From Roseibium suaedae (GTDB lineage: Bacteria > Pseudomonadota > Alphaproteobacteria > Rhizobiales > Stappiaceae): a DNA stretch of 64,000 nucleotides. The stretch covers positions 186,001-250,000 of the forward strand of contig NZ_FRBW01000002.1 of assembly GCF_900142725.1 (NCBI RefSeq), given 5' to 3'. Positions 1-64,000 of this stretch are shown piece by piece. Position 1 is the stretch's first letter, and each line of letters starts with the position of its first letter. The translations under genes and the position numbers were made by a program. The notes under the pieces are model-generated. The model was not told the origin of the DNA. It made no database searches and worked only from the letters and a program-made list of their open reading frames with translations.

Positions 1-266
1 GCGGAAAAGCTGACTTAGCCAGTATTTCCGCCCGAAACCCATCCGTTTGTCATCCCGAATCTTCGCGTCGCTCCGTCGGGATGACCACGCGAAAGGTTTG
101 TCATCCATCTCAGGCCCGACAGAGCAATCCAGCGCTTTCAAGCCGCCACAGAACTGTGACCCGGCGCCGCAGGACAACCTGCCGCGCGGCAATCCGGTGC
201 ATTGCCCAACGGCAGTCTGTGGTCCATTGTATGATCCAGATCAAAGACATGAACGAGGACGTCGGC
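1..266. other. Non-coding leader upstream of cydA
   Basis: No convincing gene is seen. The stretch contains one short GTCATCCCG palindrome (49-85) and a further GTCATCC half at about 109. An open frame runs into cydA from position 81, but its first 62 codons do not resemble a CydA N-terminus and are taken as non-coding. Confidence 0.6.
49..85. repeat. Short copy of GTCATCCCG palindromic repeat
   Basis: The arms GTCATCCCGA (49-58) and TCGGGATGAC (76-85) are perfect reverse complements around a 17-nt loop. The same outer arms bound the two 128-bp repeats at 23333-23460 and 26122-26249, so this looks like a short or degenerate member of the same intergenic family. Confidence 0.6.
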
Positions 267-1640
267 ATGGACGGACTGATTTTGAGCCGGATCCAGTTCG
301 GCGCCAACATATCGTTTCACATTCTCTTTCCGACCATCACCATCGCCCTTGGCTGGGTCCTGCTGTTCTTCCGGCTGCGTTTCAACGCCACCGGTGATGA
401 CCGCTGGATGGCTGCCTATCATTTCTGGGTGAAGATCTTCGCGCTCTCCTTCGGGGTGGGCGTGGTCAGCGGTGTCACCATGAGCTTTCAGTTCGGCACC
501 AATTGGCCGGGCTTCATGGAGAAGGTCGGCAATGTGGCAGGTCCCCTGCTGGCCTACGAGGTGATGACCGCCTTCTTCCTGGAAGCGGCCTTCCTCGGCA
601 TCATGCTCTTTGGGGCCAAGCGCGTTCCCGGCTGGCTGCACACGCTTGCAACCGTGCTTGTTGCTGTCGGCACGGCCCTCAGCGCCTTCTGGATCCTGGC
701 TTTGAACTCCTGGATGCAGACCCCGGCCGGCTATGAAATTCGCGACGGCGTCGTGCATGCGACCGACTGGCTGGCGATCATCTTCAACCCCTCCATGCCC
801 TACCGCGTCCTGCACATGCTCCTGGCCAGCGGGCTGACGGTCGCCTTCCTGATTTCAGGCGTGTCCGCCTACCGGCGGCTGATCGGCGACAAGTCGAAGG
901 GCGTGCGCCTGACCTTGCAGACCGGCATCTACATGGCCGCCGTTCTGATCCCGATCCAGATCTATGTCGGCGATGCCCACGGCCTGAACACACTGGAGCA
1001 TCAACCCCAGAAGATCGCCGCCATGGAGGCCAACTGGAACACCGGCCCCAATGTGCCGCTGATCCTCTTCGCCATCCCCGATGAAAAGGCCCAGGAAAAC
1101 CATTTCGAAATCGGCATTCCCGATGGCGCCTCGCTGATCCTGCGCCATGATCCCGATGGAGTGGTTCCCGGCCTGAAGGACTTCATTGCCGCGGACGGCA
1201 CAGTCGAGCATCCGCCTGTCGCCCCGCTGTTCTTCTCCTTCCGCATCATGGTCGGCGTTGGCGTCCTGATGCTGCTGGTCAGCTGGGGCACCGCCTATGC
1301 CATCCGCCGCAAGCACGGAGTGGACGGGCTCAATCCCTGGCTCCTGCGTGGACTGGTCGTCATGACCTTCTCCGGCTGGGTTGCCACCCTTGCAGGCTGG
1401 TACACGACGGAAATCGGCCGCCAGCCCTGGCTCGTCACCGGCATCTTGAGCACCAAGGATGCGGTGGCGGACGTACCTTCGGGCATGGTTCTGAGCACCC
1501 TGATTGCCTATCTCGTCGTCTATGCGGTGCTGCTGGTCGCCTATGTCACCGTGGTCTTCCGGCTGGCACATAAATCCTCGTTCCTGGAAGAGCGCATCCA
1601 TTCGGGTGCTGCCCAGGTAGAAGTCGTTCCGGGAGAGTGA
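267..1640 (+). CDS. cydA: Cytochrome bd-type ubiquinol oxidase subunit I (CIO type)
   Basis: Subunit I of the bd quinol oxidase takes electrons from quinol and carries haems b558, b595 and d in the inner membrane. The start ATG at 267 is preceded by GAGG eight bases upstream and gives the classic SRIQFG...SFH N-terminus, with His18 as the expected haem ligand. QPQK near residues 247-250, FRIMVGVG with Met328 (E. coli Met393) and GRQPW near 384 are present. The 457-residue length, and an axial Met about 65 residues earlier than in E. coli, point to the short-Q-loop, cyanide-insensitive (CioA) class. It is followed four bases later by cydB. An upstream ATG at 249 is possible but has a poorer ribosome-binding site. 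Confidence 0.95.
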   Translation: MDGLILSRIQFGANISFHILFPTITIALGWVLLFFRLRFNATGDDRWMAAYHFWVKIFALSFGVGVVSGVTMSFQFGTNWPGFMEKVGNVAGPLLAYEVMTAFFLEAAFLGIMLFGAKRVPGWLHTLATVLVAVGTALSAFWILALNSWMQTPAGYEIRDGVVHATDWLAIIFNPSMPYRVLHMLLASGLTVAFLISGVSAYRRLIGDKSKGVRLTLQTGIYMAAVLIPIQIYVGDAHGLNTLEHQPQKIAAMEANWNTGPNVPLILFAIPDEKAQENHFEIGIPDGASLILRHDPDGVVPGLKDFIAADGTVEHPPVAPLFFSFRIMVGVGVLMLLVSWGTAYAIRRKHGVDGLNPWLLRGLVVMTFSGWVATLAGWYTTEIGRQPWLVTGILSTKDAVADVPSGMVLSTLIAYLVVYAVLLVAYVTVVFRLAHKSSFLEERIHSGAAQVEVVPGE

Positions 1641-1644
1641 GAAC

Positions 1645-2655
1645 ATGAACTGGTTTGGAGATCCCGCCGTCTGGCTCCCCCTCGCCTTCGCAGGCCTCAT
1701 GGGCCTGTCGATCCTGATCTATGTGGTTCTGGACGGGTTCGACCTTGGCGTCGGCCTGCTCTTCCCCCTGGCAACAGATGAGGAAAAGGACCGGATGATT
1801 TCGGCAGTCGGCCCCTTCTGGGATGCCAACGAGACCTGGCTGGTGCTGGCGGTCGGGCTGCTGCTTGTGGCCTTTCCCATGGCCCATGGCATCATCCTGA
1901 CGGCCCTTTACCTGCCTGTCGCCGTCATGCTCATCGGGCTGATCCTGCGCGGCGTTGCCTTCGAATTCCGGGCCAAGACCACCGGCAAAACCAAGCATCA
2001 CTGGAACCAGGCCTTCTTCGCAGGCTCCCTGGCTGCCACCCTTGCGCAGGGCTACATGCTCGGCATCTACATCATGGGCCTGAAGCAGCAACCGCTGACC
2101 ATTGCCTTCGGCTTCCTGACTGCGGTCTGCCTCACGGCCGCCTATGGTTTCGTCGGAGCGAACTGGCTGATCATCAAGACCGAAGACACTTTGCAACTGA
2201 AGGCAATCCGCTGGGCGCGCACCCGGCTCTGGGGTCTGGTCATCGGCTTTGCCGCGATCTCGGTCGCAACTCCCTTCGTCAGCCCGCGCCTGTTCGACAA
2301 GTGGTTCTCCTTTCCGGACATGTTCCTGCTCGCTCCCCTGCCCGTTCTCTCGGCACTAATGGTGGCCATTGTCTGGAAGGCACTGCATCACCTGCCGGCG
2401 CGCGATGATCACTGGGCCTGGGTTCCCTTTGCCGGAACCGCCGCCCTCTTCATCCTGGCCTTCATTGGTCTTGCCTATTCCTTCTACCCCTATGTGGTTC
2501 CGGAAAGGCTGACCATCTACGATGCGGCCAGTGCGCCGGAAAGCCTGTTCATCATCCTGATCGGCGCCCTCGTCGTCCTGCCCACGATCATCGCCTACAC
2601 CGTGCTCGCCTATGTGGTCTTCCGCGGCAAGGCAACGGATCTGACCTACGATTGA
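1645..2655 (+). CDS. cydB: Cytochrome bd-type ubiquinol oxidase subunit II
   Basis: Subunit II pairs with CydA in the inner membrane. The 336-residue protein begins in a hydrophobic helix and carries the family signature LDGFDLGVG near residues 28-36, with GPFWDANETWL shortly after. About eight to nine membrane helices can be picked out. The start lies four bases after the cydA stop, with GGAGAG just upstream overlapping the end of cydA, so the two are co-transcribed. No small CydX-like reading frame was found after the stop. No cydDC genes are inside the window. Confidence 0.95.
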   Translation: MNWFGDPAVWLPLAFAGLMGLSILIYVVLDGFDLGVGLLFPLATDEEKDRMISAVGPFWDANETWLVLAVGLLLVAFPMAHGIILTALYLPVAVMLIGLILRGVAFEFRAKTTGKTKHHWNQAFFAGSLAATLAQGYMLGIYIMGLKQQPLTIAFGFLTAVCLTAAYGFVGANWLIIKTEDTLQLKAIRWARTRLWGLVIGFAAISVATPFVSPRLFDKWFSFPDMFLLAPLPVLSALMVAIVWKALHHLPARDDHWAWVPFAGTAALFILAFIGLAYSFYPYVVPERLTIYDAASAPESLFIILIGALVVLPTIIAYTVLAYVVFRGKATDLTYD

Positions 2656-3023
2656 GGGTCGCGCGGGCTTGGGACAACATCAAGAAGACTTCATCCAGGA
2701 CCCAGCTAGTCGCCGTGACGAGAACCGAAGTGGGTTCTGGTTCTCCAGCCAACGCAAGAAACGAATGATCACATTCGCACGAGAGACATGCCCGGAACAA
2801 ATAACACTCACCGTACCAGCAGAAAACTCGGGCAACTATTTCTGGAAGCGCAACGACTTTGCTAAAGCACTGAACCGCCGGACCTTGCTCAACGTGTTCG
2901 AGAAAAGCGCCGCCTAACAACTTTGTGTGGATTAAACCCCCAAAGCTCCGACAGGAAATACAGCACTATTTTACGGAAAATAACATCTGCTAACATACTT
3001 CAAACGTTAGCAAGGTTATTCAA
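2656..3023. other. Intergenic region after cydB
   Basis: No supported gene. An 82-codon frame (2669-2917, +) exists but has no ribosome-binding site, is rich in Arg/Asn without a recognisable fold, and is not called. Base composition becomes more AT-rich from about 2920 to 3020, which probably holds the promoter of the next gene. Confidence 0.5.
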
Positions 3024-4568
3024 TTGATAGTCGAATTTCTCATCGCAGTCCTCATCACTTCCCTTTTCTTTGCTAGACAGGGAAACGTTGATCTGAATCC
3101 AGGGGACGAGGGTTACCTTGCCCATGGAATAACCCGTATGCATATGGGACAGATCCCCATCCGGGACTTCAAGTCTTACGACCCTTTCAGATACTATTGG
3201 TGCTACGTCACTTCATTTGCATTTGGCAGAGGCTTGATAGCAATACGTCGGGCATCTGCAGCATTCCTTGCAATTGCCCTTTGTCTGGCACTCATACCGG
3301 CACATCAGGCAGCCGGAAAAGGCTGGCCACTCGTTCCACTCGCCGCACTCATTCTGATCTGGGCGTTCCAGCTCTTCAAAAGCTTTGATATCTCGGCCTC
3401 ACTGATCTCGGTCGCAGTCGGAGCCGCCGTGATCAATCATCCCACAACAGAAGTGTTTCTGATCTCTGGAGTCTGGGTCGTCCTCGCCTGCACGATAGGA
3501 TTGATGCACGGAATTTATGCTGCGATTGGGATTTTCGGACTGATCACCGCAAGCACCCTTCAGACAGGAACTACCGATACTCTTCTGGTTCTTGTGAAAA
3601 ATCTAGGACTATTCATTGGCGGCATTGCGATCGGGCTCTGCCCTCTTCTTTTGAAGCTTGGCTCGATCAGCAAGCAACTTCTGGGACGGTTTGGAGCGGG
3701 CTCCACAAGCGGCACAAAGAGCAAGGACAGTGCAAAGGAGCTGAATATCTCCCTGCCCGTCCCCATGCCGTGGCATACACCCAACCCTCATGCATTCCCT
3801 ATTCAGAGACTGTCTCAGCGGCTTGTGGGGCTTCATTTCCTGGTGCTCCCGCTATTCTACCTGACGACGATCTTTGTTGTGTCGATCACAAGCCTTTCGG
3901 AGCATCCGCTTCTTGCAGCTTCGACCTTCATCGGGCTGCCTTATCTTCATCACGCTTACAAGCGTGCTGACATTGCCCACCTGAGCCAATCCATCGCTCC
4001 CTTTCTGCTGGCAATCAGCTCGGTCCTCTACATTGCCACAGAGGGGAACGATCTTTATATCGGCCTTGGTTCCGCAGCCCTGCTTGTTCTCGCCCTTTTG
4101 ACGGTCAGCACACACTCACCAATCCTGGCGCCGCTGCTCCTCCAGGACCACTACCGGAAGATCGACATCAACGGAGAGACATTCAATCTGCAAAGCGATG
4201 CGGTCACTCGGATTGCGTCAATTCGCGATTTCATCTCCAAAAATGTCGATGAAGATCAGAGAATCTTCGTGGCTCCCTATGAGCCGCTTCTTTACGAAGT
4301 TGTCGGGAAACTCTCCCCGGTGCGGAATGACTGCCTTTTCACAGTCTCCACGGCAGAAGAACAGAATGAAATCGTTGACCGGCTCAAGGAGAACCAGGTC
4401 GCGGCGGCCTTCATCAACAACTTCGCACTCGACAATAAGGAGAGCAGACGGTTCTCCTCCAGATGCGAAATTGTCTGGAACTATCTCGAAGAGAACTTCG
4501 ACAAGATCTCAATGCCACCGGAAAGCGGAGAGACTGCCGTGTTCTTCAAGCGCAAGGTCCAAGCTTGA
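3024..4568 (+). CDS. Polytopic membrane protein, GT-C glycosyltransferase-like
   Basis: A 514-residue integral membrane protein. After the first helix comes DEGYLAHG (about residues 29-36), then IRDFKSYDPFRYYW near 47-60. This DE plus R-D-F-x-S-Y-x-P-x-R-Y-Y layout is typical of the first periplasmic loop of GT-C, lipid-linked-sugar-dependent transferases (GT39-like). Roughly ten hydrophobic helices follow to about residue 365, then a soluble C-terminal part. The start is a TTG with AAGG eight bases upstream; no better in-frame ATG precedes the first helix. Lower GC than neighbours and a solitary position suggest acquisition. Family assignment is by motif only; substrate unknown. Confidence 0.6.
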   Translation: MIVEFLIAVLITSLFFARQGNVDLNPGDEGYLAHGITRMHMGQIPIRDFKSYDPFRYYWCYVTSFAFGRGLIAIRRASAAFLAIALCLALIPAHQAAGKGWPLVPLAALILIWAFQLFKSFDISASLISVAVGAAVINHPTTEVFLISGVWVVLACTIGLMHGIYAAIGIFGLITASTLQTGTTDTLLVLVKNLGLFIGGIAIGLCPLLLKLGSISKQLLGRFGAGSTSGTKSKDSAKELNISLPVPMPWHTPNPHAFPIQRLSQRLVGLHFLVLPLFYLTTIFVVSITSLSEHPLLAASTFIGLPYLHHAYKRADIAHLSQSIAPFLLAISSVLYIATEGNDLYIGLGSAALLVLALLTVSTHSPILAPLLLQDHYRKIDINGETFNLQSDAVTRIASIRDFISKNVDEDQRIFVAPYEPLLYEVVGKLSPVRNDCLFTVSTAEEQNEIVDRLKENQVAAAFINNFALDNKESRRFSSRCEIVWNYLEENFDKISMPPESGETAVFFKRKVQA

Positions 4569-4593
4569 ACCCAAAAAGCTCGAACAGGGAGTT

Positions 4594-4627
4594 GGGGCTC
4601 ACCACCTGGTGAGACCTCCTGAGCCCC
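4594..4627 (+). terminator. Inverted repeat after the GT-C-like gene
   Basis: GGGGCTCA (4594-4601) pairs with TGAGCCCC (4620-4627), and an inner CTCACC/GGTGAG hairpin sits inside. It lies 26 bases after the preceding stop. There is no clean U-run, only a loosely T-rich tail (GGTTTGGTTTTC), so termination is likely but not certain. Confidence 0.5.
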
Positions 4628-4684
4628 TCTCCGGTTTGGTTTTCGGTCGAATCCGAGCCTCTTCTTCAAGTGTTAGCGCTAGGA

Positions 4685-4712
4685 CCCCTTGATGGCATTT
4701 GCTATCAAGGGG
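4685..4712 (+). promoter_or_regulatory. Hairpin covering the ribosome-binding site of lysR
   Basis: CCCCTTGATGGC (4685-4696) pairs with GCTATCAAGGGG (4701-4712), with one G-U pair and an ATTT loop. The 3' arm contains AAGGGG, the only Shine-Dalgarno-like sequence before the LysR start at 4715. In RNA this would hide the ribosome-binding site; in DNA it is a 28-bp near-palindrome that could be an operator. Confidence 0.55.
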
Positions 4713-4714
4713 TT

Positions 4715-5701
4715 ATGCGTGATCTGAATTTGAAGGCGACGGAGTATTTCGAGGCGGTTGCCCGTCTGGGCAGCGTGACCAAGGCTGCGGCCGAACTGGG
4801 GGTCACCCCTTCGGCCGTATCCCAGCAGCTCACCCTTCTGGAAACCCAGCTGGGGGTGAAACTGTTCCGGCGGGAAAAGCGCCGGCTGAACCTGACTATC
4901 GACGGCGACCGTCTCTTTCAGACCACCACACAGGCGTTCGGCGCGATCCGCAACGCCCGCTCGGCCATCACCCGGCAGCGGGACCTTCGCAATCTCATCA
5001 TCCGGGTCAGCCCCAGTTTCGGCGTCCGCTGGCTTGGGCCGCGGGTCGGCGGCTTCGCCAGCCAGAACCCGGACTGGAACATCCGCATCGACGCCTCGCC
5101 CGACTTCTCCTCCTTCGAGACAGAGACCGTCGATCTGGACCTGCGCTATGGCCTTGGCACCTGGAGCGGTCTGACCGTCAATCCGGTGATGCACGATCTG
5201 GTGCTGCCTCTTTGCAGCCCCGCCTATCTGGAACAGTTGCAGGCAATGTCACCCGATCCGGTCGAGCAACTGGCAGGCGCAAGGCTGATCGACAGCGTCA
5301 AGACCCTGTTCCGCTGGGACCTCTGGCTCGCGGCCAACCGGGTCGTCCTGCCGGACCTCACCTATCCGTTCCGCTTCGACCGTTCGTCCATGTCCATCGA
5401 GATGGCCAAACAAGGAGGAGGCATCGCACTCGACAGCGTGACCCTGTGCCTTGGCGAACTGGAGCGCGGCGAACTGGTGCCCTTCTCCACGGCCTTCGAG
5501 GTGATCGAATTTCCCGCCTACTGGTTCGTCTGCCCGCCGCGCCATCTCAACCGGCGCATCGTCAAGCGCTTCTCGGACTGGCTGACGGAGGCGTGCGGCG
5601 CCCATGACAATGCGGCCCGCGCACATCTGACGGCAAACGGCTGCCGCTTCCGCCCGAGCGCCCACACGGAACTGATCGACGTGAGGCCCTGGGACCTTTG
5701 A
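4715..5701 (+). CDS. LysR-family regulator, GcvA-like
   Basis: A 328-residue LysR-type transcription factor. The N-terminal winged helix-turn-helix occupies about residues 1-60, including GSVTKAAAELGVTPSAVSQQ; the rest is a periplasmic-binding-protein-like effector domain ending in the PxxxxxRIVKRFSDWL-type tail common in the GcvA branch. The start ATG at 4715 sits unusually close (2 nt) to its AAGGGG, within a hairpin. It is transcribed towards the leftward TRAP operon and ends 84 bases from dctM. A role in controlling that locus is inferred from position only; the GT-C-like gene on the other side is an alternative target. Confidence 0.85.
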   Translation: MRDLNLKATEYFEAVARLGSVTKAAAELGVTPSAVSQQLTLLETQLGVKLFRREKRRLNLTIDGDRLFQTTTQAFGAIRNARSAITRQRDLRNLIIRVSPSFGVRWLGPRVGGFASQNPDWNIRIDASPDFSSFETETVDLDLRYGLGTWSGLTVNPVMHDLVLPLCSPAYLEQLQAMSPDPVEQLAGARLIDSVKTLFRWDLWLAANRVVLPDLTYPFRFDRSSMSIEMAKQGGGIALDSVTLCLGELERGELVPFSTAFEVIEFPAYWFVCPPRHLNRRIVKRFSDWLTEACGAHDNAARAHLTANGCRFRPSAHTELIDVRPWDL

Positions 5702-5710
5702 AAACGGAAA

Positions 5711-5741
5711 CGGCCTGCCGATTCAATCTCTCAGCAGGCCG
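5711..5741. terminator. Convergent terminator between lysR and dctM
   Basis: CGGCCTGC (5711-5718) and GCAGGCCG (5734-5741) form a perfect 8-bp stem with a 15-nt loop in the gap between two converging genes. No strong T-run is present on either side. Confidence 0.5.
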
Positions 5742-5785
5742 CAGCACTCACTTGATTTGATTCAGACTTCCGCGTGGCGGCCAGC

Positions 5786-7042
5786 CTAATAGATTGTCAG
5801 GAAAGGCACGTAGGAAATCAGCAACAGCACCCCGATCGCCACCGCATAGAAAGGCAACAGCGCCTTCACCGTTTCCAGCAACCCGGAACGGGCAATGCTC
5901 ATGGAGATGAACAATGTCGTGCCCACCGGCGGCGTGTAGAGACCGATTGCGAGGTTCACCACCATCATCAGGCCGAGCTGCACCAGATCGATGCCCATCG
6001 AGTTGGCAATCGTCACGAACAGCGGCCCCAGCAGCAGAACAGCTGCCGGCAGATCAATGAAGGCACCGACGATCAGCATCACGATGTTCATCGCCAGAAT
6101 GACCATCCATTGCTCTGCAAAGGTCGCGGCCACCCACTGGGCCAGTTCCTGCGGCACCCGCTCGGCGGTCATGATCCATTGCAGCGTGGATGAGGCCATG
6201 ATGATGAACATGACAGCACCGGTCATCGTAGCCGTGTCCACCAGGGCCTTCCAGATACCGGTCATGGTCAGGTCACGGTAGAGAATGCCCGAAACAATCA
6301 GCGCATAGGCAACCGCCATGACGGAGACTTCCGTCGGCGTTGCCACGCCGAAGCGAAGAGTGCCGATGACGAAGACAGGCATCAGCAAGGCCGGGACCGC
6401 TGCGACCAGCTGGCTGCGGAAGGCATAGAAGCCCCCTTCCAGCGGCGAGCGCGGCAGGTTGCGCCGGTGAGCGACAATCCAGACCGAAGCGAACATACCA
6501 AGACCCAGAAGCAGGCCGGGAAGAATGCCCGCGACGAACAGGTTGACGATCGAGACGTTGGAAACAAGGCCGAAGAGCATCAGGGGGATCGACGGCGGGA
6601 TCAGGACCGAGACAGTCGAAGACGCCGAATTGATCGCAGCCGCCATGGCCCGGGGATAGCCCTGCTGTTTCTGAACAGGGATCAGCGCATTGCCGATGGC
6701 GGTCGCATCCGCCACGGCCGAGCCGGAAACTCCACCGAACATGACCGAGCCGATGATCGACACCTGGCCCATGCCACCCTTCATGTTGCCGACGATCAGG
6801 CGGGCGATGTTGACCAGATAGATGCCGAACCGGCCGGACATCATCAGGTTGCCGGCGAGAATGAAGAACGGGATCGCGAGCATCGGGAAGCTCTGGGTCG
6901 GCGAATATAGCCGTTGCACGATCACCGCCAGCGGCTTGCCGTCGAGCCAGAGGGCTGCAGCTACGCCGCCCAGCATGGCATGGCCGATCGGCACGGCGCA
7001 GGCCAGAAGGATCATGAAGATCCAGATCATTGGCATGGTCAT
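5786..7042 (-). CDS. dctM: TRAP transporter large permease (DctM)
   Basis: The 418-residue large membrane subunit of a tripartite ATP-independent periplasmic transporter, which drives solute uptake with the sodium or proton gradient. About twelve hydrophobic helices are visible. Family landmarks include PFFILAGNLM near residue 58, VSGSAVADATAIG near 104 and PPSIPLMLFG near 150. Length is normal for DctM. It is the last gene of the leftward operon, 12 bases after dctQ. Substrate cannot be read from this subunit; the transketolase and dehydrogenase genes upstream suggest a small polyhydroxy carboxylate or ketose acid. Confidence 0.93.
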   Translation of the reverse strand: MTMPMIWIFMILLACAVPIGHAMLGGVAAALWLDGKPLAVIVQRLYSPTQSFPMLAIPFFILAGNLMMSGRFGIYLVNIARLIVGNMKGGMGQVSIIGSVMFGGVSGSAVADATAIGNALIPVQKQQGYPRAMAAAINSASSTVSVLIPPSIPLMLFGLVSNVSIVNLFVAGILPGLLLGLGMFASVWIVAHRRNLPRSPLEGGFYAFRSQLVAAVPALLMPVFVIGTLRFGVATPTEVSVMAVAYALIVSGILYRDLTMTGIWKALVDTATMTGAVMFIIMASSTLQWIMTAERVPQELAQWVAATFAEQWMVILAMNIVMLIVGAFIDLPAAVLLLGPLFVTIANSMGIDLVQLGLMMVVNLAIGLYTPPVGTTLFISMSIARSGLLETVKALLPFYAVAIGVLLLISYVPFLTIY

Positions 7043-7054
7043 GACTTGCGTCCT

Positions 7055-7627
7055 TTAGCTCAGGCTGCGGTTTTCGTAATCGGCTTCGAAGACAGAGGCG
7101 CCCGCCAGAATGCGCAGGATTTCCAGTGCAGAGATCACCGCCATGCCGGCAAAGGCATAGACCAGGCTTGCATAGCCCCAGATCTGCTTGATGCCGAGGG
7201 TGGACAGGGTCTGGAACTGGGACGCCTTCAGGATCGGCTGACTGGACAGAAGAACCGAAACGGAAATCAGGATGATAACGGCCTCGATGGCCACAAGCAG
7301 GATCCGCCTTGCCCCGGCAGGCAGCGCATCGGGAAGAATGGTGATGGCGATGTTGGTGCCACGGGACGCGGCAACCAGAATGCCGGCCGCCACCAGCCAG
7401 GGGAGCAGAACCGCGTGGACCTCATAGGCCCAGGCGATGCCGCCATCGAACCAATAGCGCAAAATCACATTGGCAAGCAGAGCGACGAACATGAAGCTCA
7501 AAGTAACCACGGCGATCAGCTTGCCGGTGAAGGCAATGGTTTCAATGATCCGTGAGGTCAGGACCAGAAGGGGGCGCGAGCGCCCCCTTCCGTCCGGAGC
7601 AGGACTAAGGGGGCCCCAGTCTGTCAT
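7055..7627 (-). CDS. dctQ: TRAP transporter small permease (DctQ)
   Basis: The 190-residue small membrane subunit that links the binding protein to DctM. Four helices are visible from about residue 40, with RYWFDGGIAWAYEV between the first two, typical for DctQ. The ATG overlaps the dctP stop by four bases (ATGA), implying translational coupling. The first 22 codons (Gly/Pro/Arg-rich) run through a strong GC hairpin at 7567-7590, and no ATG, GTG or TTG lies between it and the first helix. Either this odd N-terminus is real or translation begins from a non-standard codon such as the CTG near RIIETIAF. Confidence 0.88.
   Translation of the reverse strand: MTDWGPLSPAPDGRGRSRPLLVLTSRIIETIAFTGKLIAVVTLSFMFVALLANVILRYWFDGGIAWAYEVHAVLLPWLVAAGILVAASRGTNIAITILPDALPAGARRILLVAIEAVIILISVSVLLSSQPILKASQFQTLSTLGIKQIWGYASLVYAFAGMAVISALEILRILAGASVFEADYENRSLS
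7567..7590 (-). promoter_or_regulatory. Terminator-like hairpin inside the start of dctQ
   Basis: GAAGGGGGCG and CGCCCCCTTC form a perfect 10-bp stem with a CTCG tetraloop on the transcribed strand, 34-57 bases after the dctP stop. No U-run follows. Such a hairpin could protect the upstream dctP message or attenuate read-through so that binding protein exceeds permease. It is unusual because dctQ's open frame passes through it. Confidence 0.6.
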
Positions 7628-8592
7628 TTCATCCCCGTTGCTTTCTTCAGGGCAGCAACCAGGTCCGGATAGGTCTGAGCATATTTGTCATAGACCGATG
7701 CGGTTGCAGCCTGATAGGCGGCCTTGTCGGCGTCGGCGAATTTCGCGCCTTCCGCTTCCATCTTAGGCCGCAGGGTGTCATCGCCTTCCTGAGACAGCTG
7801 ACGCTGCAGCTTGCCGGCTTCCTTGGTGGCTTCCACCGCGCAGGCCTTGGTCGCATCGTCAATGCTGCTCCACCAGGCCAGACCCGTGACCACTGGTGTG
7901 GACTCGTACTTGTGGCCGGTCATGGTCACGTAAGGCGTGATCTCATGCAGCTTGGCGGAATAGATGTTGGTCAGCGGGTTTTCCTGTCCGTCAAAGACGC
8001 CGGACTGAAGCGCGGTCGGCAACTCGGACCAGGCAAGTGGAGCAGGAGAAGCGCCCAGCGCCTTGAAGATATCGACGGTCATCTCGTCCGGCGGAGTCCG
8101 GATCTTCATGCCCTTCAGGTCAGCCGGCTCGGAAACGAACTTGCCGACATGGGTCACGTTGCGGATGCCATTGTCCCAGAAACCAAGGATCTTGAGTCCG
8201 GCATTCTGCGCCCGCTCATCCAGCATCTGGCCGACTTCGCCATCCATGACTTCCCAGGCAGCCGGAAGGTCCTTGAACAGGAACGGCAGACCCAGAAGTC
8301 CGATTTCCGGAACGATCTGGCTCATGGCGCCCTGGCTGTTGGCCGTCACCTGGATGATGCCCGCATTCACCGACGTCAGCATTTCGACGTCATTGCCCAT
8401 GGTCGCGGATGGGGCAACGTTCACGGTGTCCTTGCCACCGGTGCACTTGGAAAATTCCTCGGCCCACTTTTCGGCTGCGATGAACCGCGGGTTTCCGGGG
8501 TTTGCGCCATGGGCAAAGATCACTTCATCAGCCTGGGCTGTTCCGGCGATCATCGTCGTTGCGGCCAGGACGGCCAGCACGTGCTTTTTCAT
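7624..8592 (-). CDS. dctP: TRAP transporter substrate-binding protein (DctP)
   Basis: A 322-residue periplasmic solute receptor. A signal peptide (MKKHVLAVLAATTMIAGTAQA) is cleaved before about residue 22. The mature DctP fold shows LKGMKIRTP near residue 163, the region that carries the conserved Arg gripping the substrate carboxylate, and GVFDGQENPL near 198. An AGGAGG site precedes the ATG. It sits between the SDR gene and dctQ, overlapping dctQ by four bases. The conserved Arg implies a carboxylate ligand; its identity is not evident. Confidence 0.94.
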   Translation of the reverse strand: MKKHVLAVLAATTMIAGTAQADEVIFAHGANPGNPRFIAAEKWAEEFSKCTGGKDTVNVAPSATMGNDVEMLTSVNAGIIQVTANSQGAMSQIVPEIGLLGLPFLFKDLPAAWEVMDGEVGQMLDERAQNAGLKILGFWDNGIRNVTHVGKFVSEPADLKGMKIRTPPDEMTVDIFKALGASPAPLAWSELPTALQSGVFDGQENPLTNIYSAKLHEITPYVTMTGHKYESTPVVTGLAWWSSIDDATKACAVEATKEAGKLQRQLSQEGDDTLRPKMEAEGAKFADADKAAYQAATASVYDKYAQTYPDLVAALKKATGMK

Positions 8593-8631
8593 CAGTCCAT
8601 TCCTCCTGTTTAACTGATAGTTTTACGGAGA

Positions 8632-8659
8632 CCGCACGCCAACCTCCACTGGCGTGCGG
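8632..8659 (-). promoter_or_regulatory. Intercistronic hairpin between the SDR gene and dctP
   Basis: CCGCACGCCA (8632-8641) and TGGCGTGCGG (8650-8659) form a perfect 10-bp stem with an 8-nt loop, starting 10 bases after the SDR stop and ending before the dctP ribosome-binding site. It lacks a U-run. It may be a partial terminator or an mRNA processing/stability element that sets a separate level for the transporter genes. Confidence 0.55.
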
Positions 8660-8669
8660 CCTCAAATGA

Positions 8670-9422
8670 TCAGTGGATCAAGGATCCGCCGTTCACGTCG
8701 ACCTCGGTGCCGGTGCAATAGGCCGACAGGTCGGAAGCCAGGAACAGGGCGCAACCAGCAACATCGGATGCTTCCCCTGCCCGGCCCATCGGAATGCCCT
8801 CGACAATGCTGGTCAGCATGTCCGGGGTCAGCTTGCCGCCGGTGATGTCCGTGGCGATGAAACCCGGGCAGATCGCGTTGACGCGCACATTGGCCGGAGC
8901 CAGCTCGCGGGCCATGGCCTTGGAGAGGCCAAGAACACCCGCCTTGGCTGCCGAGTAATGCGGGCCGCCAAAGATGCCGCCGCCGCGCTGCGCGGACACG
9001 GAGCTGAGGTTCACGATCGATCCGGACTTCTGCTCGCGCATCGCCGGAATGACGGCCTGGCTCATGTAGAGCGTGCCGCGCAGGTTCACATCCAGAACCG
9101 CGTCATAGTTCGCTGCGGCAATATCCATGATCTTCAGCGGCTGGGTGATGCCCGCATTGTTGACCAGGATATCGATCCGGCCCCACTTGGCCTTCAACTC
9201 GGCAGCGACGGCATCGCAGGCGGCCTTGTCGGTCACGTTGCAGGCAAGGCCGACATGGCGTTCGCCGATATCGGCCGCAGCCGCCTTGGCCGCTGCTTCA
9301 TCCAGATCGAGAATGGCAACCGTTGCACCGTGTTCGGCAAAGAGCTTGGCAGTCGCCTTGCCCAGGCCACGGGCAGATGCTGCCCCGGTGATGATTGCGA
9401 ACTTGTTGTCGAGAAGGCCCAT
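8670..9422 (-). CDS. Short-chain dehydrogenase/reductase
   Basis: A 250-residue classical SDR. The cofactor-binding glycine motif is TGAASARGLG (residues 12-21), NNAG lies near 88-91, and the catalytic set Ser141, Tyr156, Lys160 (YSAAK) is intact. An acidic D39-L-D pair after the second strand suggests NAD rather than NADP. The start at 9422 is preceded by GGAGG; the frame is open eight codons further. It lies between the transketolase C-subunit and the TRAP receptor, so the likely job is oxidising an imported hydroxy acid or polyol to a keto compound used by the transketolase. Exact substrate unknown. Confidence 0.9.
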   Translation of the reverse strand: MGLLDNKFAIITGAASARGLGKATAKLFAEHGATVAILDLDEAAAKAAAADIGERHVGLACNVTDKAACDAVAAELKAKWGRIDILVNNAGITQPLKIMDIAAANYDAVLDVNLRGTLYMSQAVIPAMREQKSGSIVNLSSVSAQRGGGIFGGPHYSAAKAGVLGLSKAMARELAPANVRVNAICPGFIATDITGGKLTPDMLTSIVEGIPMGRAGEASDVAGCALFLASDLSAYCTGTEVDVNGGSLIH

Positions 9423-9466
9423 GAGCCCTTTTCCTCCATAAGACATTGAAATGTTTCGGCGGGCTT

Positions 9467-10504
9467 TCAGAGCCAGCTCTTGATCTGTTCGGCGACCTTG
9501 GCAACGGACAGGCCGTACATGTCGTGAAGGGTCGGCAAGGCACCGGCCTCCAGGAATTCGTCGGGAAGGCCGATCATGCGGAAGCCGCCAATCGAGACAC
9601 CGCGGGTCAGCAATGTTCCCGCAACCGCTTCGCCCAGACCGCCAACGACCGTGTGGTTTTCTGCCGTGACCACGAGCCGTCCGCCCTTTGCCGCTTCCGC
9701 AGCAATGGTCTCGACGTCCAGCGGCTTGATGGTCGGGCAGTGAAGGACGGCAACGTCCACATTGTCTCTGGCCAACTGCTCTGCTGCATCGAGGGCGCGC
9801 ATGGTCATGAAGCCGGTGGAGATGACGAGGACATCCTTGCCCTCGCGGATCATCTGGGCCTTGCCAAGCAGGAACTTGTAGTCCGGCTTGTGGCGGGTCA
9901 GAACCGACGGCACCTTGCCGCGCAGAAGACGCGAATAGACCGGTCCCTCGTGGGCAATGATCTGCGGAACCATGCCCGCGATATCATCCGCATCGCAGGG
10001 ATCGATCAGCGTCATGTTCGGAAGGCCACGGAAGATCGCCAGATCCTCGGTCGCCTGATGGCTCGGGCCATAGCCCGTCGTCAGACCCGGCAGGGCGCAG
10101 ACGATCTTGACCGGCAGGTTCTCTTCCGCAATCGCCATTGCAATGAAATCATAGGCGCGGCGGGAGGCGAACACAGCATAGGTGGTAGCAAAGGGAATGA
10201 AGCCTTCACGGGCCAGACCGGCGGCAGCCGACATCAGGATCTGCTCCGCCATACCCATCTGGTAATAGCGGTCGGGCATTTCCTGACCGAAGATGTGAAG
10301 GTCCGTGTATTTGCCGAGATCGGCGGTCAAACCGACGATCCGCTCGTCCTTGCGGGCAGCTTCCACCAGAGCGTGACCGAAAGGCGCGGCAACGGTGTCA
10401 TAGCCTTCCGCAGCCAATGAGGCGATCATTGCGGAGGTTGCCTGGCGCTCGCCATCCGGCAATCTGCGCGGCTCGTATTTGCGGGCCATGGATGCGAGGG
10501 TCAT
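9467..10504 (-). CDS. Transketolase, C-terminal subunit
   Basis: A 345-residue subunit holding the pyrimidine-binding and C-terminal domains of a two-gene transketolase. It shows the active-site Glu in QMGMAEQ (about 82-88), TTGYGPSHQATEDLA near 143-157 and a C-terminal domain from about 210. The ATG at 10504 overlaps the stop of the N-subunit gene (ATGA). It resembles other split transketolases of catabolic clusters more than the housekeeping enzyme. With the N-subunit it would move a two-carbon ketol group from a ketose or hydroxypyruvate-like donor to an aldehyde using thiamine diphosphate and a divalent metal. Confidence 0.92.
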   Translation of the reverse strand: MTLASMARKYEPRRLPDGERQATSAMIASLAAEGYDTVAAPFGHALVEAARKDERIVGLTADLGKYTDLHIFGQEMPDRYYQMGMAEQILMSAAAGLAREGFIPFATTYAVFASRRAYDFIAMAIAEENLPVKIVCALPGLTTGYGPSHQATEDLAIFRGLPNMTLIDPCDADDIAGMVPQIIAHEGPVYSRLLRGKVPSVLTRHKPDYKFLLGKAQMIREGKDVLVISTGFMTMRALDAAEQLARDNVDVAVLHCPTIKPLDVETIAAEAAKGGRLVVTAENHTVVGGLGEAVAGTLLTRGVSIGGFRMIGLPDEFLEAGALPTLHDMYGLSVAKVAEQIKSWL

Positions 10505-11355
10505 GCTGGCTTTCCTTCTTCCAGAACGGCGAGAGCCTTGCCCCATTCATCCGCTTCCACGCGGACAAAATGGGTGATCTCACGGGCTTCGAGAAACGGA
10601 ACGCCCTTGCACATGGTGGTGTCGAAGATGATGACGCGCGGCTTTGCATCCGTGGCGGAGCGGGCCGTGTCGAAGGCCTTGACGACGGCGGCAAGGTCAT
10701 TGCCGTTGACCCGCTGGGCGTGCCAGCCGAAGGCTTCCCACTTTTCCGTCAGCGGCTCGGAACACAGCATTTCGGTCGACTTTCCGTCCGCCTGCTGGTC
10801 GTTGAAATCGACAAGGCAAATGAGATTGTCGAGCTTGTGATGGGCGCCGGACATGGCCGCTTCCCAGGTCGAGCCTTCGCCCAGCTCGCCGTCGGACATC
10901 AGATTGTAGATGAAGGCCGGGCTTTTCTTGCGCTTCAGGCCCATGGCCATGCCAACCGCGATGCCAAGGCCGTGACCAAGAGAACCGCCGGTGATTTCCA
11001 TTCCGGGCGTATAGGAAGCCATGCCCGACATGGGCATGCGGCTGTCGTCCATGCCGTAGGTTTCAAGCTCTTCTTCCGGCAGGATACCGGCTTCCATCAG
11101 AACCGCATAAAGGGCGATGGCATAGTGGCCGATGGAGAGCAGAAACCGGTCGCGGCCTTCCCATTCGGGCTCTTCGGCGCGGTAATCGAGGGCATGGAAA
11201 TAGGCCGCCGCCAGAACATCGGCGATGCCAAGAGCCTGGCCGATATAGCCCTGGCCCTGGACTTCGCCCATCAGGAGTGCCTTGCGGCGGATGTTCCACG
11301 CGCGCAGTTCCAACGACGTGTTGGACCGCGCCGCAGAGCGGCTAAGCGATGTCAT
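10501..11355 (-). CDS. Transketolase, N-terminal subunit
   Basis: A 284-residue subunit with the diphosphate-binding domain of thiamine diphosphate enzymes. The motif usually written GDG...N is SDGELGEG...DFNDQQADG here (about 157-195), with Ser replacing the first Gly. TPGMEITGGSLGHGLG near 117-132 is typical. The ATG at 11355 follows GGGAGGA by six bases; an upstream ATG six codons earlier lacks a site. First structural gene of the leftward operon (split transketolase, SDR, TRAP P-Q-M). The SDG variant also occurs in split transketolases by family knowledge and need not mean loss of activity. Confidence 0.92.
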   Translation of the reverse strand: MTSLSRSAARSNTSLELRAWNIRRKALLMGEVQGQGYIGQALGIADVLAAAYFHALDYRAEEPEWEGRDRFLLSIGHYAIALYAVLMEAGILPEEELETYGMDDSRMPMSGMASYTPGMEITGGSLGHGLGIAVGMAMGLKRKKSPAFIYNLMSDGELGEGSTWEAAMSGAHHKLDNLICLVDFNDQQADGKSTEMLCSEPLTEKWEAFGWHAQRVNGNDLAAVVKAFDTARSATDAKPRVIIFDTTMCKGVPFLEAREITHFVRVEADEWGKALAVLEEGKPA

Positions 11356-11439
11356 GGTGTCCTCCCGAGACATTTTCTCGTTTGACCAGACGCTAGCACC
11401 CGGATCGGAGGATTGATTTTAAGAAATTTGCACGCGCTT

Positions 11440-11455
11440 GTTAGTTGAGCTTAAC
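11440..11455. promoter_or_regulatory. Candidate LysR operator upstream of the split transketolase
   Basis: GTTAGTTGAGCTTAAC has inverted GTTA/TAAC ends and contains a T-N11-A arrangement, about 85 bases upstream of the transketolase N-subunit start. The surrounding 11400-11510 interval is AT-richer and the only likely promoter site for the leftward operon other than read-through from lysR. Confidence 0.35.
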
Positions 11456-11537
11456 AATATCGAAAAAGGCAAGGATTTGAGCTGATTTCAACTCACCGAT
11501 CTCTATTCCGAAGCCATGTAAAAAAAGACGAAGGCCG

Positions 11538-12428
11538 TTAAAACCCGGCGCTGTCGGCCCCAAGGCCCGTCAAAAGCCAGCGCACGAAGGCCCGGACGGG
11601 ACTGCGCACTGGGCGCGACCGGGGCAGAACCAGACTGTGTCCGGCATAACTCACATCCCGTCCCTCTCCGGAAAGCGGGGCACACAAGCGGCCAGCCTGA
11701 AGGTCCCGCTCCGCAAGGCGGGTTGATTCCAGGGCTACCCCCAAACCATTGACGGCGGCGGATAGCGCCAGAAAACTCCGGTCGAAGCGCAAGGGACGAT
11801 TGAGCGGCCTGGCCACCCCGTTTTTCTGCAGCCAATCCCCCCAGCGCACCTGCTTCTGATCGCTCTGAATCAACGGAAACCGGGAAAGGTCCTCAACGCC
11901 CCGGATCTCTTCGGCAATCTCCGGGGAACAAAGCGGCGTGACCATCTCGTTCCCGAGAGGAATAGTCGTCACCCCCTCGGCACGCACCGGCCCGTAAACA
12001 ATATCGACATCGAAATCATCGGCGATGAAGCGGGCATATTCCGTGTCGGCCGCGAGCCGCAGTTCCACTTCCGGATGGGCCTGGGTGAACTCCTTCAGGC
12101 GCGGAACCAGCCAGAGTGCGGCAAAGCTTGGCGCGGCATGCACCCGAAGCAACTTGGAGCCGCGCTGCACCACATCTTCCACGCCCTGACGGATTTCGTC
12201 GAAGGCCAGGGTCAGCCGCGACAGAAGCGCCATGCCCTCAAGAGTGGGATGCACCCCGCGCCCTGCCCGTTCGAACAGGCGCGCGCCCAGGACATCCTCC
12301 AGCTGGCGGACGGAATGGCTGATAGCGCTAGGGGACAGGCCCAGCTCATCGGCCGCCGCCTTGAAGCTGCCGTGACGGGCTGCGGCCTCGAAGCTGCGCA
12401 GCATGGAGAGAGTGGCACCACCGATCAT
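11538..12428 (-). CDS. LysR-family regulator, GcvA-like
   Basis: A 296-residue LysR-type regulator with helix-turn-helix GSFKAAADELGLSPSAISHS (about 20-39) and an effector domain. It sits between the leftward split-transketolase/TRAP operon and the rightward transketolase/dehydrogenase/kinase operon, the standard position for a regulator of both. Its start is only 13 bases from a perfect 17-bp palindrome, so autoregulation with divergent control is likely. The two LysR proteins of this locus are of the same GcvA-like type but clearly different sequences. Confidence 0.88.
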   Translation of the reverse strand: MIGGATLSMLRSFEAAARHGSFKAAADELGLSPSAISHSVRQLEDVLGARLFERAGRGVHPTLEGMALLSRLTLAFDEIRQGVEDVVQRGSKLLRVHAAPSFAALWLVPRLKEFTQAHPEVELRLAADTEYARFIADDFDVDIVYGPVRAEGVTTIPLGNEMVTPLCSPEIAEEIRGVEDLSRFPLIQSDQKQVRWGDWLQKNGVARPLNRPLRFDRSFLALSAAVNGLGVALESTRLAERDLQAGRLCAPLSGEGRDVSYAGHSLVLPRSRPVRSPVRAFVRWLLTGLGADSAGF

Positions 12429-12440
12429 GCCCCAGTCATG

Positions 12441-12457
12441 GATGAATCTGATTCATC
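12441..12457. promoter_or_regulatory. 17-bp palindromic operator between lysR and transketolase
   Basis: GATGAATC-T-GATTCATC is a perfect palindrome with a one-base centre in the 130-bp divergent gap. It contains T-N11-A and is 13 bases from the lysR start and about 100 from the transketolase start, the expected arrangement for a LysR recognition site controlling both directions. Confidence 0.6.
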
Positions 12458-12558
12458 AATCAATGAAATATCGTCGTTTGTCGCTCCTTGGCTGCCGGAT
12501 TACGCATTAGGGTCAAGAAGCAGACGGCCGGAAAGGCCCTGCAGGGAGGAAATCAGAT

Positions 12559-14526
12559 ATGGCCGACATCCAGCAGATGGCGCATGCGATCCGCTTTCTC
12601 GCGCTCGACAGCATCCTGAACGCAGGCGAAGGTCATCAGGGCGTTCCCCTCGGCATGGCCGAAATCGCGGCGACACTTTACGCCAATCACCTCAAGGCCG
12701 ACCCAGCTGATCCCCAGTGGCCAGACCGGGACCGGGTGGTCCTTTCCAACGGCCATGGCTCCATGCTGCTCTATGCGCTGTTGCATCTGGCCGGGTATGA
12801 ACATGTCTCCCTCGATGCCCTGAAATCCTTCCGCAAGCTGGGCTCGGTCTGCGCCGGACACCCGGAGATCGAACAGCACGCAGGGATCGAGATCACCTCG
12901 GGCCTGCTTGGTCAGGGCATCGCCTGCGCCGTCGGCATGGCGGTGGCCGAAGCACGGCTTTCGGCCCGGTTCGGCCCCAGCCTTGTCGATCACCGCACCT
13001 GGGCCTTTGTCGGCGACGGCTGTTTTCAGGAAGGCATCGGCCAGGAAGCCATTTCCCTTGCAGGCCATCTCAAGCTCGGCAAGCTGACGTTCCTTTGGGA
13101 TGACAATCACATCACCGACGATGGCGACACGGACCTGTCCATCAGCGAGGATGTTCCCGCCCGTTTCCGTGCAGCCAACTGGCATGTTCAGGAAATCGAT
13201 GGCCATGACATTGGCGCCATCGATGCCGCGATCAATGCTGCCAAGGCCGATCCCCGCCCGTCCCTGATTGCCTGCCGCACGACCATCGCCAAAGGCATCC
13301 CGCGCCTTCAGGGCCAGCGCGGTGGCCACAGCGCCCCTCTGACCCAGAAGGATTCAGAGGAAGCGCGCAGCCTCCTGAACTGGCCGCACCCTTCCTTCAC
13401 GGTTCCAGAATCTGTGCTCGCCGACTGGCGCTCGATTGTACCGCGCGGCAATGAGACCCATTCCCAATGGCAGACGGCTCTTGCAAACCATGGAGAGGCT
13501 GCAGAATTCCGGCGCTGGACAACAGGCACCTTGCCGGACGGCTGGAGTGACACCGTCCGCTCCATTTCAATAAGCGCTGCTGACAAGGCAGCAAGCCTTC
13601 CCACCATCACCGCTTCCGGCGATGTCTGCGACGCCCTGGCTGAAGCCCTGCCCGAACTGATGGTCCTGTGCGCGGATCTGGAAGCACCGACCAATCACAA
13701 ACGCTCCCGCCATGCCTTCACCGCCAGCGACCGCAGCGGCAGCTATGTCCATTGCGGCGTGCGGGAACACTTGATGGGCGCCATGACCGACGGTATCGCC
13801 GCCCATGGCGGCCTGCGCCCGGTCAACGTCACCTATCTTGCCTTTGCCGATTACGAACGCCCGGCCATGCGCATGGCCGCGCTGATGAACCTGCCCGGCC
13901 TATTTGTCTTCAGTCATGATTCCATCGGCGTCGGCTCCAACGGCCCGACCCACCAGCCGGTGGAAATCCTGGCAAGTTTCCGCGCCATGCCGAACATGCT
14001 CGTTTTCCGCCCTGCCGACGCAGTGGAAACAGCCGAAGTCTGGCAGATCGCCCAGGAACACCGCACCGGCCCGAGCCTGCTGGCCTTGTCCCGTCAGGCA
14101 ACGCCCACCTTGCGCAACGAAACCGGCGAAAACCTCAGCCGCAAGGGGGCCTATGTCCTGAGCGAACCCGAGGGGCAGCGCGACATCACCCTGCTTGCCA
14201 CCGGAACGGAAGTTGCGCTCGCCGTCGAGGCCGCAAGCCTGCTCGCAAAGGACAACATTCGCGCGGCGGTCGTCTCGATGCCCTCGTGGGAACTCTTCCG
14301 CGATCAGAGAGCGGACTACCGGGCAGAGGTTCTCGGCACCGCCCCGCGTATCGGCATCGAGGCAGCCCTCGACTTCGGCTGGGAACGCTTCCTTCGCCCG
14401 GAAGACCGGTTTATAGGCATGAGCGGCTTTGGCGCTTCCGCACGTGCAGAGGTGCTTTATGAGCATTTCGGCATCACAGCCGGGCGGATTGCGGATGTGG
14501 CCCGGGACCTGACAGGAAAGAACTGA
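12559..14526 (+). CDS. Single-chain transketolase with altered substrate site
   Basis: A 655-residue full-length transketolase. Catalytic features are kept: His26 (GHQG), GDG at 152-154, DDNH at 181-184, His257, the activating Glu403 (GVREH), His453, His465 and Arg512. Substrate-recognition positions differ: by gap-free reading, E. coli Arg358 corresponds to Ile350, Ser385 to Thr378 and Asp469 to Asn461. In E. coli those residues hold the donor/acceptor phosphate and the acceptor C2 hydroxyl. A non-phosphorylated or unusual substrate, such as hydroxypyruvate as donor, is inferred. GGAGG lies eight bases before the ATG. First gene of the rightward operon; two bases separate it from the dehydrogenase. 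Confidence 0.92.
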   Translation: MADIQQMAHAIRFLALDSILNAGEGHQGVPLGMAEIAATLYANHLKADPADPQWPDRDRVVLSNGHGSMLLYALLHLAGYEHVSLDALKSFRKLGSVCAGHPEIEQHAGIEITSGLLGQGIACAVGMAVAEARLSARFGPSLVDHRTWAFVGDGCFQEGIGQEAISLAGHLKLGKLTFLWDDNHITDDGDTDLSISEDVPARFRAANWHVQEIDGHDIGAIDAAINAAKADPRPSLIACRTTIAKGIPRLQGQRGGHSAPLTQKDSEEARSLLNWPHPSFTVPESVLADWRSIVPRGNETHSQWQTALANHGEAAEFRRWTTGTLPDGWSDTVRSISISAADKAASLPTITASGDVCDALAEALPELMVLCADLEAPTNHKRSRHAFTASDRSGSYVHCGVREHLMGAMTDGIAAHGGLRPVNVTYLAFADYERPAMRMAALMNLPGLFVFSHDSIGVGSNGPTHQPVEILASFRAMPNMLVFRPADAVETAEVWQIAQEHRTGPSLLALSRQATPTLRNETGENLSRKGAYVLSEPEGQRDITLLATGTEVALAVEAASLLAKDNIRAAVVSMPSWELFRDQRADYRAEVLGTAPRIGIEAALDFGWERFLRPEDRFIGMSGFGASARAEVLYEHFGITAGRIADVARDLTGKN

Positions 14527-14528
14527 GA

Positions 14529-15494
14529 ATGGAACACATCGTCTTTCTCGACAGGGCGACCATCGCACCGGAAATTTCCCTTTCGCGCCCAAGCTTTGCC
14601 CACGACTGGACCGAGCATCAGCGCACCGGTCCCTCCGAAACGGCCGGGCGTCTGAAAGACGCGACAATCGCCATCACAAACAAGGTGCGCATTGGAGCGG
14701 ACGAATTAGACGCGGCCCCCGGCCTGCGCCTGATTGCCGTTGCCGCCACCGGTTATGACTGCGTCGACATTGCCGCCTGCGAGGCCCGGGGCGTTGCCGT
14801 CTGCAACATCCGGGGCTATTCGGTGAACACCGTTCCCGAGCATGTCTTCACCCTGCTGCTGGCCCTGCGCCGCAGCCTCGTCTCCTATGTGCGCGAGGTG
14901 CAAGAAGGGGCCTGGCAACAGGCCGGTCAGTTCTGTTTCTTCTCCGGCCCGATCCGGGACCTGTCCGGGTCCACCCTCGGCATCATCGGCAAGGGGGGAA
15001 TCGGATCGCGGGTGGCCGCCATCGGCAGCGCCTTCGGCATGAAGGTGATCTATGCCGCCAGACCCGGCGCCCCGGCAGAAGACGGCCGCGTTGCCTTTGA
15101 AGACTTCTGCGCCAGTGCCGACGTGATTTCCCTCCATTGCCCGCTGACACCCCAGACCCGCGGCCTGATGAACGATGCGGCATTTGCGGCCATGAAGCGT
15201 CAACCGGTCATTCTCAACACCGCCCGCGGCGCCCTGATCGATCTGCCTGCCCTTGAACGTGCGCTTGAGCAAGGACTTGTCAGCGGTGCCGGGATTGACG
15301 TTGCCGACAAGGAACCGCCGGCGCCGGATGACATCCTGATGCGTCTGGCCAACCATCCGCGTGTGCTCGTCACCCCCCATGTGGCCTGGGCCTCCAGCGA
15401 GGCCCAGCAGACCCTGGCAGATCAATTGACCAGCGTGCTAGAACGGTTTTCTGCCGGAGATCCGATCAATCTCCTGAACCCCCAACGCGGATAA
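14529..15494 (+). CDS. D-2-hydroxyacid dehydrogenase, hydroxypyruvate reductase type
   Basis: A 321-residue NAD(P)-dependent D-isomer-specific 2-hydroxyacid dehydrogenase. The nucleotide-binding motif G154-x-G156-x-x-G159 is followed by the catalytic Arg233 (NTARG), Glu262 (DKEPP) and His284 (TPHVAW). The residues ending the second nucleotide-binding strand are YAARPG rather than an acidic residue, which favours NADPH. It starts two bases after the transketolase stop and is followed four bases later by glycerate kinase, so reduction of hydroxypyruvate or glyoxylate to D-glycerate or glycolate is the natural reading. Glyoxylate/hydroxypyruvate preference cannot be set from sequence. Confidence 0.9.
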   Translation: MEHIVFLDRATIAPEISLSRPSFAHDWTEHQRTGPSETAGRLKDATIAITNKVRIGADELDAAPGLRLIAVAATGYDCVDIAACEARGVAVCNIRGYSVNTVPEHVFTLLLALRRSLVSYVREVQEGAWQQAGQFCFFSGPIRDLSGSTLGIIGKGGIGSRVAAIGSAFGMKVIYAARPGAPAEDGRVAFEDFCASADVISLHCPLTPQTRGLMNDAAFAAMKRQPVILNTARGALIDLPALERALEQGLVSGAGIDVADKEPPAPDDILMRLANHPRVLVTPHVAWASSEAQQTLADQLTSVLERFSAGDPINLLNPQRG

Positions 15495-15498
15495 ATTC

Positions 15499-16761
15499 AT
15501 GGCACACGACACCGACAAGTCCCTGCTCTGCTCGCTCTTTGACGTTGCCGTGACCTCAGCCAAGCCGGATGCCGTACTGGCGAAATTCCTGCCCCAAAAG
15601 CCTGCCTCCGGCCGTGTGGTCGTGATTGCCGCAGGCAAGGCAGCCGCTGCCATGGCCGCAGCTCTTGAAGACGTTTGGGGGCCCTGCGAGGGCCTTGCCC
15701 TGACCCGCTATGGCCACGCGGTGCCGACCCGCACCATCGAAGTAATCGAGGCAGCCCACCCGGTCCCGGATGAAGCAGGCCGGATCGCCGCCGGCAGGAT
15801 CCTCGATCTGGCGTCCAGCCTGCAAGACGGCGACACGCTGATCACACTCATGTCCGGTGGCGCATCCGCGCTTCTGTCCCGAGGGGCAGGCAACATCAGC
15901 CTTGAGGAAAAGGCCGAACTGACACGCGCGCTGCTCGCCTCTGGCGCAGACATTGGCGAAATGAACACGGTGCGCCGGCACATTTCCGCAATCAAGGGCG
16001 GACGCCTCGCTGCAAGCGCCTATCCTGCCCGCTGCCTGACCTTCGCCATTTCGGACGTGCCCGGTGACAAACCGGAAATCATCGGCTCCGGCCCCACGGT
16101 CGCCGATCCGACCACCCAGGCGGACGCCAAGGCGATCCTCGCCAAATATGGCATCGACGTACCGGCCAGCATTCAGGCGGCTCTCAATGACCCCGCCTTC
16201 GAAAGCCCAAAGCCCGGCGATGAAAAGCTGTCGCGCACCGAATTTCACATGATCGCCACGCCGCAAATGGCGCTGGAAGCTGCAAAGGCCGCAGCCACTC
16301 TGCCTTGCCATCTTCTTGGAGACGCCATAGAGGGAGAAGCTCGCGAAGTCGGCCGTGCCTTTGCCGGTCTCGCCCGTGCGGTCAGGGAAGGAAAGTCCGC
16401 GTTCACCGCCCCCTGCCTTCTGCTGTCGGGCGGCGAGACGACCGTGACCTTGCCGAAAGGCGCCAGCGGCCGGGGCGGCCGCAATGTGGAATGGCTGATG
16501 GGCTTTGCCGAAGGCGTTGCCGGAATTGAGGGAATTGCGGCTGTCGCAGGAGACACGGACGGGGTGGATGGCGCAGCCGAAGTCGCCGGGGCCTATGCGG
16601 ACAGTTCAACCGCCGGCCGGGCCCGCGCTGCCGGATACAAGCTGGACGATGCCATGGCGGCCTATGACGGCCACGGGTTTTTCGAAAGACTGGGCGACCA
16701 GATCATCACCGGCCCGACCAACACCAACGTCAATGATTTCCGGGCGATCCTGATCCGCTGA
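15499..16761 (+). CDS. gckA: Glycerate 2-kinase (MOFRL family)
   Basis: A 420-residue kinase converting D-glycerate to 2-phosphoglycerate with ATP. N-terminal landmarks include VIAAGKAAAAMA (about 41-52), MSGGASALLS near 118 and the IKGGRLA region near 164. The C-terminal MOFRL part shows LLSGGETTVT near 311, GRGGRN near 325 and GDTDGVDG near 351, all typical of GckA/TtuD-type enzymes. It is the last gene of the rightward operon and gives the cluster a route from hydroxypyruvate via glycerate into glycolysis. Confidence 0.93.
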   Translation: MAHDTDKSLLCSLFDVAVTSAKPDAVLAKFLPQKPASGRVVVIAAGKAAAAMAAALEDVWGPCEGLALTRYGHAVPTRTIEVIEAAHPVPDEAGRIAAGRILDLASSLQDGDTLITLMSGGASALLSRGAGNISLEEKAELTRALLASGADIGEMNTVRRHISAIKGGRLAASAYPARCLTFAISDVPGDKPEIIGSGPTVADPTTQADAKAILAKYGIDVPASIQAALNDPAFESPKPGDEKLSRTEFHMIATPQMALEAAKAAATLPCHLLGDAIEGEAREVGRAFAGLARAVREGKSAFTAPCLLLSGGETTVTLPKGASGRGGRNVEWLMGFAEGVAGIEGIAAVAGDTDGVDGAAEVAGAYADSSTAGRARAAGYKLDDAMAAYDGHGFFERLGDQIITGPTNTNVNDFRAILIR

Positions 16762-16774
16762 AATCGGGGCTAAA

Positions 16775-16805
16775 GGGCGGCCTGCCCCACGTCTTCAGGC
16801 CGCCC
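16775..16805. terminator. Convergent terminator after glycerate kinase
   Basis: GGGCGGCCTG (16775-16784) and CAGGCCGCCC (16796-16805) form a perfect 10-bp stem between two converging genes; the right arm overlaps the last codons of the leftward gene. No U-run is apparent. Confidence 0.55.
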
Positions 16806-17301
16806 CCATGGCCGACAGCGTCGCAAACAGGATGATCGCGGCCCCGGCCAGAACCAGCGCGAACAGGACAGCTCTTGGCAGGCTCCGCCCCCCGGCATCG
16901 ACAGCCGCCTGACTGGCCCCTGAGCTTCGCAGACCAATGAGCGCTGCCAGGAAAAGCAGCGCTCCAAGCAGCGTCCCCAGCCATTCCAGAAGATAAAGCA
17001 AGACGGACATGGGCACCGGGGCAACCGGAAAGATCCCCTGCAGATCCGCCTGATAAACGGCCAGATATCCAAGCCCAGCCAATGCCGCCAGGAAAAAGCC
17101 CTGCCCCCTGGCCCAGGTCCGGTACGAAAGCACCAGACTGCCAAGACCGAGCACGGTCAGAAACAGGTTGAAAGCTCCCAGAACCAGCACCGTGTAGTCA
17201 CTGAAGTCCCGTGTCTCAACCAGACCACCCGGGATCATCAGGGCAAGATTGATGGCTGAGAGCGCCAGCAGCACTGTCAAAATTTGCCGCATGAGGAACA
17301 T
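16795..17301 (-). CDS. Small polytopic membrane protein, unknown
   Basis: A 168-residue hydrophobic protein with about five membrane helices and short loops; no family is recognised. Helices are near residues 5-22, 35-55, 66-80, 93-118 and 140-163. The ATG at 17301 has AGGA five bases upstream; an in-frame ATG eight codons earlier lacks a site. It converges on the glycerate kinase gene and stands alone, so context gives no function. Confidence 0.7.
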   Translation of the reverse strand: MFLMRQILTVLLALSAINLALMIPGGLVETRDFSDYTVLVLGAFNLFLTVLGLGSLVLSYRTWARGQGFFLAALAGLGYLAVYQADLQGIFPVAPVPMSVLLYLLEWLGTLLGALLFLAALIGLRSSGASQAAVDAGGRSLPRAVLFALVLAGAAIILFATLSAMGAA

Positions 17302-17533
17302 CGCTTTCCTGTCCGGTTCAGTCATTTGTTACGGTAACTCCACTCAATTCTTGATAAACCAAACCGAGTAGAATGAACAATAACACGGTATGGGCGTGTA
17401 CTTCGCCTTAGGAGAGGAAAGATGAAAAGCAGCTAGGCAATGCGCCGCATCCGTAAGGTGCTTTTCTCCAATCTGCCAATTCAAGACAGTGAGAAGCAGA
17501 AAAAAACTGGCTGCAAAGCAATTTCATCTGCCA

Positions 17534-18370
17534 TTAATGAAAACTAGCCTGAAAGGATGTTGCCACGAGGGATACATGCGCGTCCAGCGGCGGAAATAAC
17601 TCAAAGGCCTTCGGCTCACGTGCGAAGTTCCAAAGCCGGAAAAGGCTCCACTCCGAACGCCGCTCCTCGGCCACGGCCAGTTCGTTTCGGCTAATGTGGA
17701 AGGGCGTGCGCTCCCAGCCATTCGTCGTCTTCACCTCGATCAGGCGCGGACGGCCATCCGACGAGAAGCTGGCAATATCGTAGCCGGCACCATCTCCCTC
17801 TTCCTCCGAAACCCATTGAATCTTGCGCGCAAGATCAGCGCGACCAGCTGCAATCAGCGAAGCGCGTTCATGAACTAGGACAAGTTCCTCGCCTGCCTGA
17901 CCGAGGGAGCGGTTTCGCTCGTCTCTTGCGGCGACATCAAACTTTCGGGCGATGTGCAGCATCTGCTCCAACTCCTGCGGCGGAGTGTGGTTCGACAACG
18001 TGGGCGGCGGCCCGATCCAGATCGGCTGAGGCTCCGCCAGGCCTGTCAACGATCCCGCAACAGAATGGCGACCGAGCCACGCCGGGTTTAGTGCCACCCA
18101 GCGTGCCACAGCATCCACCAGCGTCATCTGGAAATTGAACGCGGGCTTGTAGCCCGGGATCCAGTCCTCGCCGAGCCCTTTCAGCACGGCGCTGATGTTC
18201 TGGTGCTTGAACTCGACCGATCCCTCGGACCGATCATTCAACAGAGGCAGAAGCCCGCGCCGATGCTCGGCCTTGTTGTAGGGGCGACCAGAGACGTCGT
18301 CGGCCAGCATCGCGAAGTAATCCGCGACGATCAGGTCGTTCTCTTCATCTGTCCAGGCCCCGTTTGACAT
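17534..18370 (-). CDS. DUF3883 nuclease-like protein
   Basis: A 278-residue soluble protein. The C-terminal half carries a DUF3883 core: GYDIASFSSDGRPRLIEVKTT near residues 194-214, whose D...E-V-K spacing matches the PD-(D/E)xK nuclease-like fold, preceded by a helical segment beginning NRSLGQAGEELVL. The N-terminal half (about 1-120) contains a wHTH-like region common in phage- or restriction-associated proteins. Such proteins often accompany defence islands; this one lies alone beside tRNA-Ser, a frequent integration point. No methylase or helicase partner is present. Function is not established. Confidence 0.75.
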   Translation of the reverse strand: MSNGAWTDEENDLIVADYFAMLADDVSGRPYNKAEHRRGLLPLLNDRSEGSVEFKHQNISAVLKGLGEDWIPGYKPAFNFQMTLVDAVARWVALNPAWLGRHSVAGSLTGLAEPQPIWIGPPPTLSNHTPPQELEQMLHIARKFDVAARDERNRSLGQAGEELVLVHERASLIAAGRADLARKIQWVSEEEGDGAGYDIASFSSDGRPRLIEVKTTNGWERTPFHISRNELAVAEERRSEWSLFRLWNFAREPKAFELFPPLDAHVSLVATSFQASFH

Positions 18371-18606
18371 CACGCCAGGCTAAGGGCGGAAACTGCGTTT
18401 GTCATCAGAGACTTCGCGCAAGACGCCCAAGACATACCAACGACCACGCCGCCCGTGTCGCGTCTCCGTCTGCATCGAAACAAACCGAAACCAGCGAAAC
18501 GCAGGCGCAACGCGATCCCGCCAGCTCACTGAATTATATGGGGATTTTGAGTCCGTCTCGCAGGGAGCGAGGGACGGGTGGTCCCTGCAAACCACTTTTG
18601 GCACAT

Positions 18607-18630
18607 AAAAAAAGGCCCCGCGAGGGACCT
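18607..18630 (-). terminator. Terminator of the tRNA-Ser transcript
   Basis: On the minus strand AGGTCCC-TCGC-GGGGCC is followed directly by seven T residues, 25 bases beyond the tRNA 3' end. A textbook Rho-independent terminator. Confidence 0.85.
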
Positions 18631-18654
18631 GTTTTCGGGTTTGCAATGTGCAAG

Positions 18655-18744
18655 TGGCGGAGAGGAAGGGATTCGAACCCTCGAGACGGTTCCCCGTCTA
18701 CTCCCTTAGCAGGGGAGCGCCTTCGACCACTCGGCCACCTCTCC
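18655..18744 (-). tRNA. tRNA-Ser (anticodon GCU)
   Basis: A 90-nt class II tRNA read on the minus strand. Acceptor stem GGAGAGG pairs with CCTCTCC, followed by discriminator G and an encoded CCA (18657-18655). The anticodon loop CTGCTAA sits on a CTCCC/GGGAG stem giving anticodon GCU (Ser, AGC/AGU codons). A long variable arm (AGACGGGGAACCGTCT) and the T-loop GGTTCGAATCC complete the structure. Confidence 0.97.
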
Positions 18745-19343
18745 GGTGGCTTTCGTTTACGCGGCAAAGGACTGTGAATCAAACGTTTTTTCGCCAGCGG
18801 TCTTGGCCTGCCCGGGTTTTCCCGGGAACCCATACGGCCTCGCCCCTTCCCTCAACGATCACGGCTCGCCCTGAAACCAGAAATTGAGAGTTGGCTGAAT
18901 ACAGGGCGCCGAGCAGCATACCGTTCATCGCTTGGCAATGACCGGAGCTCCCCCGCATGAGCTTTCCCGAACTGTGGACAATGAAAGCCCCCTCCCTGAA
19001 ACCAACACGTCAGCCGGCCCCACCTTGCACCTCTCCAGCTGATCTCATGGCTTCCCTTCAACTCGCAATATCGTCGCAGGGGCGCAGAAATCTCGGCAAT
19101 CCTAACGGTTTTGGTATATGATTAAGCTGTTGTCGGGAAAGAGTATCACCCCGCCGGACAACAGGTTCCGTCGTGGTATTCAAAGTCCGGAAGAAGAGGC
19201 CCTGCCTTTGAAAGTCATCCGGACGATCGCTTGCATTCTGTGTTTCTTGCACAGGATCACATGGAACCACGCCGAGCAGAACCGGTCCAAGATCCGGTTC
19301 CAAATGAAAATTTAATGTGCACAAGCTTTGCGAGAATCGTAAG
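18745..19343. other. Gene-poor 600-base interval
   Basis: No reading frame with a ribosome-binding site and protein-like composition was found on either strand, and no strong hairpin with U-run. The last 200 bases are AT-richer and presumably hold the promoter of the three-gene operon that follows; the front part holds the promoter of tRNA-Ser on the minus strand. Confidence 0.5.
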
Positions 19344-19592
19344 ATGGATGCAATTCAACCTCTACTTACGGAATCCGGGACATTGGACCATTACGTTTCA
19401 CAGCTGGTCGGGCGGTACAACAAGCCTGGCGGGAAGAGTGCGGCTGATTTCAGCAGCGATGACAGCCTGATCGGCGACCTGCGCAAGGAACTCGATTTGA
19501 TCGTACGCCAGCAGGCCGCGAATTTTCATATCAAGGCTTTCACGGCAGTTGCCCTGCGTGCCTTCTGGATCTTGCGAGGCAAGGCAGCATGA
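19344..19592 (+). CDS. Small protein of unknown function
   Basis: An 82-residue protein starting MDAIQPLLTESG. It is mixed helical, weakly basic, without membrane segments or a recognised domain. It is the first of three tightly packed genes; its stop overlaps the next start (ATGA). The tight coupling argues that it is real. The ATG at 19344 has only a weak GTAAG upstream; an in-frame start nine codons earlier is less likely. Confidence 0.6.
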   Translation: MDAIQPLLTESGTLDHYVSQLVGRYNKPGGKSAADFSSDDSLIGDLRKELDLIVRQQAANFHIKAFTAVALRAFWILRGKAA

Positions 19593-19801
19593 CCGAACTT
19601 CAGGCCTTCATCAGCCGCGAGACCGAGTTCTACGCGGATTATTTCGCCGAAGGCGGATCGCTCGTTTTCTCATCCTTCCTGGATGCGGTTCTGTCCGGCT
19701 ATGAGGACAAGATTCACGTAAGTGATTTTACGGATGACGAGCGGGACGAAATCCTGCTGAATGCCCTTCGCATGATGCAGATGATGGAAGTGGCCGTGTA
19801 A
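19589..19801 (+). CDS. Small acidic protein of unknown function
   Basis: A 70-residue acidic protein rich in Asp/Glu and aromatic residues, with a Met-rich end (ALRMMQMMEV). No domain recognised. It starts inside the stop of the preceding gene and its own stop shares one base with the next start (TAATG), so all three are translationally coupled. The acidic character suggests a protein-binding or regulatory role, which is inference only. Confidence 0.6.
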   Translation: MTELQAFISRETEFYADYFAEGGSLVFSSFLDAVLSGYEDKIHVSDFTDDERDEILLNALRMMQMMEVAV

Positions 19802-20310
19802 TGCTCATCCGCCCTATCGATCCGGCAAACATGAAAGGTTTGGCCGGGCGGCGCATCGAAGACCTGTCCAGGTTTCTGGACCACAGCAGCGGCCTGTTCC
19901 GGGCCGATATTCCTGACTTTGCCTCCGCAGTCCTCCTGTCTGCCAATGCCAATGGAGACCGGATCCCTGACATTGGCTATGTCGGCGCGCAGAGCTATGT
20001 GAAAAAGCTGCTCGAAGGCAACAGCAACGTGGATTTTGCCAGCAAGGTCCGGGCTCAGGACAGCGAGTTCGACCGGGCCGCCGCAGCAGGCTTTGCCATT
20101 GCAGCAGAAGGGCATCCGGTCTGTGAACTGGTGGAAACGGAAGTCTCCCTGCCCGGCTTCCGCAACCGGATCGCCATCAGCTATTACCGGCTCATCTGTC
20201 CGATGAATTTTGCCGGCAAGCGCCTGCTGATCAATCTGTCTCTTCCGACACCGTATTGCCCGATATCACGTCAACCTGAGCGTGATAAAGGATATCTTGT
20301 GCTGAATTGA
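19801..20310 (+). CDS. Unknown protein, possibly PAS-like sensor fold
   Basis: A 169-residue soluble protein. The region from about residue 85 has alternating hydrophobic strands ending in YYRLICPMNFAGKRLLINLS, which recalls the last two strands of single-domain PAS proteins common in alphaproteobacteria; this is a weak resemblance, not an assignment. Third gene of a coupled operon. Its last 80 bases overlap the 3' end of the gene on the opposite strand, an unusual convergent overlap in a genome with loose intergenic spacing. Confidence 0.6.
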   Translation: MLIRPIDPANMKGLAGRRIEDLSRFLDHSSGLFRADIPDFASAVLLSANANGDRIPDIGYVGAQSYVKKLLEGNSNVDFASKVRAQDSEFDRAAAAGFAIAAEGHPVCELVETEVSLPGFRNRIAISYYRLICPMNFAGKRLLINLSLPTPYCPISRQPERDKGYLVLN

Positions 20311-20944
20311 ACAGGAACACATCGTCCTGACGGCGGCCCGGGGGAATGTTGATCCACTTGGTCGCGAAGGGATAGATGTGCGCCATGGAATAGCACCAGC
20401 CAAGCCCCTTGGAGACATGGTCGGCCTTGGCAAGGGCAACAGATGCCTGAAGATCCGGCCAGGACAACAGCGACAGATAGAGATTCATCCTGGCCAGAAG
20501 CGTCATCCGCCGCAGGGAATTGCGCCCGCGATAGGTCAGCGAGTTGAACGCATCGCCATTGTAAATCACCCGCCCCTTGATGGTTGTCATCGGAGGACAG
20601 GTCCAGCTGGTGTCGATGGGATAATCCTCGCCATAGACCCGCCGCAGCTGGGCGCGGTGAAAATCCAGATAAGACAGATTACCCGTATCGAACACCTGGC
20701 TGCAGCAGAAGGTAGCAGGATCGCCATCGATTTCGGCAATGTGACAGAAGCCATTGTGGCCAGTGAAATCAAAGAACTTGGCTTGGAAGAAGGGCGTGAC
20801 CTCCTTGCCCCGGTCTGACAGGATTTCCGCCACACGTGAAAAGTCGTGAATCACACCAACCCGGCATCCCTGTCCCTCCAGCTGCGCCATGCAGCGCGCA
20901 TAGGCAATGGACAGATCTGCTATTTCCTTTGGCCCTAGGTTCAC
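20231..20944 (-). CDS. Unknown protein converging on the preceding operon
   Basis: A 237-residue protein with no recognised family. It has several aromatic clusters (for example SWTCPPMT, GLGWCYSMAHIYPF) and Cys pairs, no signal peptide and no clear membrane helix. The GTG start at 20944 is preceded by AGGGGG at four bases and by AGGAAGG further up; a TTG seven codons earlier is the alternative. It overlaps the neighbouring gene tail-to-tail by 80 bases. Length and codon quality across the whole frame support a real gene. Confidence 0.6.
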   Translation of the reverse strand: MNLGPKEIADLSIAYARCMAQLEGQGCRVGVIHDFSRVAEILSDRGKEVTPFFQAKFFDFTGHNGFCHIAEIDGDPATFCCSQVFDTGNLSYLDFHRAQLRRVYGEDYPIDTSWTCPPMTTIKGRVIYNGDAFNSLTYRGRNSLRRMTLLARMNLYLSLLSWPDLQASVALAKADHVSKGLGWCYSMAHIYPFATKWINIPPGRRQDDVFLFNSAQDILYHAQVDVISGNTVSEETD

Positions 20945-21256
20945 GGTGCCCCCTACCTTCCTCAAATTTTTCCGCTGCCGGTTCCCTGCCGGTCGTTGCC
21001 GCTAGACTGTTGTTTTTAACAGGGATGCTCCTACCGAATTGGTAAGATCCCAGGAAAGTCAGCAGCTTCTGGCTGCAGGCTGCAATTTCAAACATAGAGC
21101 AAGTTTCATACAGGGCCGGAAAACAAGATCCCGGCTGATCCCGTTCCGACAGCAAGATCCAGACAGCTGAATCTGGCGATCGTGGTCAAGGAGGACCGAA
21201 AGCTGAATACTGTGCAGAGAGTCTATCAGACCCATCTGGTAAGCAGGAGAAAGCCA
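20945..21256. other. Intergenic region with a TACC-N5-GGTA element
   Basis: No gene seen. It holds the presumed promoter of the leftward gene, and a small inverted repeat TACCGAATTGGTA at 21032-21044. A similar element lies at 21942-21953. Confidence 0.4.
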
Positions 21257-21496
21257 TTAGGCGGCACGATTGTGTACCTCACGAAAAGGCCAGGCACTTT
21301 TCAGCAGATGGACCGCGCACAGCGCGAGCAGTAACAAGATAATTGGCCACGGCAAATCATCCGCCAGACCCGAGTAAAAAAATATCAATTTATCAATGTC
21401 TTGAGCCGCAGACAAAAAGCCTGCCGGCTCAATCAAAGGGGCCGGAAGAAGATCTGAATTTTCCTCCGGAACGGGACGCGGCCCCAACGGCCGCAC
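21257..21496 (-). CDS. Possible small single-pass membrane protein
   Basis: A 79-residue frame starting with GTG at 21496, twelve bases after the stop of the Sel1-like gene. It contains one clear membrane helix (LPWPIILLLLALCAVHLL, about 49-66) and a short basic tail. No ribosome-binding site is evident and no family is recognised, so it may be a chance frame or a remnant. Confidence 0.3.
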   Translation of the reverse strand: MRPLGPRPVPEENSDLLPAPLIEPAGFLSAAQDIDKLIFFYSGLADDLPWPIILLLLALCAVHLLKSAWPFREVHNRAA

Positions 21497-21508
21497 TTGC
21501 GCCCATCT

Positions 21509-21778
21509 TCAATGGGTGGACAGCCATTCGCGGGCGCTGCGCTGTGCTTCGGCAATGTCCTCGCGGGTCATTTCGCCGGAGATTTCCTTGCGATGCAGAA
21601 CCGCTTCCCGGTTGCCCTTGAGCGCGGCAATGTTGAACCACTTGTGCGCGCTGACGAGATCGGTGGCACCAAACCGTCCGGAAGCCGAGTCCAGACCCAT
21701 CTGAAACAGAATGTCTGCGGTTGCGGTCTGGCCGCCCAAAATGGCCATGTCGGCCTGCTGAATGTCAAAACGAGCCAT
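21509..21778 (-). CDS. Sel1-repeat-like small protein
   Basis: An 89-residue protein. The segment DLVSAHKWFNIAALKGNREA (about 52-71) matches the Sel1-like repeat, an alpha-helical tetratricopeptide relative used for protein contacts; only about one and a half repeats fit. Start ATG at 21778 follows GGGAGAG; the upstream in-frame ATG twelve codons earlier lacks a site. It has no signal peptide, so it is probably cytoplasmic. Similar short Sel1-type proteins are widespread in alphaproteobacteria with unknown roles. Confidence 0.75.
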   Translation of the reverse strand: MARFDIQQADMAILGGQTATADILFQMGLDSASGRFGATDLVSAHKWFNIAALKGNREAVLHRKEISGEMTREDIAEAQRSAREWLSTH

Positions 21779-22199
21779 CTTGCTCTCCCTGTTATCCTTG
21801 ATGCGAAACTTCATCCCGAAACGCGAATTTCCCTGGATGACGCTGCGTTTCTTGAGGTTGATCTTGGGATGAGCGGTTAAAAGTGCCGTTAAAATTTAAA
21901 ATGAACAGCAAGCAAACAAAGACGTAATGAGAGTTTAATTTTACCTATCGGTAAGCATGGATTTTCCGAAATCTCAATTCTTTCAGTTGCTTTCAAATCA
22001 AATCTCAAACGCCATCTAAAGAATTTGCTTACCCTGTTTCGCATTCCTTTCGCCTGCGGCTCTTTTGTTCTCAAGATCAGCGACTTCTTCAATTCCACCC
22101 CGGCGTCAGTTCCCCGCCGATGGGAAGGCTTCCAAGCGGCCTGCTTTGCAGTTAGATTACGTTTCCGTAAACGGAAACGCCTTTCAGAGGTCGCTTAAA
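21779..22199. other. AT-rich intergenic region before the DUF2147 genes
   Basis: No gene found. It is notably AT-rich between 21870 and 22060 and contains TTACCTATCGGTAA (21941-21954). Promoters for the leftward Sel1-like gene and the rightward DUF2147 gene are expected here. A second palindromic spot is ACGTTTCCGTAAACGGAAACG (about 22158-22178), close to the DUF2147 start. Confidence 0.45.
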
Positions 22200-22622
22200 A
22201 TGACAAGAACACGACTGCCTTTCCTCGCCCTCGCCGCATTCCTCGCCTCCGCGGGAGTTCATTCTGCACAAGCCGCGGATGCCACGGGAGAATGGATCCG
22301 CCCGTCCGGCGCCTCCAAGATCAAGATCCTCAGCTGCGGCAAGGCCCTGTGCGGCAGCCTGAGCTGGCTGCGCGAGCCGCGCAACGACACAGAGAACCCG
22401 GATCCGGCAAAACGGACCAAGCCCCTGCTCGGAACCCAGATCATCCAGTCCATGGTGCCGACCGGCAAGGACGCCCAGTGGAAGGGCAAGGTCTATAACG
22501 CGGAAGATGGCAAGACCTACACCGGCTTCATTTCCATGCCCTCCGACGACAAGCTCAAGCTGGAGGGCTGCGTCATGGGCGGCCTGATCTGCAAGGGCGA
22601 GACCTGGACCCGGGTCAAGTGA
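22200..22622 (+). CDS. DUF2147 periplasmic protein
   Basis: A 140-residue exported protein. A signal peptide ends in HSAQAADA near residue 25. The mature part starts ATGEWIRPSG, then CGKALCGSLSWL, and closes with LEGCVMGGLICKGETWTRV: the lipocalin-like DUF2147 pattern with conserved Trp, the CG...LCG pair and the C-terminal G-C...C...W motif. Its closest relative in the window is the next gene, a tandem paralogue. The function of the family is not established; small-molecule or lipid binding in the periplasm is only suggested by fold. Confidence 0.85.
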   Translation: MTRTRLPFLALAAFLASAGVHSAQAADATGEWIRPSGASKIKILSCGKALCGSLSWLREPRNDTENPDPAKRTKPLLGTQIIQSMVPTGKDAQWKGKVYNAEDGKTYTGFISMPSDDKLKLEGCVMGGLICKGETWTRVK

Positions 22623-22756
22623 CCCTGTGAACCCTGACGATACCTTCTCCCGGGCTAGTGCAGAGGTCCGGGAGAATTCTTTCACGACTGGAAGGTCATG
22701 ACTTTGCCTTGAACGCTGCGTTAGATGACCTCCTCTGTCATCAGCGGAAAGCAGGC

Positions 22757-23239
22757 ATGTTCAAGAAAACGTCTTCTCGTATGGGGTCATACCTCACGGC
22801 GGCCTGTATGGCCCCTGGCCTTGCTCTGGCTGCGTCTCTGGCCGCCTCTCTGGCTGGAACTCAGGCCGCCAGCGCTGCGGATATTCTCGGTCACTGGAAG
22901 ACCCCGGCAGGCGCGGTGGTGCACATCACATCCTGCGGCAAGACCCTGTGCGGCAAGTTGACCGACTTCACCCCGCTTCCCGGATACACCAGGGAAAGCG
23001 CGACAGACGTGAACCACAAGGATGTGTCCAAGCGGGGCCGCAAACTGCTCGGACTTGAAGTCGTCTGGGGCGTGACAAAAAGTGGACAGACTTGGGCCGG
23101 CCGGGTCTATGACCCCCGCCGGGGCTTCAGCGCACCGGCAACTCTCAAGCTCACCAGCCAGAACAGCATGAATGTCAAAGGCTGTGTGAAGATGGTCTTC
23201 AACATCTGCGAAGACGAAACCTGGCAGCGCCTGCGCTGA
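22757..23239 (+). CDS. DUF2147 periplasmic protein, second copy
   Basis: A 160-residue exported paralogue of the preceding gene. A longer signal peptide (to about residue 41, ending QAASA) precedes DILGHWKTPAGAV, CGKTLCGKL and the C-terminal VKGCVKMVFNICEDETW block. The ATG at 22757 has GGAAAG upstream; a longer open frame begins 33 codons earlier but has no export-signal logic. The 134-base gap from copy one and clear divergence suggest an old duplication. It is followed by a 128-bp palindromic repeat. Confidence 0.85.
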   Translation: MFKKTSSRMGSYLTAACMAPGLALAASLAASLAGTQAASAADILGHWKTPAGAVVHITSCGKTLCGKLTDFTPLPGYTRESATDVNHKDVSKRGRKLLGLEVVWGVTKSGQTWAGRVYDPRRGFSAPATLKLTSQNSMNVKGCVKMVFNICEDETWQRLR

Positions 23240-23332
23240 TCCAGGGGCTTTCAATCCCAGAAGCAAAAGACCGGATCCCAGACTTTGCTGAGACCCGGCC
23301 AGACTGCTGACAAAGGCATCAGCCTCTCGATT

Positions 23333-23460
23333 GTCATCCCGGCCAAGCGAAGCTCGAGCCGGGACCGGTGAGCCAAAAGCTCATCGAATTCAAGCCGTTG
23401 AAAGCTGATAGGTCTGGGCTCACCGATCCCGCATCTTCGCTTCGCTGCGCGCGGGATGAC
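23333..23460 (+). repeat. 128-bp palindromic intergenic repeat, copy A
   Basis: Bounded by GTCATCCC and GGGATGAC. The outer 40 bases on each side form imperfect hairpins around CGGCCAAGCGAAGC and GCTTCGCTGCGCGCGGG. The same 128-bp unit, inverted and differing mostly in its centre, occurs at 26122-26249. It sits between a DUF2147 gene and the GST gene and could act as a convergent terminator or structural repeat. Confidence 0.8.
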
Positions 23461-23555
23461 GAAAGGATGGGTTTGGTATCAAACTGACCGGATCTCAGAC
23501 TGTGCCCGGACCCGGTCTTTTTTGTACGTGTTCCCGCCTTCATCGGCGGGTGGTG

Positions 23556-24269
23556 TTAGCGGGCACGTTGGCCGAAGAGCACCTTCTGGGCGTCCTTGTC
23601 GTCCTGAAGTGCGCTCTTGGCCCGCTCTTCGCTGCCAACCGAGAGACCACGGGCAAAGGCAGGACGGGCTTCGATCCGAGCCTTCCAGGCCTTCACATTC
23701 GGGAATTCCTCAAGGTCCATGCCCTGACGTTCCCAGCCCTGTGCCCAGCCGATCATGGCCATGTCGGCGATCGTGTATTCACCGGCGGCTACATAATCCC
23801 TGCCCTCGAGGCGCTTGTTCAGCACCCCATAGAGACGATGGGTCTCGTTGAGATAGCGGTCCATGGCGTAAGGGATCTTTTCCGGCGCGTAGATACGGAA
23901 ATGGTGGTTCTGGCCCAGCATCGGGCCAAAGCCGCCCATCTGCCACATCAGCCATTCCTCGGTTTCAACGCGCTTGCGCTCATCCGCCGGATAGAACTTG
24001 CCGAACTTGCGGCCGAGATACTGCAGGATCGCACCGGACTCGAACACGGTGATCGGCTGGCCGTCCGGCCCTTCCGGATCAATGATCGCCGGCATGCGGT
24101 TGTTGGGGGAGAAAGCCAGGAACTCGGGGGCAAACTGATCGCCCTTGCCGATGTTGATCAGCTTCACCTCATAGGGAACACCAAGCTCTTCGAGCATGAT
24201 GGAAATCTTCCAGCCATTGGGCGTCGGCCAGTAGTAAAGCTCAATCGGTTTGGTCTGCGTCACGGACAT
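23556..24269 (-). CDS. Glutathione S-transferase, YfcG/YghU-like
   Basis: A 237-residue GST. The N-terminal thioredoxin-like domain shows WPTPNGWKI (about 15-23), with the Asn region used by YfcG-type enzymes for disulphide-bond oxidoreduction, then RMPAI with the cis-Pro and the glutathione-gripping FESGAILQYL. The helical C-domain carries YTIADMAMIGW near 165. Start ATG at 24269 follows GGGAGAG; 33 upstream codons are open but look non-coding. Monocistronic. The YfcG-like assignment (glutathione-dependent disulphide reductase activity) follows from the first-domain motif. Confidence 0.88.
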   Translation of the reverse strand: MSVTQTKPIELYYWPTPNGWKISIMLEELGVPYEVKLINIGKGDQFAPEFLAFSPNNRMPAIIDPEGPDGQPITVFESGAILQYLGRKFGKFYPADERKRVETEEWLMWQMGGFGPMLGQNHHFRIYAPEKIPYAMDRYLNETHRLYGVLNKRLEGRDYVAAGEYTIADMAMIGWAQGWERQGMDLEEFPNVKAWKARIEARPAFARGLSVGSEERAKSALQDDKDAQKVLFGQRAR

Positions 24270-24399
24270 CGGAAGCTCTCCCGGAAATATGGCAGGGGCG
24301 CCAGGACGTGCCCCGGCGATGCAAGTGGATTTAGGACTGCCCAGTCCGGATTTCAAGAAGAGGCCCAACAGACAAGTCTGATGGTACTTCCGGGTGACC

Positions 24400-24861
24400 T
24401 CAGATCAGCTTTTTCTTGAAGCCGAAATGGCTCTGGGCATAGCCCAGCCGGTCGTAGAAGCGATGCGCGTCCACCCGCACCTTGTTCGAAGTGAGCTGGA
24501 TCAGGGCAGCCCCGGCCTCCCGCGCGATTGCCTCCGCATGAGCCATCATCTGCGCGCCAATGCCCTTGCTGCGCTGGTCGGAACGCACATGCACGCTTTC
24601 CAGTTCCACCCGGGGCCTGCCCTGAAAAGCAAGGCCCCGGATGAGCAAATAGGTATAGGTGCCAATCACCTGCCCTTCCTCGTTCAACGCCACATAGATG
24701 GTCACGTCCGGGCAGGCCCTGATCTCTTCAAAGGCCTTTCGATAGACCTCCGGATCCGTGCTTTCCTCGGCAGCCCGCCCCCCGACGGCTCCCGCGATGG
24801 AAATCGCGAGCACTTCGGCAAGATGATGGGACTGGGCAGGTTCGATGCGGATCGCGGTCAT
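24400..24861 (-). CDS. GNAT-family N-acetyltransferase
   Basis: A 153-residue acetyltransferase. The acetyl-CoA binding loop is RSDQRSKGIGAQMM (about 96-109), with the R-x-x-G-x-G/A core; VELESVHV precedes it and FYDRLGY follows near 138, the full GNAT layout. The ATG at 24861 gives a compact single-domain protein. Substrate unknown. Confidence 0.85.
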   Translation of the reverse strand: MTAIRIEPAQSHHLAEVLAISIAGAVGGRAAEESTDPEVYRKAFEEIRACPDVTIYVALNEEGQVIGTYTYLLIRGLAFQGRPRVELESVHVRSDQRSKGIGAQMMAHAEAIAREAGAALIQLTSNKVRVDAHRFYDRLGYAQSHFGFKKKLI

Positions 24862-25011
24862 GAAGAGTGCTTTCGAGAAGGATGTTTGGTGAGCCGTCTC
24901 AACTCCTATCACTTCACTGCGTCATGCCAAGCAGGAAGGCAAATGATTTTGGCAAAACAAAAAACCGCCCAAAGGCCTGCGCGAGGTCACTCCGACAGCG
25001 CATTGTGAAAC

Positions 25012-25028
25012 GTATATGAATCATATAC
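25012..25028. promoter_or_regulatory. 17-bp palindrome upstream of the ParD-like gene
   Basis: GTATATGA-A-TCATATAC is a perfect inverted repeat with a one-base centre, ending 33 bases before the ParD-like start and overlapping the likely -10 region. Ribbon-helix-helix antitoxins usually repress their own promoter through such sites. Confidence 0.6.
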
Positions 25029-25061
25029 AAACCACCTACACACCAGACATCAGGAGCATTC

Positions 25062-25268
25062 ATGGGTATCGTGAAGATCGGCGAGGAACTGCACGAAGAG
25101 ATCCGCAAGGCCAGCACCGTGATGTGCCGTTCCATTAATGCGCAGGCGGAGTTCTGGATGAAGATCGGTATGCTGGCCGAAGCCAACCCGACAGTGCCGT
25201 TCAACGAGATCATCAGGCGGCAGCTGGAAGCAGCCGATGTGCAGACAGACACGGTGGCGGCTGCCTGA
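25062..25268 (+). CDS. ParD-like ribbon-helix-helix protein
   Basis: A 68-residue protein. GIVKIGEELHEEIRKAS matches the DNA-contacting strand and first helix of ParD-like (PF11903-type) ribbon-helix-helix proteins, followed by RSINAQAEFWMKIGMLAEANP and a short tail. Normally such proteins are antitoxins, but the next gene, one base downstream, is a methionine aminopeptidase rather than a ParE-type toxin. A 17-bp palindrome lies in its promoter, suggesting autorepression of both genes. Confidence 0.85.
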   Translation: MGIVKIGEELHEEIRKASTVMCRSINAQAEFWMKIGMLAEANPTVPFNEIIRRQLEAADVQTDTVAAA

Positions 25269-25269
25269 G

Positions 25270-26037
25270 ATGGTGAAATCCCCGGAAGAACTGGCATTGA
25301 TGCGCATATCAGGGCGGCTGCTCGCCTCGGTCTTTGAATTGCTCGACCGTCTGGATCTTGCAGGTCTGTCGACCCTTGCGGTCAATGACCTGGTCGAGGA
25401 CTTCATCACCGGTGATCTGGCTGCCCGCCCCGCCAGCAAGGGCCAGTATGGCTATAAATACGTGCTGAACGCCTCGCTCAATCACGTTGTCTGCCATGGG
25501 GTTCCCACTTCCAGCGACATCATCGGGAACGGCGACATCATCAACCTGGACATCACCCTGGAAAAGAACGGCTTCATTACCGATTCCAGCAAGACCTATG
25601 TGGTGGGCGAAGCCTCACCGGCAGCAAGGCGGCTGGTGCGCATTGCCCAGGAAGCCATGTGGAAGGGCATCCGGCAGGTCAAGCCCGGTGCACATCTGGG
25701 TGACATCGGCCATGCGATTGACAAACACGCCAAGGCCAATGGCTGTTCGGTGGTCCGGGAATATTGCGGACACGGCATAGGCCGGGACATGCATGAAGAG
25801 CCGCAGGTGCTGAATTACGGCCGGCGCGGTTCCGGCCCAAGGCTGCGCGAAGGCATGGTCTTCACCATAGAACCGATGATCAATCAGGGCTCGCGCAACG
25901 TCGAGACCGAAGACGACGGCTGGACGGTGGTGACCCGGGACGGCAAGCTATCCGCCCAGTTCGAACATACGGTCGCAGTGACTGCAGAGGGGGTCGAGAT
26001 CCTGACCTTGCGCCAGGGCGAGACCCAGTACCGCTAG
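25270..26037 (+). CDS. map: Methionine aminopeptidase, type I
   Basis: A 255-residue metallopeptidase removing initiator methionine. The metal ligands are visible in order: NLDITLEKNGFITDSSKTY (two Asp), GHGIGRDMHEEP (His), FTIEPMI (Glu) and QFEHTVAVT (Glu). It lacks the N-terminal SH3-binding zinc fingers of some homologues. The ATG is one base after the ParD-like stop, so the pair is translated together. Because every bacterium needs one map gene and housekeeping copies usually lie near ribosomal-protein or adenylate-kinase genes, this is probably an accessory second copy; that cannot be tested inside the window. Confidence 0.9.
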   Translation: MVKSPEELALMRISGRLLASVFELLDRLDLAGLSTLAVNDLVEDFITGDLAARPASKGQYGYKYVLNASLNHVVCHGVPTSSDIIGNGDIINLDITLEKNGFITDSSKTYVVGEASPAARRLVRIAQEAMWKGIRQVKPGAHLGDIGHAIDKHAKANGCSVVREYCGHGIGRDMHEEPQVLNYGRRGSGPRLREGMVFTIEPMINQGSRNVETEDDGWTVVTRDGKLSAQFEHTVAVTAEGVEILTLRQGETQYR

Positions 26038-26121
26038 TCTCAACAGTCAGACGAGTTGCAGTTCACTGCAAAACGGGGGCCGGAGGGTCAGCCGTGAGAT
26101 TAGTGACAAGCCTATCAATTC

Positions 26122-26249
26122 GTCATCCCGCACGCAGCGAAGCGCAGATGCGGGACCGGTGAGCCAAGGTCTCTCGCAATTCAACCATTTGACATCAAAA
26201 GTCTTTTGGCTCTCCGGTCCCGGCTCGCGCTGCGCTTGGCCGGGATGAC
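26122..26249 (-). repeat. 128-bp palindromic intergenic repeat, copy B
   Basis: The reverse complement matches copy A (23333-23460) closely over the first 50 and last 40 bases and has exactly the same length. Ends GTCATCCC/GGGATGAC. It lies downstream of map in a 520-base gene-free interval. Confidence 0.8.
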
Positions 26250-26320
26250 ACATTCAAAGGTTACAGGCGGCAAAGCTGGCTAAGTCAGCCCTTTGGCATG
26301 AGAAATCCTCTCCGTCTTCG

Positions 26321-26433
26321 TCCTGCCATGGCTTGACCATGGCATCCATGCCGTAAACTCGCCCCATAGTAACGCTGTGCTTTCTGGAGCCGGAACGGCA
26401 TGGATTCCGGGTCAAGCCCGGAATGACGGCAAG
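26321..26433. repeat. Palindromic element with 30-bp imperfect arms
   Basis: The left arm CCTGCCATGGCTTGACCATG... and the right arm ...CCGGGTCAAGCCCGGAATGA share GGCATGGAT-N-C-N4-GGTCAAG in inverted orientation, separated by about 50 bases. The right end contains the CCGGGTCAAGCCCGG inner palindrome common between alphaproteobacterial genes. No coding capacity; resembles a miniature inverted-repeat element. Confidence 0.6.
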
Positions 26434-26511
26434 AGGATAGGCCCTTTTCCCTTTTCAGCACTCTTTCAAACAGAGCCAATGACGAATGGATAGCTCTATC
26501 CTCAAACTCAA

Positions 26512-26533
26512 ACGGGGACCCGAAGGTCCCCGT
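26512..26533 (-). terminator. Terminator after gatB
   Basis: ACGGGGACC-TTCG-GGTCCCCGT forms a perfect 9-bp stem with a stable UUCG-type loop, followed on the minus strand by TTGAGTTTGAG. It lies 28 bases after the gatB stop. Confidence 0.75.
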
Positions 26534-26561
26534 TCGATATCCGTTTGACTGAGCGGCGGGC

Positions 26562-28043
26562 TTATTCCAGGCCGATCTTCTGCTTCAGCAGGTCGTTTAC
26601 CGCCTGCGGGTTGGCCTTGCCCTTGGATTCCTTCATCACCTGACCGACGAACCATCCAAGAAGACCCGGCTTTTCCTTGGCCTGCTCGGCCTTTTCCGGG
26701 TTGGCGGCAATGATGCTGTCGACGATGGCTTCGATGGCGCCAAGGTCAGTCACCTGAACCATGCCGCGCTCTTCCACGATTTTAGCCGGGTCGCCGCCTT
26801 CGGTCCAGACGATCTCGAACAGATCCTTGGCGATCTTGCCGGAGATGGTGCCGTTCTTGATCAGGTCAATTATGGCACCGAGCTGGTCCGCAGAGACCGG
26901 GCTGGTGGTGACATCGAGACCTTCCTTGTTGAGGCGGCCGAACAGTTCGTTGATCACCCAGTTGGCGGAGAGCTTGGCATCGCGGCCCTTGGCCACCAGC
27001 TCGAAGAAGTCGGCGGAGATCTTCTCGGCAACCAGAATGTCGGCGTCATAGGGCGTCAGGCCCCAATCCTTGACGAAGCGGGCCTTCTTCTCATCCGGAA
27101 GCTCCGGCAGATCCTTGGCCAGATCGTCAACATAGGCCTGGGTGAATTCAAGCGGCAGCAGATCCGGATCCGGGAAATAGCGGTAGTCATGCGCTTCTTC
27201 CTTGGAGCGCATGGAGCGGGTTTCGCCCTTCACTGCATCGAACAGGCGGGTTTCCTGATCGATGGAACCACCGTCTTCCAGGATCGCCATCTGGCGGCGG
27301 GCTTCATATTCGATGGCCTGACCGACGAAGCGGATGGAGTTGACGTTCTTGATCTCGCAGCGGGTGCCGAACTCACCGCCCGGACGGCGGACGGAGACGT
27401 TCACGTCGGCGCGCATGGAGCCCTGGTCCATGTTGCCATCGCAGGTGCCGAGATAGCGCAGGATGATGCGCAGCTTGGTCAGATAGGCCTTGGCCTCGTC
27501 TGCCGAACGCAGATCCGGCTTGGACACGATTTCCATCAAGGCCACGCCGGAGCGGTTCAAGTCGACGAAGGACATGGACGGATGCTGGTCATGCATGGAC
27601 TTGCCCGCGTCCTGCTCCAGGTGCAGACGCTCGACGCCGATCTCGACCCGCTCTTCCGGCATGTCGAGGATGATCTTGCCCTCGCCCACGATCGGCTGCT
27701 TGAACTGGGAAATCTGGTAGCCCTGCGGCAAATCCGGATAGAAATAGTTCTTCCGGTCGAAGACGGACTTGAGGTTGATCTCGGCCTTCAGGCCCAGACC
27801 CGTGCGGATCGCCTGGCGGACACATTCCTCGTTGATCACCGGCAGCATGCCGGGCATGGCCGCATCCACGAGGCTGACGTTGGAATTGGGATCCTTGCCG
27901 AACTCGGTCGAGGCGCCGGAGAAGAGCTTGGCTTCGGACGTCACCTGGGCATGGACTTCCATGCCGATCACGATTTCCCAGTCGCCGGTCGCCCCTTTGA
28001 GAAACTTCTTCGGATCGGGGGTGCGTGCGTCGACAATCGTCAT
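26562..28043 (-). CDS. gatB: Asp/Glu-tRNA(Asn/Gln) amidotransferase subunit B
   Basis: A 493-residue subunit of GatCAB, which converts misacylated Glu-tRNA(Gln) (and Asp-tRNA(Asn)) to the correct amide. The N-terminal cradle begins [13 protein letters not shown], followed by [17 protein letters not shown] near 108-124, [16 protein letters not shown] near 169 and the GatB/YqeY-type helical tail after about 400. The gene is 10 kb from gatC/gatA. No neighbour shares its transcript; a terminator follows. Full length. Confidence 0.96.
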
Positions 28044-28355
28044 TCGCTCAATTTCCTGTTCTTCAGCGCCCTCACCTGCCCCGTGCCGGGCGGTTCAGCG
28101 CTCTAACCTGACAATCTGTGCAATGCCCCAAGCAAAGCCTGTCTGCGCGTTTGCGGGGATCGCTCTGGTGGCATGGGGCCGGACCGCTTCCACCTTGGCA
28201 GCGAAGCACACCGGTCACCTGAAATCTTGGTCCTGATGCCTAATGGGGAAACCGCTGTCCTGCAAGACTTTCGTGAAGTCTGACGCCTGCAGCTGGCGAT
28301 TTGTCCCGGATCAAAAGAGAGACCCGATCCTTGTAGCAGCTAGGCGAGGGACGGG
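28044..28355. other. Intergenic region between gatB and the fhlB-like gene
   Basis: No gene supported on either strand. It presumably holds the gatB promoter. Two short frames exist but lack ribosome-binding sites and continue antisense into the neighbours. Confidence 0.45.
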
Positions 28356-28643
28356 TCACGCCACAGGCGGGTTTTTCGCCTTGCCCGTGCGCATGATGAA
28401 GCCGATCAGCACGGCAACGGCCTGATAAAGCTCCATGGGAATGGCCTCGTCCAGTTCGATCTGGGACAAGGCTTCAGCCATCATCGGATTGTTCTCGATG
28501 GGAACACCGCTTTCGCGCGCGATCTCCTCGATTCGCTCGGCCACGTTTCCGGTGCCCTTGGCAGACACAATCGGCGTATGCGCACCGTCATAGGTCAGCG
28601 CGACCGCGATCTTCTTCTCGGGCTTCCTGGTTGTCTTGTTCAT
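28356..28643 (-). CDS. FlhB C-terminal-domain homologue (FhlB-like)
   Basis: A 95-residue protein equal to the cytoplasmic C-terminal domain of the FlhB/YscU export-switch family: AVALTYDGAHTPIVSAKGTG (about 12-31), ARESGVPIENNPMMAEAL and IPMELYQAVAVLIGFIM. The membrane domain and the self-cleaving NPTH motif of full FlhB are absent. It begins ten bases after the fliK-like stop, so the pair is an operon. Stand-alone FlhB C-domain proteins can partly replace that domain in flagellar export; a modulating role in hook-length switching is inferred. Confidence 0.88.
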   Translation of the reverse strand: MNKTTRKPEKKIAVALTYDGAHTPIVSAKGTGNVAERIEEIARESGVPIENNPMMAEALSQIELDEAIPMELYQAVAVLIGFIMRTGKAKNPPVA

Positions 28644-28653
28644 GACGGCCCAT

Positions 28654-31600
28654 TCATGACTGTCTGTCCACCGATGCCCCTGCCGCGAAGCGGCGCCGGG
28701 CGGGCAGCCCGCGGATGAACCGGAGCTCCTGAAGATCCAGCCCTGCATGGGCAAAGGCGGCCTCCAGGGTCTCCCTGTTCTCGTTCAAGGCCCTGTGCAT
28801 CTCTTCCCGGTCCGCCCACAGGCTGACGAAAGTACCGCCCCCGCGCAAGCTGACGGCGGCTTCCATCGGGCCTGTCGCAGTCAGATCCAGAGCAAAGCGC
28901 AGACGCCACGCCCGCTGATCGCTGTCCGCATCGCCATTCTGGTCCGGATCCCGGCCGACCTGCATCTGCACGACAGCCGTCTGACCGCCAACCACGAGCG
29001 GCAAATCGACCACCAGATCCATCGCCCTGCCCCCGCCGGCATGAGACGCATGGGCCGGAGACGATCCGCCGCCAGATTGAGACGTCGATGCGCCTTGCTG
29101 CTGCCCCGCAGCCTCCCGGTTGATGCCACGGCTTGCGAGCTGCTCCAGACGAATGCGGGACAAGGCGCCATCCGTGTCCTTGAGAAGCCGGGAGGCCAAG
29201 GCCTCCGGTCCATCTTCATGGGCAGGCAGATTGGTTTGAGCTGGCAGCTGTCCCTGCGGAGACCCGCGCAGGGAAGGAACACGGGGCTGGGTCAGAGGCC
29301 GCGCAGGCAGCTCTTCCCCACCCATGGACTGAAGCAATTTGCGCAGGTTCATGAGGAGTGACTTCAGATCATCCCCCCCTGCCGCCTTGGCCCCTCCCGT
29401 CCGCAAGGTCAGTTCCCGGAAGAGGCCGGAGAGTTCCATCGCCCGCTGCACATCTTCCGCCCCCAGAACGCTACCATCCGGAACCCCTGTTTGGCTTGTC
29501 TGGGTGGTCTGCCCTGAAGGCGTGGAACTGGCTGACTGGCTCCCGAGCCGCAAACCGAGGATCTGCTCGATCGCAGTCTGAACGGGCTTGGGCACCTCGA
29601 GCTGCCCGTTGGCTGCTTGCGTGCTGACGGCCTGAAGATTGGCAAACAACGTGGTCAGGGAGGATTGCTGCTCTTCCAGAACAGGCAGAACCTTGGCTGC
29701 CAATTGCTGCAGTTGATCCGGCACCGGCTTGCCGCTGAAGGGGCTTTGCGCCGGTCCATCAGACATCACCGGATAGGTCTGCCCTCCTTTCAGGCCTGCC
29801 GATGCGGGCATCAGGATCTGCGGAGCAGACGCACCTGATGAGTTCACTGAGAGAGATGACGCGGCTGCCGGAGCCGTCGGAGAGGCTTGCGCAGCTTGCG
29901 GAAGACCAGAGCCTAGCGGCGCGGTCGGCGCTGCCTGGGGTGCAGGAGAAACACCACCCTGTGCAACTGGCGCAACTGGCCCGTTCGTCGCTGGGGTCAC
30001 TGGGGCGCCCGCCAGGTTTACCGGAGGAACAGGCCCGGCACCCGGCTGAAGGACAGGGCTGGATGGTGGGGCCTGAGTGGCCAGCGGCCCGGCAAGACCT
30101 CCGGCAGACGGGAGAACCTGGCCCGCTCCCCCTGCAACAACGCCCGCCGGAGGTGCTGCCTGTGCGGCGGGTGACAGAGAAGCAGCCTGCAGAGAAGAAG
30201 CTGCGCCTTGCACAACGGAAGTAGCACCAGCTTGTGCAGGTGGGAAGGCTCCCTGCCCTGATGCCACCGGCGAGCCCTGACCGGCCGGAGAAGGCGATGA
30301 TTGCGCTGGAGGCCCCGCAGTGGCTCCCGCAATCGAAGTTCCAGACGGAAGCACCTGGGTGGACGATTGGGGCAAGGCACCTGGGACCACGTTGGGGACC
30401 ACATTTGGGGCCGCACTGGGAATCGCACCTGGCATCACCCCGTCAGGCATAGCAGCCGGGGCTGGCAACGGCGCGCCTCCACCGGCAACACCAGGCAGCA
30501 TCGTTGCCCCCTGGGATTGGACCGTACCAAGCGCAGGAGCTGGAACTGGCTGAGCCCCCCCTGCCGGACTGGCCAAAGCACCGCCCTGAACCTGAAGAGG
30601 CGCAGGGCTTCCTGCCGGAGTGTTCGGCACAGCGGGAGGCGCAATGTTTCCTCCTGCAGAGGGCTGGACCACACCTGTCTGGCCTGCGGGCGACGGCTGT
30701 CCCAATACTGGTCCAGCCTGACCGGGCAACACCGGAGACGCCCCGGATACAGATGGAGGAGAGGACGCACCCGGTTGGATCAAGGGGGCAGTTGCAGAGT
30801 TGGAACCGGGTGGCACGGCTGATGAGACCCCACCAGCAGGCGCTGGTGTATTGCTACCCGCGGAAGGCTGGGGGACAGCATTGGCGGCAGATCCGGCCCC
30901 CGCAAGCGGCACCTCCGGAACAGCTGAAACCACACCTTGAGCGATCGCGGCGGCGGCAGGAACACTTGCCTGCGAGACAGGACTGCCCGAGGAAGATGTC
31001 ACACTGGTCTGCGGGGTTCCCGTCACCGGTGCATCAGTTACGGCCGGCGCAGGAACGGATGCACCGGACGGCAGTGCCTGCGGCGTGACGATTACCTGCA
31101 CCGGCCCTTGCTGCGGTGGAGGAGAAGATTGAGAAACCTGAATTACGGTCAAGGCCTCGATCAGACTGCCGGAAGTGGCTGCGCTGATCGCGGCAGCCTG
31201 CTGAGCAGCGAAAGAAGGCACAGGCGCGGAGCCGGAAGGTTGAGGAGCCACAGGCTGCGGGGAGGACTGAGCAGACACAGGCGGCACGCTGGAGGACGGG
31301 CTGCCGGATTGTGGGGCCGACTGAGCCGTAGTCTGTCCGGCGGATGGTCCTGACGGTTGCGTAGCAGTCCCTGACCCAGCAGATCCCGGCGCAGGACTTG
31401 CTCCCTGTCCTCCTTGCTGGGACGAGGAAACAAGAAGCTGGATCTGCGGCTTTGCAGCGTCCCCTTCGACTTTCAGGGTCACCTCCGCCCCCTGAGGCAA
31501 AGGCGTGCTGACGCGCAGTTCAACGCTGGCATTGCCGGAACTCAGCCGCACGACATTGCCCGGCAGAACGGCGCTGACCTTGACCGGCACTTCCATTCCA

Positions 31601-31674
31601 GGCTCAAGACGCAGCTGCGGACCGGCAGACGTCTGCGGTACGGAAGACTGTGTCGCGGTGATTTCTCCGACCAT
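28654..31674 (-). CDS. Flagellar hook-length control protein, FliK-like
   Basis: A 1006-residue protein. An ordered N-terminal part (to about 90) is followed by some 550 residues dominated by Pro, Ser, Ala, Gly, Gln and Val, expected to be disordered. The C-terminal 130 residues form a FliK Flg_hook-type domain: DLVVDLPLVVGGQTAVVQMQ, then LDLTATGPMEAAVSLRGG and LQELRFIRG. It is more than twice the usual FliK length, the excess lying in the low-complexity ruler section. GGGAG precedes the ATG. Pairing with the fhlB-like gene supports a function in export-specificity switching. Confidence 0.8.
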   Translation of the reverse strand: MVGEITATQSSVPQTSAGPQLRLEPGMEVPVKVSAVLPGNVVRLSSGNASVELRVSTPLPQGAEVTLKVEGDAAKPQIQLLVSSSQQGGQGASPAPGSAGSGTATQPSGPSAGQTTAQSAPQSGSPSSSVPPVSAQSSPQPVAPQPSGSAPVPSFAAQQAAAISAATSGSLIEALTVIQVSQSSPPPQQGPVQVIVTPQALPSGASVPAPAVTDAPVTGTPQTSVTSSSGSPVSQASVPAAAAIAQGVVSAVPEVPLAGAGSAANAVPQPSAGSNTPAPAGGVSSAVPPGSNSATAPLIQPGASSPPSVSGASPVLPGQAGPVLGQPSPAGQTGVVQPSAGGNIAPPAVPNTPAGSPAPLQVQGGALASPAGGAQPVPAPALGTVQSQGATMLPGVAGGGAPLPAPAAMPDGVMPGAIPSAAPNVVPNVVPGALPQSSTQVLPSGTSIAGATAGPPAQSSPSPAGQGSPVASGQGAFPPAQAGATSVVQGAASSLQAASLSPAAQAAPPAGVVAGGAGQVLPSAGGLAGPLATQAPPSSPVLQPGAGPVPPVNLAGAPVTPATNGPVAPVAQGGVSPAPQAAPTAPLGSGLPQAAQASPTAPAAASSLSVNSSGASAPQILMPASAGLKGGQTYPVMSDGPAQSPFSGKPVPDQLQQLAAKVLPVLEEQQSSLTTLFANLQAVSTQAANGQLEVPKPVQTAIEQILGLRLGSQSASSTPSGQTTQTSQTGVPDGSVLGAEDVQRAMELSGLFRELTLRTGGAKAAGGDDLKSLLMNLRKLLQSMGGEELPARPLTQPRVPSLRGSPQGQLPAQTNLPAHEDGPEALASRLLKDTDGALSRIRLEQLASRGINREAAGQQQGASTSQSGGGSSPAHASHAGGGRAMDLVVDLPLVVGGQTAVVQMQVGRDPDQNGDADSDQRAWRLRFALDLTATGPMEAAVSLRGGGTFVSLWADREEMHRALNENRETLEAAFAHAGLDLQELRFIRGLPARRRFAAGASVDRQS

Positions 31675-31858
31675 CTTGCGGAACTCCCGGATCGGGCAAA
31701 GCCATCTGATGAACCAAGGGGTTCACTCTAGCAGGGATTGCGCCCGCCACCTATTGCCCATGCAAACGCGTCCGATTGACGCGGATCAATGCCATGCGGC
31801 GCCCGCACCTGCATTCTGGGAAAACTGAGACGTGCAGCAGCAGCGGGAGAGGCAGAAG

Positions 31859-32116
31859 ATGCACTGGGTCGACAAGATGAACGAGCGGGCGAACCTGATG
31901 GGACGCATGCTGGAAACCATCGGCGCCATGGAGCGCATGCCAACGGGTCAATGCCTCGGCCATGACCTGCGCACAGCGGTGAGCCGTTGCAGCCAATGCG
32001 AGACAACCGAAGCCTGCAAAACCTGGCTCGATAAAAACAAGGCAGGTGCAACGGAACCGATGGCCGAATGTCCGAATTCCGAGCTGTTCCGGCGGTGGCT
32101 AAATCCGGTGTTCTGA
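31859..32116 (+). CDS. DUF6455-like Cys-rich small protein
   Basis: An 85-residue cytoplasmic protein with four to five cysteines: GQCLGHDLR, RCSQCETTEACKTWL and ECPNSELF. The R-C-x-x-C-x5-C-x-x-W-L arrangement is the DUF6455 signature seen in short alphaproteobacterial proteins. GAGG lies six bases before ATG 31859; a GTG nine codons earlier is the alternative. Metal or redox binding is plausible from the cysteines but unproven. Confidence 0.75.
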   Translation: MHWVDKMNERANLMGRMLETIGAMERMPTGQCLGHDLRTAVSRCSQCETTEACKTWLDKNKAGATEPMAECPNSELFRRWLNPVF

Positions 32117-32168
32117 AACGGCCGGTATTCTGAAACGGGACCTTCAGATCACGGCGCGAGCCTTGCTC

Positions 32169-32206
32169 AAAAGCCCTTCACCCGAGCCGGTTGAGGGGCT
32201 TTTTTG
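32169..32206. terminator. Bidirectional terminator
   Basis: AAAAGCCC-TTCA and TGAGGGGCTTTTTT form a stem with A-rich left and T-rich right flanks, in the gap between two converging small genes. Confidence 0.8.
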
Positions 32207-32215
32207 CCTTGCCGG

Positions 32216-32509
32216 TTACCTGCTCTTGCGTCCGGCAATCACAAAGGCAATCAAGGCCGCCAGGGCGCCTCCGACAAAGCGGAAGGGAAACATAGCCAAT
32301 GCTCCGGCGTCATGCGGAATGACCTGGGGCAAGCCGATCAGACCCAGACCGGTCTCCACGAAAAGCGAAAGCGTTGCAGCAGCAAACCCTGCAATAAGGA
32401 GCTTGTTGCGCTGGTCAGCACGCCATCCCATCCATGCGCCGATTATGAGCGACAGAGGGTTGAAGAGACCGGCAAGGCCGATCAGGGAAATCCAAGTCGA
32501 AGAGATCAT
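32216..32509 (-). CDS. Small membrane protein, unknown
   Basis: A 97-residue protein with three hydrophobic helices (about 5-25, 36-60 and 72-93), separated by GWRADQRNK and a PHDAG loop. No family recognised, though short proteins of this layout are common in the order. Start ATG 32509 gives a natural N-terminus at the first helix; an upstream extension of 17 codons is charged and unlikely. It converges on the DUF6455-like gene with a shared terminator. Confidence 0.65.
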   Translation of the reverse strand: MISSTWISLIGLAGLFNPLSLIIGAWMGWRADQRNKLLIAGFAAATLSLFVETGLGLIGLPQVIPHDAGALAMFPFRFVGGALAALIAFVIAGRKSR

Positions 32510-32698
32510 GGGCGAGTGTGTATCCCGTTGCGGGAAAAAAGGCGAGCGGCCTTTTGGCACAGCCCTCTATCAATTGCTGCGAATATCTGAAACAAAGTTA
32601 TTTCATGCTTTTCATTTTTATCTCCAGCTTCGACAATTCGCGCTTGAGATGCATTTTAGAAAATATACAATTTATTAATATTTGGAGTTTTTTTGCCC

Positions 32699-32953
32699 AT
32701 GTGTTCAGCCTCTGGCCCCGCAGAAACAGCCATTACAATCGGTGACCTCAAGTCCCGGGATCAGCGTTTGGGCATCAATTGCAATTACTGTGGAAGGTTC
32801 CGCTACATGGCCGACAGTTCCTACAGACCTTCGACTGTTGTGGCGGGCATTGCCGGTTCCCTGACATGTGCCCGCTGCGGGTCGGATGATGTTGAGACTT
32901 TCGCTGTCGCCCGCACCGAAAAGCACGGCTACTGGCCGGCAGAACGCAGCTGA
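32699..32953 (+). CDS. Small zinc-ribbon protein
   Basis: An 84-residue protein with CNYCGRFR (about 28-35) and CARCGSDD (about 57-64), two CxxC knuckles making a zinc ribbon. The rest is short and polar. ATG at 32699 or TTG at 32693 may start it; GGAG lies upstream. AT-rich DNA precedes it from about 32580 to 32690. Function unknown; the fold suggests nucleic-acid or protein binding. Confidence 0.7.
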   Translation: MCSASGPAETAITIGDLKSRDQRLGINCNYCGRFRYMADSSYRPSTVVAGIAGSLTCARCGSDDVETFAVARTEKHGYWPAERS

Positions 32954-32963
32954 TACAAGAGAA

Positions 32964-32992
32964 AAGCCTCACCGGCAGCCCCGGCGAGGCTT
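32964..32992. terminator. Convergent terminator between the zinc-ribbon gene and opgH
   Basis: AAGCCTC-A-CCGG and CCGG-C-GAGGCTT form a 12-bp stem with a five-base loop. On the minus strand it is followed by TTCTCTTG and on the plus strand preceded by AGAGAA, serving both converging genes. Confidence 0.75.
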
Positions 32993-33020
32993 CCCGACAG
33001 GATAGAATTTTCACGAAAGT

Positions 33021-34823
33021 TCAGGCAACGCCCCGGGCCTGAAGAGACGCTGCCGAAACGTCATCCGCCCCGCCCTCTTCTGCCGCTTCCATCATCTCGA
33101 TGACCGGATCGCCTTCCACATCACTCGGGATCAGGAACAGACCGAGCCGGTGGCAGAGATTGCCAACCCAAACGGAGGCGGTGAAGGAAATCAGCACCGG
33201 GGCAAGAACCAGCGGCAGGGCCACCGGCAGCAGCCAGTACCAGAGTTCCGGCGCAAACAGATGGGCAAAGAAGAGCCCGGCAACACCGGTCACGCTCATC
33301 CACCATGAAGCGGACAGGCTTTCCCAGAAGCTGATCGTGCCATCATCGCGCGATGCTGTCGGCCAGCCGGAATCTGCCCCCAGGACGATCTGCATCACCG
33401 ACCGGGTCTGGAACATCATATGGATGGGCGCCAGCATCGAGGTAATCAGCAGCTCCAGGAAAGAGCTGATCGTTGCCCGGATCTTGCCGCCGTAGCGCCA
33501 GGCCTCGCGGCGCAGGATCGCCCGAACCAGCAGCGTCGCCTTGGGCAGGATCAACAGAGCCCCTACCCCGAACAGAAGTGCCAATGCAGTGGTGGTTTCC
33601 GGATGCGGGAACACCGGGAACGGGGAATGGCCATCGAAATAAACCGGCGGCGGCGCAACGAGCGGGGCAGCCAGACTGGACACCAGGAAGAACAGCCAGA
33701 CCGGAGACGACAGATAGGAAAAGATCCCCTGCACGATGTTGGTCCGGTTCCAAAGGCTGAACCGCGGCGCCAGCAGGATCTTCGCGTGCTGGAGGTTGCC
33801 CTGACACCAGCGCCGGTCACGCTTGGCGAATTCGATCATGTTGGGCGGGGCTTCCTCGTAGGAGCCTTCCAGATCCGCGTCCAGACGCACGATCCAGCCG
33901 TCGCGGGCCAGTAGCGCCGCTTCAACCGTATCGTGGCTCAGGATGTGCCCGCCAAAGGGCGGCTTGCCGGTCAGGGGCGCCATGCCGCAGGAACCGGCAA
34001 ACGCAGCGACCCGGATCAGCGCATTGTGACCCCAGAACGGTCCGGCATCGCCCTGAAGAGCAGCCACGCCGCGGGTGAAGGTCGGAGCGTAGATCCCCGA
34101 GGAATATTGCAGCATGCGACCGAACAGCGTCTTGAGACCGATGGTCTGGGGCAGGCTCTGCAAGAGACCCAGCCGCGGCTCGGCTTCCATGCGGCGCACC
34201 ATTTCCATGATCGTCTTGCCGCGCATCAGGCTGTCCGCATCCAGCACCAGCATATAGGCATAGGCCCCGCCGGAGGTGCGGACGAAATCAGCGATATTCC
34301 CAGCCTTGCGGCCGACATTCGGCGACCGGTGACGGTAATAGAGGCGACCGCCTGCTTCCAGCTTCAACAGCGCGGCGCGATAGGCAGCTTTTTCTGCCTC
34401 GACCGCATCGGCGCGGGTGGAATCAGACAGCACGTGGAAGTCGATGGCTTCCCAGCCCGGTTCAGCCTGAAGCGAACGGTACATGGCCTCGATCCGGGCG
34501 AAGACCGGACCACAGGATTCATTGTAGACGGGAACGAGGATCGCTGTCCGGCCTTCGGGCAGGCCGGAAATCGAGTCCGGGGTATCCGGGGTAAACAGCA
34601 CGCCGAGCAGCGCCGTACAGGTGCCCCAGGCAAGCCAGAATGCGGAGATCGCAATCAGACCGACCCGAACCACGTCGAGCCAGTCATAGCCGTCAGACTG
34701 GGCTATGGTGCCAAACATGCTGACGGCACCAATCGTCAGGGTGAGAGTCAGAACCAAGGCGCCAAGGCGCCTCGACTGAACTCCGATACCGGCCCTGAAG
34801 GACCCGCCAGACCCGCCAGACAT
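33021..34823 (-). CDS. opgH: Glucans biosynthesis glucosyltransferase H
   Basis: A 600-residue inner-membrane family 2 glucosyltransferase making the beta-glucan backbone of osmoregulated periplasmic glucans from UDP-glucose. Two N-terminal helices (about 20-70) precede the catalytic domain: PVYNES near 93, VLDADS (the DxD pair) near 190, SHDTVEAALL near 281 and the RRWCQGNLQH motif near 324. Five or six helices follow. ATG 34823 has AAGGGA upstream; 85 codons of open frame before it are low-quality. It lies five bases after opgI. Confidence 0.93.
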   Translation of the reverse strand: MSGGSGGSFRAGIGVQSRRLGALVLTLTLTIGAVSMFGTIAQSDGYDWLDVVRVGLIAISAFWLAWGTCTALLGVLFTPDTPDSISGLPEGRTAILVPVYNESCGPVFARIEAMYRSLQAEPGWEAIDFHVLSDSTRADAVEAEKAAYRAALLKLEAGGRLYYRHRSPNVGRKAGNIADFVRTSGGAYAYMLVLDADSLMRGKTIMEMVRRMEAEPRLGLLQSLPQTIGLKTLFGRMLQYSSGIYAPTFTRGVAALQGDAGPFWGHNALIRVAAFAGSCGMAPLTGKPPFGGHILSHDTVEAALLARDGWIVRLDADLEGSYEEAPPNMIEFAKRDRRWCQGNLQHAKILLAPRFSLWNRTNIVQGIFSYLSSPVWLFFLVSSLAAPLVAPPPVYFDGHSPFPVFPHPETTTALALLFGVGALLILPKATLLVRAILRREAWRYGGKIRATISSFLELLITSMLAPIHMMFQTRSVMQIVLGADSGWPTASRDDGTISFWESLSASWWMSVTGVAGLFFAHLFAPELWYWLLPVALPLVLAPVLISFTASVWVGNLCHRLGLFLIPSDVEGDPVIEMMEAAEEGGADDVSAASLQARGVA

Positions 34824-34828
34824 CGTTC

Positions 34829-35212
34829 TTATCCCTTGCGCCGGAAGGCCCGGACAGGAACGCCGGCAATGCGGCCCAGTGTGCTGGTGCGCTTGGCGGC
34901 AAACGGCAGCGTCAGCGACACATTCAGCGAATGATCCGGCATGGCCATGGGGAAACGCGGCTGGGGGAATGCCGTGCAACGCAGCACTGTGCTCAAGAGC
35001 TGTGCATTGTCTTCCGACAGAACCAGATCTTCCGCGCTCAGCTCCAGGCCGAGAACGTCGAGAGTTTCGGTCAGGCACGCGAGCAAGCTTGCATCATCAA
35101 GATCGGGACGGCCGATCGATGCACGCAGCAGATCAAAGGCTGTTTCGCCGGAAAGGGCGGCGGCCCCGGTCTGCGAATGTCCGTCCTGGGAGGTCAGGCT
35201 TCGGAGTTCCAT
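34829..35212 (-). CDS. opgI: OpgI-like protein of the opgGIH operon
   Basis: A 127-residue protein between opgG and opgH. Its start ATG (35212) is inside the last codons of opgG (19-base overlap) and its stop is five bases before opgH. This matches the opgG-opgI-opgH order described in Rhodobacter sphaeroides, where OpgI has no assigned biochemical role. The sequence has an alpha-helical middle (LLACLTETLDVLGLELS) and a basic tail ending PVRAFRRKG; no domain is recognised. Assigned mainly by position. Confidence 0.75.
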   Translation of the reverse strand: MELRSLTSQDGHSQTGAAALSGETAFDLLRASIGRPDLDDASLLACLTETLDVLGLELSAEDLVLSEDNAQLLSTVLRCTAFPQPRFPMAMPDHSLNVSLTLPFAAKRTSTLGRIAGVPVRAFRRKG

Positions 35213-36789
35213 TGATAGATCCACTTTTCTGTCAGGTACTTACCATTAATCTTGAGCCGAAGGCTCATTTCGACGGGGCGGGAACCATCTTCCCGTTCCA
35301 CATCAAAAATCAGTCGCCAGGCGCCGTTTTCCACTTTCTGCAGAAACTGGTTCTCCGGCTTGCCGTTAAAGACGGCCAGATCCGCTTCCAACGGATCGTC
35401 ACCGCCCAGCGTTTCAAGTCCGCCGCCGGCAAAAACCACGACGAACTTGCGCTTGCCCTTTTCCGGATCGGATGCAGCAGAACCTGCATGACCGGTCCGG
35501 GTCGAGGTGACCAGTGCAAGGTCCGTGCCCGGTTCAGGCTCCCGCCCCCAGATCATCCGGTAGCGGAAATTGAATTCTTCTCCCGCTTCCGCCCTGCGGT
35601 TCGGGATCCAGAAGGCGGCGACGTTGTCGTGGATCTCCTTCGCGGAAGGGATCTCTGCGAGCATCACCTGCCCTGCGCCCCAATCGTCGATTGTCTCGAT
35701 CCACAATGACGGGCGGCGCTGGTATTGCGCTTCCGTGTCGAGGTAGTTCGTGAAGCTGCGGTCGCGCTGGATCAGCCCGAAGCCTTTCACGCCTTCCTCA
35801 TAGAAGAACGACAGTCCGAGTTTCCCCGGGTTGCGCAGCGGGCGCCACAGACGATCGCCGGATTTTTCCAGGATCATCAGGCCGTCGCTGTCATGCACTT
35901 CGGGCCGGTAGTCATCGAACCCGTTTCGGTCGTTCTCACCAAAAAGATACATAGAGGTCAAAGGCGCGATGCCAAGGCGTTCGATCGCATCTCTGACGAA
36001 AAGCCGGGCCGTGACCTGGATCTGGGTGTTGATTCCCGGCGTGATCACAAAGGCATAGGCCCCCGTCACGCTCGGGCTGTCCAGATCCGCCCACAGGCGG
36101 ATTTCCTGCTGGCCGGCCGCAGGGCGTTCGATGAAGAAGCGGGAGAAGCGCGGAAATTCTTCCGGGCCGCTTACAGCTGTGTTCACCGACAGTCCGCGTG
36201 CGGACAGGCCGTAAATGTTGTCCTTGCCCAGCGCCCGGAAGTAGCTCGCTCCCTGAAAGGCAATCAGCTCATCCTTGTAGTCAGGGCGGTTCAAAGGATA
36301 GTGGAGCCGGAAACCGGCTACGCCAGGCAACTCCACACTATCGAACTGAGCCGGATCGAGCGGCGCACGATATTCGAAATCCGAGGATTTGAAGTGCAGC
36401 GGTGTTACCGCGCCATCAACAACCTCAAAGACCTCTACCGGCTGCTTGAAAAGACCACCCGGATGAAAGGCCTGCATTTCATAAGAACTGTCCGTGTCCT
36501 TCCAGAGGGAATGATCCGGACGGAAGCGGATGGCGCGCAGCTGGTCGTAATCCAGGGCATTCATCGCCTCCGGAAGGTTAGACACCGGCTCGGAATAGGA
36601 CCCTTTGGCCCGCTCCCGCGCGTTGTTGACCAGGTCATCAAACGAAAATTGCGGCGGCGCAGCAGGAGCAGGAGCTTCACCCGTCTGCGCCAAAGCCGCC
36701 GGACTGCAAATCGTCCCAGCTGCCGTCGCAGCACAGAATGTCAGCGCCGCCCCCATCAAAACACGTCTACGATCAATTTGCGACGTCAC
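35194..36789 (-). CDS. opgG: Glucans biosynthesis protein G, periplasmic
   Basis: A 531-residue periplasmic protein needed to branch and mature periplasmic glucans. The N-terminus IDRRRVLMGAALTF is a twin-arginine-like export signal, cleaved after about SPAALA. The mature protein holds the MdoG beta-sandwich with RFRPDHSLW near 86, LPGVAGFRLHYPLNRPDY near 155 and a C-terminal Ig-like domain. The start is uncertain: GTG 36789 with GGGG nine bases before gives a natural signal; GTG 36813 would add eight codons. First gene of the operon. Confidence 0.9.
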   Translation of the reverse strand: MTSQIDRRRVLMGAALTFCAATAAGTICSPAALAQTGEAPAPAAPPQFSFDDLVNNARERAKGSYSEPVSNLPEAMNALDYDQLRAIRFRPDHSLWKDTDSSYEMQAFHPGGLFKQPVEVFEVVDGAVTPLHFKSSDFEYRAPLDPAQFDSVELPGVAGFRLHYPLNRPDYKDELIAFQGASYFRALGKDNIYGLSARGLSVNTAVSGPEEFPRFSRFFIERPAAGQQEIRLWADLDSPSVTGAYAFVITPGINTQIQVTARLFVRDAIERLGIAPLTSMYLFGENDRNGFDDYRPEVHDSDGLMILEKSGDRLWRPLRNPGKLGLSFFYEEGVKGFGLIQRDRSFTNYLDTEAQYQRRPSLWIETIDDWGAGQVMLAEIPSAKEIHDNVAAFWIPNRRAEAGEEFNFRYRMIWGREPEPGTDLALVTSTRTGHAGSAASDPEKGKRKFVVVFAGGGLETLGGDDPLEADLAVFNGKPENQFLQKVENGAWRLIFDVEREDGSRPVEMSLRLKINGKYLTEKWIYQWNSEA

Positions 36790-37263
36790 GTCAACACAGC
36801 CCCACACACGCACTTCTACCGTTTAGCATCATTAAGACACTGTTTTTTATGGCAAATTTGCACAAATTCCGATTTTCAGGGTTTGCTGAAGACGTTCCGC
36901 GCGCTTCTCGCGGAGCCTTCAACAAATGAGCATATGAACCTAAATGCAAAAATCTGCAATTGGTTCCATTCAAGAATGCTGCCATGCAACGGAAATGGTT
37001 TCATTTTGCTTTCTGCCCCCTTTTTTGGAAGGTCTTCTGACCAGAAATCAGAAGAATTGCCGGCTAAGCACAATTCCTGAAATTGCCACGCAAGTTCGCC
37101 CATTTTGGCGGAGCATTGCGCAGCGCGTCCCGAGACTTAAGGAAATAACTATGGCAGTTCCGTGATTTTTGTCATGCGCAGGGCAAACACGATTTCTCAC
37201 GAATGACTGAGGAAGGCTCCAGAGCCCCCGGAAACCCTCGGTTGAAAGCTGTCTGAATGCTGA
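36790..37263. other. AT-rich promoter region upstream of opgG
   Basis: About 470 bases without a supported gene. AT-rich around 36820-36860 and 36930-37080, as expected for an osmotically regulated promoter. The right part lies downstream of the leftward FAD oxidoreductase gene; no strong terminator hairpin was found. Confidence 0.45.
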
Positions 37264-38373
37264 TCAGAGACGCGCCAAAACAGTCTGTGCCAGCGACAAC
37301 GAAGCCGTCAGCCCCGGTGACTCGATGCCGTAGAGCGCAACAAATCCGGCGATTCCATGATTGGAAAAATTATCAACATGAAAATCGGCAGCAGCCTCGC
37401 CCGGACCCGAGATCTTAGGTCTGATGCCTGAGTAGTCCGGCACGAGGGAATTGTCCGGCAGGCCCGGCCAGTAGCGGCGGATGGCGGCATAAAATTTCTC
37501 GCCGCGCGCAGGATCCACCCGGTAGTCGACATGATCGACCCACTCCACATCCGGTCCGAAACGGGCCTGATGCTGAAGATCGAATGTCAGATGCACGCCG
37601 AGACCGCCTGGTTCGGGCACCGGGTAGACAAGCTGGGAAAAGGGCGCCCTGCCCGCCAGCTTGAAATAGCTGCCCTTGGCCAGATAGGACTTCGGAGCCT
37701 TGGCTCCGCTAAGTTCCGCTCCCAGACGCGGTGCGTCATGTCCCGCAGACAGGATCAATTCGCGGCAGGTGAGGACATAAGGTTCCCCGCCCTCGCCTTC
37801 GGCTGCCACCGTCACGGCAAATCCGCCGCCCGGCAAAACCGCCAGAGCCACGACATCCGTGTTCAGCACGACCTGTCCGCCAAGGGCCTCCAGCTCGCCC
37901 TGAAGCGCCAGCATGTAGCCATGACTGTCAATGATACCGGTCGAAGGCGACAGCAACGCACCTTCGGAATTCAGTTCAGGCTCCAGCGAAGCAACATCGG
38001 CACGGGAGAGAACCTTGAGGTCCTCCACGCCATTGGCAGCCGCCTTGGCGCGGATGCTCTCGAGCTCCGCCACCTGCCCCTTGTCCGAGGCGACGATCAG
38101 CTTGCCGATCCGCTCATGGGCCACCCCATGCTCGGCGCAGAACCGGTACAGCTGCTCCTTGCCCTCCACGCAGGTGCGGGCCTTGAGGCTGTCCTTGGGA
38201 TAGTAAATGCCCGCGTGAATGACTTCACTGTTGCGGGCACTTGTTTCCGATCCGATGAGGTCATGACGCTCAAGCACCATGACCTCCCGGCCAGACATGC
38301 TGAGCGCCCGGGCAGTGGCAAGTCCCACCGCCCCGGCGCCAATCACAAGGGTTTCGACGTCAAACACGCCCAT
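37264..38373 (-). CDS. FAD-dependent oxidoreductase, L-2-hydroxyglutarate oxidase type
   Basis: A 369-residue DAO-superfamily flavoprotein. The FAD-binding GAGAVG motif sits at 12-17 with ERHD ending the second strand, then GSETSARNSEVIHAGIYY near 41-58, a sequence characteristic of LhgO/L2HGDH relatives. The C-terminus GIESPGLTASLSLA closes the FAD site. It follows gatA by 16 bases in the same operon, so it is probably co-transcribed with the amidotransferase genes. L-2-hydroxyglutarate as substrate is likely by family but not proven. Confidence 0.85.
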   Translation of the reverse strand: MGVFDVETLVIGAGAVGLATARALSMSGREVMVLERHDLIGSETSARNSEVIHAGIYYPKDSLKARTCVEGKEQLYRFCAEHGVAHERIGKLIVASDKGQVAELESIRAKAAANGVEDLKVLSRADVASLEPELNSEGALLSPSTGIIDSHGYMLALQGELEALGGQVVLNTDVVALAVLPGGGFAVTVAAEGEGGEPYVLTCRELILSAGHDAPRLGAELSGAKAPKSYLAKGSYFKLAGRAPFSQLVYPVPEPGGLGVHLTFDLQHQARFGPDVEWVDHVDYRVDPARGEKFYAAIRRYWPGLPDNSLVPDYSGIRPKISGPGEAAADFHVDNFSNHGIAGFVALYGIESPGLTASLSLAQTVLARL

Positions 38374-38389
38374 TCACCCCTCAGCCAGC

Positions 38390-39874
38390 TTATGCCCACC
38401 AGGCTTCCGGCGTGAACCGGCCAGCGGCCTGCTCAATCACCGAAGCAGTCTGGAACAGGGTGCTTTCCCCGAACGGACGGCCGATCAGCTGCAACCCGAG
38501 CGGCAGACCCTTGGAGTCGAGCCCTGCCGGAACCGAAATGCCCGGAAGGCCGGCCATGTTGAGCGTGACCGAGAAGACGTCCTGCAGGTACATCTTGACC
38601 GGATCGGCTGCCAATTCCTTATCGCCGATGGCGAAGGCGGAAGACGGGGTGATCGGGGTCAGGATGGCATCGACGCCAGCATGGAAAGCCTGTTCGAAGT
38701 CCCGCTTGATCAGGGTGCGGACCTTCTGGGCCTTCAGGTAATAGGCATCATAGTAACCAGCGGAGAGCACATAGGTGCCGACCAGGATACGGCGCTGCAC
38801 TTCGGAGCCGAAGCCTGCTGCACGGCTGTTCTCGTACATCTCGACGATGTCCTTGCCCGGAACGCGCAGGCCATAGCGCACGCCGTCATAACGGGCGAGG
38901 TTCGAGGAGGCTTCCGCCGGTGCCACGATGTAATAGGCCGGAAGGGCATATTTGGTATGCGGCAGGGAAATGTCGACGATCTCGGCGCCAGCGTCCTTGA
39001 GCATCTGGATGCCCTGCTTCCACAGGGCGTCGATCTCCGCCGGCAGGCCTTCAATGCGGTATTCCGCCGGAATGCCGATCTTGAGGCCCTTCACGGACTG
39101 CCCGATGGCAGCCTCGTAATCCGGCACTTCGATGTCGACGGAGGTGGTGTCCTTCGCATCAACGCTGGCCATAGACTTCAGCAGAATGGCTGCATCGCGC
39201 ACGTCATGGGCAATCGGACCAGCCTGATCTAGGGACGATGCATAGGCGACGACACCCCAGCGCGAGCAGCGGCCATAGGTCGGCTTGATACCGACCGTGC
39301 CGGTGAACGCCGCAGGCTGGCGGATGGAGCCGCCCGTGTCGGTTGCCGTTGCGCCCATGCACAGACGGGCGGCGACGGCAGCAGCAGACCCGCCGGAAGA
39401 GCCGCCCGGAACCAGCTTCTCGTCAGAGCCCTTGGCCTTCCACGGATTGACCGCCGGGCCGTAATAGGAGCTTTCGTTGGAAGAGCCCATGGCGAACTCA
39501 TCCATGTTGAGCTTGCCCAGCATCACGGCCCCATCGGCCCACAGATTGGACGTGACGGTGGATTCGTAGGTCGGCTTGAAGCCATCGAGGACATGGCTGC
39601 AGGCCTGCGTGTGAATGCCCTTGGTGGCAAAAAGGTCCTTCACGCCGAGCGGAATGCCTTCCAGCGCCCCGCCTTCGCCCTTGGCAAGGCGCTCATCGGA
39701 AGCCTTGGCCATCTCCAGCGCCTTGTCGGCAGTCACAGCCACATAGGCATTCAGCGCGCCATTGCCCGCCTCGATGTTCTTCAGGAACGCGGAGGTCAGA
39801 TCCGTCGCGGTGAAATCCTTGCGCTTCAGCGCTTCGCGCGCTTCGGCGATGGTCAGTTTGGTCAAGTCGGTCAT
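38390..39874 (-). CDS. gatA: Asp/Glu-tRNA(Asn/Gln) amidotransferase subunit A
   Basis: The 494-residue amidase subunit of GatCAB, releasing ammonia from glutamine. The amidase signature triad is intact: Lys79 (GVKD), the cis-Ser159 in GGSSGGS, and nucleophile Ser183 in DTGGS. Start ATG 39874 follows GAGGT by eight bases; 46 upstream codons are open but non-coding in character. Third gene of gatC-GNAT-gatA-oxidoreductase. Confidence 0.96.
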
Positions 39875-39887
39875 TGTCGGGACCTCT

Positions 39888-40352
39888 TTAGGCGGCGTTG
39901 ACTGGCCGCTGATAGAATATCGAATACGGGCTGTCGGGATAATCCAGCACAGGCCCGCAGCGGGAAAACCCCGCGTTCTCGTAAATGCGCCACGCCGCCG
40001 GATGCTTGTCACCGGTCTCGAGAACGAGACAGGACAAGCTTTCTTCCTGCGCGAGGGACACGATCCGGTTCAGGATCGCGCTGCCCAGTCCCTGCCCCTG
40101 AAAGGCGGGACGGGTGTACATGCGCTTCACTTCGCCGATCCCTTCGCCATGCCGGTGCAGGGCTCCGCAGGCTGCCATTTCACCGCCGATGCGGGCGGCG
40201 AAGACGGTCGTCTCCGGCCCGGCCATTTCTTCCGGCGTCATGTGATAGCAGGCCTCCGGAGGAGACAGTTCCAGAAGAACCGCATTCAATTCGCGGATCA
40301 TCTGTCTCATGTCATCGCTGAGAGGGCTTTCGGGAGCGATCGTGGCGGACAT
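39888..40352 (-). CDS. GNAT-family N-acetyltransferase
   Basis: A 154-residue acetyltransferase. [14 protein letters not shown] (about 82-95) is the acetyl-CoA loop, preceded by VKRMYT and followed by [19 protein letters not shown], a layout seen in small putative acetyltransferases. It lies between gatC and gatA, ten bases after the former and thirteen before the latter, an unusual insertion into the gat operon. No substrate can be assigned. Confidence 0.88.
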
Positions 40353-40362
40353 TTGCTCTGGC

Positions 40363-40650
40363 TTACTCGACCACCTTCGGCACCATGAAGAAGTTGTCTT
40401 CGGTCATGGGAGCGTTGCGGGTCACGTCGTCCGGGTAGTTGCCGTCAGTCACACCGTCCTGGCGCTTCTTCATGGTCTGCTCGACAACGGAAGTCAGCGG
40501 CTCGACGCCGGTGACATCCACTTCATCAAGCTGTTCGACGAAGCCGAGAATGCCATTGAGCTGGCCGGTCATGCGCTCGGCGCCCTCGTCACTCACCTTG
40601 ATGCGGGCAAGACGTGCCACGCGTTTGACGGTTTCAATGTCGACGGACAT
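40363..40650 (-). CDS. gatC: Asp/Glu-tRNA(Asn/Gln) amidotransferase subunit C
   Basis: The 95-residue GatC belt that wraps around GatA and GatB. Shows [15 protein letters not shown] near 8-22, [21 protein letters not shown] near 31-51 and the C-terminal [16 protein letters not shown]. Normal length. First gene of the operon, divergent from a TetR regulator about 160 bases away. Confidence 0.96.
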
Positions 40651-40811
40651 GAATACCCTTCCTTTGATCTAGCCAAGTCAGGTCCGGCGCAACACCGGAC
40701 GGATGCCCCTGTTTTCCTCAATCCGGCGGACTGGGCAAGTCCCGCCCCTTGCAGCACCCCCAAAAAGAATGACATACCGGTACCAATAGTAACCGGAATT
40801 GATGGCCTTTC

Positions 40812-41432
40812 ATGATGCCCGCCTCGACAAAGCCTGATCCGAACCGCTCTTCCGGCCGCCCGAAGGAAAGCCGTGTCACTGCGGCTCTCCTGGAGGCGGC
40901 GCTCGAAGAGCTGTCCGGCAAAGGCTATGAAGCGATGACCATCGCCAGCCTTGCCGCCCGTGTCCACACCAGCAAGCAGGCCATCTACCGGCGCTGGAAA
41001 GACAAGTCAGCCCTTGCCGCCGCAGCCATCCGGCATGGGCTGGATCAAACCCGTTTCGCCCCGCCGCAAAGGGGCAGCGTCGCCCGCGATCTGGAGACGG
41101 CGCTCACGGACATGGTCACCTCCCTTCAGGACACGGCGCTCGGCGGTGCAATCCGTGCACTGATCCCCCTGCGGGCGAACCCGGCACTTGGAAGCGTGTT
41201 GAACGAGGCAGAAGATGACAGGCGTCTGCTGCTGCGCCAGATCTTCATCGCAACGCCCTTTGAGGCGGAGATGGAAACCCGCATCGACCTGCTGCTGGGC
41301 CTCATCTACTTCAATCTGCACATCCGGAACCGGAAAGTGACCCGGGAGATGATCGGCAGTGCCATTCATCTGGTGCTCGGCCTGACAGCGCCTCGGGCTC
41401 CCGGTCCTCGCGCGTCTGTGGCGCTGCCGTGA
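40812..41432 (+). CDS. TetR-family regulator
   Basis: A 206-residue TetR-type repressor. The helix-turn-helix IASLAARVHTSKQAIYRRWKDK-like region lies at about 43-64, followed by a C-terminal ligand domain (TetR_C_16-like). The start may be the first or second ATG (40812 or 40815). The divergent gap towards gatC contains TACCGGTA at 40775-40782, a possible but weak operator. No obvious efflux or metabolic target lies next to it, apart from the YHS-protein gene 90 bases downstream. Confidence 0.85.
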   Translation: MMPASTKPDPNRSSGRPKESRVTAALLEAALEELSGKGYEAMTIASLAARVHTSKQAIYRRWKDKSALAAAAIRHGLDQTRFAPPQRGSVARDLETALTDMVTSLQDTALGGAIRALIPLRANPALGSVLNEAEDDRRLLLRQIFIATPFEAEMETRIDLLLGLIYFNLHIRNRKVTREMIGSAIHLVLGLTAPRAPGPRASVALP

Positions 41433-41528
41433 TCAGGCTTGATTGGCCAAATTCCGTATCACGCGGCAATCCTTGAGGTCAGACCCGGTCAGACCTGCAC
41501 CGGAAGACTTTAAGGGAGACCCGCCACC

Positions 41529-42068
41529 ATGCTTCGTTCCAACTTGACGTGCTTCAAGCCCATCCCGTTCAAGCCCCTGCTGGCCAGCCTTCTGCTTAGT
41601 GCGGCGGTACTGGCCGCTTCACCGATTGCCCTTCCGAAAGGGGCAGCCTTTGCCGACGAGGTCACCAATTTCGTGAAGGATGGCGCAGCCATCGGCGGAA
41701 CCGATCCGGTAGCCTATTTCACCAAGCACAAGCCGGTTCAGGGACAGGACCAGTTCACGGCCGACTATCAAGGCGTCACCTGGAAATTCGCCTCAGCCGA
41801 GAACCGTGACCTCTTCACGGCGGACCCAGCCAAATATGCCCCGCAATATGGCGGCTTCTGTGCCTTTGGCGCCAGCAAGGGTTTCAAGGTGCCGGTGGTC
41901 CCCGATGCCTGGAAGATTGTCGATGGCAAACTCTATCTGAACAACAGCGCCGCCGTTCAGGAACGCTTTCTCGCCGATACACAGGGCATCATTCATGACG
42001 CCGACCTGAACTGGCAGGTGATCAAGGACAAGAAGGCAGAAGACCTGAAGGAACCGATTATCCGGTAG
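41529..42068 (+). CDS. Exported YHS-domain protein
   Basis: A 179-residue secreted protein. A signal peptide ends near AAFA (about 42). The mature part is a YHS domain: GGTDPVAYF near 56, ADYQGVTWKFAS and the core YGGFCAFGASKG near 107-118, with one cysteine. YHS domains are associated with heavy-metal handling; whether this one binds metal is not shown. AAGGGAG precedes the start by about ten bases. Confidence 0.85.
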   Translation: MLRSNLTCFKPIPFKPLLASLLLSAAVLAASPIALPKGAAFADEVTNFVKDGAAIGGTDPVAYFTKHKPVQGQDQFTADYQGVTWKFASAENRDLFTADPAKYAPQYGGFCAFGASKGFKVPVVPDAWKIVDGKLYLNNSAAVQERFLADTQGIIHDADLNWQVIKDKKAEDLKEPIIR

Positions 42069-42140
42069 GAGATGCAGTCCTCAGGGCTGGTCATCAGGAT
42101 AAACGCTCCCCCCTTCAAGGATGGCAGAAGCTATCAAACG

Positions 42141-42170
42141 GAAGGCGCAGCGGTTGCCCGCTGTGCCTTC
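42141..42170. terminator. Convergent terminator between the YHS gene and phoX
   Basis: GAAGGCGCAGCGG (42141-42153) pairs with CCGCTGTGCCTTC (42158-42170) over 13 positions with one G-U pair and a four-base loop. Lies between converging genes. Confidence 0.65.
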
Positions 42171-42185
42171 TATAGTTCCAGTGGC

Positions 42186-44078
42186 TCAGCCGATCAGCGC
42201 GTTGTCGGCGCGGCGGACAGCCACGATGCAGGAGCGCGGCAGCTTGCCTTCGCCGTCCGGGAACGGTGCGCTCGGATGCTGAATACCGACAAACGCTGTG
42301 CGCAGGTCGGCAGACCAGCAAAGACCCGTCACCTCGGCGCCATGCGGAGCAGTCAGGAAGCGGGCGATTTCACCTGTGGCCGGATCGCCGATGAGCATCT
42401 GATTGTTGCCCTGGCCAGAGAATTCACCTTCATTGCTGTCGTCACCATCCGTCTGGATCCACAGCAGCCCACGCGTGTCGAATGCCATGCCGTCGGGCGA
42501 ATTGAACATGTTGCCGGGATTGATGTTCGCAGAACCGGCATAGGCATCCTTGTGAACTGCCGGGTTGCCGGCCATCACGAACAGATCCCACTTGAACTTC
42601 AGATCGGCGTGATCGTCATTCTCCGGATACCAGCGGACGATCTGACCATATTCGTTCTTTTCACGCGGGTTCGGACCGCCGACCGGCGTCTCGTCGCCAC
42701 CGGCATTCGGCTTGAGGCCACGACGGGAGTTGTTGGTCAGAGCGCAGTAGGCCTCGATTGCAATCGGATTGACCGCGACCCATTCCGGACGGTCCATGGT
42801 GGTCGCGCCAACCTTGGAACCAGCCATGCGGGTGAAGATGCAGATCTCCGCCAGGCTCATGCCGGTGCTCTCTTCGGTCAGGGCAAGCCATTCACCGGTG
42901 CCGTCGTCATTGAACTTGGCGGCATAGAGCGTGCCATCATCCAGCAGGCCTTCTGTGCTGCCGCCAGTCTGATAGGTACCGTTGGAAACGAACTTGTAGA
43001 GAAACTCTCCACGCTCATCATCGCCCATGTAGACGACGACACGTCCATCACGGGCAAGCGCACACTCGGCGTTCTCATGCTTGATGCGGCCAAGACCGGT
43101 GTGCTTGACCGGCGTGGAGGCCGGATCCGCGGGATTGATCTCGACAACATATCCGGCGCGGCGCGGCTCGTTCACGTTCTTGGAAATGTCAAAACGCTCA
43201 TCGAACTTTTCATAGGCATAGCGGGTTTCATTGGAAACGCCATAACGCTTGAAGTCTGCCGGCAGTTCAAAGGCTGCGTCGGTGGATCCGAAGTAGCTGT
43301 TGAAGTTTTCCTCGCAGGTCAGATAGGTGCCCCATGGCGTACGGCCGGAACCGCAATTGTTGAAAGTCCCCAGAGACTGGGTTCCCGTGGGATCTGCTTC
43401 GGTCTTGAGCAGATCATGACCGGCAGCAGGACCGGCAAAGACCATCGGCGTCAGATGGGTGATGCGGCGATTCAGGGGACTGTCGACAACGACCTTCCAG
43501 CCGTCATTCCCTTCGGTGACTTCCATCACCGTAACACCCTGGAGGTTCTGCAGCTTGCGCACGTCATCTGCAGAAACCGGCATGCCGTCTGCATTCTTCG
43601 GCAGATTGATTTCCGGGTTCACATATTCATGGTTCACCGTGATGACCTGACGCTCGCCCACGGAGAAAAACTCCATGCCATCGGTGTTCTCGCCGAAGAT
43701 CTTGTCGGAAGAGGCAAGATCACCGCCGGTGGCGTGGTCAAAATCGGCTGCATCGGAGAACAGCTTGTCACCCCAGCTCGCCAGAATGTCCCAGGTATAG
43801 CCTTCCGGAACATGGATCGTGCTGTCGGTGGCAATGTCGATCGGCTTGAACGCAAAGCGGCTGGCAGCCATGGCTTCTGCGGACGTCGTCGTCAGCAGAC
43901 CTGCGGCAGTGCCAAGCCCCATGGCAGCAGCTCCAGAGCCAAAGGCGAGAACCCCAAGGAAACTGCGACGGGAAAGTGCGGAGCTGACGACGGCATCGAA
44001 ATCGGTCGTCTCGGGCGCAGGACGCACCACTTCATCCCATTCGTCAAAGGACATCTTGCGGGTGTTTTGATCGGTCAT
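42186..44078 (-). CDS. phoX: PhoX-family alkaline phosphatase
   Basis: A 630-residue Ca/Fe-dependent alkaline phosphatase of the PhoX (DUF839) family, exported by Tat: SRRSFLGVLAFGSGAAAMG lies at about 36-54. Family motifs include CGSGRTPWGTYLTCEENF near 220-237 with the metal-binding Cys and Glu, VYMGDDERGEFLYKF near 310 and DGMAFDTRGLLWIQTDG near 520. ATG 44078 has GGAGAG eight bases upstream. PhoX enzymes release phosphate from organic esters; a Pho-box was not identified in the upstream gap. Monocistronic. Confidence 0.92.
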   Translation of the reverse strand: MTDQNTRKMSFDEWDEVVRPAPETTDFDAVVSSALSRRSFLGVLAFGSGAAAMGLGTAAGLLTTTSAEAMAASRFAFKPIDIATDSTIHVPEGYTWDILASWGDKLFSDAADFDHATGGDLASSDKIFGENTDGMEFFSVGERQVITVNHEYVNPEINLPKNADGMPVSADDVRKLQNLQGVTVMEVTEGNDGWKVVVDSPLNRRITHLTPMVFAGPAAGHDLLKTEADPTGTQSLGTFNNCGSGRTPWGTYLTCEENFNSYFGSTDAAFELPADFKRYGVSNETRYAYEKFDERFDISKNVNEPRRAGYVVEINPADPASTPVKHTGLGRIKHENAECALARDGRVVVYMGDDERGEFLYKFVSNGTYQTGGSTEGLLDDGTLYAAKFNDDGTGEWLALTEESTGMSLAEICIFTRMAGSKVGATTMDRPEWVAVNPIAIEAYCALTNNSRRGLKPNAGGDETPVGGPNPREKNEYGQIVRWYPENDDHADLKFKWDLFVMAGNPAVHKDAYAGSANINPGNMFNSPDGMAFDTRGLLWIQTDGDDSNEGEFSGQGNNQMLIGDPATGEIARFLTAPHGAEVTGLCWSADLRTAFVGIQHPSAPFPDGEGKLPRSCIVAVRRADNALIG

Positions 44079-44307
44079 AGCTTGCTCTCCAGATGGCTGG
44101 CTATTGAAGAAGACCGGCCCCGGATAATGAGCTTGCATGACAGTGCGGCGACACGAACCGAGGCTAACCGCGCCAGAAGTCGCATCAGGTTACTTTATAA
44201 CAAAACAACTCCGCAGAATCCCTTAGAAAACCGGCAAGCTGCGGCAAGCTGCCGCAGCCCTCACTTCATGCAGGGACAAGTTTCGCAGCGAGGGGAAGAA
44301 GCAGGGA

Positions 44308-44688
44308 TCACGCGCTTTCCCGGTCCAGCCCGCTTTGCGCATCGTAGCGCGCCCGGGCCTCGTCGATGGCAGGCAGGTTATTGAGCGCCCAGTCACCAAT
44401 CTCGCGCAAGGGGCCACGGATCGATTCCCCAAGCGGTGTCAGAGAATATTCCACCTTGGGCGGAATTGTCGGGTGATACTCGCGGTTGACCATGCCGTCC
44501 CGCTCGAGTTCGCGCAGGGTCAGACTCAGCATGCGCTGGGAAATGCCCAGGTTCCGCTTCAATTCGTTAAACCGCAGCGTTCCGTAATTTCCCAATGAAA
44601 TAACAATCAGAACGCTCCAGCGGTCCCCCACACGGGACAGGACCTCATTGATGCGGCTGCAATCCTTGCAAGGGCCGTCTGACTTCAT
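44308..44688 (-). CDS. HxlR-family regulator
   Basis: A 126-residue winged-helix regulator. CKDCSRINEVLSRVGDRWSVLIV gives the conserved N-terminal Cys and W-x-V-L-I pattern; RFNELKRNLGISQRMLSLTLREL is the recognition helix region. ATG 44688 follows GGAGG by eight bases; upstream starts exist. Divergent from the nitroreductase gene by about 120 bases, the usual arrangement for HxlR control of oxidoreductases. The Cys may sense electrophiles, as in related regulators; inference. Confidence 0.88.
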   Translation of the reverse strand: MKSDGPCKDCSRINEVLSRVGDRWSVLIVISLGNYGTLRFNELKRNLGISQRMLSLTLRELERDGMVNREYHPTIPPKVEYSLTPLGESIRGPLREIGDWALNNLPAIDEARARYDAQSGLDRESA

Positions 44689-44808
44689 GCCGGTATCCTC
44701 CATGTTACCGAGGCTCAAAAATGTGCCTCCTTGCGGCCAATTTCAGTTCCTCATATATCGTCGATTACAAATGTATACCACCTTTCGCCTTACATGAAGG
44801 ATGCAGGA

Positions 44809-45450
44809 ATGTCGCAGAGCTCTCTGATCGAAAAGCTGAACTGGCGTTATGCCACCAAGAAGATGGACCCGTCCAAGCCGGTTCCGCAGGAAAAGGTCGA
44901 CCAGATCGTCGAAGCGATCCGCATGGCACCGACCTCCAGCGGTGTGCAGCCGTTCGAAGTTTTCGTGATCACCAATGCCGACGTCCGCGCCAAGATCCGT
45001 CCGGTCGCCTGGGATCAGGCCCAGATCACCGATTGCTCCCACCTGCTCGTTTTCGCAGCTTGGGACAACTACACTGCCGATCGCATCGATTCCGTGACCA
45101 AGCAGCTCACTGATGAACGCGGCGAACTGCCCCTGATGCAGGACTACTACGCGAAGCTCAAGTCCAACTACCTGCCGCGCGAAGCTGAAGTGAACTATCA
45201 GCACGCTGCCCGCCAGGCCTACATCGCCTTCGGTTTCGCCCTCGCAGCTGCCGCTGAACTCGAAGTCGACAGCACCCCGATGGAAGGCTTTGATCCGGCT
45301 CAGGTCGATGAAATCCTGGGTCTGCGCGAACGCGGCCTGCGCTCTGTCCTCCTGCTGCCGCTCGGCACCCGTCAGGCAGACGCCGACTGGCTTCTGCCGA
45401 TGAAGAAGGTCCGCAAGAGCAAGGACGCTCTGGTCACCGAAATCGCCTGA
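44809..45450 (+). CDS. NAD(P)H-dependent nitroreductase
   Basis: A 213-residue FMN nitroreductase-fold oxidoreductase. WRYATKKMDPSKPV opens the FMN-binding N-terminus, APTSSGVQPFEV binds the flavin phosphate and GLRSVLLLPLGTR closes the C-terminal part. ATG 44809 with AAGGATGCAGGA upstream. Divergent HxlR gene suggests inducible expression by electrophilic or aromatic compounds; a strong terminator follows. Native substrate unknown. Confidence 0.9.
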   Translation: MSQSSLIEKLNWRYATKKMDPSKPVPQEKVDQIVEAIRMAPTSSGVQPFEVFVITNADVRAKIRPVAWDQAQITDCSHLLVFAAWDNYTADRIDSVTKQLTDERGELPLMQDYYAKLKSNYLPREAEVNYQHAARQAYIAFGFALAAAAELEVDSTPMEGFDPAQVDEILGLRERGLRSVLLLPLGTRQADADWLLPMKKVRKSKDALVTEIA

Positions 45451-45476
45451 TTTCCGGAACCTTTCCCGAAAGTGAG

Positions 45477-45516
45477 AAAGCCCGGCGGAGAACACTCCGC
45501 CGGGCTTTCTTGTTTT
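45477..45516. terminator. Strong bidirectional terminator
   Basis: AAAGCCCGGCGGAG-AACA-CTCCGCCGGGCTTT is a perfect 14-bp stem followed by CTTGTTTT. It serves the nitroreductase gene and the converging hydrolase gene. Confidence 0.9.
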
Positions 45517-45545
45517 CAAATCCGTATCCACTCGATGGCTTGATC

Positions 45546-46250
45546 TCAGACCTCGAATGCCTGGCCGGGAACTGCCACCACCGCCTTGGAGGCAGCATCG
45601 CCCAGATTGTCCAGAAACGTGTCCGCCGTCTGGTCGAGCAGACCGAAGGAGGCATAGTGGCAGGGCACGATCTTGTCGAAGTCGAAGAACCGCTTGCAAG
45701 CCAGCGCTGCGGCCTTGCCGCCCATGGTGAAGCGGTCACCGATCGGCACCAGACCGACCTTTGGCGCGTGAAGCTCGTTGATCAGGGCCATGTCGCCGAA
45801 GATATCCGTATCGCCCATATGGTAGAGCACCGGCTCGCCCGGCGCTGCGATGATCAGACCATGGGGATTGCCCAGATAGGTGATGCCACCGTCGGCGCTG
45901 GTCGAAGAGGAATGATGGGCAACGGTCAGCCCGACCTTGAACGGCCCGACATCCACCATGCCCCCGGAGTTCATCGGATTGACGTTGGAAACGCCCTTGG
46001 AGGACGCCCAGCCGCAGATTTCCGCATTCCCGGTCAGCTGGGCACCGGTTTCCTTCAGGATATGAATGCTGTCGCCGATATGATCGTCATGGCCATGGGT
46101 CAGCAGGACATGGGTCACGCCTTCGCTTGCCTTGGCAACGCTCAAGCCCTTGGGAAAGGACGGATTGCCGGTGAAGAACGGGTCGATGAGGATGATCGCA
46201 TCCTTGATTTCGACCTTGAAGGCAGCGTGTCCGTACCAGGTGATTTTCAT
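45546..46250 (-). CDS. UPF0173 metal-dependent hydrolase
   Basis: A 234-residue metallo-beta-lactamase-fold protein. THGHDDH at 51-57 provides the metal ligands, followed by GHxGDT-like YHMGDTD near 145 and PCHYASFG near 195. It begins MKITWYGHAAFKV, the typical UPF0173 start. ATG 46250; the 50 upstream codons form an open but non-coding leader with a 13-nt tandem repeat. Substrate of the family is not established. Confidence 0.9.
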   Translation of the reverse strand: MKITWYGHAAFKVEIKDAIILIDPFFTGNPSFPKGLSVAKASEGVTHVLLTHGHDDHIGDSIHILKETGAQLTGNAEICGWASSKGVSNVNPMNSGGMVDVGPFKVGLTVAHHSSSTSADGGITYLGNPHGLIIAAPGEPVLYHMGDTDIFGDMALINELHAPKVGLVPIGDRFTMGGKAAALACKRFFDFDKIVPCHYASFGLLDQTADTFLDNLGDAASKAVVAVPGQAFEV

Positions 46251-46270
46251 GACTTTGGTCTTCCTTGTTC

Positions 46271-46300
46271 CATTGCCCCGTTGCATTGCCCCATTGCATA
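46271..46300. repeat. 13-nt tandem repeat in the hydrolase leader
   Basis: CATTGCCCCGTTG (46271-46283) is followed directly by CATTGCCCCATTG (46284-46296) and a partial CAT. Located 20-50 bases upstream of the UPF0173 start on the opposite strand. Confidence 0.6.
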
Positions 46301-46466
46301 GCCCTGAAGCATCGTCCGCGCGGGCTGGCAGGTTCCGTGGACACAGGGCCAATGGCCTTGCACCGCTCCCCGCGAAAGGTAGCCACTCCAGCGCCCAAGA
46401 CAAGTGGTTGAGAGAGCAAAGACAAGCTCTTGCGAAGCTCTGCCCGGACCCCGCATATAGACGACC

Positions 46467-47180
46467 ATGACCAAGAACCGAGCGACCACTGCCCCTGACG
46501 GCAAGCCCACCCCTGTTTCAGGGGAACAGGCCAAAGGGGAACAGGCCAAGCGCCTGCATAGCGCCGTCATCGCCGACGAGCTGGAGGCAGAAATCATCGA
46601 TGGGCGGCTGGCTCCCGGTACCCGGCTGGATGAGCAGGCCTTGACCGAGCGCTTCGGCGTATCCCGCACGCCGGTCCGCGAGGCCTTGCACGAGCTTGCC
46701 TCCCGGGCCCTGGCCGAGCGCGTGCCCTATCGCGGGGTTCTGGTTGCTGAAATCACCCGCGAACGGGTCGACGCCCTGTTCGAAACCATGGGCGAGATCG
46801 AGGCCACCTGCGGCCGGCTCGCCGCCGAGCGCATGACGGTCAGCGAAAGAGCGGCGCTGGAAGACCTGCACCAGACCATGTCGCGATTGGCGGAAGCTGG
46901 AAAGGAACGGGACTATGAGCTCACCAACACGGCCTTTCACACGGCAATTTTCGAGGGCACCCATAATCTGGAGCTGATCGAGGTTGCCAACGCATTGCGG
47001 CTCAAGCTTGCCCCCTTCCGCAAGTCCCAGCTGAAGGCAACCGAACGCATGCAGCGCTCCAACGAGGAACATGCCGCCATCCTTGCCGCCATCATCGACC
47101 GGGATGGCCGCAAGGCCGAAAAGGCCCTGCGCCGCCACCTGATGAGTGCTGCCAAGGCAGTGCTAGCCAAGATGGCCTGA
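46467..47180 (+). CDS. GntR-family regulator (FCD type)
   Basis: A 237-residue GntR regulator. The winged helix spans about 30-95 (LAPGTRLDEQALTERFGVSRTPVREAL), followed by an FCD helical domain with metal-ligand-like His (FHTAIFEG and HAAILAAI). A GEQAK-GEQAK duplication at about 19-28 comes from a 15-nt tandem repeat in a low-complexity leader. The start site lacks a clear ribosome-binding site. Target not evident; both neighbours run independently. Confidence 0.87.
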   Translation: MTKNRATTAPDGKPTPVSGEQAKGEQAKRLHSAVIADELEAEIIDGRLAPGTRLDEQALTERFGVSRTPVREALHELASRALAERVPYRGVLVAEITRERVDALFETMGEIEATCGRLAAERMTVSERAALEDLHQTMSRLAEAGKERDYELTNTAFHTAIFEGTHNLELIEVANALRLKLAPFRKSQLKATERMQRSNEEHAAILAAIIDRDGRKAEKALRRHLMSAAKAVLAKMA

Positions 47181-47240
47181 TCTTTCCCTAAATCCTGCAG
47201 ATCACTGGCGCGGAACCGGCCGAACTGGTAAAGCCCGGTC

Positions 47241-47762
47241 ATGGCATCTGACCCCACATTGACACTGGACGCGTTTCTCGAAGTCCTCCGCCCGAACAGC
47301 CGTCTGATCGGCCTGGACCTTGGCACCAAGACCATCGGTCTTGCCCTCTCCGACCTTGGCCGGGGCATTGCCTCGCCCATGGAAACGATCCGGCGCAAGA
47401 AGTTCACTCTGGATGCGCAGGAACTCTTGAAGATCTGCGCGAAGCAGGAAGTCGGCGGACTGGTGCTCGGGCTGCCCCTCAACATGGACGGCAGCGAAGG
47501 CCCCCGCGTGCAGGCCACCCGTGCCTTTGCCCGCAATCTTGCGCCCATGACCGACCTGCCCATGACCTTCTGGGACGAGCGCCTGTCCACGGCCGCAGTT
47601 ACCCGCACGCTTCTGGAGGCAGATGCCAGCCGCGCCCGGCGCGGCGAAGTGGTGGACAAGATGGCGGCGGCGTATATCCTGCAAGGATTCCTGGACCGTC
47701 TCGGCCACATGCAGCAGGACCAGCCAGTGGCACGGCGGAGCTTCCCTATTTTCGAAGATTGA
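47241..47762 (+). CDS. ruvX: Putative pre-16S rRNA nuclease / Holliday junction resolvase (RuvX, YqgF)
   Basis: A 173-residue RNase H-fold nuclease thought to process pre-16S rRNA ends. Conserved acidic residues are seen in [17 protein letters not shown] (about 22-38), the [13 protein letters not shown] loop near 74-86 and DERLSTA near 113, ending [15 protein letters not shown]. Essential in many bacteria. ATG 47241, 60 bases after the GntR gene; the AEC transporter starts six bases after its stop. Confidence 0.93.
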
Positions 47763-47768
47763 TTTGCC

Positions 47769-48695
47769 ATGCTGATGACGCTCACCGCCCTGCTGCCGAT
47801 CATTCTCGTGATTGCAGCGGGCTACGCGGTTGCCCGGACAGGGCTGATCACCGGTGAGCAATGGCGCGGGGTAGAGCGTCTCGCCTATTTCGTGCTGTTC
47901 CCCGCAGTTCTCTTCCGTACCATCGCGGCGGTCGACTTTTCAAAGCTGCCAACCTTCGGCATGGGCGCAGCACTGCTGGCAACGCTTCTGACCATGGCAG
48001 GATTGCTGCTTCTGGCCCGCCTGCCGATGAAGGCCATCTGGAACGTCGACGGGCCGCGCTTCACCTCTATCTTTCAGGGCACCCTGCGCTGGAACGCCAT
48101 GATTGCGCTGGCCATCGCCGACAATGTGGTGGGTGAGCAAGGCCTCGGCATGCTGGCCATCGCCATGGTCTTCATGATCCCGCTGCTGAACGTCATGTCG
48201 ATCCTGGCGCTGTCCCATTTTGCCAGCGGCACCGCGCCCAGCGCGGGCAGGATCCTCAAGGACCTTTTCACCAACCCGCTGATCCTGTCCATCGGCGTCG
48301 GCATCATCGTGAACCTGTCAGGGCTCACCCTGCCCGGCGCAATCGACTCGACCCTGGAAATCTTCGGCAGAGCCTCTCTTCCCATCGGCATCATCTGCGT
48401 CGGGGCAAGCCTGGACCTCCATTCCCTGCGCCGCCCGGGCCCCGGCCTCAGCCTGGGCACCTTCATCCGGCCTCTGCTGGTCCCGCTGGTCGGCTATCTC
48501 TACACGCTCGCCTTTGACGTGACCGGCGCGGCACAAACGATTGTCATCATTGCCTGTTCCGTGCCAGCTGCCAGCAATTCCTATATCCTTGCCCGCCAGA
48601 TGGGCGGTGATGCCAAGCTGATGGCGGAAATCATCACGCTGCAGACCCTGATCGCCTCGGCGACCATTCCCGCCGCTCTGCTGATTTTTGGCTAA
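47769..48695 (+). CDS. AEC-family transporter
   Basis: A 308-residue membrane protein with about ten helices, the size of AEC (auxin efflux carrier-like, malonate/malate permease) transporters. Landmarks: LPIILVIAAGYAVARTGLI at the N-terminus, FQGTLRWNAMIALA near 98 and the two-helix cross with LASATIPAALLIFG at the end. Six bases after ruvX, so probably one transcript. Substrate not predictable. Confidence 0.87.
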   Translation: MLMTLTALLPIILVIAAGYAVARTGLITGEQWRGVERLAYFVLFPAVLFRTIAAVDFSKLPTFGMGAALLATLLTMAGLLLLARLPMKAIWNVDGPRFTSIFQGTLRWNAMIALAIADNVVGEQGLGMLAIAMVFMIPLLNVMSILALSHFASGTAPSAGRILKDLFTNPLILSIGVGIIVNLSGLTLPGAIDSTLEIFGRASLPIGIICVGASLDLHSLRRPGPGLSLGTFIRPLLVPLVGYLYTLAFDVTGAAQTIVIIACSVPAASNSYILARQMGGDAKLMAEIITLQTLIASATIPAALLIFG

Positions 48696-48800
48696 CTGGA
48701 CAAATATCACCCCGTCCCGTGCCCCCGCGTGTGGACAGGGTCAGGTGATTGAACTCAGCCCTTGTGGACTCGCCCGCTCAGGCCTATAGCCTAGGCTTCG

Positions 48801-49757
48801 ATGAGCGCAAACGAACCCCGTCGACACGATCTTTTCCCCCATCGTCATTTGCTGGGCATAGAAGGTCTTCAACCCCACGAAATCCTCGGCCTTCTGGACC
48901 GGGCGGAAGACGCCATTGAGGTGAGCCGCCAGGTTGAAAAGAAGAAGTCCGTTTTACGTGGACGCACCCAGATCAACCTGTTCTTCGAGGCATCGACCCG
49001 AACGCAAAGCTCCTTCGAGCTGGCGGGCAAGCGGCTTGGTGCGGATGTGATGAACATGTCCGTCTCGTCTTCCTCGGTGAAGAAGGGCGAGACCCTGATC
49101 GACACGGCCGCGACGCTGAACGCCATGCACCCCGACCTGCTGGTGGTGCGCCACCATGCGGCCGGCGCGGTGCATCTTCTGGCGCGCAAGGTCGGCTGCT
49201 CGGTGGTCAACGCGGGCGACGGCGCCCATGAACACCCGACCCAGGCCCTGCTGGATGCCCTGACCATCCGGCGGCACAAGGGCACGGTCTCCCGGCTCAC
49301 AATCGCCATTTGCGGCGACATCCTGCATTCGCGGGTGGCCCGGTCGAACATCATCCTGCTCAACGCCCTTGGTGCCCGCGTGCGGGTCATCGCCCCTTCC
49401 ACGCTTCTGCCCGGCGGCATCGAGCGGATGGGCGTCGAAGTCTTCCGCGACATGAAGGAAGGCCTGAAGGGGGTCGACATCGTCATGATGCTGCGCCTCC
49501 AGCGCGAGCGCATGAACGGCGCCTTCATCCCGTCGGTGCGCGAATATTACCGCTACTACGGTCTGGATGCGGAGAAGCTGTCCTACGCCAACGAGGGGGC
49601 GCTGGTGATGCATCCCGGCCCGATGAACCGCGGTGTCGAGATCGACCCGGCCGTTGCCGATGGGCCGCAGAGCCTCATCCGCGAACAGGTGGAAATGGGC
49701 GTTGCCGTGCGCATGGCCGTCCTGGAAGCCCTCTCCGCCCATCTGCCGAACCAGTAG
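48801..49757 (+). CDS. pyrB: Aspartate carbamoyltransferase catalytic subunit
   Basis: A 318-residue enzyme condensing carbamoyl phosphate with aspartate in pyrimidine synthesis. [13 protein letters not shown] (about 61-73) holds the carbamoyl-phosphate STRT motif, HPTQALLDA the second phosphate motif, and the LQRER loop near 233 the aspartate site. Followed ten bases later by a dihydroorotase homologue that looks catalytically dead, the arrangement of dodecameric PyrB-PyrC' complexes. Confidence 0.96.
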
Positions 49758-49767
49758 GATCCGACCC

Positions 49768-51069
49768 GTGGCCAAAGACACAGCAACACCCCTGGTTCTG
49801 ACGAATGCGCGGGTCATCGACCCGGCACGCGGTCTGGACGCTGCCGGCAGCGTCATCCTTCAGGACGGGCTCATCCTGGCGGCCGGCCCCGAAGCGCTTA
49901 ACCAGGGCGCTCCGGATGGCGCAGAGATCATCGATTGCGGCGGTGCCATCGTGGCGCCCGGCCTGATCGACATGGGCGTTTCCGTCGGTGAACCGGGCCA
50001 TGAGCACCGGGAAACCCTCGCCAGCGCCAGCGAAGCGGCAGCGGCAGGCGGCATCACCACCATCGTGACCATGCCGGAAACCGATCCGATCATCGACGAT
50101 CCGGCGCTCGTGGACTTCATCCTGCGCCGGGCCCGTGACACGGCTATCGTCAATGTCAAGCCGATGGCGGCCCTCACCAAGGGCCTCAACGGCACGGACA
50201 TGACTGAAATCGGCCTGTTGCAGGAAGCAGGCGCCGTGGCCTTTACCAACGGCCACAAGTCCGTCCGCAATGCGCAGATCATGCGCCGGATCCTGACCTA
50301 TGCCCGGGATTTCGGCGCCCTTGTCGTCCATCATCCGGAAGATCCGGACCTGGCGGGCGGCACGATGAACGCTGGGCTGAACGCCTCCTGGAAGGGCCTC
50401 TCGGGAGTGCCGCGCGAAGCTGAAATCATCATGGTCGAGCGCGACCTTCGCCTCGTTGCCATGACCAAGGGCAACTATCACGCCAGCCTCATCTCCACCT
50501 CAGATGCCGCCGAGGCGATCCAGGGCGGCAAGGACCGGGGCCTGAATGTGACTGCCGGCGTCTCGATCAACCACCTGACCCAGAACGAAAACGACATCGG
50601 CCCCTACCGGACCTTCTTCAAGATGTCGCCCCCCCTCCGGGACGAAGATGACCGCAATGCCATGATCAAGGCGGTCGCGGACGGCACGGTCGATATCATC
50701 TGCTCCAACCACGATCCGCAGGACGTTGAAACCAAGCGGCACCCCTGGGCGGAAGCGGAAGATGGGGCCATTGGCCTCGAAACCCTGCTGGCAGCCGCCC
50801 TGCGGCTCTATCATGCAGGCGACATCGGACTTCAGCCCCTGCTCGCAGCCATGACCATCAACCCGGCCAAGCGCCTCGGCCTCGACGCCGGACGCCTCAG
50901 CGCAGGAGCTCCGGCAGACGTCACCGTCTTCGATCCGGACCGCCCCTGGGTCCTGGAAAAAAGCGCCATCCGCTCAAGGTCGAAAAACTCGCCCTTCGAG
51001 GATGCCCGTTTTTCCGGCCGGGTGCTGCGGACAATCGTTGCAGGGCGGACGGTTTATACTTATTCCTAG
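49768..51069 (+). CDS. pyrC: Dihydroorotase-like protein, probably non-catalytic (PyrC')
   Basis: A 433-residue homologue of type I dihydroorotase. The metal motif D-x-H-x-H-x-R-E-P-G reads D68-M-G-V-S-V-G-E-P-G77, so both His are Gly70 and Ser72 and the substrate Arg is Gly74. The later His is Leu241 (YHASLIST), and the catalytic Asp of TDHAPH is Asn314 (SNHDPQ). Only the His189 region is kept. Such inactive PyrC' proteins next to pyrB are known in Pseudomonas to be needed for PyrB assembly; the same is inferred here, with a true pyrC expected elsewhere. GTG start with AGGA eight bases upstream. Confidence 0.88.
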   Translation: MAKDTATPLVLTNARVIDPARGLDAAGSVILQDGLILAAGPEALNQGAPDGAEIIDCGGAIVAPGLIDMGVSVGEPGHEHRETLASASEAAAAGGITTIVTMPETDPIIDDPALVDFILRRARDTAIVNVKPMAALTKGLNGTDMTEIGLLQEAGAVAFTNGHKSVRNAQIMRRILTYARDFGALVVHHPEDPDLAGGTMNAGLNASWKGLSGVPREAEIIMVERDLRLVAMTKGNYHASLISTSDAAEAIQGGKDRGLNVTAGVSINHLTQNENDIGPYRTFFKMSPPLRDEDDRNAMIKAVADGTVDIICSNHDPQDVETKRHPWAEAEDGAIGLETLLAAALRLYHAGDIGLQPLLAAMTINPAKRLGLDAGRLSAGAPADVTVFDPDRPWVLEKSAIRSRSKNSPFEDARFSGRVLRTIVAGRTVYTYS

Positions 51070-51109
51070 TTGAATTCTAAAAGGGGGCTTGGCGGGATTG
51101 AATCTAAAC

Positions 51110-51565
51110 ATGAATTCCGCCCCCTCGCTTCCTATGACCGTTTTTCTTGCGCTTGTGGCCATGGTTCTGGCTGGCTGCCGCGACAAGGAAGGGCCTTCTT
51201 ACGAACCTCTCAGCCAGAATTTCAAACCGCAGCACTGCACTCCTGGCCCGCTACTCTCCGAATTATCGGATCGCATGAAGATCGGCATTGCTGGAGGCAG
51301 CAAGGAAAGAGCTTCGCTTCTCTATAGCGCTTATTTTGATGCTCTGAGATCGTGTGGGCAAACGGCGGAAGCACAGTTCCAGGTCACTGTAAATTATGAT
51401 CATTGGCCATCATCTTGGCCAACACCGCCCAATTCATACGACTATCGACTACTCAATACGAAACCATATGGGCTTTGCATCACCAGGTCCGGCGGATTGG
51501 AAGGCACTCATCTCGTAACAACATGGTATTGCGAGAAAATTGGCTGGATTGAAAACCCAATCTAA
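51110..51565 (+). CDS. Putative lipoprotein, unknown
   Basis: A 151-residue exported protein. The signal peptide ends in LVAMVLAGC, a lipobox with Cys near 23, so the mature protein is probably lipid-anchored. The mature part is small, with six further Cys and several Trp/Tyr, including NYDHWPSSWPTPPNSYDYR. No family recognised. Start is uncertain (51110 or 51134, or TTG codons further up near GGGGG). First gene of an AT-richer cassette inserted between pyrC and plsY. Confidence 0.6.
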   Translation: MNSAPSLPMTVFLALVAMVLAGCRDKEGPSYEPLSQNFKPQHCTPGPLLSELSDRMKIGIAGGSKERASLLYSAYFDALRSCGQTAEAQFQVTVNYDHWPSSWPTPPNSYDYRLLNTKPYGLCITRSGGLEGTHLVTTWYCEKIGWIENPI

Positions 51566-51665
51566 GGGGAAAACAGAACCAACTCAGCGATCACACAACA
51601 CTGGAAAAACAAACACAACCAAGTCCGATAAAATTTTAAAAATAAATAATTGCTGGAGAAGTAAG

Positions 51666-52109
51666 ATGCAGCAACTGCACAGAGATATCTATATTAAATT
51701 AAAGGACGAAAAGCTTCCATCCAAAAATGATATCAATGAAATTGATAGATTTTTCTTTGGACCACACGAAGAAATCAGCTATTATACTATCCTCTCTTAT
51801 GGTCTGCTAAACAGAGCGAACGAGAAAAACATCAAGAGGGTAAAAGATTTAATTTCTATATTCATTGAAAATGAGGAGGATGACCTTCTCAGAGCCGTTA
51901 TTATGACCACCTATATATATTGGAACTCCGGAGACAGTATCTCCAACGAACTCATCTACTTTCTGAAAAATTGCTGCATGGAGACATTTTCAGAAGCAAG
52001 TCTTTCAGCTGCATCCTCATTAGCAGATTCTGCCTTTCAAAATAAAAATGAAGAAATACTCAAAAACCCTCAAAGATCTGACTGTGACTTGCATTGCATC
52101 AGACGATGA
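51666..52109 (+). CDS. Helical protein of unknown function, probably 3'-frameshifted
   Basis: The open frame gives 147 residues, strongly helical and Lys/Glu/Ile-rich (SYGLLNRANEKNIKRVKDL, NSGDSISNELIYFLKN), with a repeat feel like HEAT-type immunity or adaptor proteins. ATG 51666 follows GGAG. The last 15 codons look unlike the rest, while the +1 frame at 52048-52260 continues the helical composition. Skipping one A in the run at 52062-52066 would give a single 197-residue protein. GC is far below that of neighbours. Confidence 0.55.
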   Translation: MQQLHRDIYIKLKDEKLPSKNDINEIDRFFFGPHEEISYYTILSYGLLNRANEKNIKRVKDLISIFIENEEDDLLRAVIMTTYIYWNSGDSISNELIYFLKNCCMETFSEASLSAASSLADSAFQNKNEEILKNPQRSDCDLHCIRR

Positions 52110-52260
52110 AATCACAGCAAGTCTTTTCGTGGAAAGCACCCTGAGGGCAGCAACAGGAAAAGTATGGATAGACAAAGATATTATAAAATTATTCTCCAAC
52201 ACTTACGCCATTCAAGGTGTGAACTTTGGCATGGACCTCACCATTTCCTTGAAGAACTGA
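52048..52260 (+). pseudogene. Out-of-frame 3' part of the helical protein
   Basis: This 70-codon frame (TLKDLTVTCIASDDEITASL...) continues the preceding gene in the +1 frame with no credible ribosome-binding site of its own. Joining at the AAAAA run restores a compact protein. Either a disrupted gene, a sequencing error in the homopolymer, or a slippery site. Confidence 0.5.
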
Positions 52261-52394
52261 ATGTTAGAAGCACTTTAATTTGCTTCCAGAACACCAACTC
52301 GATACGAATAAGTTCTTATTTCAATAAGGATTTTTGAAACAAAATGCTCCTTCTTCCACCCTGATGGATAACCACGGGAGAAAGCGAACGTGGA

Positions 52395-52637
52395 ATGAAA
52401 TACCCTTGCCCCTGCTGTCACTTCCTGACGCTTGGCGAAAAGCCACCTGGAACTTTTGAGATCTGTTCCGTATGCGGCTGGGAGGATGACGAAGTTCAGT
52501 TCCACGACCCGTCCTACGCCGGCGGCGCGAATAAGGTCAGCCTTGAAACGGCGAGAACAAACTTCCAAGTGACCGGTGCAATCGACGAGAGTAGTGCAAA
52601 ACATGCCAGACAACCGCTCGCCGATGATATGCCATAA
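52395..52637 (+). CDS. CPCC-family cysteine-rich protein
   Basis: An 80-residue protein starting MKYPCPCCHFLTL, then CSVCGWEDDEVQFHDP: two CxxC knuckles of the Cys-rich CPCC family, followed by SYAGGANKVSLETAR, also typical. These zinc-binding proteins are common next to polymorphic-toxin and immunity genes; no toxin gene is visible here. Confidence 0.85.
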   Translation: MKYPCPCCHFLTLGEKPPGTFEICSVCGWEDDEVQFHDPSYAGGANKVSLETARTNFQVTGAIDESSAKHARQPLADDMP

Positions 52638-52922
52638 CTCAACAGAGGTACTTATCCCGGTATCTAGGCAACTAACCGCCCAAGGTTAGTTGCTCAATGT
52701 TGTCTGCATCTCTTTACAAAGATCAGAAGCCGATGCGGTGCGGACACCGCCTTTGAAATACAAACACTTGCACAGGCGCGACAGGTCCCAGAAATATGAC
52801 CTGGATATACGTGCCTCCTCCCAAGACGCTCTCACCTGGTAACGCAGGCCGGGGTGCGACAATATTCTACCAATTTCTCCGCATCTTCTCGGCGTGGGAA
52901 AATCCGCCGGAAACATTGAACA
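52638..52922. other. Gap within the small-gene cassette
   Basis: About 285 bases with no supported gene. A leftward frame overlaps the next gene but is its antisense shadow. Could hold a decayed gene. Confidence 0.4.
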
Positions 52923-53225
52923 ATGAGCGCCTCTGTCAAAGTCGAGTGGGAACCATCGAAGAAAGATCGCCCAGCTTCTGGACGATATTCGACTGCCGCC
53001 CGGTTTCTCAACGATGAAGACACATGGCCACATGAATCCTGGAGCGTCTTGATCGAGTTTCACAAAGCGTCGAATATATTTGACTATGAAAGCGGTACAG
53101 CGAAATTCCTTGTAGAGGACGCCCCTCATAATTGGCTAAAGTCTGGGGCTATATTCGAAATGCTCGAAGGGAATAGAAGGACGGCAAAGGTAACTGTCCT
53201 GCAATCTCAGAAGCACAAAGTTTAA
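52923..53225 (+). CDS. Small protein of unknown function
   Basis: A 100-residue soluble protein beginning MSASVKVEWEPSKKDRPASG, with a beta-rich middle (WSVLIEFHKASNIFDYE) and a charged end. No family recognised, though short proteins of this kind (an initial V-x-W-E-P...GRYS pattern) occur in immunity-type cassettes. Weak ribosome-binding site. Followed eleven bases later by another small gene. Confidence 0.6.
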   Translation: MSASVKVEWEPSKKDRPASGRYSTAARFLNDEDTWPHESWSVLIEFHKASNIFDYESGTAKFLVEDAPHNWLKSGAIFEMLEGNRRTAKVTVLQSQKHKV

Positions 53226-53236
53226 GATTAAGAAAA

Positions 53237-53428
53237 ATGTTGTCAGAGACTGAAGCTTATCGTGCAATGTATATCTATCTCAGAAAGCTCTACGAACTGA
53301 CCGCTTCCGACGATCTTGCAGGTTTCCTTGGAGGGATGGCTCTGCTGGAGGATGGGAAGCCTACAGACCCCGCTGTCTGGGCGGATTGGATATCCAGTTT
53401 GGAAGAAGCGAAAGCGGACAAGCTCTGA
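53237..53428 (+). CDS. Small acidic immunity-like protein
   Basis: A 63-residue protein: TEAYRAMYIYLRKLYELTASDDLA, then GGMALLEDGKPTDPAVWADW. The layout (Y/F-rich helix, SDD-x-x-G, L-x-D-G-x-x-x-D-P-A-x-W-x-D-W) matches a widespread small family usually found in polymorphic-toxin or contact-dependent immunity cassettes. Its role is not established. Last gene of the cassette. Confidence 0.65.
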   Translation: MLSETEAYRAMYIYLRKLYELTASDDLAGFLGGMALLEDGKPTDPAVWADWISSLEEAKADKL

Positions 53429-53541
53429 GAAATGACAGTTTCCAGCTTCACAACTGGCCACATATCATGCAATTCCTACAAAGCATTCATGTAAATACCG
53501 ATTACGTTTTACGGCCACATTGGCCGGGTGGAGGAAAATAG

Positions 53542-54198
53542 GTGCCTGACCTGTTGAGCTGGGAACTGTCCTGGACTGTTGTTCTGGCCGTCGCTGCCAT
53601 GGGCTATCTTCTGGGGTCGATCCCCTTCGGTCTGGTCATCACCCGCATGGCTGGTCTTGGGGACATCCGCAAGATCGGCTCGGGCAACATCGGCACGACC
53701 AATGTTCTGCGCACGGGCAGGAAGTCTCTGGCTGCGGCGACGCTTCTGTGCGACGCGCTGAAGGGCACTGTCGCAGCCCTTCTCGCCCGGCAGTTGGTTG
53801 GCCCGGATGCGGCGCTGATTGCGGGGTTCGCGGCCTTTCTCGGGCATCTTTTCCCGGTCTGGCTCGGCTTCAAGGGCGGCAAGGGCGTTGCCACCTATCT
53901 CGGCATTCTGCTAGCCCTTGCCTGGCCCGTCGGGATCGCTTTCGCGCTGATCTGGCTCGCCATGGCGTTTACCCTGCGCTACTCGTCCCTGTCCGCGCTC
54001 ACAGCCAGCCTGATTTCCCCCTTCGTGCTGCTGGCCATGGGCGACAACCGGACGGCCCTTGTCTTCGGTGCCATGTCCCTGATCCTCTGGATCAAGCACC
54101 ATGAGAATATCAGCCGCCTGCTCAGCGGCAAGGAATCCAAGATCGGCGCAAAATCCTCCGCTGCCCCGGCCGCGGACAGTGGCGGCGGAACAGCCTAA
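53542..54198 (+). CDS. plsY: Acyl-phosphate glycerol-3-phosphate acyltransferase
   Basis: A 218-residue inner-membrane enzyme transferring an acyl group from acyl-phosphate to glycerol-3-phosphate, the first step of phospholipid synthesis. Five helices and three motifs: GSIPFG near 25, [12 protein letters not shown] near 47 and [10 protein letters not shown] near 112. The GTG start follows GGAGG by seven bases. In related genomes plsY follows pyrC directly; here 2.5 kb of small genes separate them. Overlaps dprA by one base. Confidence 0.93.
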
Positions 54199-55337
54199 TG
54201 AACAGGGAGCCTGACAACAAAGGCTCCCCACTATTAAGCGAGGCCCAGCGCCTCGCCTGGCTCCGCCTCATCCGGTCTGAAAATGTGGGTCCTGCCACGT
54301 TCCGGGAGCTGATCAACCATTTCGGCTCTGCGGAAGCTGCCCTTGCCCAGCTTCCTGCCCTGTCCCGCCGCGGCGGCAAGCAGGCCATCCGTGTCTGCCC
54401 GCTCCATGACGCAATGGAAGAATATGAGGCGATGCAGCGCATGGGCGCCCGCCTAGTGGCCCTGGGCGAACCGGGCTATCCGCCCCACCTGCGCCATATC
54501 GACGGTCCCCCGCCCCTTCTCTCCGTGACCGGAGCCAATGCACTCTCCCAGCCCAGAGCCGTAGCTGTTGTCGGGGCACGCAATGCCTCTCTTGCGGGGC
54601 GCAAGATGGCCCATCTGATGGCGGAGGACCTGTCACGGCGGGGATATGTCATCGTTTCAGGTCTCGCCCGGGGCATTGACGCAGCGGCCCATGGCGCCTC
54701 CCTCAAGGGGGGCACCGTTGCGGTTATGGCCGGCGGCGTTGATATCCTCTATCCGCCGGAGCATGACAGGCTGCTCGCCGACATTCTCGCCAATGGCGGC
54801 AATGCGGTCAGCGAAATGCCCTTCGGCTGGAAACCGCGCGGGCGGGACTTTCCGCGCAGGAACCGGTTGATCAGCGGCATCTCCCTCAGCGTGATCGTGA
54901 TCGAAGCGGCCAAGGGGTCCGGCTCCCTGCACACCGCGCGCTTCGCGCTGGAACAGAACCGGGACATCTTTGCGGTTCCTGGCTCGCCGCTCGATCCACG
55001 CTCGGAAGGTGCAAACAATCTGATTCGCCAGGGCGCGGCACTGGTGACTTGCGCCGATGATGTGGAAGAGGCGCTGGCAGGGCGGATCGAGCCGGATCTC
55101 CCCTTCGATCTCGATGTTCAGGAACCGGAGACCTCAGGTGGCGGCCTGCCATCCGAGCCAAGCGACAACCTGCGCGAACGGTTGATCATGGCCCTGGGTC
55201 CCACGCCCGTGGGCATAGACGAACTGGTGCGGCATACGGGCGAAAGTGCCCGCCTCATCCAGATTCTGCTGCTGGAACTGGAACTTGCCGGCCGGCTGGA
55301 GCGGCACGCAGGGCAACGGGTCTCGCTGGTCTATTGA
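54198..55337 (+). CDS. dprA: DNA-processing protein A
   Basis: A 379-residue DNA-binding protein that loads RecA on incoming single-stranded DNA during transformation. The Rossmann-like core shows VVGARNASLAG near 113-123, SGLARGIDAAAHGASL, GGVDILYPPEH, RNRLISGIS near 222 and GSGSLHTARFALEQNRDIFAVPG-like text, all split over the usual spacing. A C-terminal winged helix follows about residue 310. Starts within the plsY stop (TAATG). Confidence 0.95.
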   Translation: MNREPDNKGSPLLSEAQRLAWLRLIRSENVGPATFRELINHFGSAEAALAQLPALSRRGGKQAIRVCPLHDAMEEYEAMQRMGARLVALGEPGYPPHLRHIDGPPPLLSVTGANALSQPRAVAVVGARNASLAGRKMAHLMAEDLSRRGYVIVSGLARGIDAAAHGASLKGGTVAVMAGGVDILYPPEHDRLLADILANGGNAVSEMPFGWKPRGRDFPRRNRLISGISLSVIVIEAAKGSGSLHTARFALEQNRDIFAVPGSPLDPRSEGANNLIRQGAALVTCADDVEEALAGRIEPDLPFDLDVQEPETSGGGLPSEPSDNLRERLIMALGPTPVGIDELVRHTGESARLIQILLLELELAGRLERHAGQRVSLVY

Positions 55338-55786
55338 TCCAACGTGGCTTGCTCAAATGGCCCGGCGTCTTCAGACCAAAAAGCCGCAGCCTCCAGCGGC
55401 AAGGCCGCAAGCATGGCATCAAAAGCCTTTAGATCCACATACCCGCGCAAGGCCTTCGCCACATCCTCGATCACCGTGACTGGAGAAAAATTGTGGTGCT
55501 GGCGAAGGTGCGCAACCTCTTCAGCCATTTGCGCCCGCGTCAGGAATGGCTCAGGCGGCCGGGAAATGTCCCAACCCTTGACGAAGATTGCCCGCAGGAC
55601 AGCAGGCAGTTCATTGGCGAACCGGAGCCCTTCAGCGGCCGTCAGCCTGGCCCGGAACACCAGCAAAACGCCCTGAACACAGGTGTAGGTCTGATTTCGT
55701 GTTGTCAGATCCAGCGCCTCTCGCGCGTCCTCCAGAAACCGGTCAAATTGCTGACTGGCGGTCTGATATTCATTGGGCATCGGCAT
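55331..55786 (-). CDS. DUF2267 protein
   Basis: A 151-residue helical protein of the DUF2267 family: NEYQTASQQFDRFLEDAREALDL, then QTYTCVQGVLLVFRARLTAAEGLRFANELPAVLRAIFVKGWD-like motifs (read over about 26-70), and a second half-repeat ending AAAFWSEDAG. It lies antisense between dprA and topA and overlaps the dprA stop by seven bases, interrupting a usually collinear block. ATG 55786 or 55780. Function unknown. Confidence 0.82.
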   Translation of the reverse strand: MPMPNEYQTASQQFDRFLEDAREALDLTTRNQTYTCVQGVLLVFRARLTAAEGLRFANELPAVLRAIFVKGWDISRPPEPFLTRAQMAEEVAHLRQHHNFSPVTVIEDVAKALRGYVDLKAFDAMLAALPLEAAAFWSEDAGPFEQATLDQ

Positions 55787-56048
55787 GGCAGTCCGGCTTT
55801 CACAGTCACAAGAGTTGCTCACACAGCTCTTTTGCCGCGCACACCGGCAGATGGTCAACCAGAGCCTGCAAACCGCAGACGGTGGAAAAGCGGCATTTTC
55901 GGCTAAGACTTGACCTTCTGCCTACAAACGTACATTTGACAGGCGGCTTTCGATCCCTGATCGTCGCCTTGATAAAAAGACACGTAATGTGCGGCACAAG
56001 CCGGTCCGCTGGGGACACCGGCCTGCTCTCAACAGCATCTGGGTACTG

Positions 56049-58748
56049 ATGAACATCGTCATTGTGGAATCGCCGGCGAAAGCCAAGACGATCAACAAAT
56101 ATCTCGGGAAGGACTATCACGTTCTGGCTTCCTACGGCCACGTGCGCGATCTTCCTGCCAAAGACGGTTCCGTCCGCCCGGACGAAGACTTCGCCATGAG
56201 CTGGGAAGTCGACGGCAAGTCGAGCAAGCGCCTCTCGGAAATCGCCAGCGCCGTCAAGGATGCTGACCGCCTCATTCTCGCAACTGACCCTGATCGCGAA
56301 GGGGAAGCGATTTCGTGGCACGTTCTGGAAGTGCTCCAGAAGAAGAAGGTGCTGAAGGACAAGCCGGTCGAGCGCGTCGTCTTCAACGCCATCACCAAGT
56401 CCGCGATCCTGGAGGCGATGAAGAACCCGCGTCCGCTGGACACGCCTCTGGTGGATGCCTATCTCGCCCGCCGCGCCCTCGACTATCTCGTCGGCTTTAC
56501 TCTCTCTCCTGTTCTGTGGCGCAAGCTGCCGGGCGCACGTTCGGCTGGCCGCGTCCAGTCCGTGGCGCTGCGCCTGATCTGCGACCGGGAAATGGAGATC
56601 GAGGTCTTCAAGGCCCAGGAATACTGGTCGATCCTTGCCAATCTGAAGACGCCTTCTGGCGATGCTCTTTCTGCGGGCATCACCGGATTTGACGGCAAGA
56701 AGCTCGGCCGCCTGGATATTACCTCCGAAGCGGAAGCCACCACCATCAAGCGCATGCTGGAAGGCGCGTCCTTCGCTGTCGACAGCGTCGTCTCCAAACC
56801 GGCCAAGCGCAATCCGGCCCCTCCCTTCACCACCTCGACCCTGCAGCAGGAAGCCTCGCGCAAGCTCGGCTTCTCCGCCTCGCGGACCATGCAGGTGGCA
56901 CAGAAGCTTTATGAAGGCATTGCCATTGGCGGCGAGACCTCCGGTCTCATCACCTATATGCGTACCGATGGCGTGCAGATCGCCCAGGAAGCCATCACCG
57001 CTGCACGCCAGGTGATTGGCCAGGACTTCGGTGCCAATTACGTTCCGGAGAAGCCGCGGTTCTATTCCACCAAGGCCAAGAACGCCCAGGAAGCGCACGA
57101 AGCGATCCGCCCGACGGATCTGTCGCGCCGTCCGAAGGATGTCGCCCGGTTCCTGGACCCGGATCAGGCCCGCCTTTATGAGCTGATCTGGAAGCGGACC
57201 ATGGCCAGCCAGATGGAGAGCGCCGTTCTGGAGCGCACCACCATCGACATCACGGCCAAGGGCTCCGGCAAGACCGCAGCGCTGCGCGCCTCCGGCTCCG
57301 TTGTCCGTTTCGACGGCTTCCTCGCGCTTTATCAGGAAGGCCGCGACGACGACGAGGACGAAAGCTCCCGCCGTCTGCCAGCCGTCGATGAAGGCGCGAG
57401 CCTTGCCCTTGCAGGGGCAGCAGCTGAAGCCATCGAAGCCGGTCAGCACTTCACCACGCCGCCGCCGCGCTACACGGAAGCCAGCCTCGTCAAGAAGATG
57501 GAAGAGCTGGGCATCGGCCGCCCCTCCACCTATGCCTCGACGCTGCAGACCCTGCGCGACCGCGACTATGTGGAACTGGAAAAGAAGCAGCTTGTCCCCC
57601 AGGACAAGGGCCGGATCGTGATCGCGTTCCTCGAAAGCTTCTTCAACCGCTATGTGGAATTCGACTTCACCGCGAGCCTTGAAGAGCAGCTCGACAAGAT
57701 CTCGGCCGGTGAACTCTCCTGGCAGGAAGTTCTGCGCGACTTCTGGCGTGACTTCCATGGCGCCGTCGACGAGATCAAGGATCTGCGCGTTTCGGAAGTT
57801 CTGGACGCCCTGAACGAGCTGCTGGCCCCGCATATCTTCCCGGCCAAGGAAGATGGCTCGGATCCCCGCGCCTGCCCGTCCTGTTCCAACGGCCAGCTGT
57901 CGCTGAAGGTCTCCCGCTTCGGGGCTTTCATCGGCTGCAACAACTATCCGGAGTGCAACTACACCCGCCAGCTCGCCAAGTCCGGCGATGGCGAGGATGG
58001 CACAACGCCGGATGGCCCGAAGGTGCTCGGACAGGATCCGGCAACTGGCCTCGACGTCTCCCTGCGCATCGGCCGTTTCGGTCCCTATGTGCAGCTCGGC
58101 GAGGAAGCCAAGCCGAAACGCTCGTCCCTGCCGAAGGGATGGTCCGCAGCTGATCTGGATCTGGAGAAGGCCCTGCAGCTGCTTTCCCTGCCCCGTGAGG
58201 TCGGGCTGCACCCGGAAGACGGCAAGATGATCACGTCGAACCTCGGGCGCTTCGGCCCCTATGTGCATCACGAAGGCACCTACGCGAACCTGTCCTCGCC
58301 CGATGAAGTGTTCTCGGTCGGCCTCAACCGTGCCGTGGACGTTCTGGCTGAAAAGCGCGCCAAGGGCGGACGCGGACGCGCCGCTGCCACGCCGCTGAAG
58401 GAGCTGGGCGAACATCCCACCGAAGGCGGCCCGGTCAATGTCTATGACGGGCGCTATGGTCCCTACGTCAAGTTCGGCAAGGTCAATGCGACGCTGCCGA
58501 AGGACACGGACCCGCAAGCCGTGACCCTGGAGCAGGCTCTCGAACTGATCGCGGCCAAGGCGCCCAAGGGCGCCGCCAAGAAAAAGGCTCCGGCCAAGAA
58601 GCCGGCCGCCAAGAAGGCCGCAAGCAAAACCACAGCCGAGAAGAAGCCGGCTGCCAAGAAAACCGCCGCGAAAAAACCAGCGGCCAAAAAGACCGCATCC
58701 AAGGCGAAATCGCCTTCTGAAGATGCCGGTCCGGAAGACGGATCTTGA
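56049..58748 (+). CDS. topA: DNA topoisomerase I
   Basis: An 899-residue type IA topoisomerase relaxing negative supercoils. The Toprim domain starts VIVESPAKAKTI with DPDREGEAISW near 76; the active-site tyrosine is Tyr303 in ITYMRTDG. One zinc knuckle (CPSC...CNNYPEC) sits near 612-640, followed by several topoisomerase C-terminal repeats (RFGPYV). The last 60 residues are Lys/Ala/Pro-rich (AAKK repeats), a DNA-binding tail. No strong ribosome-binding site before the ATG. The rnr start overlaps the stop. Confidence 0.96.
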   Translation: MNIVIVESPAKAKTINKYLGKDYHVLASYGHVRDLPAKDGSVRPDEDFAMSWEVDGKSSKRLSEIASAVKDADRLILATDPDREGEAISWHVLEVLQKKKVLKDKPVERVVFNAITKSAILEAMKNPRPLDTPLVDAYLARRALDYLVGFTLSPVLWRKLPGARSAGRVQSVALRLICDREMEIEVFKAQEYWSILANLKTPSGDALSAGITGFDGKKLGRLDITSEAEATTIKRMLEGASFAVDSVVSKPAKRNPAPPFTTSTLQQEASRKLGFSASRTMQVAQKLYEGIAIGGETSGLITYMRTDGVQIAQEAITAARQVIGQDFGANYVPEKPRFYSTKAKNAQEAHEAIRPTDLSRRPKDVARFLDPDQARLYELIWKRTMASQMESAVLERTTIDITAKGSGKTAALRASGSVVRFDGFLALYQEGRDDDEDESSRRLPAVDEGASLALAGAAAEAIEAGQHFTTPPPRYTEASLVKKMEELGIGRPSTYASTLQTLRDRDYVELEKKQLVPQDKGRIVIAFLESFFNRYVEFDFTASLEEQLDKISAGELSWQEVLRDFWRDFHGAVDEIKDLRVSEVLDALNELLAPHIFPAKEDGSDPRACPSCSNGQLSLKVSRFGAFIGCNNYPECNYTRQLAKSGDGEDGTTPDGPKVLGQDPATGLDVSLRIGRFGPYVQLGEEAKPKRSSLPKGWSAADLDLEKALQLLSLPREVGLHPEDGKMITSNLGRFGPYVHHEGTYANLSSPDEVFSVGLNRAVDVLAEKRAKGGRGRAAATPLKELGEHPTEGGPVNVYDGRYGPYVKFGKVNATLPKDTDPQAVTLEQALELIAAKAPKGAAKKKAPAKKPAAKKAASKTTAEKKPAAKKTAAKKPAAKKTASKAKSPSEDAGPEDGS

Positions 58749-61090
58749 ACGCAAGACGCATCGCCCCGCCCAAAGGGGCAAACCGCAAGCCCAAGCCGGG
58801 AGCCAAAACTCCCGGCGACTTTCCCTCGCGCGAAGATCTTCTGACCTTCATCGCCGATAATCCCGGCAAGGCCGGCAAGCGCGAGATCGCGCGCCACTTC
58901 GGCATCATCGGCGCCGCGCGGATCCAGCTCAAGAAAATGCTGAAGGACCTCGGCGAAGAGGGCCTGGTGGAACGGCGCCAGAAGCGCCTGATCCGCCCGG
59001 GCGATCTGCCGCCAGTATTCGTCACCAATCTCGTTGCCCGCGACCGGGATGGCGAGCTTCTTGGCGAGCCGGTGGACTGGGACGACGAGGCGGGCAGCCC
59101 GCCGAAGATCCTCGTGCTCAGCGGCCGCTCAAACAAGACGCCTCAGCCGGGCATCGGCGATCGCGCCCTCGTCCGTCTGACGGAAGCCGAGGAACATGGC
59201 GAAGCCCAGTATACGGCCCGTGTCATCAAGGTTCTGGAAAAGTCTCAAGGCGCCATTCTCGGCATCCTGCGCATGCGCGGGCCGGGCAAACCGCCGTTCC
59301 TTGAGCCCATCGACATCAAGCAGCGCGAGCTGGACGTGGACCCGCGCGAGCTGAACGACGCCGAAGACGGCGATCTGGTCAGCGTGCAGGTCAACCGCAG
59401 CGGCCGCTATGGCACGCCGCGCGCGGCTATCGTGCAGCGTTTCGGCTCCATGAAGTCGGAAAAGGCGGTCTCCGAGATCGCTCTCCACTCCCATGGCATT
59501 CCTCATGTCTTCCCCTCGGCCGTCGAGGTCGAGGCAGAGAAGGCCCAACCGGTCACGCTTGGCCAGCGCGAGGACTGGCGCCAGATCCCGCTGCTCACCA
59601 TCGACCCGCCGGACGCCAAGGACCACGATGATGCGGTCTTTGCCGAGCCGGACAAGGATCCGGAAAACGAAGGCGGACAGATCGTCTATGTCGCCATCGC
59701 GGATGTTGCCTATTATGTCCGTCCGGGCACGGCCCTGGACCGGGAAGCGCATCTGCGGGGCAACTCGGTCTATTTCCCGGACCGGGTGATCCCGATGCTG
59801 CCGGAGCGGATTTCCAACGATCTGTGTTCGCTGCGCGAAAAGGAAGACCGCCCTGCCCTTGCCGTCCGCATGGTGTTCGACAAGACCGGCGCACGCCGGG
59901 GCCACACCTTCCACCGGGTGCTGATGCGCTCGGCTGCCAAGCTGTCCTATCTGCAGGCGCAAAAGGCGATCGAGGGCGTCACCGACGAAAAGACAGAGAC
60001 CCTGGTCGAAGGCGTGCTGAAGCCGCTCTGGGATGCCTATGCGTGCCTGAAGAAGGCTCGCGATGCCCGTGAGCCGCTGGAACTGGATCTGCCGGAACGC
60101 AAGATCAAGCTGAAGCCGGATGGCACGGTCGATCACGTCTATGTGCCCGAACGTCTGGACGCCCACAAGCTGATCGAGGAGTTCATGATCCAGGCCAACG
60201 TTTCGGCTGCCGAAACGCTGGAACGGAAGAAAACGCCACTGCTCTACCGTGTCCATGATGCATCGACGCCCGAGAAGCTTCAGAACCTGAAGGACTTCCT
60301 GTCAACCCTGAACATGAAGCTGCCGTCCGCGGGCGGTCTGCGGCCATCCGTCTTCAACGGCATTCTAGCCAAGGTGAAGGACACGCCCCAGGCTCAGCTC
60401 GTCAACGAGGTGGTCCTTCGCAGCCAGGCCCAGGCCGAATACACACCGCAGAACATCGGCCACTTCGGCCTGAACCTGCGCCGCTATGCCCATTTCACCT
60501 CGCCGATCCGCCGCTATGCGGATCTGATCGTGCACCGGGGCCTGATCCGGGCACTTGGGCTGGGCAATGATGGCCTGCCGGAAGGCATCGAGGACAAACT
60601 GGAGGCCATCGGCGGCGAGATCTCAAGCGCCGAACGGCGGGCGATGCTCGCAGAGCGGGACACCATCGACCGGCTGATCGCGCTCTGGATGACGGACCGG
60701 GTGGGAGCAACCTTCCAGGGCCGCATTGGCGGCGTCGTGAAGTCGGGTCTGTTCATCCGTCTGGACGAATCCGGTGCGGACGGCTTCATCCCCGCCTCCA
60801 CCATCGGCATCGACTATTATCGCCATGACGAAGGGTCGCACTCCTTGATCGGTGACAAGACCGGCGAAACCTATCAACTTGGCGACAACGTCGAAGTCCG
60901 GCTCGTGGAAGCAGCGCCCTTTGCTGGTGCCTTGCGCTTTGAAATGCTGAGCCGGGGCCGCGTTGGCGGAAAGCAGGTTCGCGCGTCCCGGGCAAAGCCC
61001 AAGGGCGGCAGCAAGTCTGCAACCGGCCGCAAGCGGATCACGTCCCGCCGTGGCGAGACTTCGCCGAAGTCGAAACCCAGGAAGAGCTAA
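58745..61090 (+). CDS. rnr: Ribonuclease R
   Basis: A 781-residue 3'-5' exoribonuclease. An N-terminal helix-turn-helix (AGKREIARHFGI) and cold-shock-like domains precede the RNB catalytic domain with TIDPPDAKDHDDAVFAE near 284-300, which contributes the metal-binding Asp residues. An S1 domain (GRIGGVVKSGLFIRLDESG) lies near 660, followed by a basic Lys/Arg-rich tail. Start is TTG at 58745, overlapping the topA stop and preceded by GGAAG. Confidence 0.94.
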   Translation: MNARRIAPPKGANRKPKPGAKTPGDFPSREDLLTFIADNPGKAGKREIARHFGIIGAARIQLKKMLKDLGEEGLVERRQKRLIRPGDLPPVFVTNLVARDRDGELLGEPVDWDDEAGSPPKILVLSGRSNKTPQPGIGDRALVRLTEAEEHGEAQYTARVIKVLEKSQGAILGILRMRGPGKPPFLEPIDIKQRELDVDPRELNDAEDGDLVSVQVNRSGRYGTPRAAIVQRFGSMKSEKAVSEIALHSHGIPHVFPSAVEVEAEKAQPVTLGQREDWRQIPLLTIDPPDAKDHDDAVFAEPDKDPENEGGQIVYVAIADVAYYVRPGTALDREAHLRGNSVYFPDRVIPMLPERISNDLCSLREKEDRPALAVRMVFDKTGARRGHTFHRVLMRSAAKLSYLQAQKAIEGVTDEKTETLVEGVLKPLWDAYACLKKARDAREPLELDLPERKIKLKPDGTVDHVYVPERLDAHKLIEEFMIQANVSAAETLERKKTPLLYRVHDASTPEKLQNLKDFLSTLNMKLPSAGGLRPSVFNGILAKVKDTPQAQLVNEVVLRSQAQAEYTPQNIGHFGLNLRRYAHFTSPIRRYADLIVHRGLIRALGLGNDGLPEGIEDKLEAIGGEISSAERRAMLAERDTIDRLIALWMTDRVGATFQGRIGGVVKSGLFIRLDESGADGFIPASTIGIDYYRHDEGSHSLIGDKTGETYQLGDNVEVRLVEAAPFAGALRFEMLSRGRVGGKQVRASRAKPKGGSKSATGRKRITSRRGETSPKSKPRKS

Positions 61091-61106
61091 GACGCAGGTT
61101 ACGTCC

Positions 61107-61577
61107 ATGAGCGTGCAGTACACATCGTCATCGGGACTTGAAGCAGAAAGCATTGCCGCCAAGCCGCGCCGGCCAGTCATGTCCGCCATGTTGCGCGGCA
61201 GCGTCTGCCGGTGCCCGGCCTGCGGCAAGGGCAAGCTGTTCAAGGGCTATCTGACGACGGTGCACGCCTGCGAGGCCTGCGGCGAGGCGATGCATCATCA
61301 CCGCGCGGATGACGCCCCGCCCTATTTCACCATCACCATCGTCGGGCACATCATCGTGCCGGGGATGCTGTCGGTAGAGCTGCTCTACCATCCGGAACTC
61401 TGGGTCCATTTGGCCCTTTGGGTGCCGCTGACGATCTTCCTGTCCCTCGGCCTACTGCGTCCGGTCAAGGGAGCCCTGATCGGCCTTCAGTGGGCACTCT
61501 ACATGCACGGGTTCGACCCGGAGGCAGAGGAGGATCTGCCCGAACCCGATCCAGCAGGGAGGCTGAGAGAAGAATGA
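61107..61577 (+). CDS. DUF983 membrane protein
   Basis: A 156-residue inner-membrane protein. A zinc-ribbon-like start (CRCPACGKGKLFKGYL, then CEACGEAM) precedes two hydrophobic helices (about 75-95 and 103-125), the DUF983 layout. ATG 61107, 16 bases after rnr; overlaps the NUDIX start (ATGA). Function unknown. Confidence 0.88.
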   Translation: MSVQYTSSSGLEAESIAAKPRRPVMSAMLRGSVCRCPACGKGKLFKGYLTTVHACEACGEAMHHHRADDAPPYFTITIVGHIIVPGMLSVELLYHPELWVHLALWVPLTIFLSLGLLRPVKGALIGLQWALYMHGFDPEAEEDLPEPDPAGRLREE

Positions 61578-62323
61578 AAACCGGTCTGGCCGCCAAGCTC
61601 GGCAAGGACGAGCAGAAGGGCAAGTTTCCCTATATGCGGCCGAAGGATGCGGCAACGCTGCTGATTCTCGACCGGGACGGCGGATCGACCCGCGTTCTGA
61701 TGGGACGCCGGCACATGGGGCACACGTTCATGCCGGGCAAGTTCGTCTTTCCGGGAGGACGCGTCGACCCGGCCGACAGCCGGATTGCGGCGGCAGGCGA
61801 TTATCATCCAGTCGTCAGCGAAAAACTCTCGCGCGATCTGAAGGGCCCAAGAACTGCCGCCCGCGTTCGCGCGCTCGCCCTGGCAGCGATCCGCGAGACC
61901 TATGAGGAAGCCGGGCTGTTCATCGGCAGGAAGGCGGCTGCGGATCAGACGCTCCGCCTCGGCAAGGGATTTGAGGCCTTCGCCGAGCGCGGCATTCTGC
62001 CGGACCTGGAGCCCATTCGCTTCATCGCGCGGGCCATCACCCCGCCCAACCGCTCGCGCCGCTTCGACACACGGTTTCTGGCCGTCTTCGCCGATGCTGT
62101 TGCCGACCGACTGGAAAGCGGCCTCGGGCCGTCCGGAGAACTTGAAGACATCGCCTGGCTGACCCTGGACGAGGCAAAAGCCATGGACGAACTGCCCATG
62201 ATCACCCGCCAGGTGCTGAGTGATCTGCAGGCCCGCCTCGGCACGGATCCGGAGCTCAAGCCGGAATCATCTTTGCCGTTTTACTTCTACAAGGCGGGGG
62301 ACTTCCAAAAAGTCATGCTCTGA
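61574..62323 (+). CDS. NUDIX hydrolase
   Basis: A 249-residue NUDIX-fold pyrophosphohydrolase. Nudix signature residues are seen at FPGGRVDP (about 57-64) and AIRETYEEAGLFIG near 100, where R-E-x-x-E-E-x-G is intact. Belongs to the long, C-terminally extended subgroup that follows DUF983 in many alphaproteobacteria. Starts inside the DUF983 stop. Substrate unknown. Confidence 0.9.
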   Translation: MKTGLAAKLGKDEQKGKFPYMRPKDAATLLILDRDGGSTRVLMGRRHMGHTFMPGKFVFPGGRVDPADSRIAAAGDYHPVVSEKLSRDLKGPRTAARVRALALAAIRETYEEAGLFIGRKAAADQTLRLGKGFEAFAERGILPDLEPIRFIARAITPPNRSRRFDTRFLAVFADAVADRLESGLGPSGELEDIAWLTLDEAKAMDELPMITRQVLSDLQARLGTDPELKPESSLPFYFYKAGDFQKVML

Positions 62324-62520
62324 CAGGAGCATCACCCGCTTCATCCCCTTGCGCAAAGCGCAGAAACCGGGAATTTCTCGCCAGCTTTTACGGCAAAGCT
62401 TGACTTTATCCGGATCCTGAGTACTTTGCGCGCTGATTTCGGAACACAGGGCAGATTGATCGCCAGGGACCCTGGCCACAAGAACTGTTTGCCCCGCCAA
62501 ACAAAACAGGATCCAAGGCC

Positions 62521-62688
62521 ATGGCCAAGGCGACAACAATCAAGATCAAGCTCCTCTCCACGGCCGACACCGGCTTTTTCTACGTGACCAAGAAGAACTC
62601 CCGCACGATGACCGAAAAGATGGTCAAGCGGAAGTACGACCCGGTTGCAAAGAAGCACGTGGAATTCAAGGAAACCAAGATCAAGTAA
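62521..62688 (+). CDS. rpmG: 50S ribosomal protein L33
   Basis: A 55-residue ribosomal protein: [33 protein letters not shown] and [17 protein letters not shown]. It lacks the CxxC pairs, so it is the zinc-independent (C-minus) form. A strong terminator follows. Confidence 0.96.
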
Positions 62689-62710
62689 GATCTGGTCCTT
62701 TGACAGTTTC

Positions 62711-62748
62711 AAAAAACCCGCTGCCAACGCAGCGGGTTTTTTTGTGTC
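62711..62748 (+). terminator. Terminator after rpmG
   Basis: AAAAAACCCGCTGC-CAAC-GCAGCGGGTTTTTTT is a near-perfect stem with A-rich and T-rich flanks, 22 bases after the stop. Confidence 0.92.
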
Positions 62749-62818
62749 TTGAGATCGCCGGATTCGGTGGACCACAGCCCCAGCAGTTGACTTGAAAGCC
62801 CCCCCGCCCTCCAGACAG

Positions 62819-62843
62819 CAAAAAGGGGCCCGCAGGCCCCTTT
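62819..62843 (-). terminator. Terminator of the chemotaxis receptor gene
   Basis: On the minus strand AAAGGGGCC-TGCG-GGCCCC is followed by TTTTTGCTG; it lies 27 bases beyond the stop. Confidence 0.85.
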
Positions 62844-62869
62844 CCAATGTCTCCGGTGACTACCCCCGT

Positions 62870-64000
62870 TCAGGCAGCGGCAACCTCGCTCAGGAAGCTC
62901 TCCACTTCGGACTTGAGCTCTTCGGTCTTGTCCGACAATTCGCCAGAGGCAGACAGGACCAGCTCAGCGGAGGACGACGTCTGATCGACCGCCTTGGAAA
63001 GCTGGGTCATGCTGGAGGAAACTGCCGTCGTGCCGGCAGCTGCCCGCTGAACATTGTGCGAAATTTCCGAGGTGGCGGCACCCTGCTGTTCAACAGCGGC
63101 CGAAATCGCAGACGTATAGCGGTTGACCTCTTCCATGATCTCGGTGATCTCGCCGATCGCATCGACAGATTCCTTCGTGGCCGCCTGGATCGCCGAGATC
63201 TGCGCGCCGATTTCCTCGGTGGCCTTGGAAGTCTGGGTCGCCAGTTCCTTCACTTCGGCAGCAACAACCGCGAAGCCCTTGCCGGCTTCCCCTGCCCGCG
63301 CCGCTTCAATGGTCGCGTTCAGAGCCAGAAGGTTGGTCTGTTCGGCAATGGCCTGAATAAGCGTCACGACCTCACCGATCTTGGTCGCGGAAGTCGCAAG
63401 ACCCTCGACCTTCTCGTTGGTGACGCGCGTGCCTTCCGTTGCCCGGCCGACCACTTCGGAAGTCTGGGCGACCTGGCGGGAGATCTCGCCGATGGAGGCA
63501 GCCAGTTCCTCGGCAGCGCTCGCAACGGTCTGGACGTTATGTGTCGCCTCATCCGAAGAGCCATGGGTGCTGGCCGCATAGCCAGCGCTTTCACGGGCAA
63601 CCTCGGTCAGAGAGCGGGACGTACCCTCAAGACCGTCAGCAGTCTCTCCGACGGAGCGCAGCAGACCGGCGACGGTGCTGCGGAAGGAGGCGATCATCTG
63701 CTCGATGCGCGCCTGACGTTCGCGGGTCTCCTGCTCGCTCTGATCCTGACGGCTTGCCAGCTCCACGCGCTCGCGGGCCTTTTCCTGAAGATCGGAAACG
63801 GCCTTGGACATGATGCCGATCTGATCGCCACGATCGCCATAGGGCACATCGACCGCCAGATCGTTCTGGGCAATGCGCTCGGTCACGCTTGCCAGAACAT
63901 TCAATGGGCGCAGCAGCTTGCTCATGACCAGCATGGAAAGCGCAGCAGCGATCAGGACGACCGGCACAGCCATCATGGCAAACTTTGACATGATGTCGGT
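62870..64000 (-). CDS. Methyl-accepting chemotaxis protein (5' end cut)
   Basis: C-terminal 373 or more residues of a chemoreceptor; the gene continues past the right edge, so the sensor domain and true start are unseen. A membrane helix ([21 protein letters not shown]) is followed by a HAMP domain ([19 protein letters not shown]...), a coiled-coil, and the MCP signalling hairpin with tip [21 protein letters not shown] and [15 protein letters not shown]. No CheR-tethering pentapeptide at the end. Ligand unknown. Confidence 0.9.

Follow-up and report, generated by a model that had tools for sequence, protein, structure and literature searches.

The gene cluster at positions 5786 to 16761 of the window (the whole stretch of 64,000 nucleotides from Roseibium suaedae analysed here) contains two transketolases of two non-housekeeping clades, together with a TRAP transporter whose solute-binding protein, DctP, has the ligand residues of an acid binder. 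The cluster is genuine and recurs among bacteria, beyond chance, because the whole set, both LysR genes included, is found together in Allorhizobium pseudoryzae (locus L039; 50–90% identity gene by gene) and because the split transketolase recurs with an SDR dehydrogenase, no more than 1.5 kb away, in 93 of 101 relatives. The chances seem about even that the cluster is inducible and serves the catabolism of a small hydroxy acid, most likely of the C5 aldonate type or branched, in which the two transketolases carry out different C2 transfers. The nine enzyme and transport genes and the LysR gene listed in the initial annotation were all found in this range; of its GcvA-like LysR genes, however, only lysR1 lies inside it, and lysR2 is located outside, at 4670–5701. 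The features are as follows.

4670..5701, plus strand: lysR2, second GcvA-like regulator (PRK11139 229 bits, below the cut-off of 288; likely ATG near 4715)
5786..7042, minus strand: dctM, TRAP large permease (PF06808 379 bits; TIGR00786 410.9 bits, cut-off 268)
7055..7627, minus strand: dctQ, TRAP small permease (PF04290 70 bits)
7624..8592, minus strand: dctP, TRAP solute-binding protein (PF03480 250 bits)
8670..9446, minus strand: SDR dehydrogenase (PF13561; top PDB match 7krk, 313 bits)
9467..10504, minus strand: tkC, C-terminal subunit of the split transketolase (PF02779 and PF02780)
10501..11373, minus strand: tkN, N-terminal (ThDP-binding) subunit of the split transketolase (PF00456 137 bits)
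11538..12428, minus strand: lysR1, GcvA-like regulator (PF00126, PF03466; PRK11139 240 bits, below the cut-off of 288)
12441..12457, no strand: inverted repeat GATGAATC-T-GATTCATC, read off the sequence
12559..14526, plus strand: tkt (TKT2), single-chain transketolase (TIGR00232 698.6 bits, cut-off 682)
14529..15494, plus strand: hpr, D-2-hydroxyacid dehydrogenase of the hydroxypyruvate/glyoxylate reductase type (PF02826 and PF00389)
15499..16761, plus strand: gck, MOFRL/DUF4147 glycerate 2-kinase family (PF05161 104 bits, cut-off 28.3; PF13660 267 bits, cut-off 23)

The minus-strand genes are transcribed in the order lysR1, tkN, tkC, SDR, dctP, dctQ and dctM, and the plus-strand genes in the order tkt, hpr and gck; lysR1 and tkt are divergent, and lysR2, just beyond the cluster range, is convergent with dctM. 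The ATG of tkC overlaps the stop codon of tkN (the mechanical start of the tkC ORF, 10546, falls within tkN, and 10504 was taken as the start). The perfect 8-bp inverted repeat in the lysR1–tkt intergenic region is possibly an operator. A search with domain and family profiles found no aldolase, isomerase or sugar kinase in the gene set at 5786..16761. The earlier statement that isomerase and sugar kinase are lacking is thus true for the cluster range here, but 18 of 80 related split-enzyme loci (genome_contigs) have a TIM-barrel protein and/or a DhaKL-type kinase.

In other genomes, the predicted co-occurrence was recognized for a core of split transketolase, SDR and TRAP genes (TRAP genes no more than 6 kb from the split transketolase in 69/101 relatives) and, for the full set, in A. 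pseudoryzae, whereas the dehydrogenase (2/80 genome_contigs loci) and the kinase (0/80) are rare; these neighbour counts are underestimates, some loci ending at contig ends. TKT2 lies close to the split enzyme in 12 of the 80 loci, and 50 have neither TKT2 nor a DhaKL/TIM module. Two-transketolase clusters with the dehydrogenase exist in Azoarcus, Paraburkholderia and Skermanella, and a small version, SDR–TKT2–dehydrogenase–kinase, is present in Azospirillum lipoferum and A. ramasamyi, where TRAP genes and the split transketolase are absent nearby. A lysR2 homologue occurs at the end of the TRAP genes, for example in L041 and L060. Otn genes were found near the split enzyme in 6/101 loci, and a HIBADH-type neighbour in 25/93 (ORF clustering), whose top profile is L-threonate dehydrogenase with a score below its cut-off.

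The split transketolase constitutes a discrete family: members with 66% identity or more occur in 22 of 398 genomes, and the next values are 57% and 53%, the rest being 43% or less. At least 577 relatives are present among the 595 pattern matches listed (genome_contigs), and they are distributed across the alpha-, beta- and gammaproteobacteria. In tkN, Y43 and S116 stand in for H26 and H100 of the canonical transketolase, and in the alignment H26 is replaced by Tyr in 101 of 102 split-family rows (one gap), and H100 by Ser and R91 by Gly in all 102. The ThDP/Mg residues D155 and N185 and the catalytic E411 are kept in every one of the 102 rows, as in the ThDP-dependent transketolase superfamily, and E87, H149 and R195 of tkC are conserved. 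Transfer of a C2 (glycolaldehyde) unit is a predicted activity. In E. coli transketolase, a change of H100 (H100L, as one part of the variants) leads to the acceptance of pyruvate, which has no donor hydroxyl (available part of PMC10787763). Since both H26 and H100, the latter tied to pyruvate use, have been lost, the donor of the split enzyme may be no ordinary ketol, and the proposal that it acts as an ordinary hydroxypyruvate/ketol enzyme is doubtful.

The same replacements, together with the retained cofactor residues and the H100L variants, would also fit a ThDP enzyme resembling transketolase whose transferred or released acyl group is not glycolaldehyde but, for instance, a larger unit or the acetyl of a methyl ketol, comparable to the use of pyruvate by DXS, and tkC scores against the DXS profile TIGR00204 (187 bits, cut-off 466). 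However, DXS retains its H26 counterpart, the C1 hydroxyl could still be bound by Ser and Tyr, and the partners (TKT2, DhaKL, dehydrogenase and kinase) resemble those of C2/C3 sugar chemistry, so we consider this explanation unlikely.

Like the housekeeping Tkt, TKT2 scores above the TIGR00232 cut-off, yet it forms its own clade in the tree, and it is 48% identical to the housekeeping transketolase that the genome encodes elsewhere; neither transketolase of the cluster is the housekeeping one. Four comparison rows of this tree (L012, L013, L020 and L032) resemble wrong-frame ORFs with very long branches, and the clade is independent of them. At the phosphate/acceptor positions, TKT2 has I350 and N461 in place of R358 and D469, and among 24 TKT2 rows R358 is replaced by I in 21, S385 by P in 21 and D469 by N in all; the housekeeping set of R358, S385 and D469 is thus not retained. 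TKT2 was found in only 5 of the 398 genomes, all of which have the split enzyme too. In two of the five (G563 and G587, of the same genus) TKT2 is unlinked to the split gene, and in G563 it adjoins nqr genes. TKT2 occurs without the split enzyme in G247 (99% complete; a contig of mixed look), and the split enzyme was not found on the two Azospirillum plasmids searched that carry TKT2.

Acid uptake, as first supposed, agrees with the residues of DctP: R144, R165, N205 and D68 align with Arg152, Arg173, Asn213 and Asp76 of 4P47, whose roles as ligand residues are given in the available part of PMC11668362. DctP has therefore the two Arg, the Asn and the acidic residue of hydroxy-acid TRAP proteins, its predicted model (pLDDT 92.6) has 4nq8 as the top PDB match (TM 0.89), and an acid-type solute binder is suggested. 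The SDR dehydrogenase was correctly recognized and is intact, with the catalytic tetrad N121, S148, Y164 and K168, and D47, all present by residue counts. The top NCBIfam profile of hpr is PRK06487 (330 bits, below the cut-off of 448), and from its family placement it probably reduces hydroxypyruvate. In gck, the MOFRL and DUF4147 domains are both above their cut-offs, as in glycerate 2-kinases of the MOFRL type, and the PDB match is 2b8n (256 bits). The assumed reductase–kinase pair fits the conversion of a C3 keto acid to 2-phosphoglycerate, but it is a rare partner of the split enzyme. No glyoxylate carboligase above the cut-off was found in the genome (best 319.7 bits versus 711.2), so that a C3 keto acid formed directly accounts for the pair better than glyoxylate does.

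The dehydrogenase was associated with TKT2 in 100 tree rows (6/20 with TKT2 versus 2/80 without, p 7e-4), which include loci chosen via a TKT2 search (L039, L043, L163–L165) or fetched for TKT2 (L196, L197). Among the 80 unselected genome_contigs loci, it is present in 1/12 TKT2 loci versus 1/68 others (p 0.28). A link between the two genes was rejected; the association of the dehydrogenase–kinase pair with TKT2 comes mainly from plasmid loci picked by the TKT2 search.

The substrate, the individual reactions and the roles of the transketolases, as we infer them, would be as follows. The TRAP transporter would import the hydroxy acid, and the SDR would oxidise a secondary alcohol to give a ketol acid, from which the specialised transketolase would take off the two-carbon end, finally passed to glyceraldehyde 3-phosphate to give xylulose 5-phosphate. 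The 2-hydroxyacid dehydrogenase would convert the C3 remainder (hydroxypyruvate or tartronate semialdehyde) to D-glycerate, from which the MOFRL kinase would make 2-phosphoglycerate. Each transketolase would serve a different C2 transfer. On paper, the SDR–TKT2–dehydrogenase–kinase set of the two Azospirillum species would be sufficient for such a pathway. A tetronate (C4) substrate is possible, given the Otn genes and the L-threonate dehydrogenase-like neighbour, but is less favoured than a C5 acid because of the lack of a glyoxylate carboligase in the genome. A stronger version is offered tentatively and seems unlikely: that the split enzyme with its rebuilt pocket (H26Y, R91G, H100S) carries out on the imported acid a ThDP-dependent C–C cleavage for which no transketolase is known, with TKT2 or a ketose kinase completing the transfer into pentose phosphates, in a two-transketolase pathway undescribed as far as the literature was searched.

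The two transketolases might instead form a relay, in which the split enzyme passes C2 to an unphosphorylated aldehyde (glycolaldehyde to erythrulose, or formaldehyde to dihydroxyacetone) and TKT2 moves it on to glyceraldehyde 3-phosphate, the ketose being drained instead, in other species, by a DhaKL kinase and a TIM-barrel isomerase. TKT2 (12) and DhaKL/TIM (18) occur together in none of the 80 genome_contigs loci (Fisher one-sided p 0.036), and TKT2 (20) and DhaKL/TIM (22) in none of the 100 tree rows (p 0.0037); in this genome, a search without a positive control found no DhaKL homologue at E 1e-30. However, a tree-aware pair test was not significant (median p 1), and the loci without either module are the majority. 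R358 and D469 are absent from both transketolases in the alignment, which would suit a relay, but since AptB of the E. coli enzyme AptAB also lacks R358, H461 and D469, and AptAB acts on phosphorylated sugars, their loss in the split enzyme is no proof against phosphate binding, and the argument that this enzyme is unable to bind phosphate was dropped. A relay is, in our estimation, an improbable arrangement. A glycerate/hydroxypyruvate pathway, in which the SDR makes hydroxypyruvate by oxidation of (L-)glycerate, for C2 donation with CO2 loss or for reduction to D-glycerate and phosphorylation, would need no enzyme beyond the Azospirillum set but is very unlikely, as it accounts neither for the altered donor site of the split enzyme nor for the need of two transketolases.

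The split enzyme has many, widely distributed relatives, and identification of the substrate would close a gap in carbon turnover in soils and the sea. The split enzyme may also offer a natural transketolase with the donor range that engineers have sought through H100 changes (available part of PMC10787763).

Neither a description of the cluster nor a substrate for homologous clusters was found in the literature searched, in line with the original remark that known sulfosugar or pentose schemes do not match. AptAB, the apulose-4-phosphate transketolase of D-apiose catabolism (E. coli SE15 ECSF_RS02710/02715; available part of PMC13001218), is likewise a transketolase encoded by two genes, in a catabolic cluster that includes a transporter of its own. 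An identity of the split enzyme with AptAB (apiose; acting on 3-oxo-isoapionate) was rejected: the two share 32.0% identity over the joined subunits, and the donor histidines differ, AptA having H26 and H100 where the tkN family has Tyr and Ser. The second split transketolase of this genome is closer to AptAB (42.3%). An ABC transporter and an FGGY kinase belong to the E. coli cluster, and both are absent at the tkN–tkC cluster, where the sole neighbouring kinase is the MOFRL glycerate kinase. A branched-acid substrate, as distinct from membership in AptAB, may still apply. The sulfo-transketolase SqwGH is also split, and it takes C2 units off a non-standard sugar in two transfers to glyceraldehyde 3-phosphate; there, a single enzyme does both and the pathway requires an isomerase, whereas the present cluster has two transketolases (available part of PMC11659671). 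The same source gives the head-group motif as RAFDR in SqwGH and RSFHR in ordinary enzymes. Set against this described motif, RAFDR is not recognized in the present enzymes, since TKT2 has mostly I-P-Y-H-R, while in the split enzyme the last R alone is retained and the His is missing; in the alignment, where the S385 column is uncertain, position 1 is A, P or S in the split family and position 4 is not Asp. DesAB, the proposed steroid-17,20-desmolase "transketolase", differs in substrate and host and is likened here by description alone, but it too combines a split transketolase with a dehydrogenase in one operon, and its proposed reaction is cleavage of a C2 side chain adjoining a tertiary alcohol (available part of PMC3735941).

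On the minus strand of the window lie lysR1, the two subunit genes of the split transketolase (tkN and tkC), an SDR gene and the TRAP genes dctP, dctQ and dctM, while the plus strand carries tkt (encoding the single-chain transketolase TKT2), a D-2-hydroxyacid dehydrogenase gene (hpr) and a MOFRL kinase gene (gck); the genes have the coordinates stated in the initial annotation. Spacing is operon-like: tkN, tkC, dctP and dctQ overlap or nearly do so, and gaps of 2-4 bases separate tkt, hpr and gck. tkt is divergent from lysR1, with a 17-bp inverted repeat in the gap. One regulatory gene was found outside the range first assigned to the cluster:

4670-5701: second GcvA-like LysR gene

The closest full gene-order match occurs in Allorhizobium. 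A NOV_C-domain protein (PF13020; 17534-18373, minus strand) adjoins the cluster. Three long ORFs of the window, 3024-4568 (plus), 42072-44384 (plus) and 55806-58781 (minus), had no Pfam match at E 1e-5, and the last, which overlaps a long opposite-strand ORF, may not be a gene. The window corresponds to G000:C6:186001-250000 in an assembly of 5.14 Mb, which also contains a housekeeping transketolase (C6:1314403; 48% identity to TKT2) and a second MOFRL kinase.

Scanning of genome_contigs with the tkC alignment (A1) yielded at least 577 relatives, and the 80 highest-scoring ones were carried forward; with plasmid loci and genome stretches, 101 two-subunit loci were assessed, the window excluded. 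The co-occurrence suggested as a check in the initial annotation was seen for the SDR (within 1.5 kb of the split transketolase in 93 of 101 loci) and for TRAP genes, which lie no more than 6 kb away in 69 of these loci. The window's dehydrogenase and kinase are rarer (2/80 and 0/80 among the best 80 of at least 577 relatives). A LysR gene is located by the split transketolase in 81 of the 101. Among 398 genomes of the phylum, tkN was found at 66% identity or more in 23 places in 22 genomes, and the next matches fall to 57%, 53% and then 43% or less, so that the window's split transketolase represents a discrete family.

Among the same 80 loci (the best of at least 577 relatives, and unselected for TKT2), TKT2 was found in 12, at 142-3823 bases from the split genes, while 18 hold a DhaKL-type kinase, a TIM-barrel protein (PF01261) or, in 14 cases, both. 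No locus holds TKT2 together with either of these (one-sided p = 0.036); a tree-aware test gave no significance. At E 1e-40 the TIM-barrel protein was recognized in one of the 398 genomes, and the split enzyme is present there. ORF clustering placed HIBADH-type dehydrogenases in 25 of 93 loci, and Otn genes and a lactonase-like amidohydrolase occur near the split enzyme in 6 and 10 of 101. In two loci (L047 and L081) the split transketolase cluster adjoins OtnC/OtnI and an L-threonate-dehydrogenase-like gene, with the TIM-barrel protein and DhaKL; otnK is annotated in L047.

With the TKT2 profile, five of the 398 genomes scored 990-1315 bits and all others 862 or less. In a tree, the TKT2 sequences group in a single, strongly supported clade (SH-aLRT 100), separate from the remaining transketolases of the class. 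All five genomes possess the split enzyme, a coincidence with a chance of 3e-7 if independent, although two of them belong to one genus. The two enzymes lie within 10 kb on the same contig in G000 (the window's genome), G436 and G498, and are unlinked in G563 and G587. A counter-example is G247, a TKT2 genome with no split enzyme at E 1e-30; its TKT2 gene sits on a contig of 13 kb that looks mixed (C120; L219), which may reflect a binning error. G436, G498, G563, G587 and G247 each encode an additional transketolase. Both the dehydrogenase and the kinase accompany TKT2 in Allorhizobium and Azospirillum, and the dehydrogenase does so also in Azoarcus, Paraburkholderia and Skermanella. Plasmids of Azospirillum lipoferum and A. 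ramasamyi (L042 and L050) carry SDR-tkt-dehydrogenase-kinase sets with neither TRAP genes nor a split transketolase nearby, and offer a simple system for testing TKT2.

The housekeeping transketolase of the window's genome served as reference for the active-site positions, which carry E. coli numbers. In the split family (102 rows, window included), H26 is replaced by Tyr in 101 (one gap), and Gly at R91 and Ser at H100 are found in all 102. D155, N185, H261, E411, H473 and R520 are retained, as is H66 (101, one gap). Tyr/Ser also occur in L205 (57%) and L206 (53%), and Tyr/Asn in L207 (41-43%); H26 and H100 are retained in E. coli AptA and seven farther split enzymes (L208-L211, L213-L215). 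TKT2 retains the donor histidines in 24 of 24 rows, but has Ile for R358 and Pro for S385 in 21 each, Asn for D469 in 24, and R520 in 19 (Lys in five); in 19 rows, DLEAPT(N/S/D)HKR replaces the housekeeping DLTGSNNTK. Numbering follows PMC10787763 (H100, R91, R358, S385, H461, D469, R520) and PMC11659671 (D155, N185). Judging from these residue counts, the ThDP/Mg residues that were checked are intact in both enzymes but specificity residues are altered, which may bear on what is selected. According to PMC10787763, the H100L change served to make the E. coli enzyme admit pyruvate, a substrate without the donor hydroxyl.

The predicted DctP fold (pLDDT 92.6) resembles TRAP solute-binding proteins (best 4nq8, TM 0.89). 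Its R144, R165, N205 and D68 align with R152, R173, N213 and D76 of structure 4P47, which are reported to bind the carboxylate and a hydroxyl; the ligands named for homologues are pantoate, erythronate and sugar acids, with the caution that most were co-purified (PMC11668362). The likeliest scheme is one of acid breakdown, in which the TRAP transporter would take up an acid, the SDR would turn it into a ketol acid, a transketolase would strip C2, and the C3 remainder would pass through glycerate to 2-phosphoglycerate. The scheme suits a C5 acid best, since its C3 remainder is usable by the dehydrogenase-kinase pair and no glyoxylate carboligase over the cut-off was found in the genome. The two transketolases may act in series as a relay or in parallel on two donors, or the split enzyme may carry out a different ThDP reaction.

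A literature search, mostly outside subscription journals, found no description of this cluster. Identity of the split enzyme with AptAB, the apulose-4-phosphate transketolase of E. coli SE15, was rejected: the two share 32% identity, and H26 and H100, kept in AptA, are Tyr and Ser here. A second split transketolase of the same genome (G000:C6:63600-69800, at about C6:67 kb; L213 8632-14738) shows 33% identity to the window's and 42% to AptAB; its neighbours are an FGGY kinase on one side and a fucose-isomerase-C-type protein on the other, a sugar-binding protein adjoins them, and the set points to another sugar pathway, perhaps an apiose-like one. The head-group motif of SqwGH, the split transketolase of the sulfo-TK pathway, is absent from the window's enzyme. 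The proposed scheme would nevertheless resemble the sulfo-TK and apiose pathways in that a dedicated transketolase takes C2 off an odd substrate.
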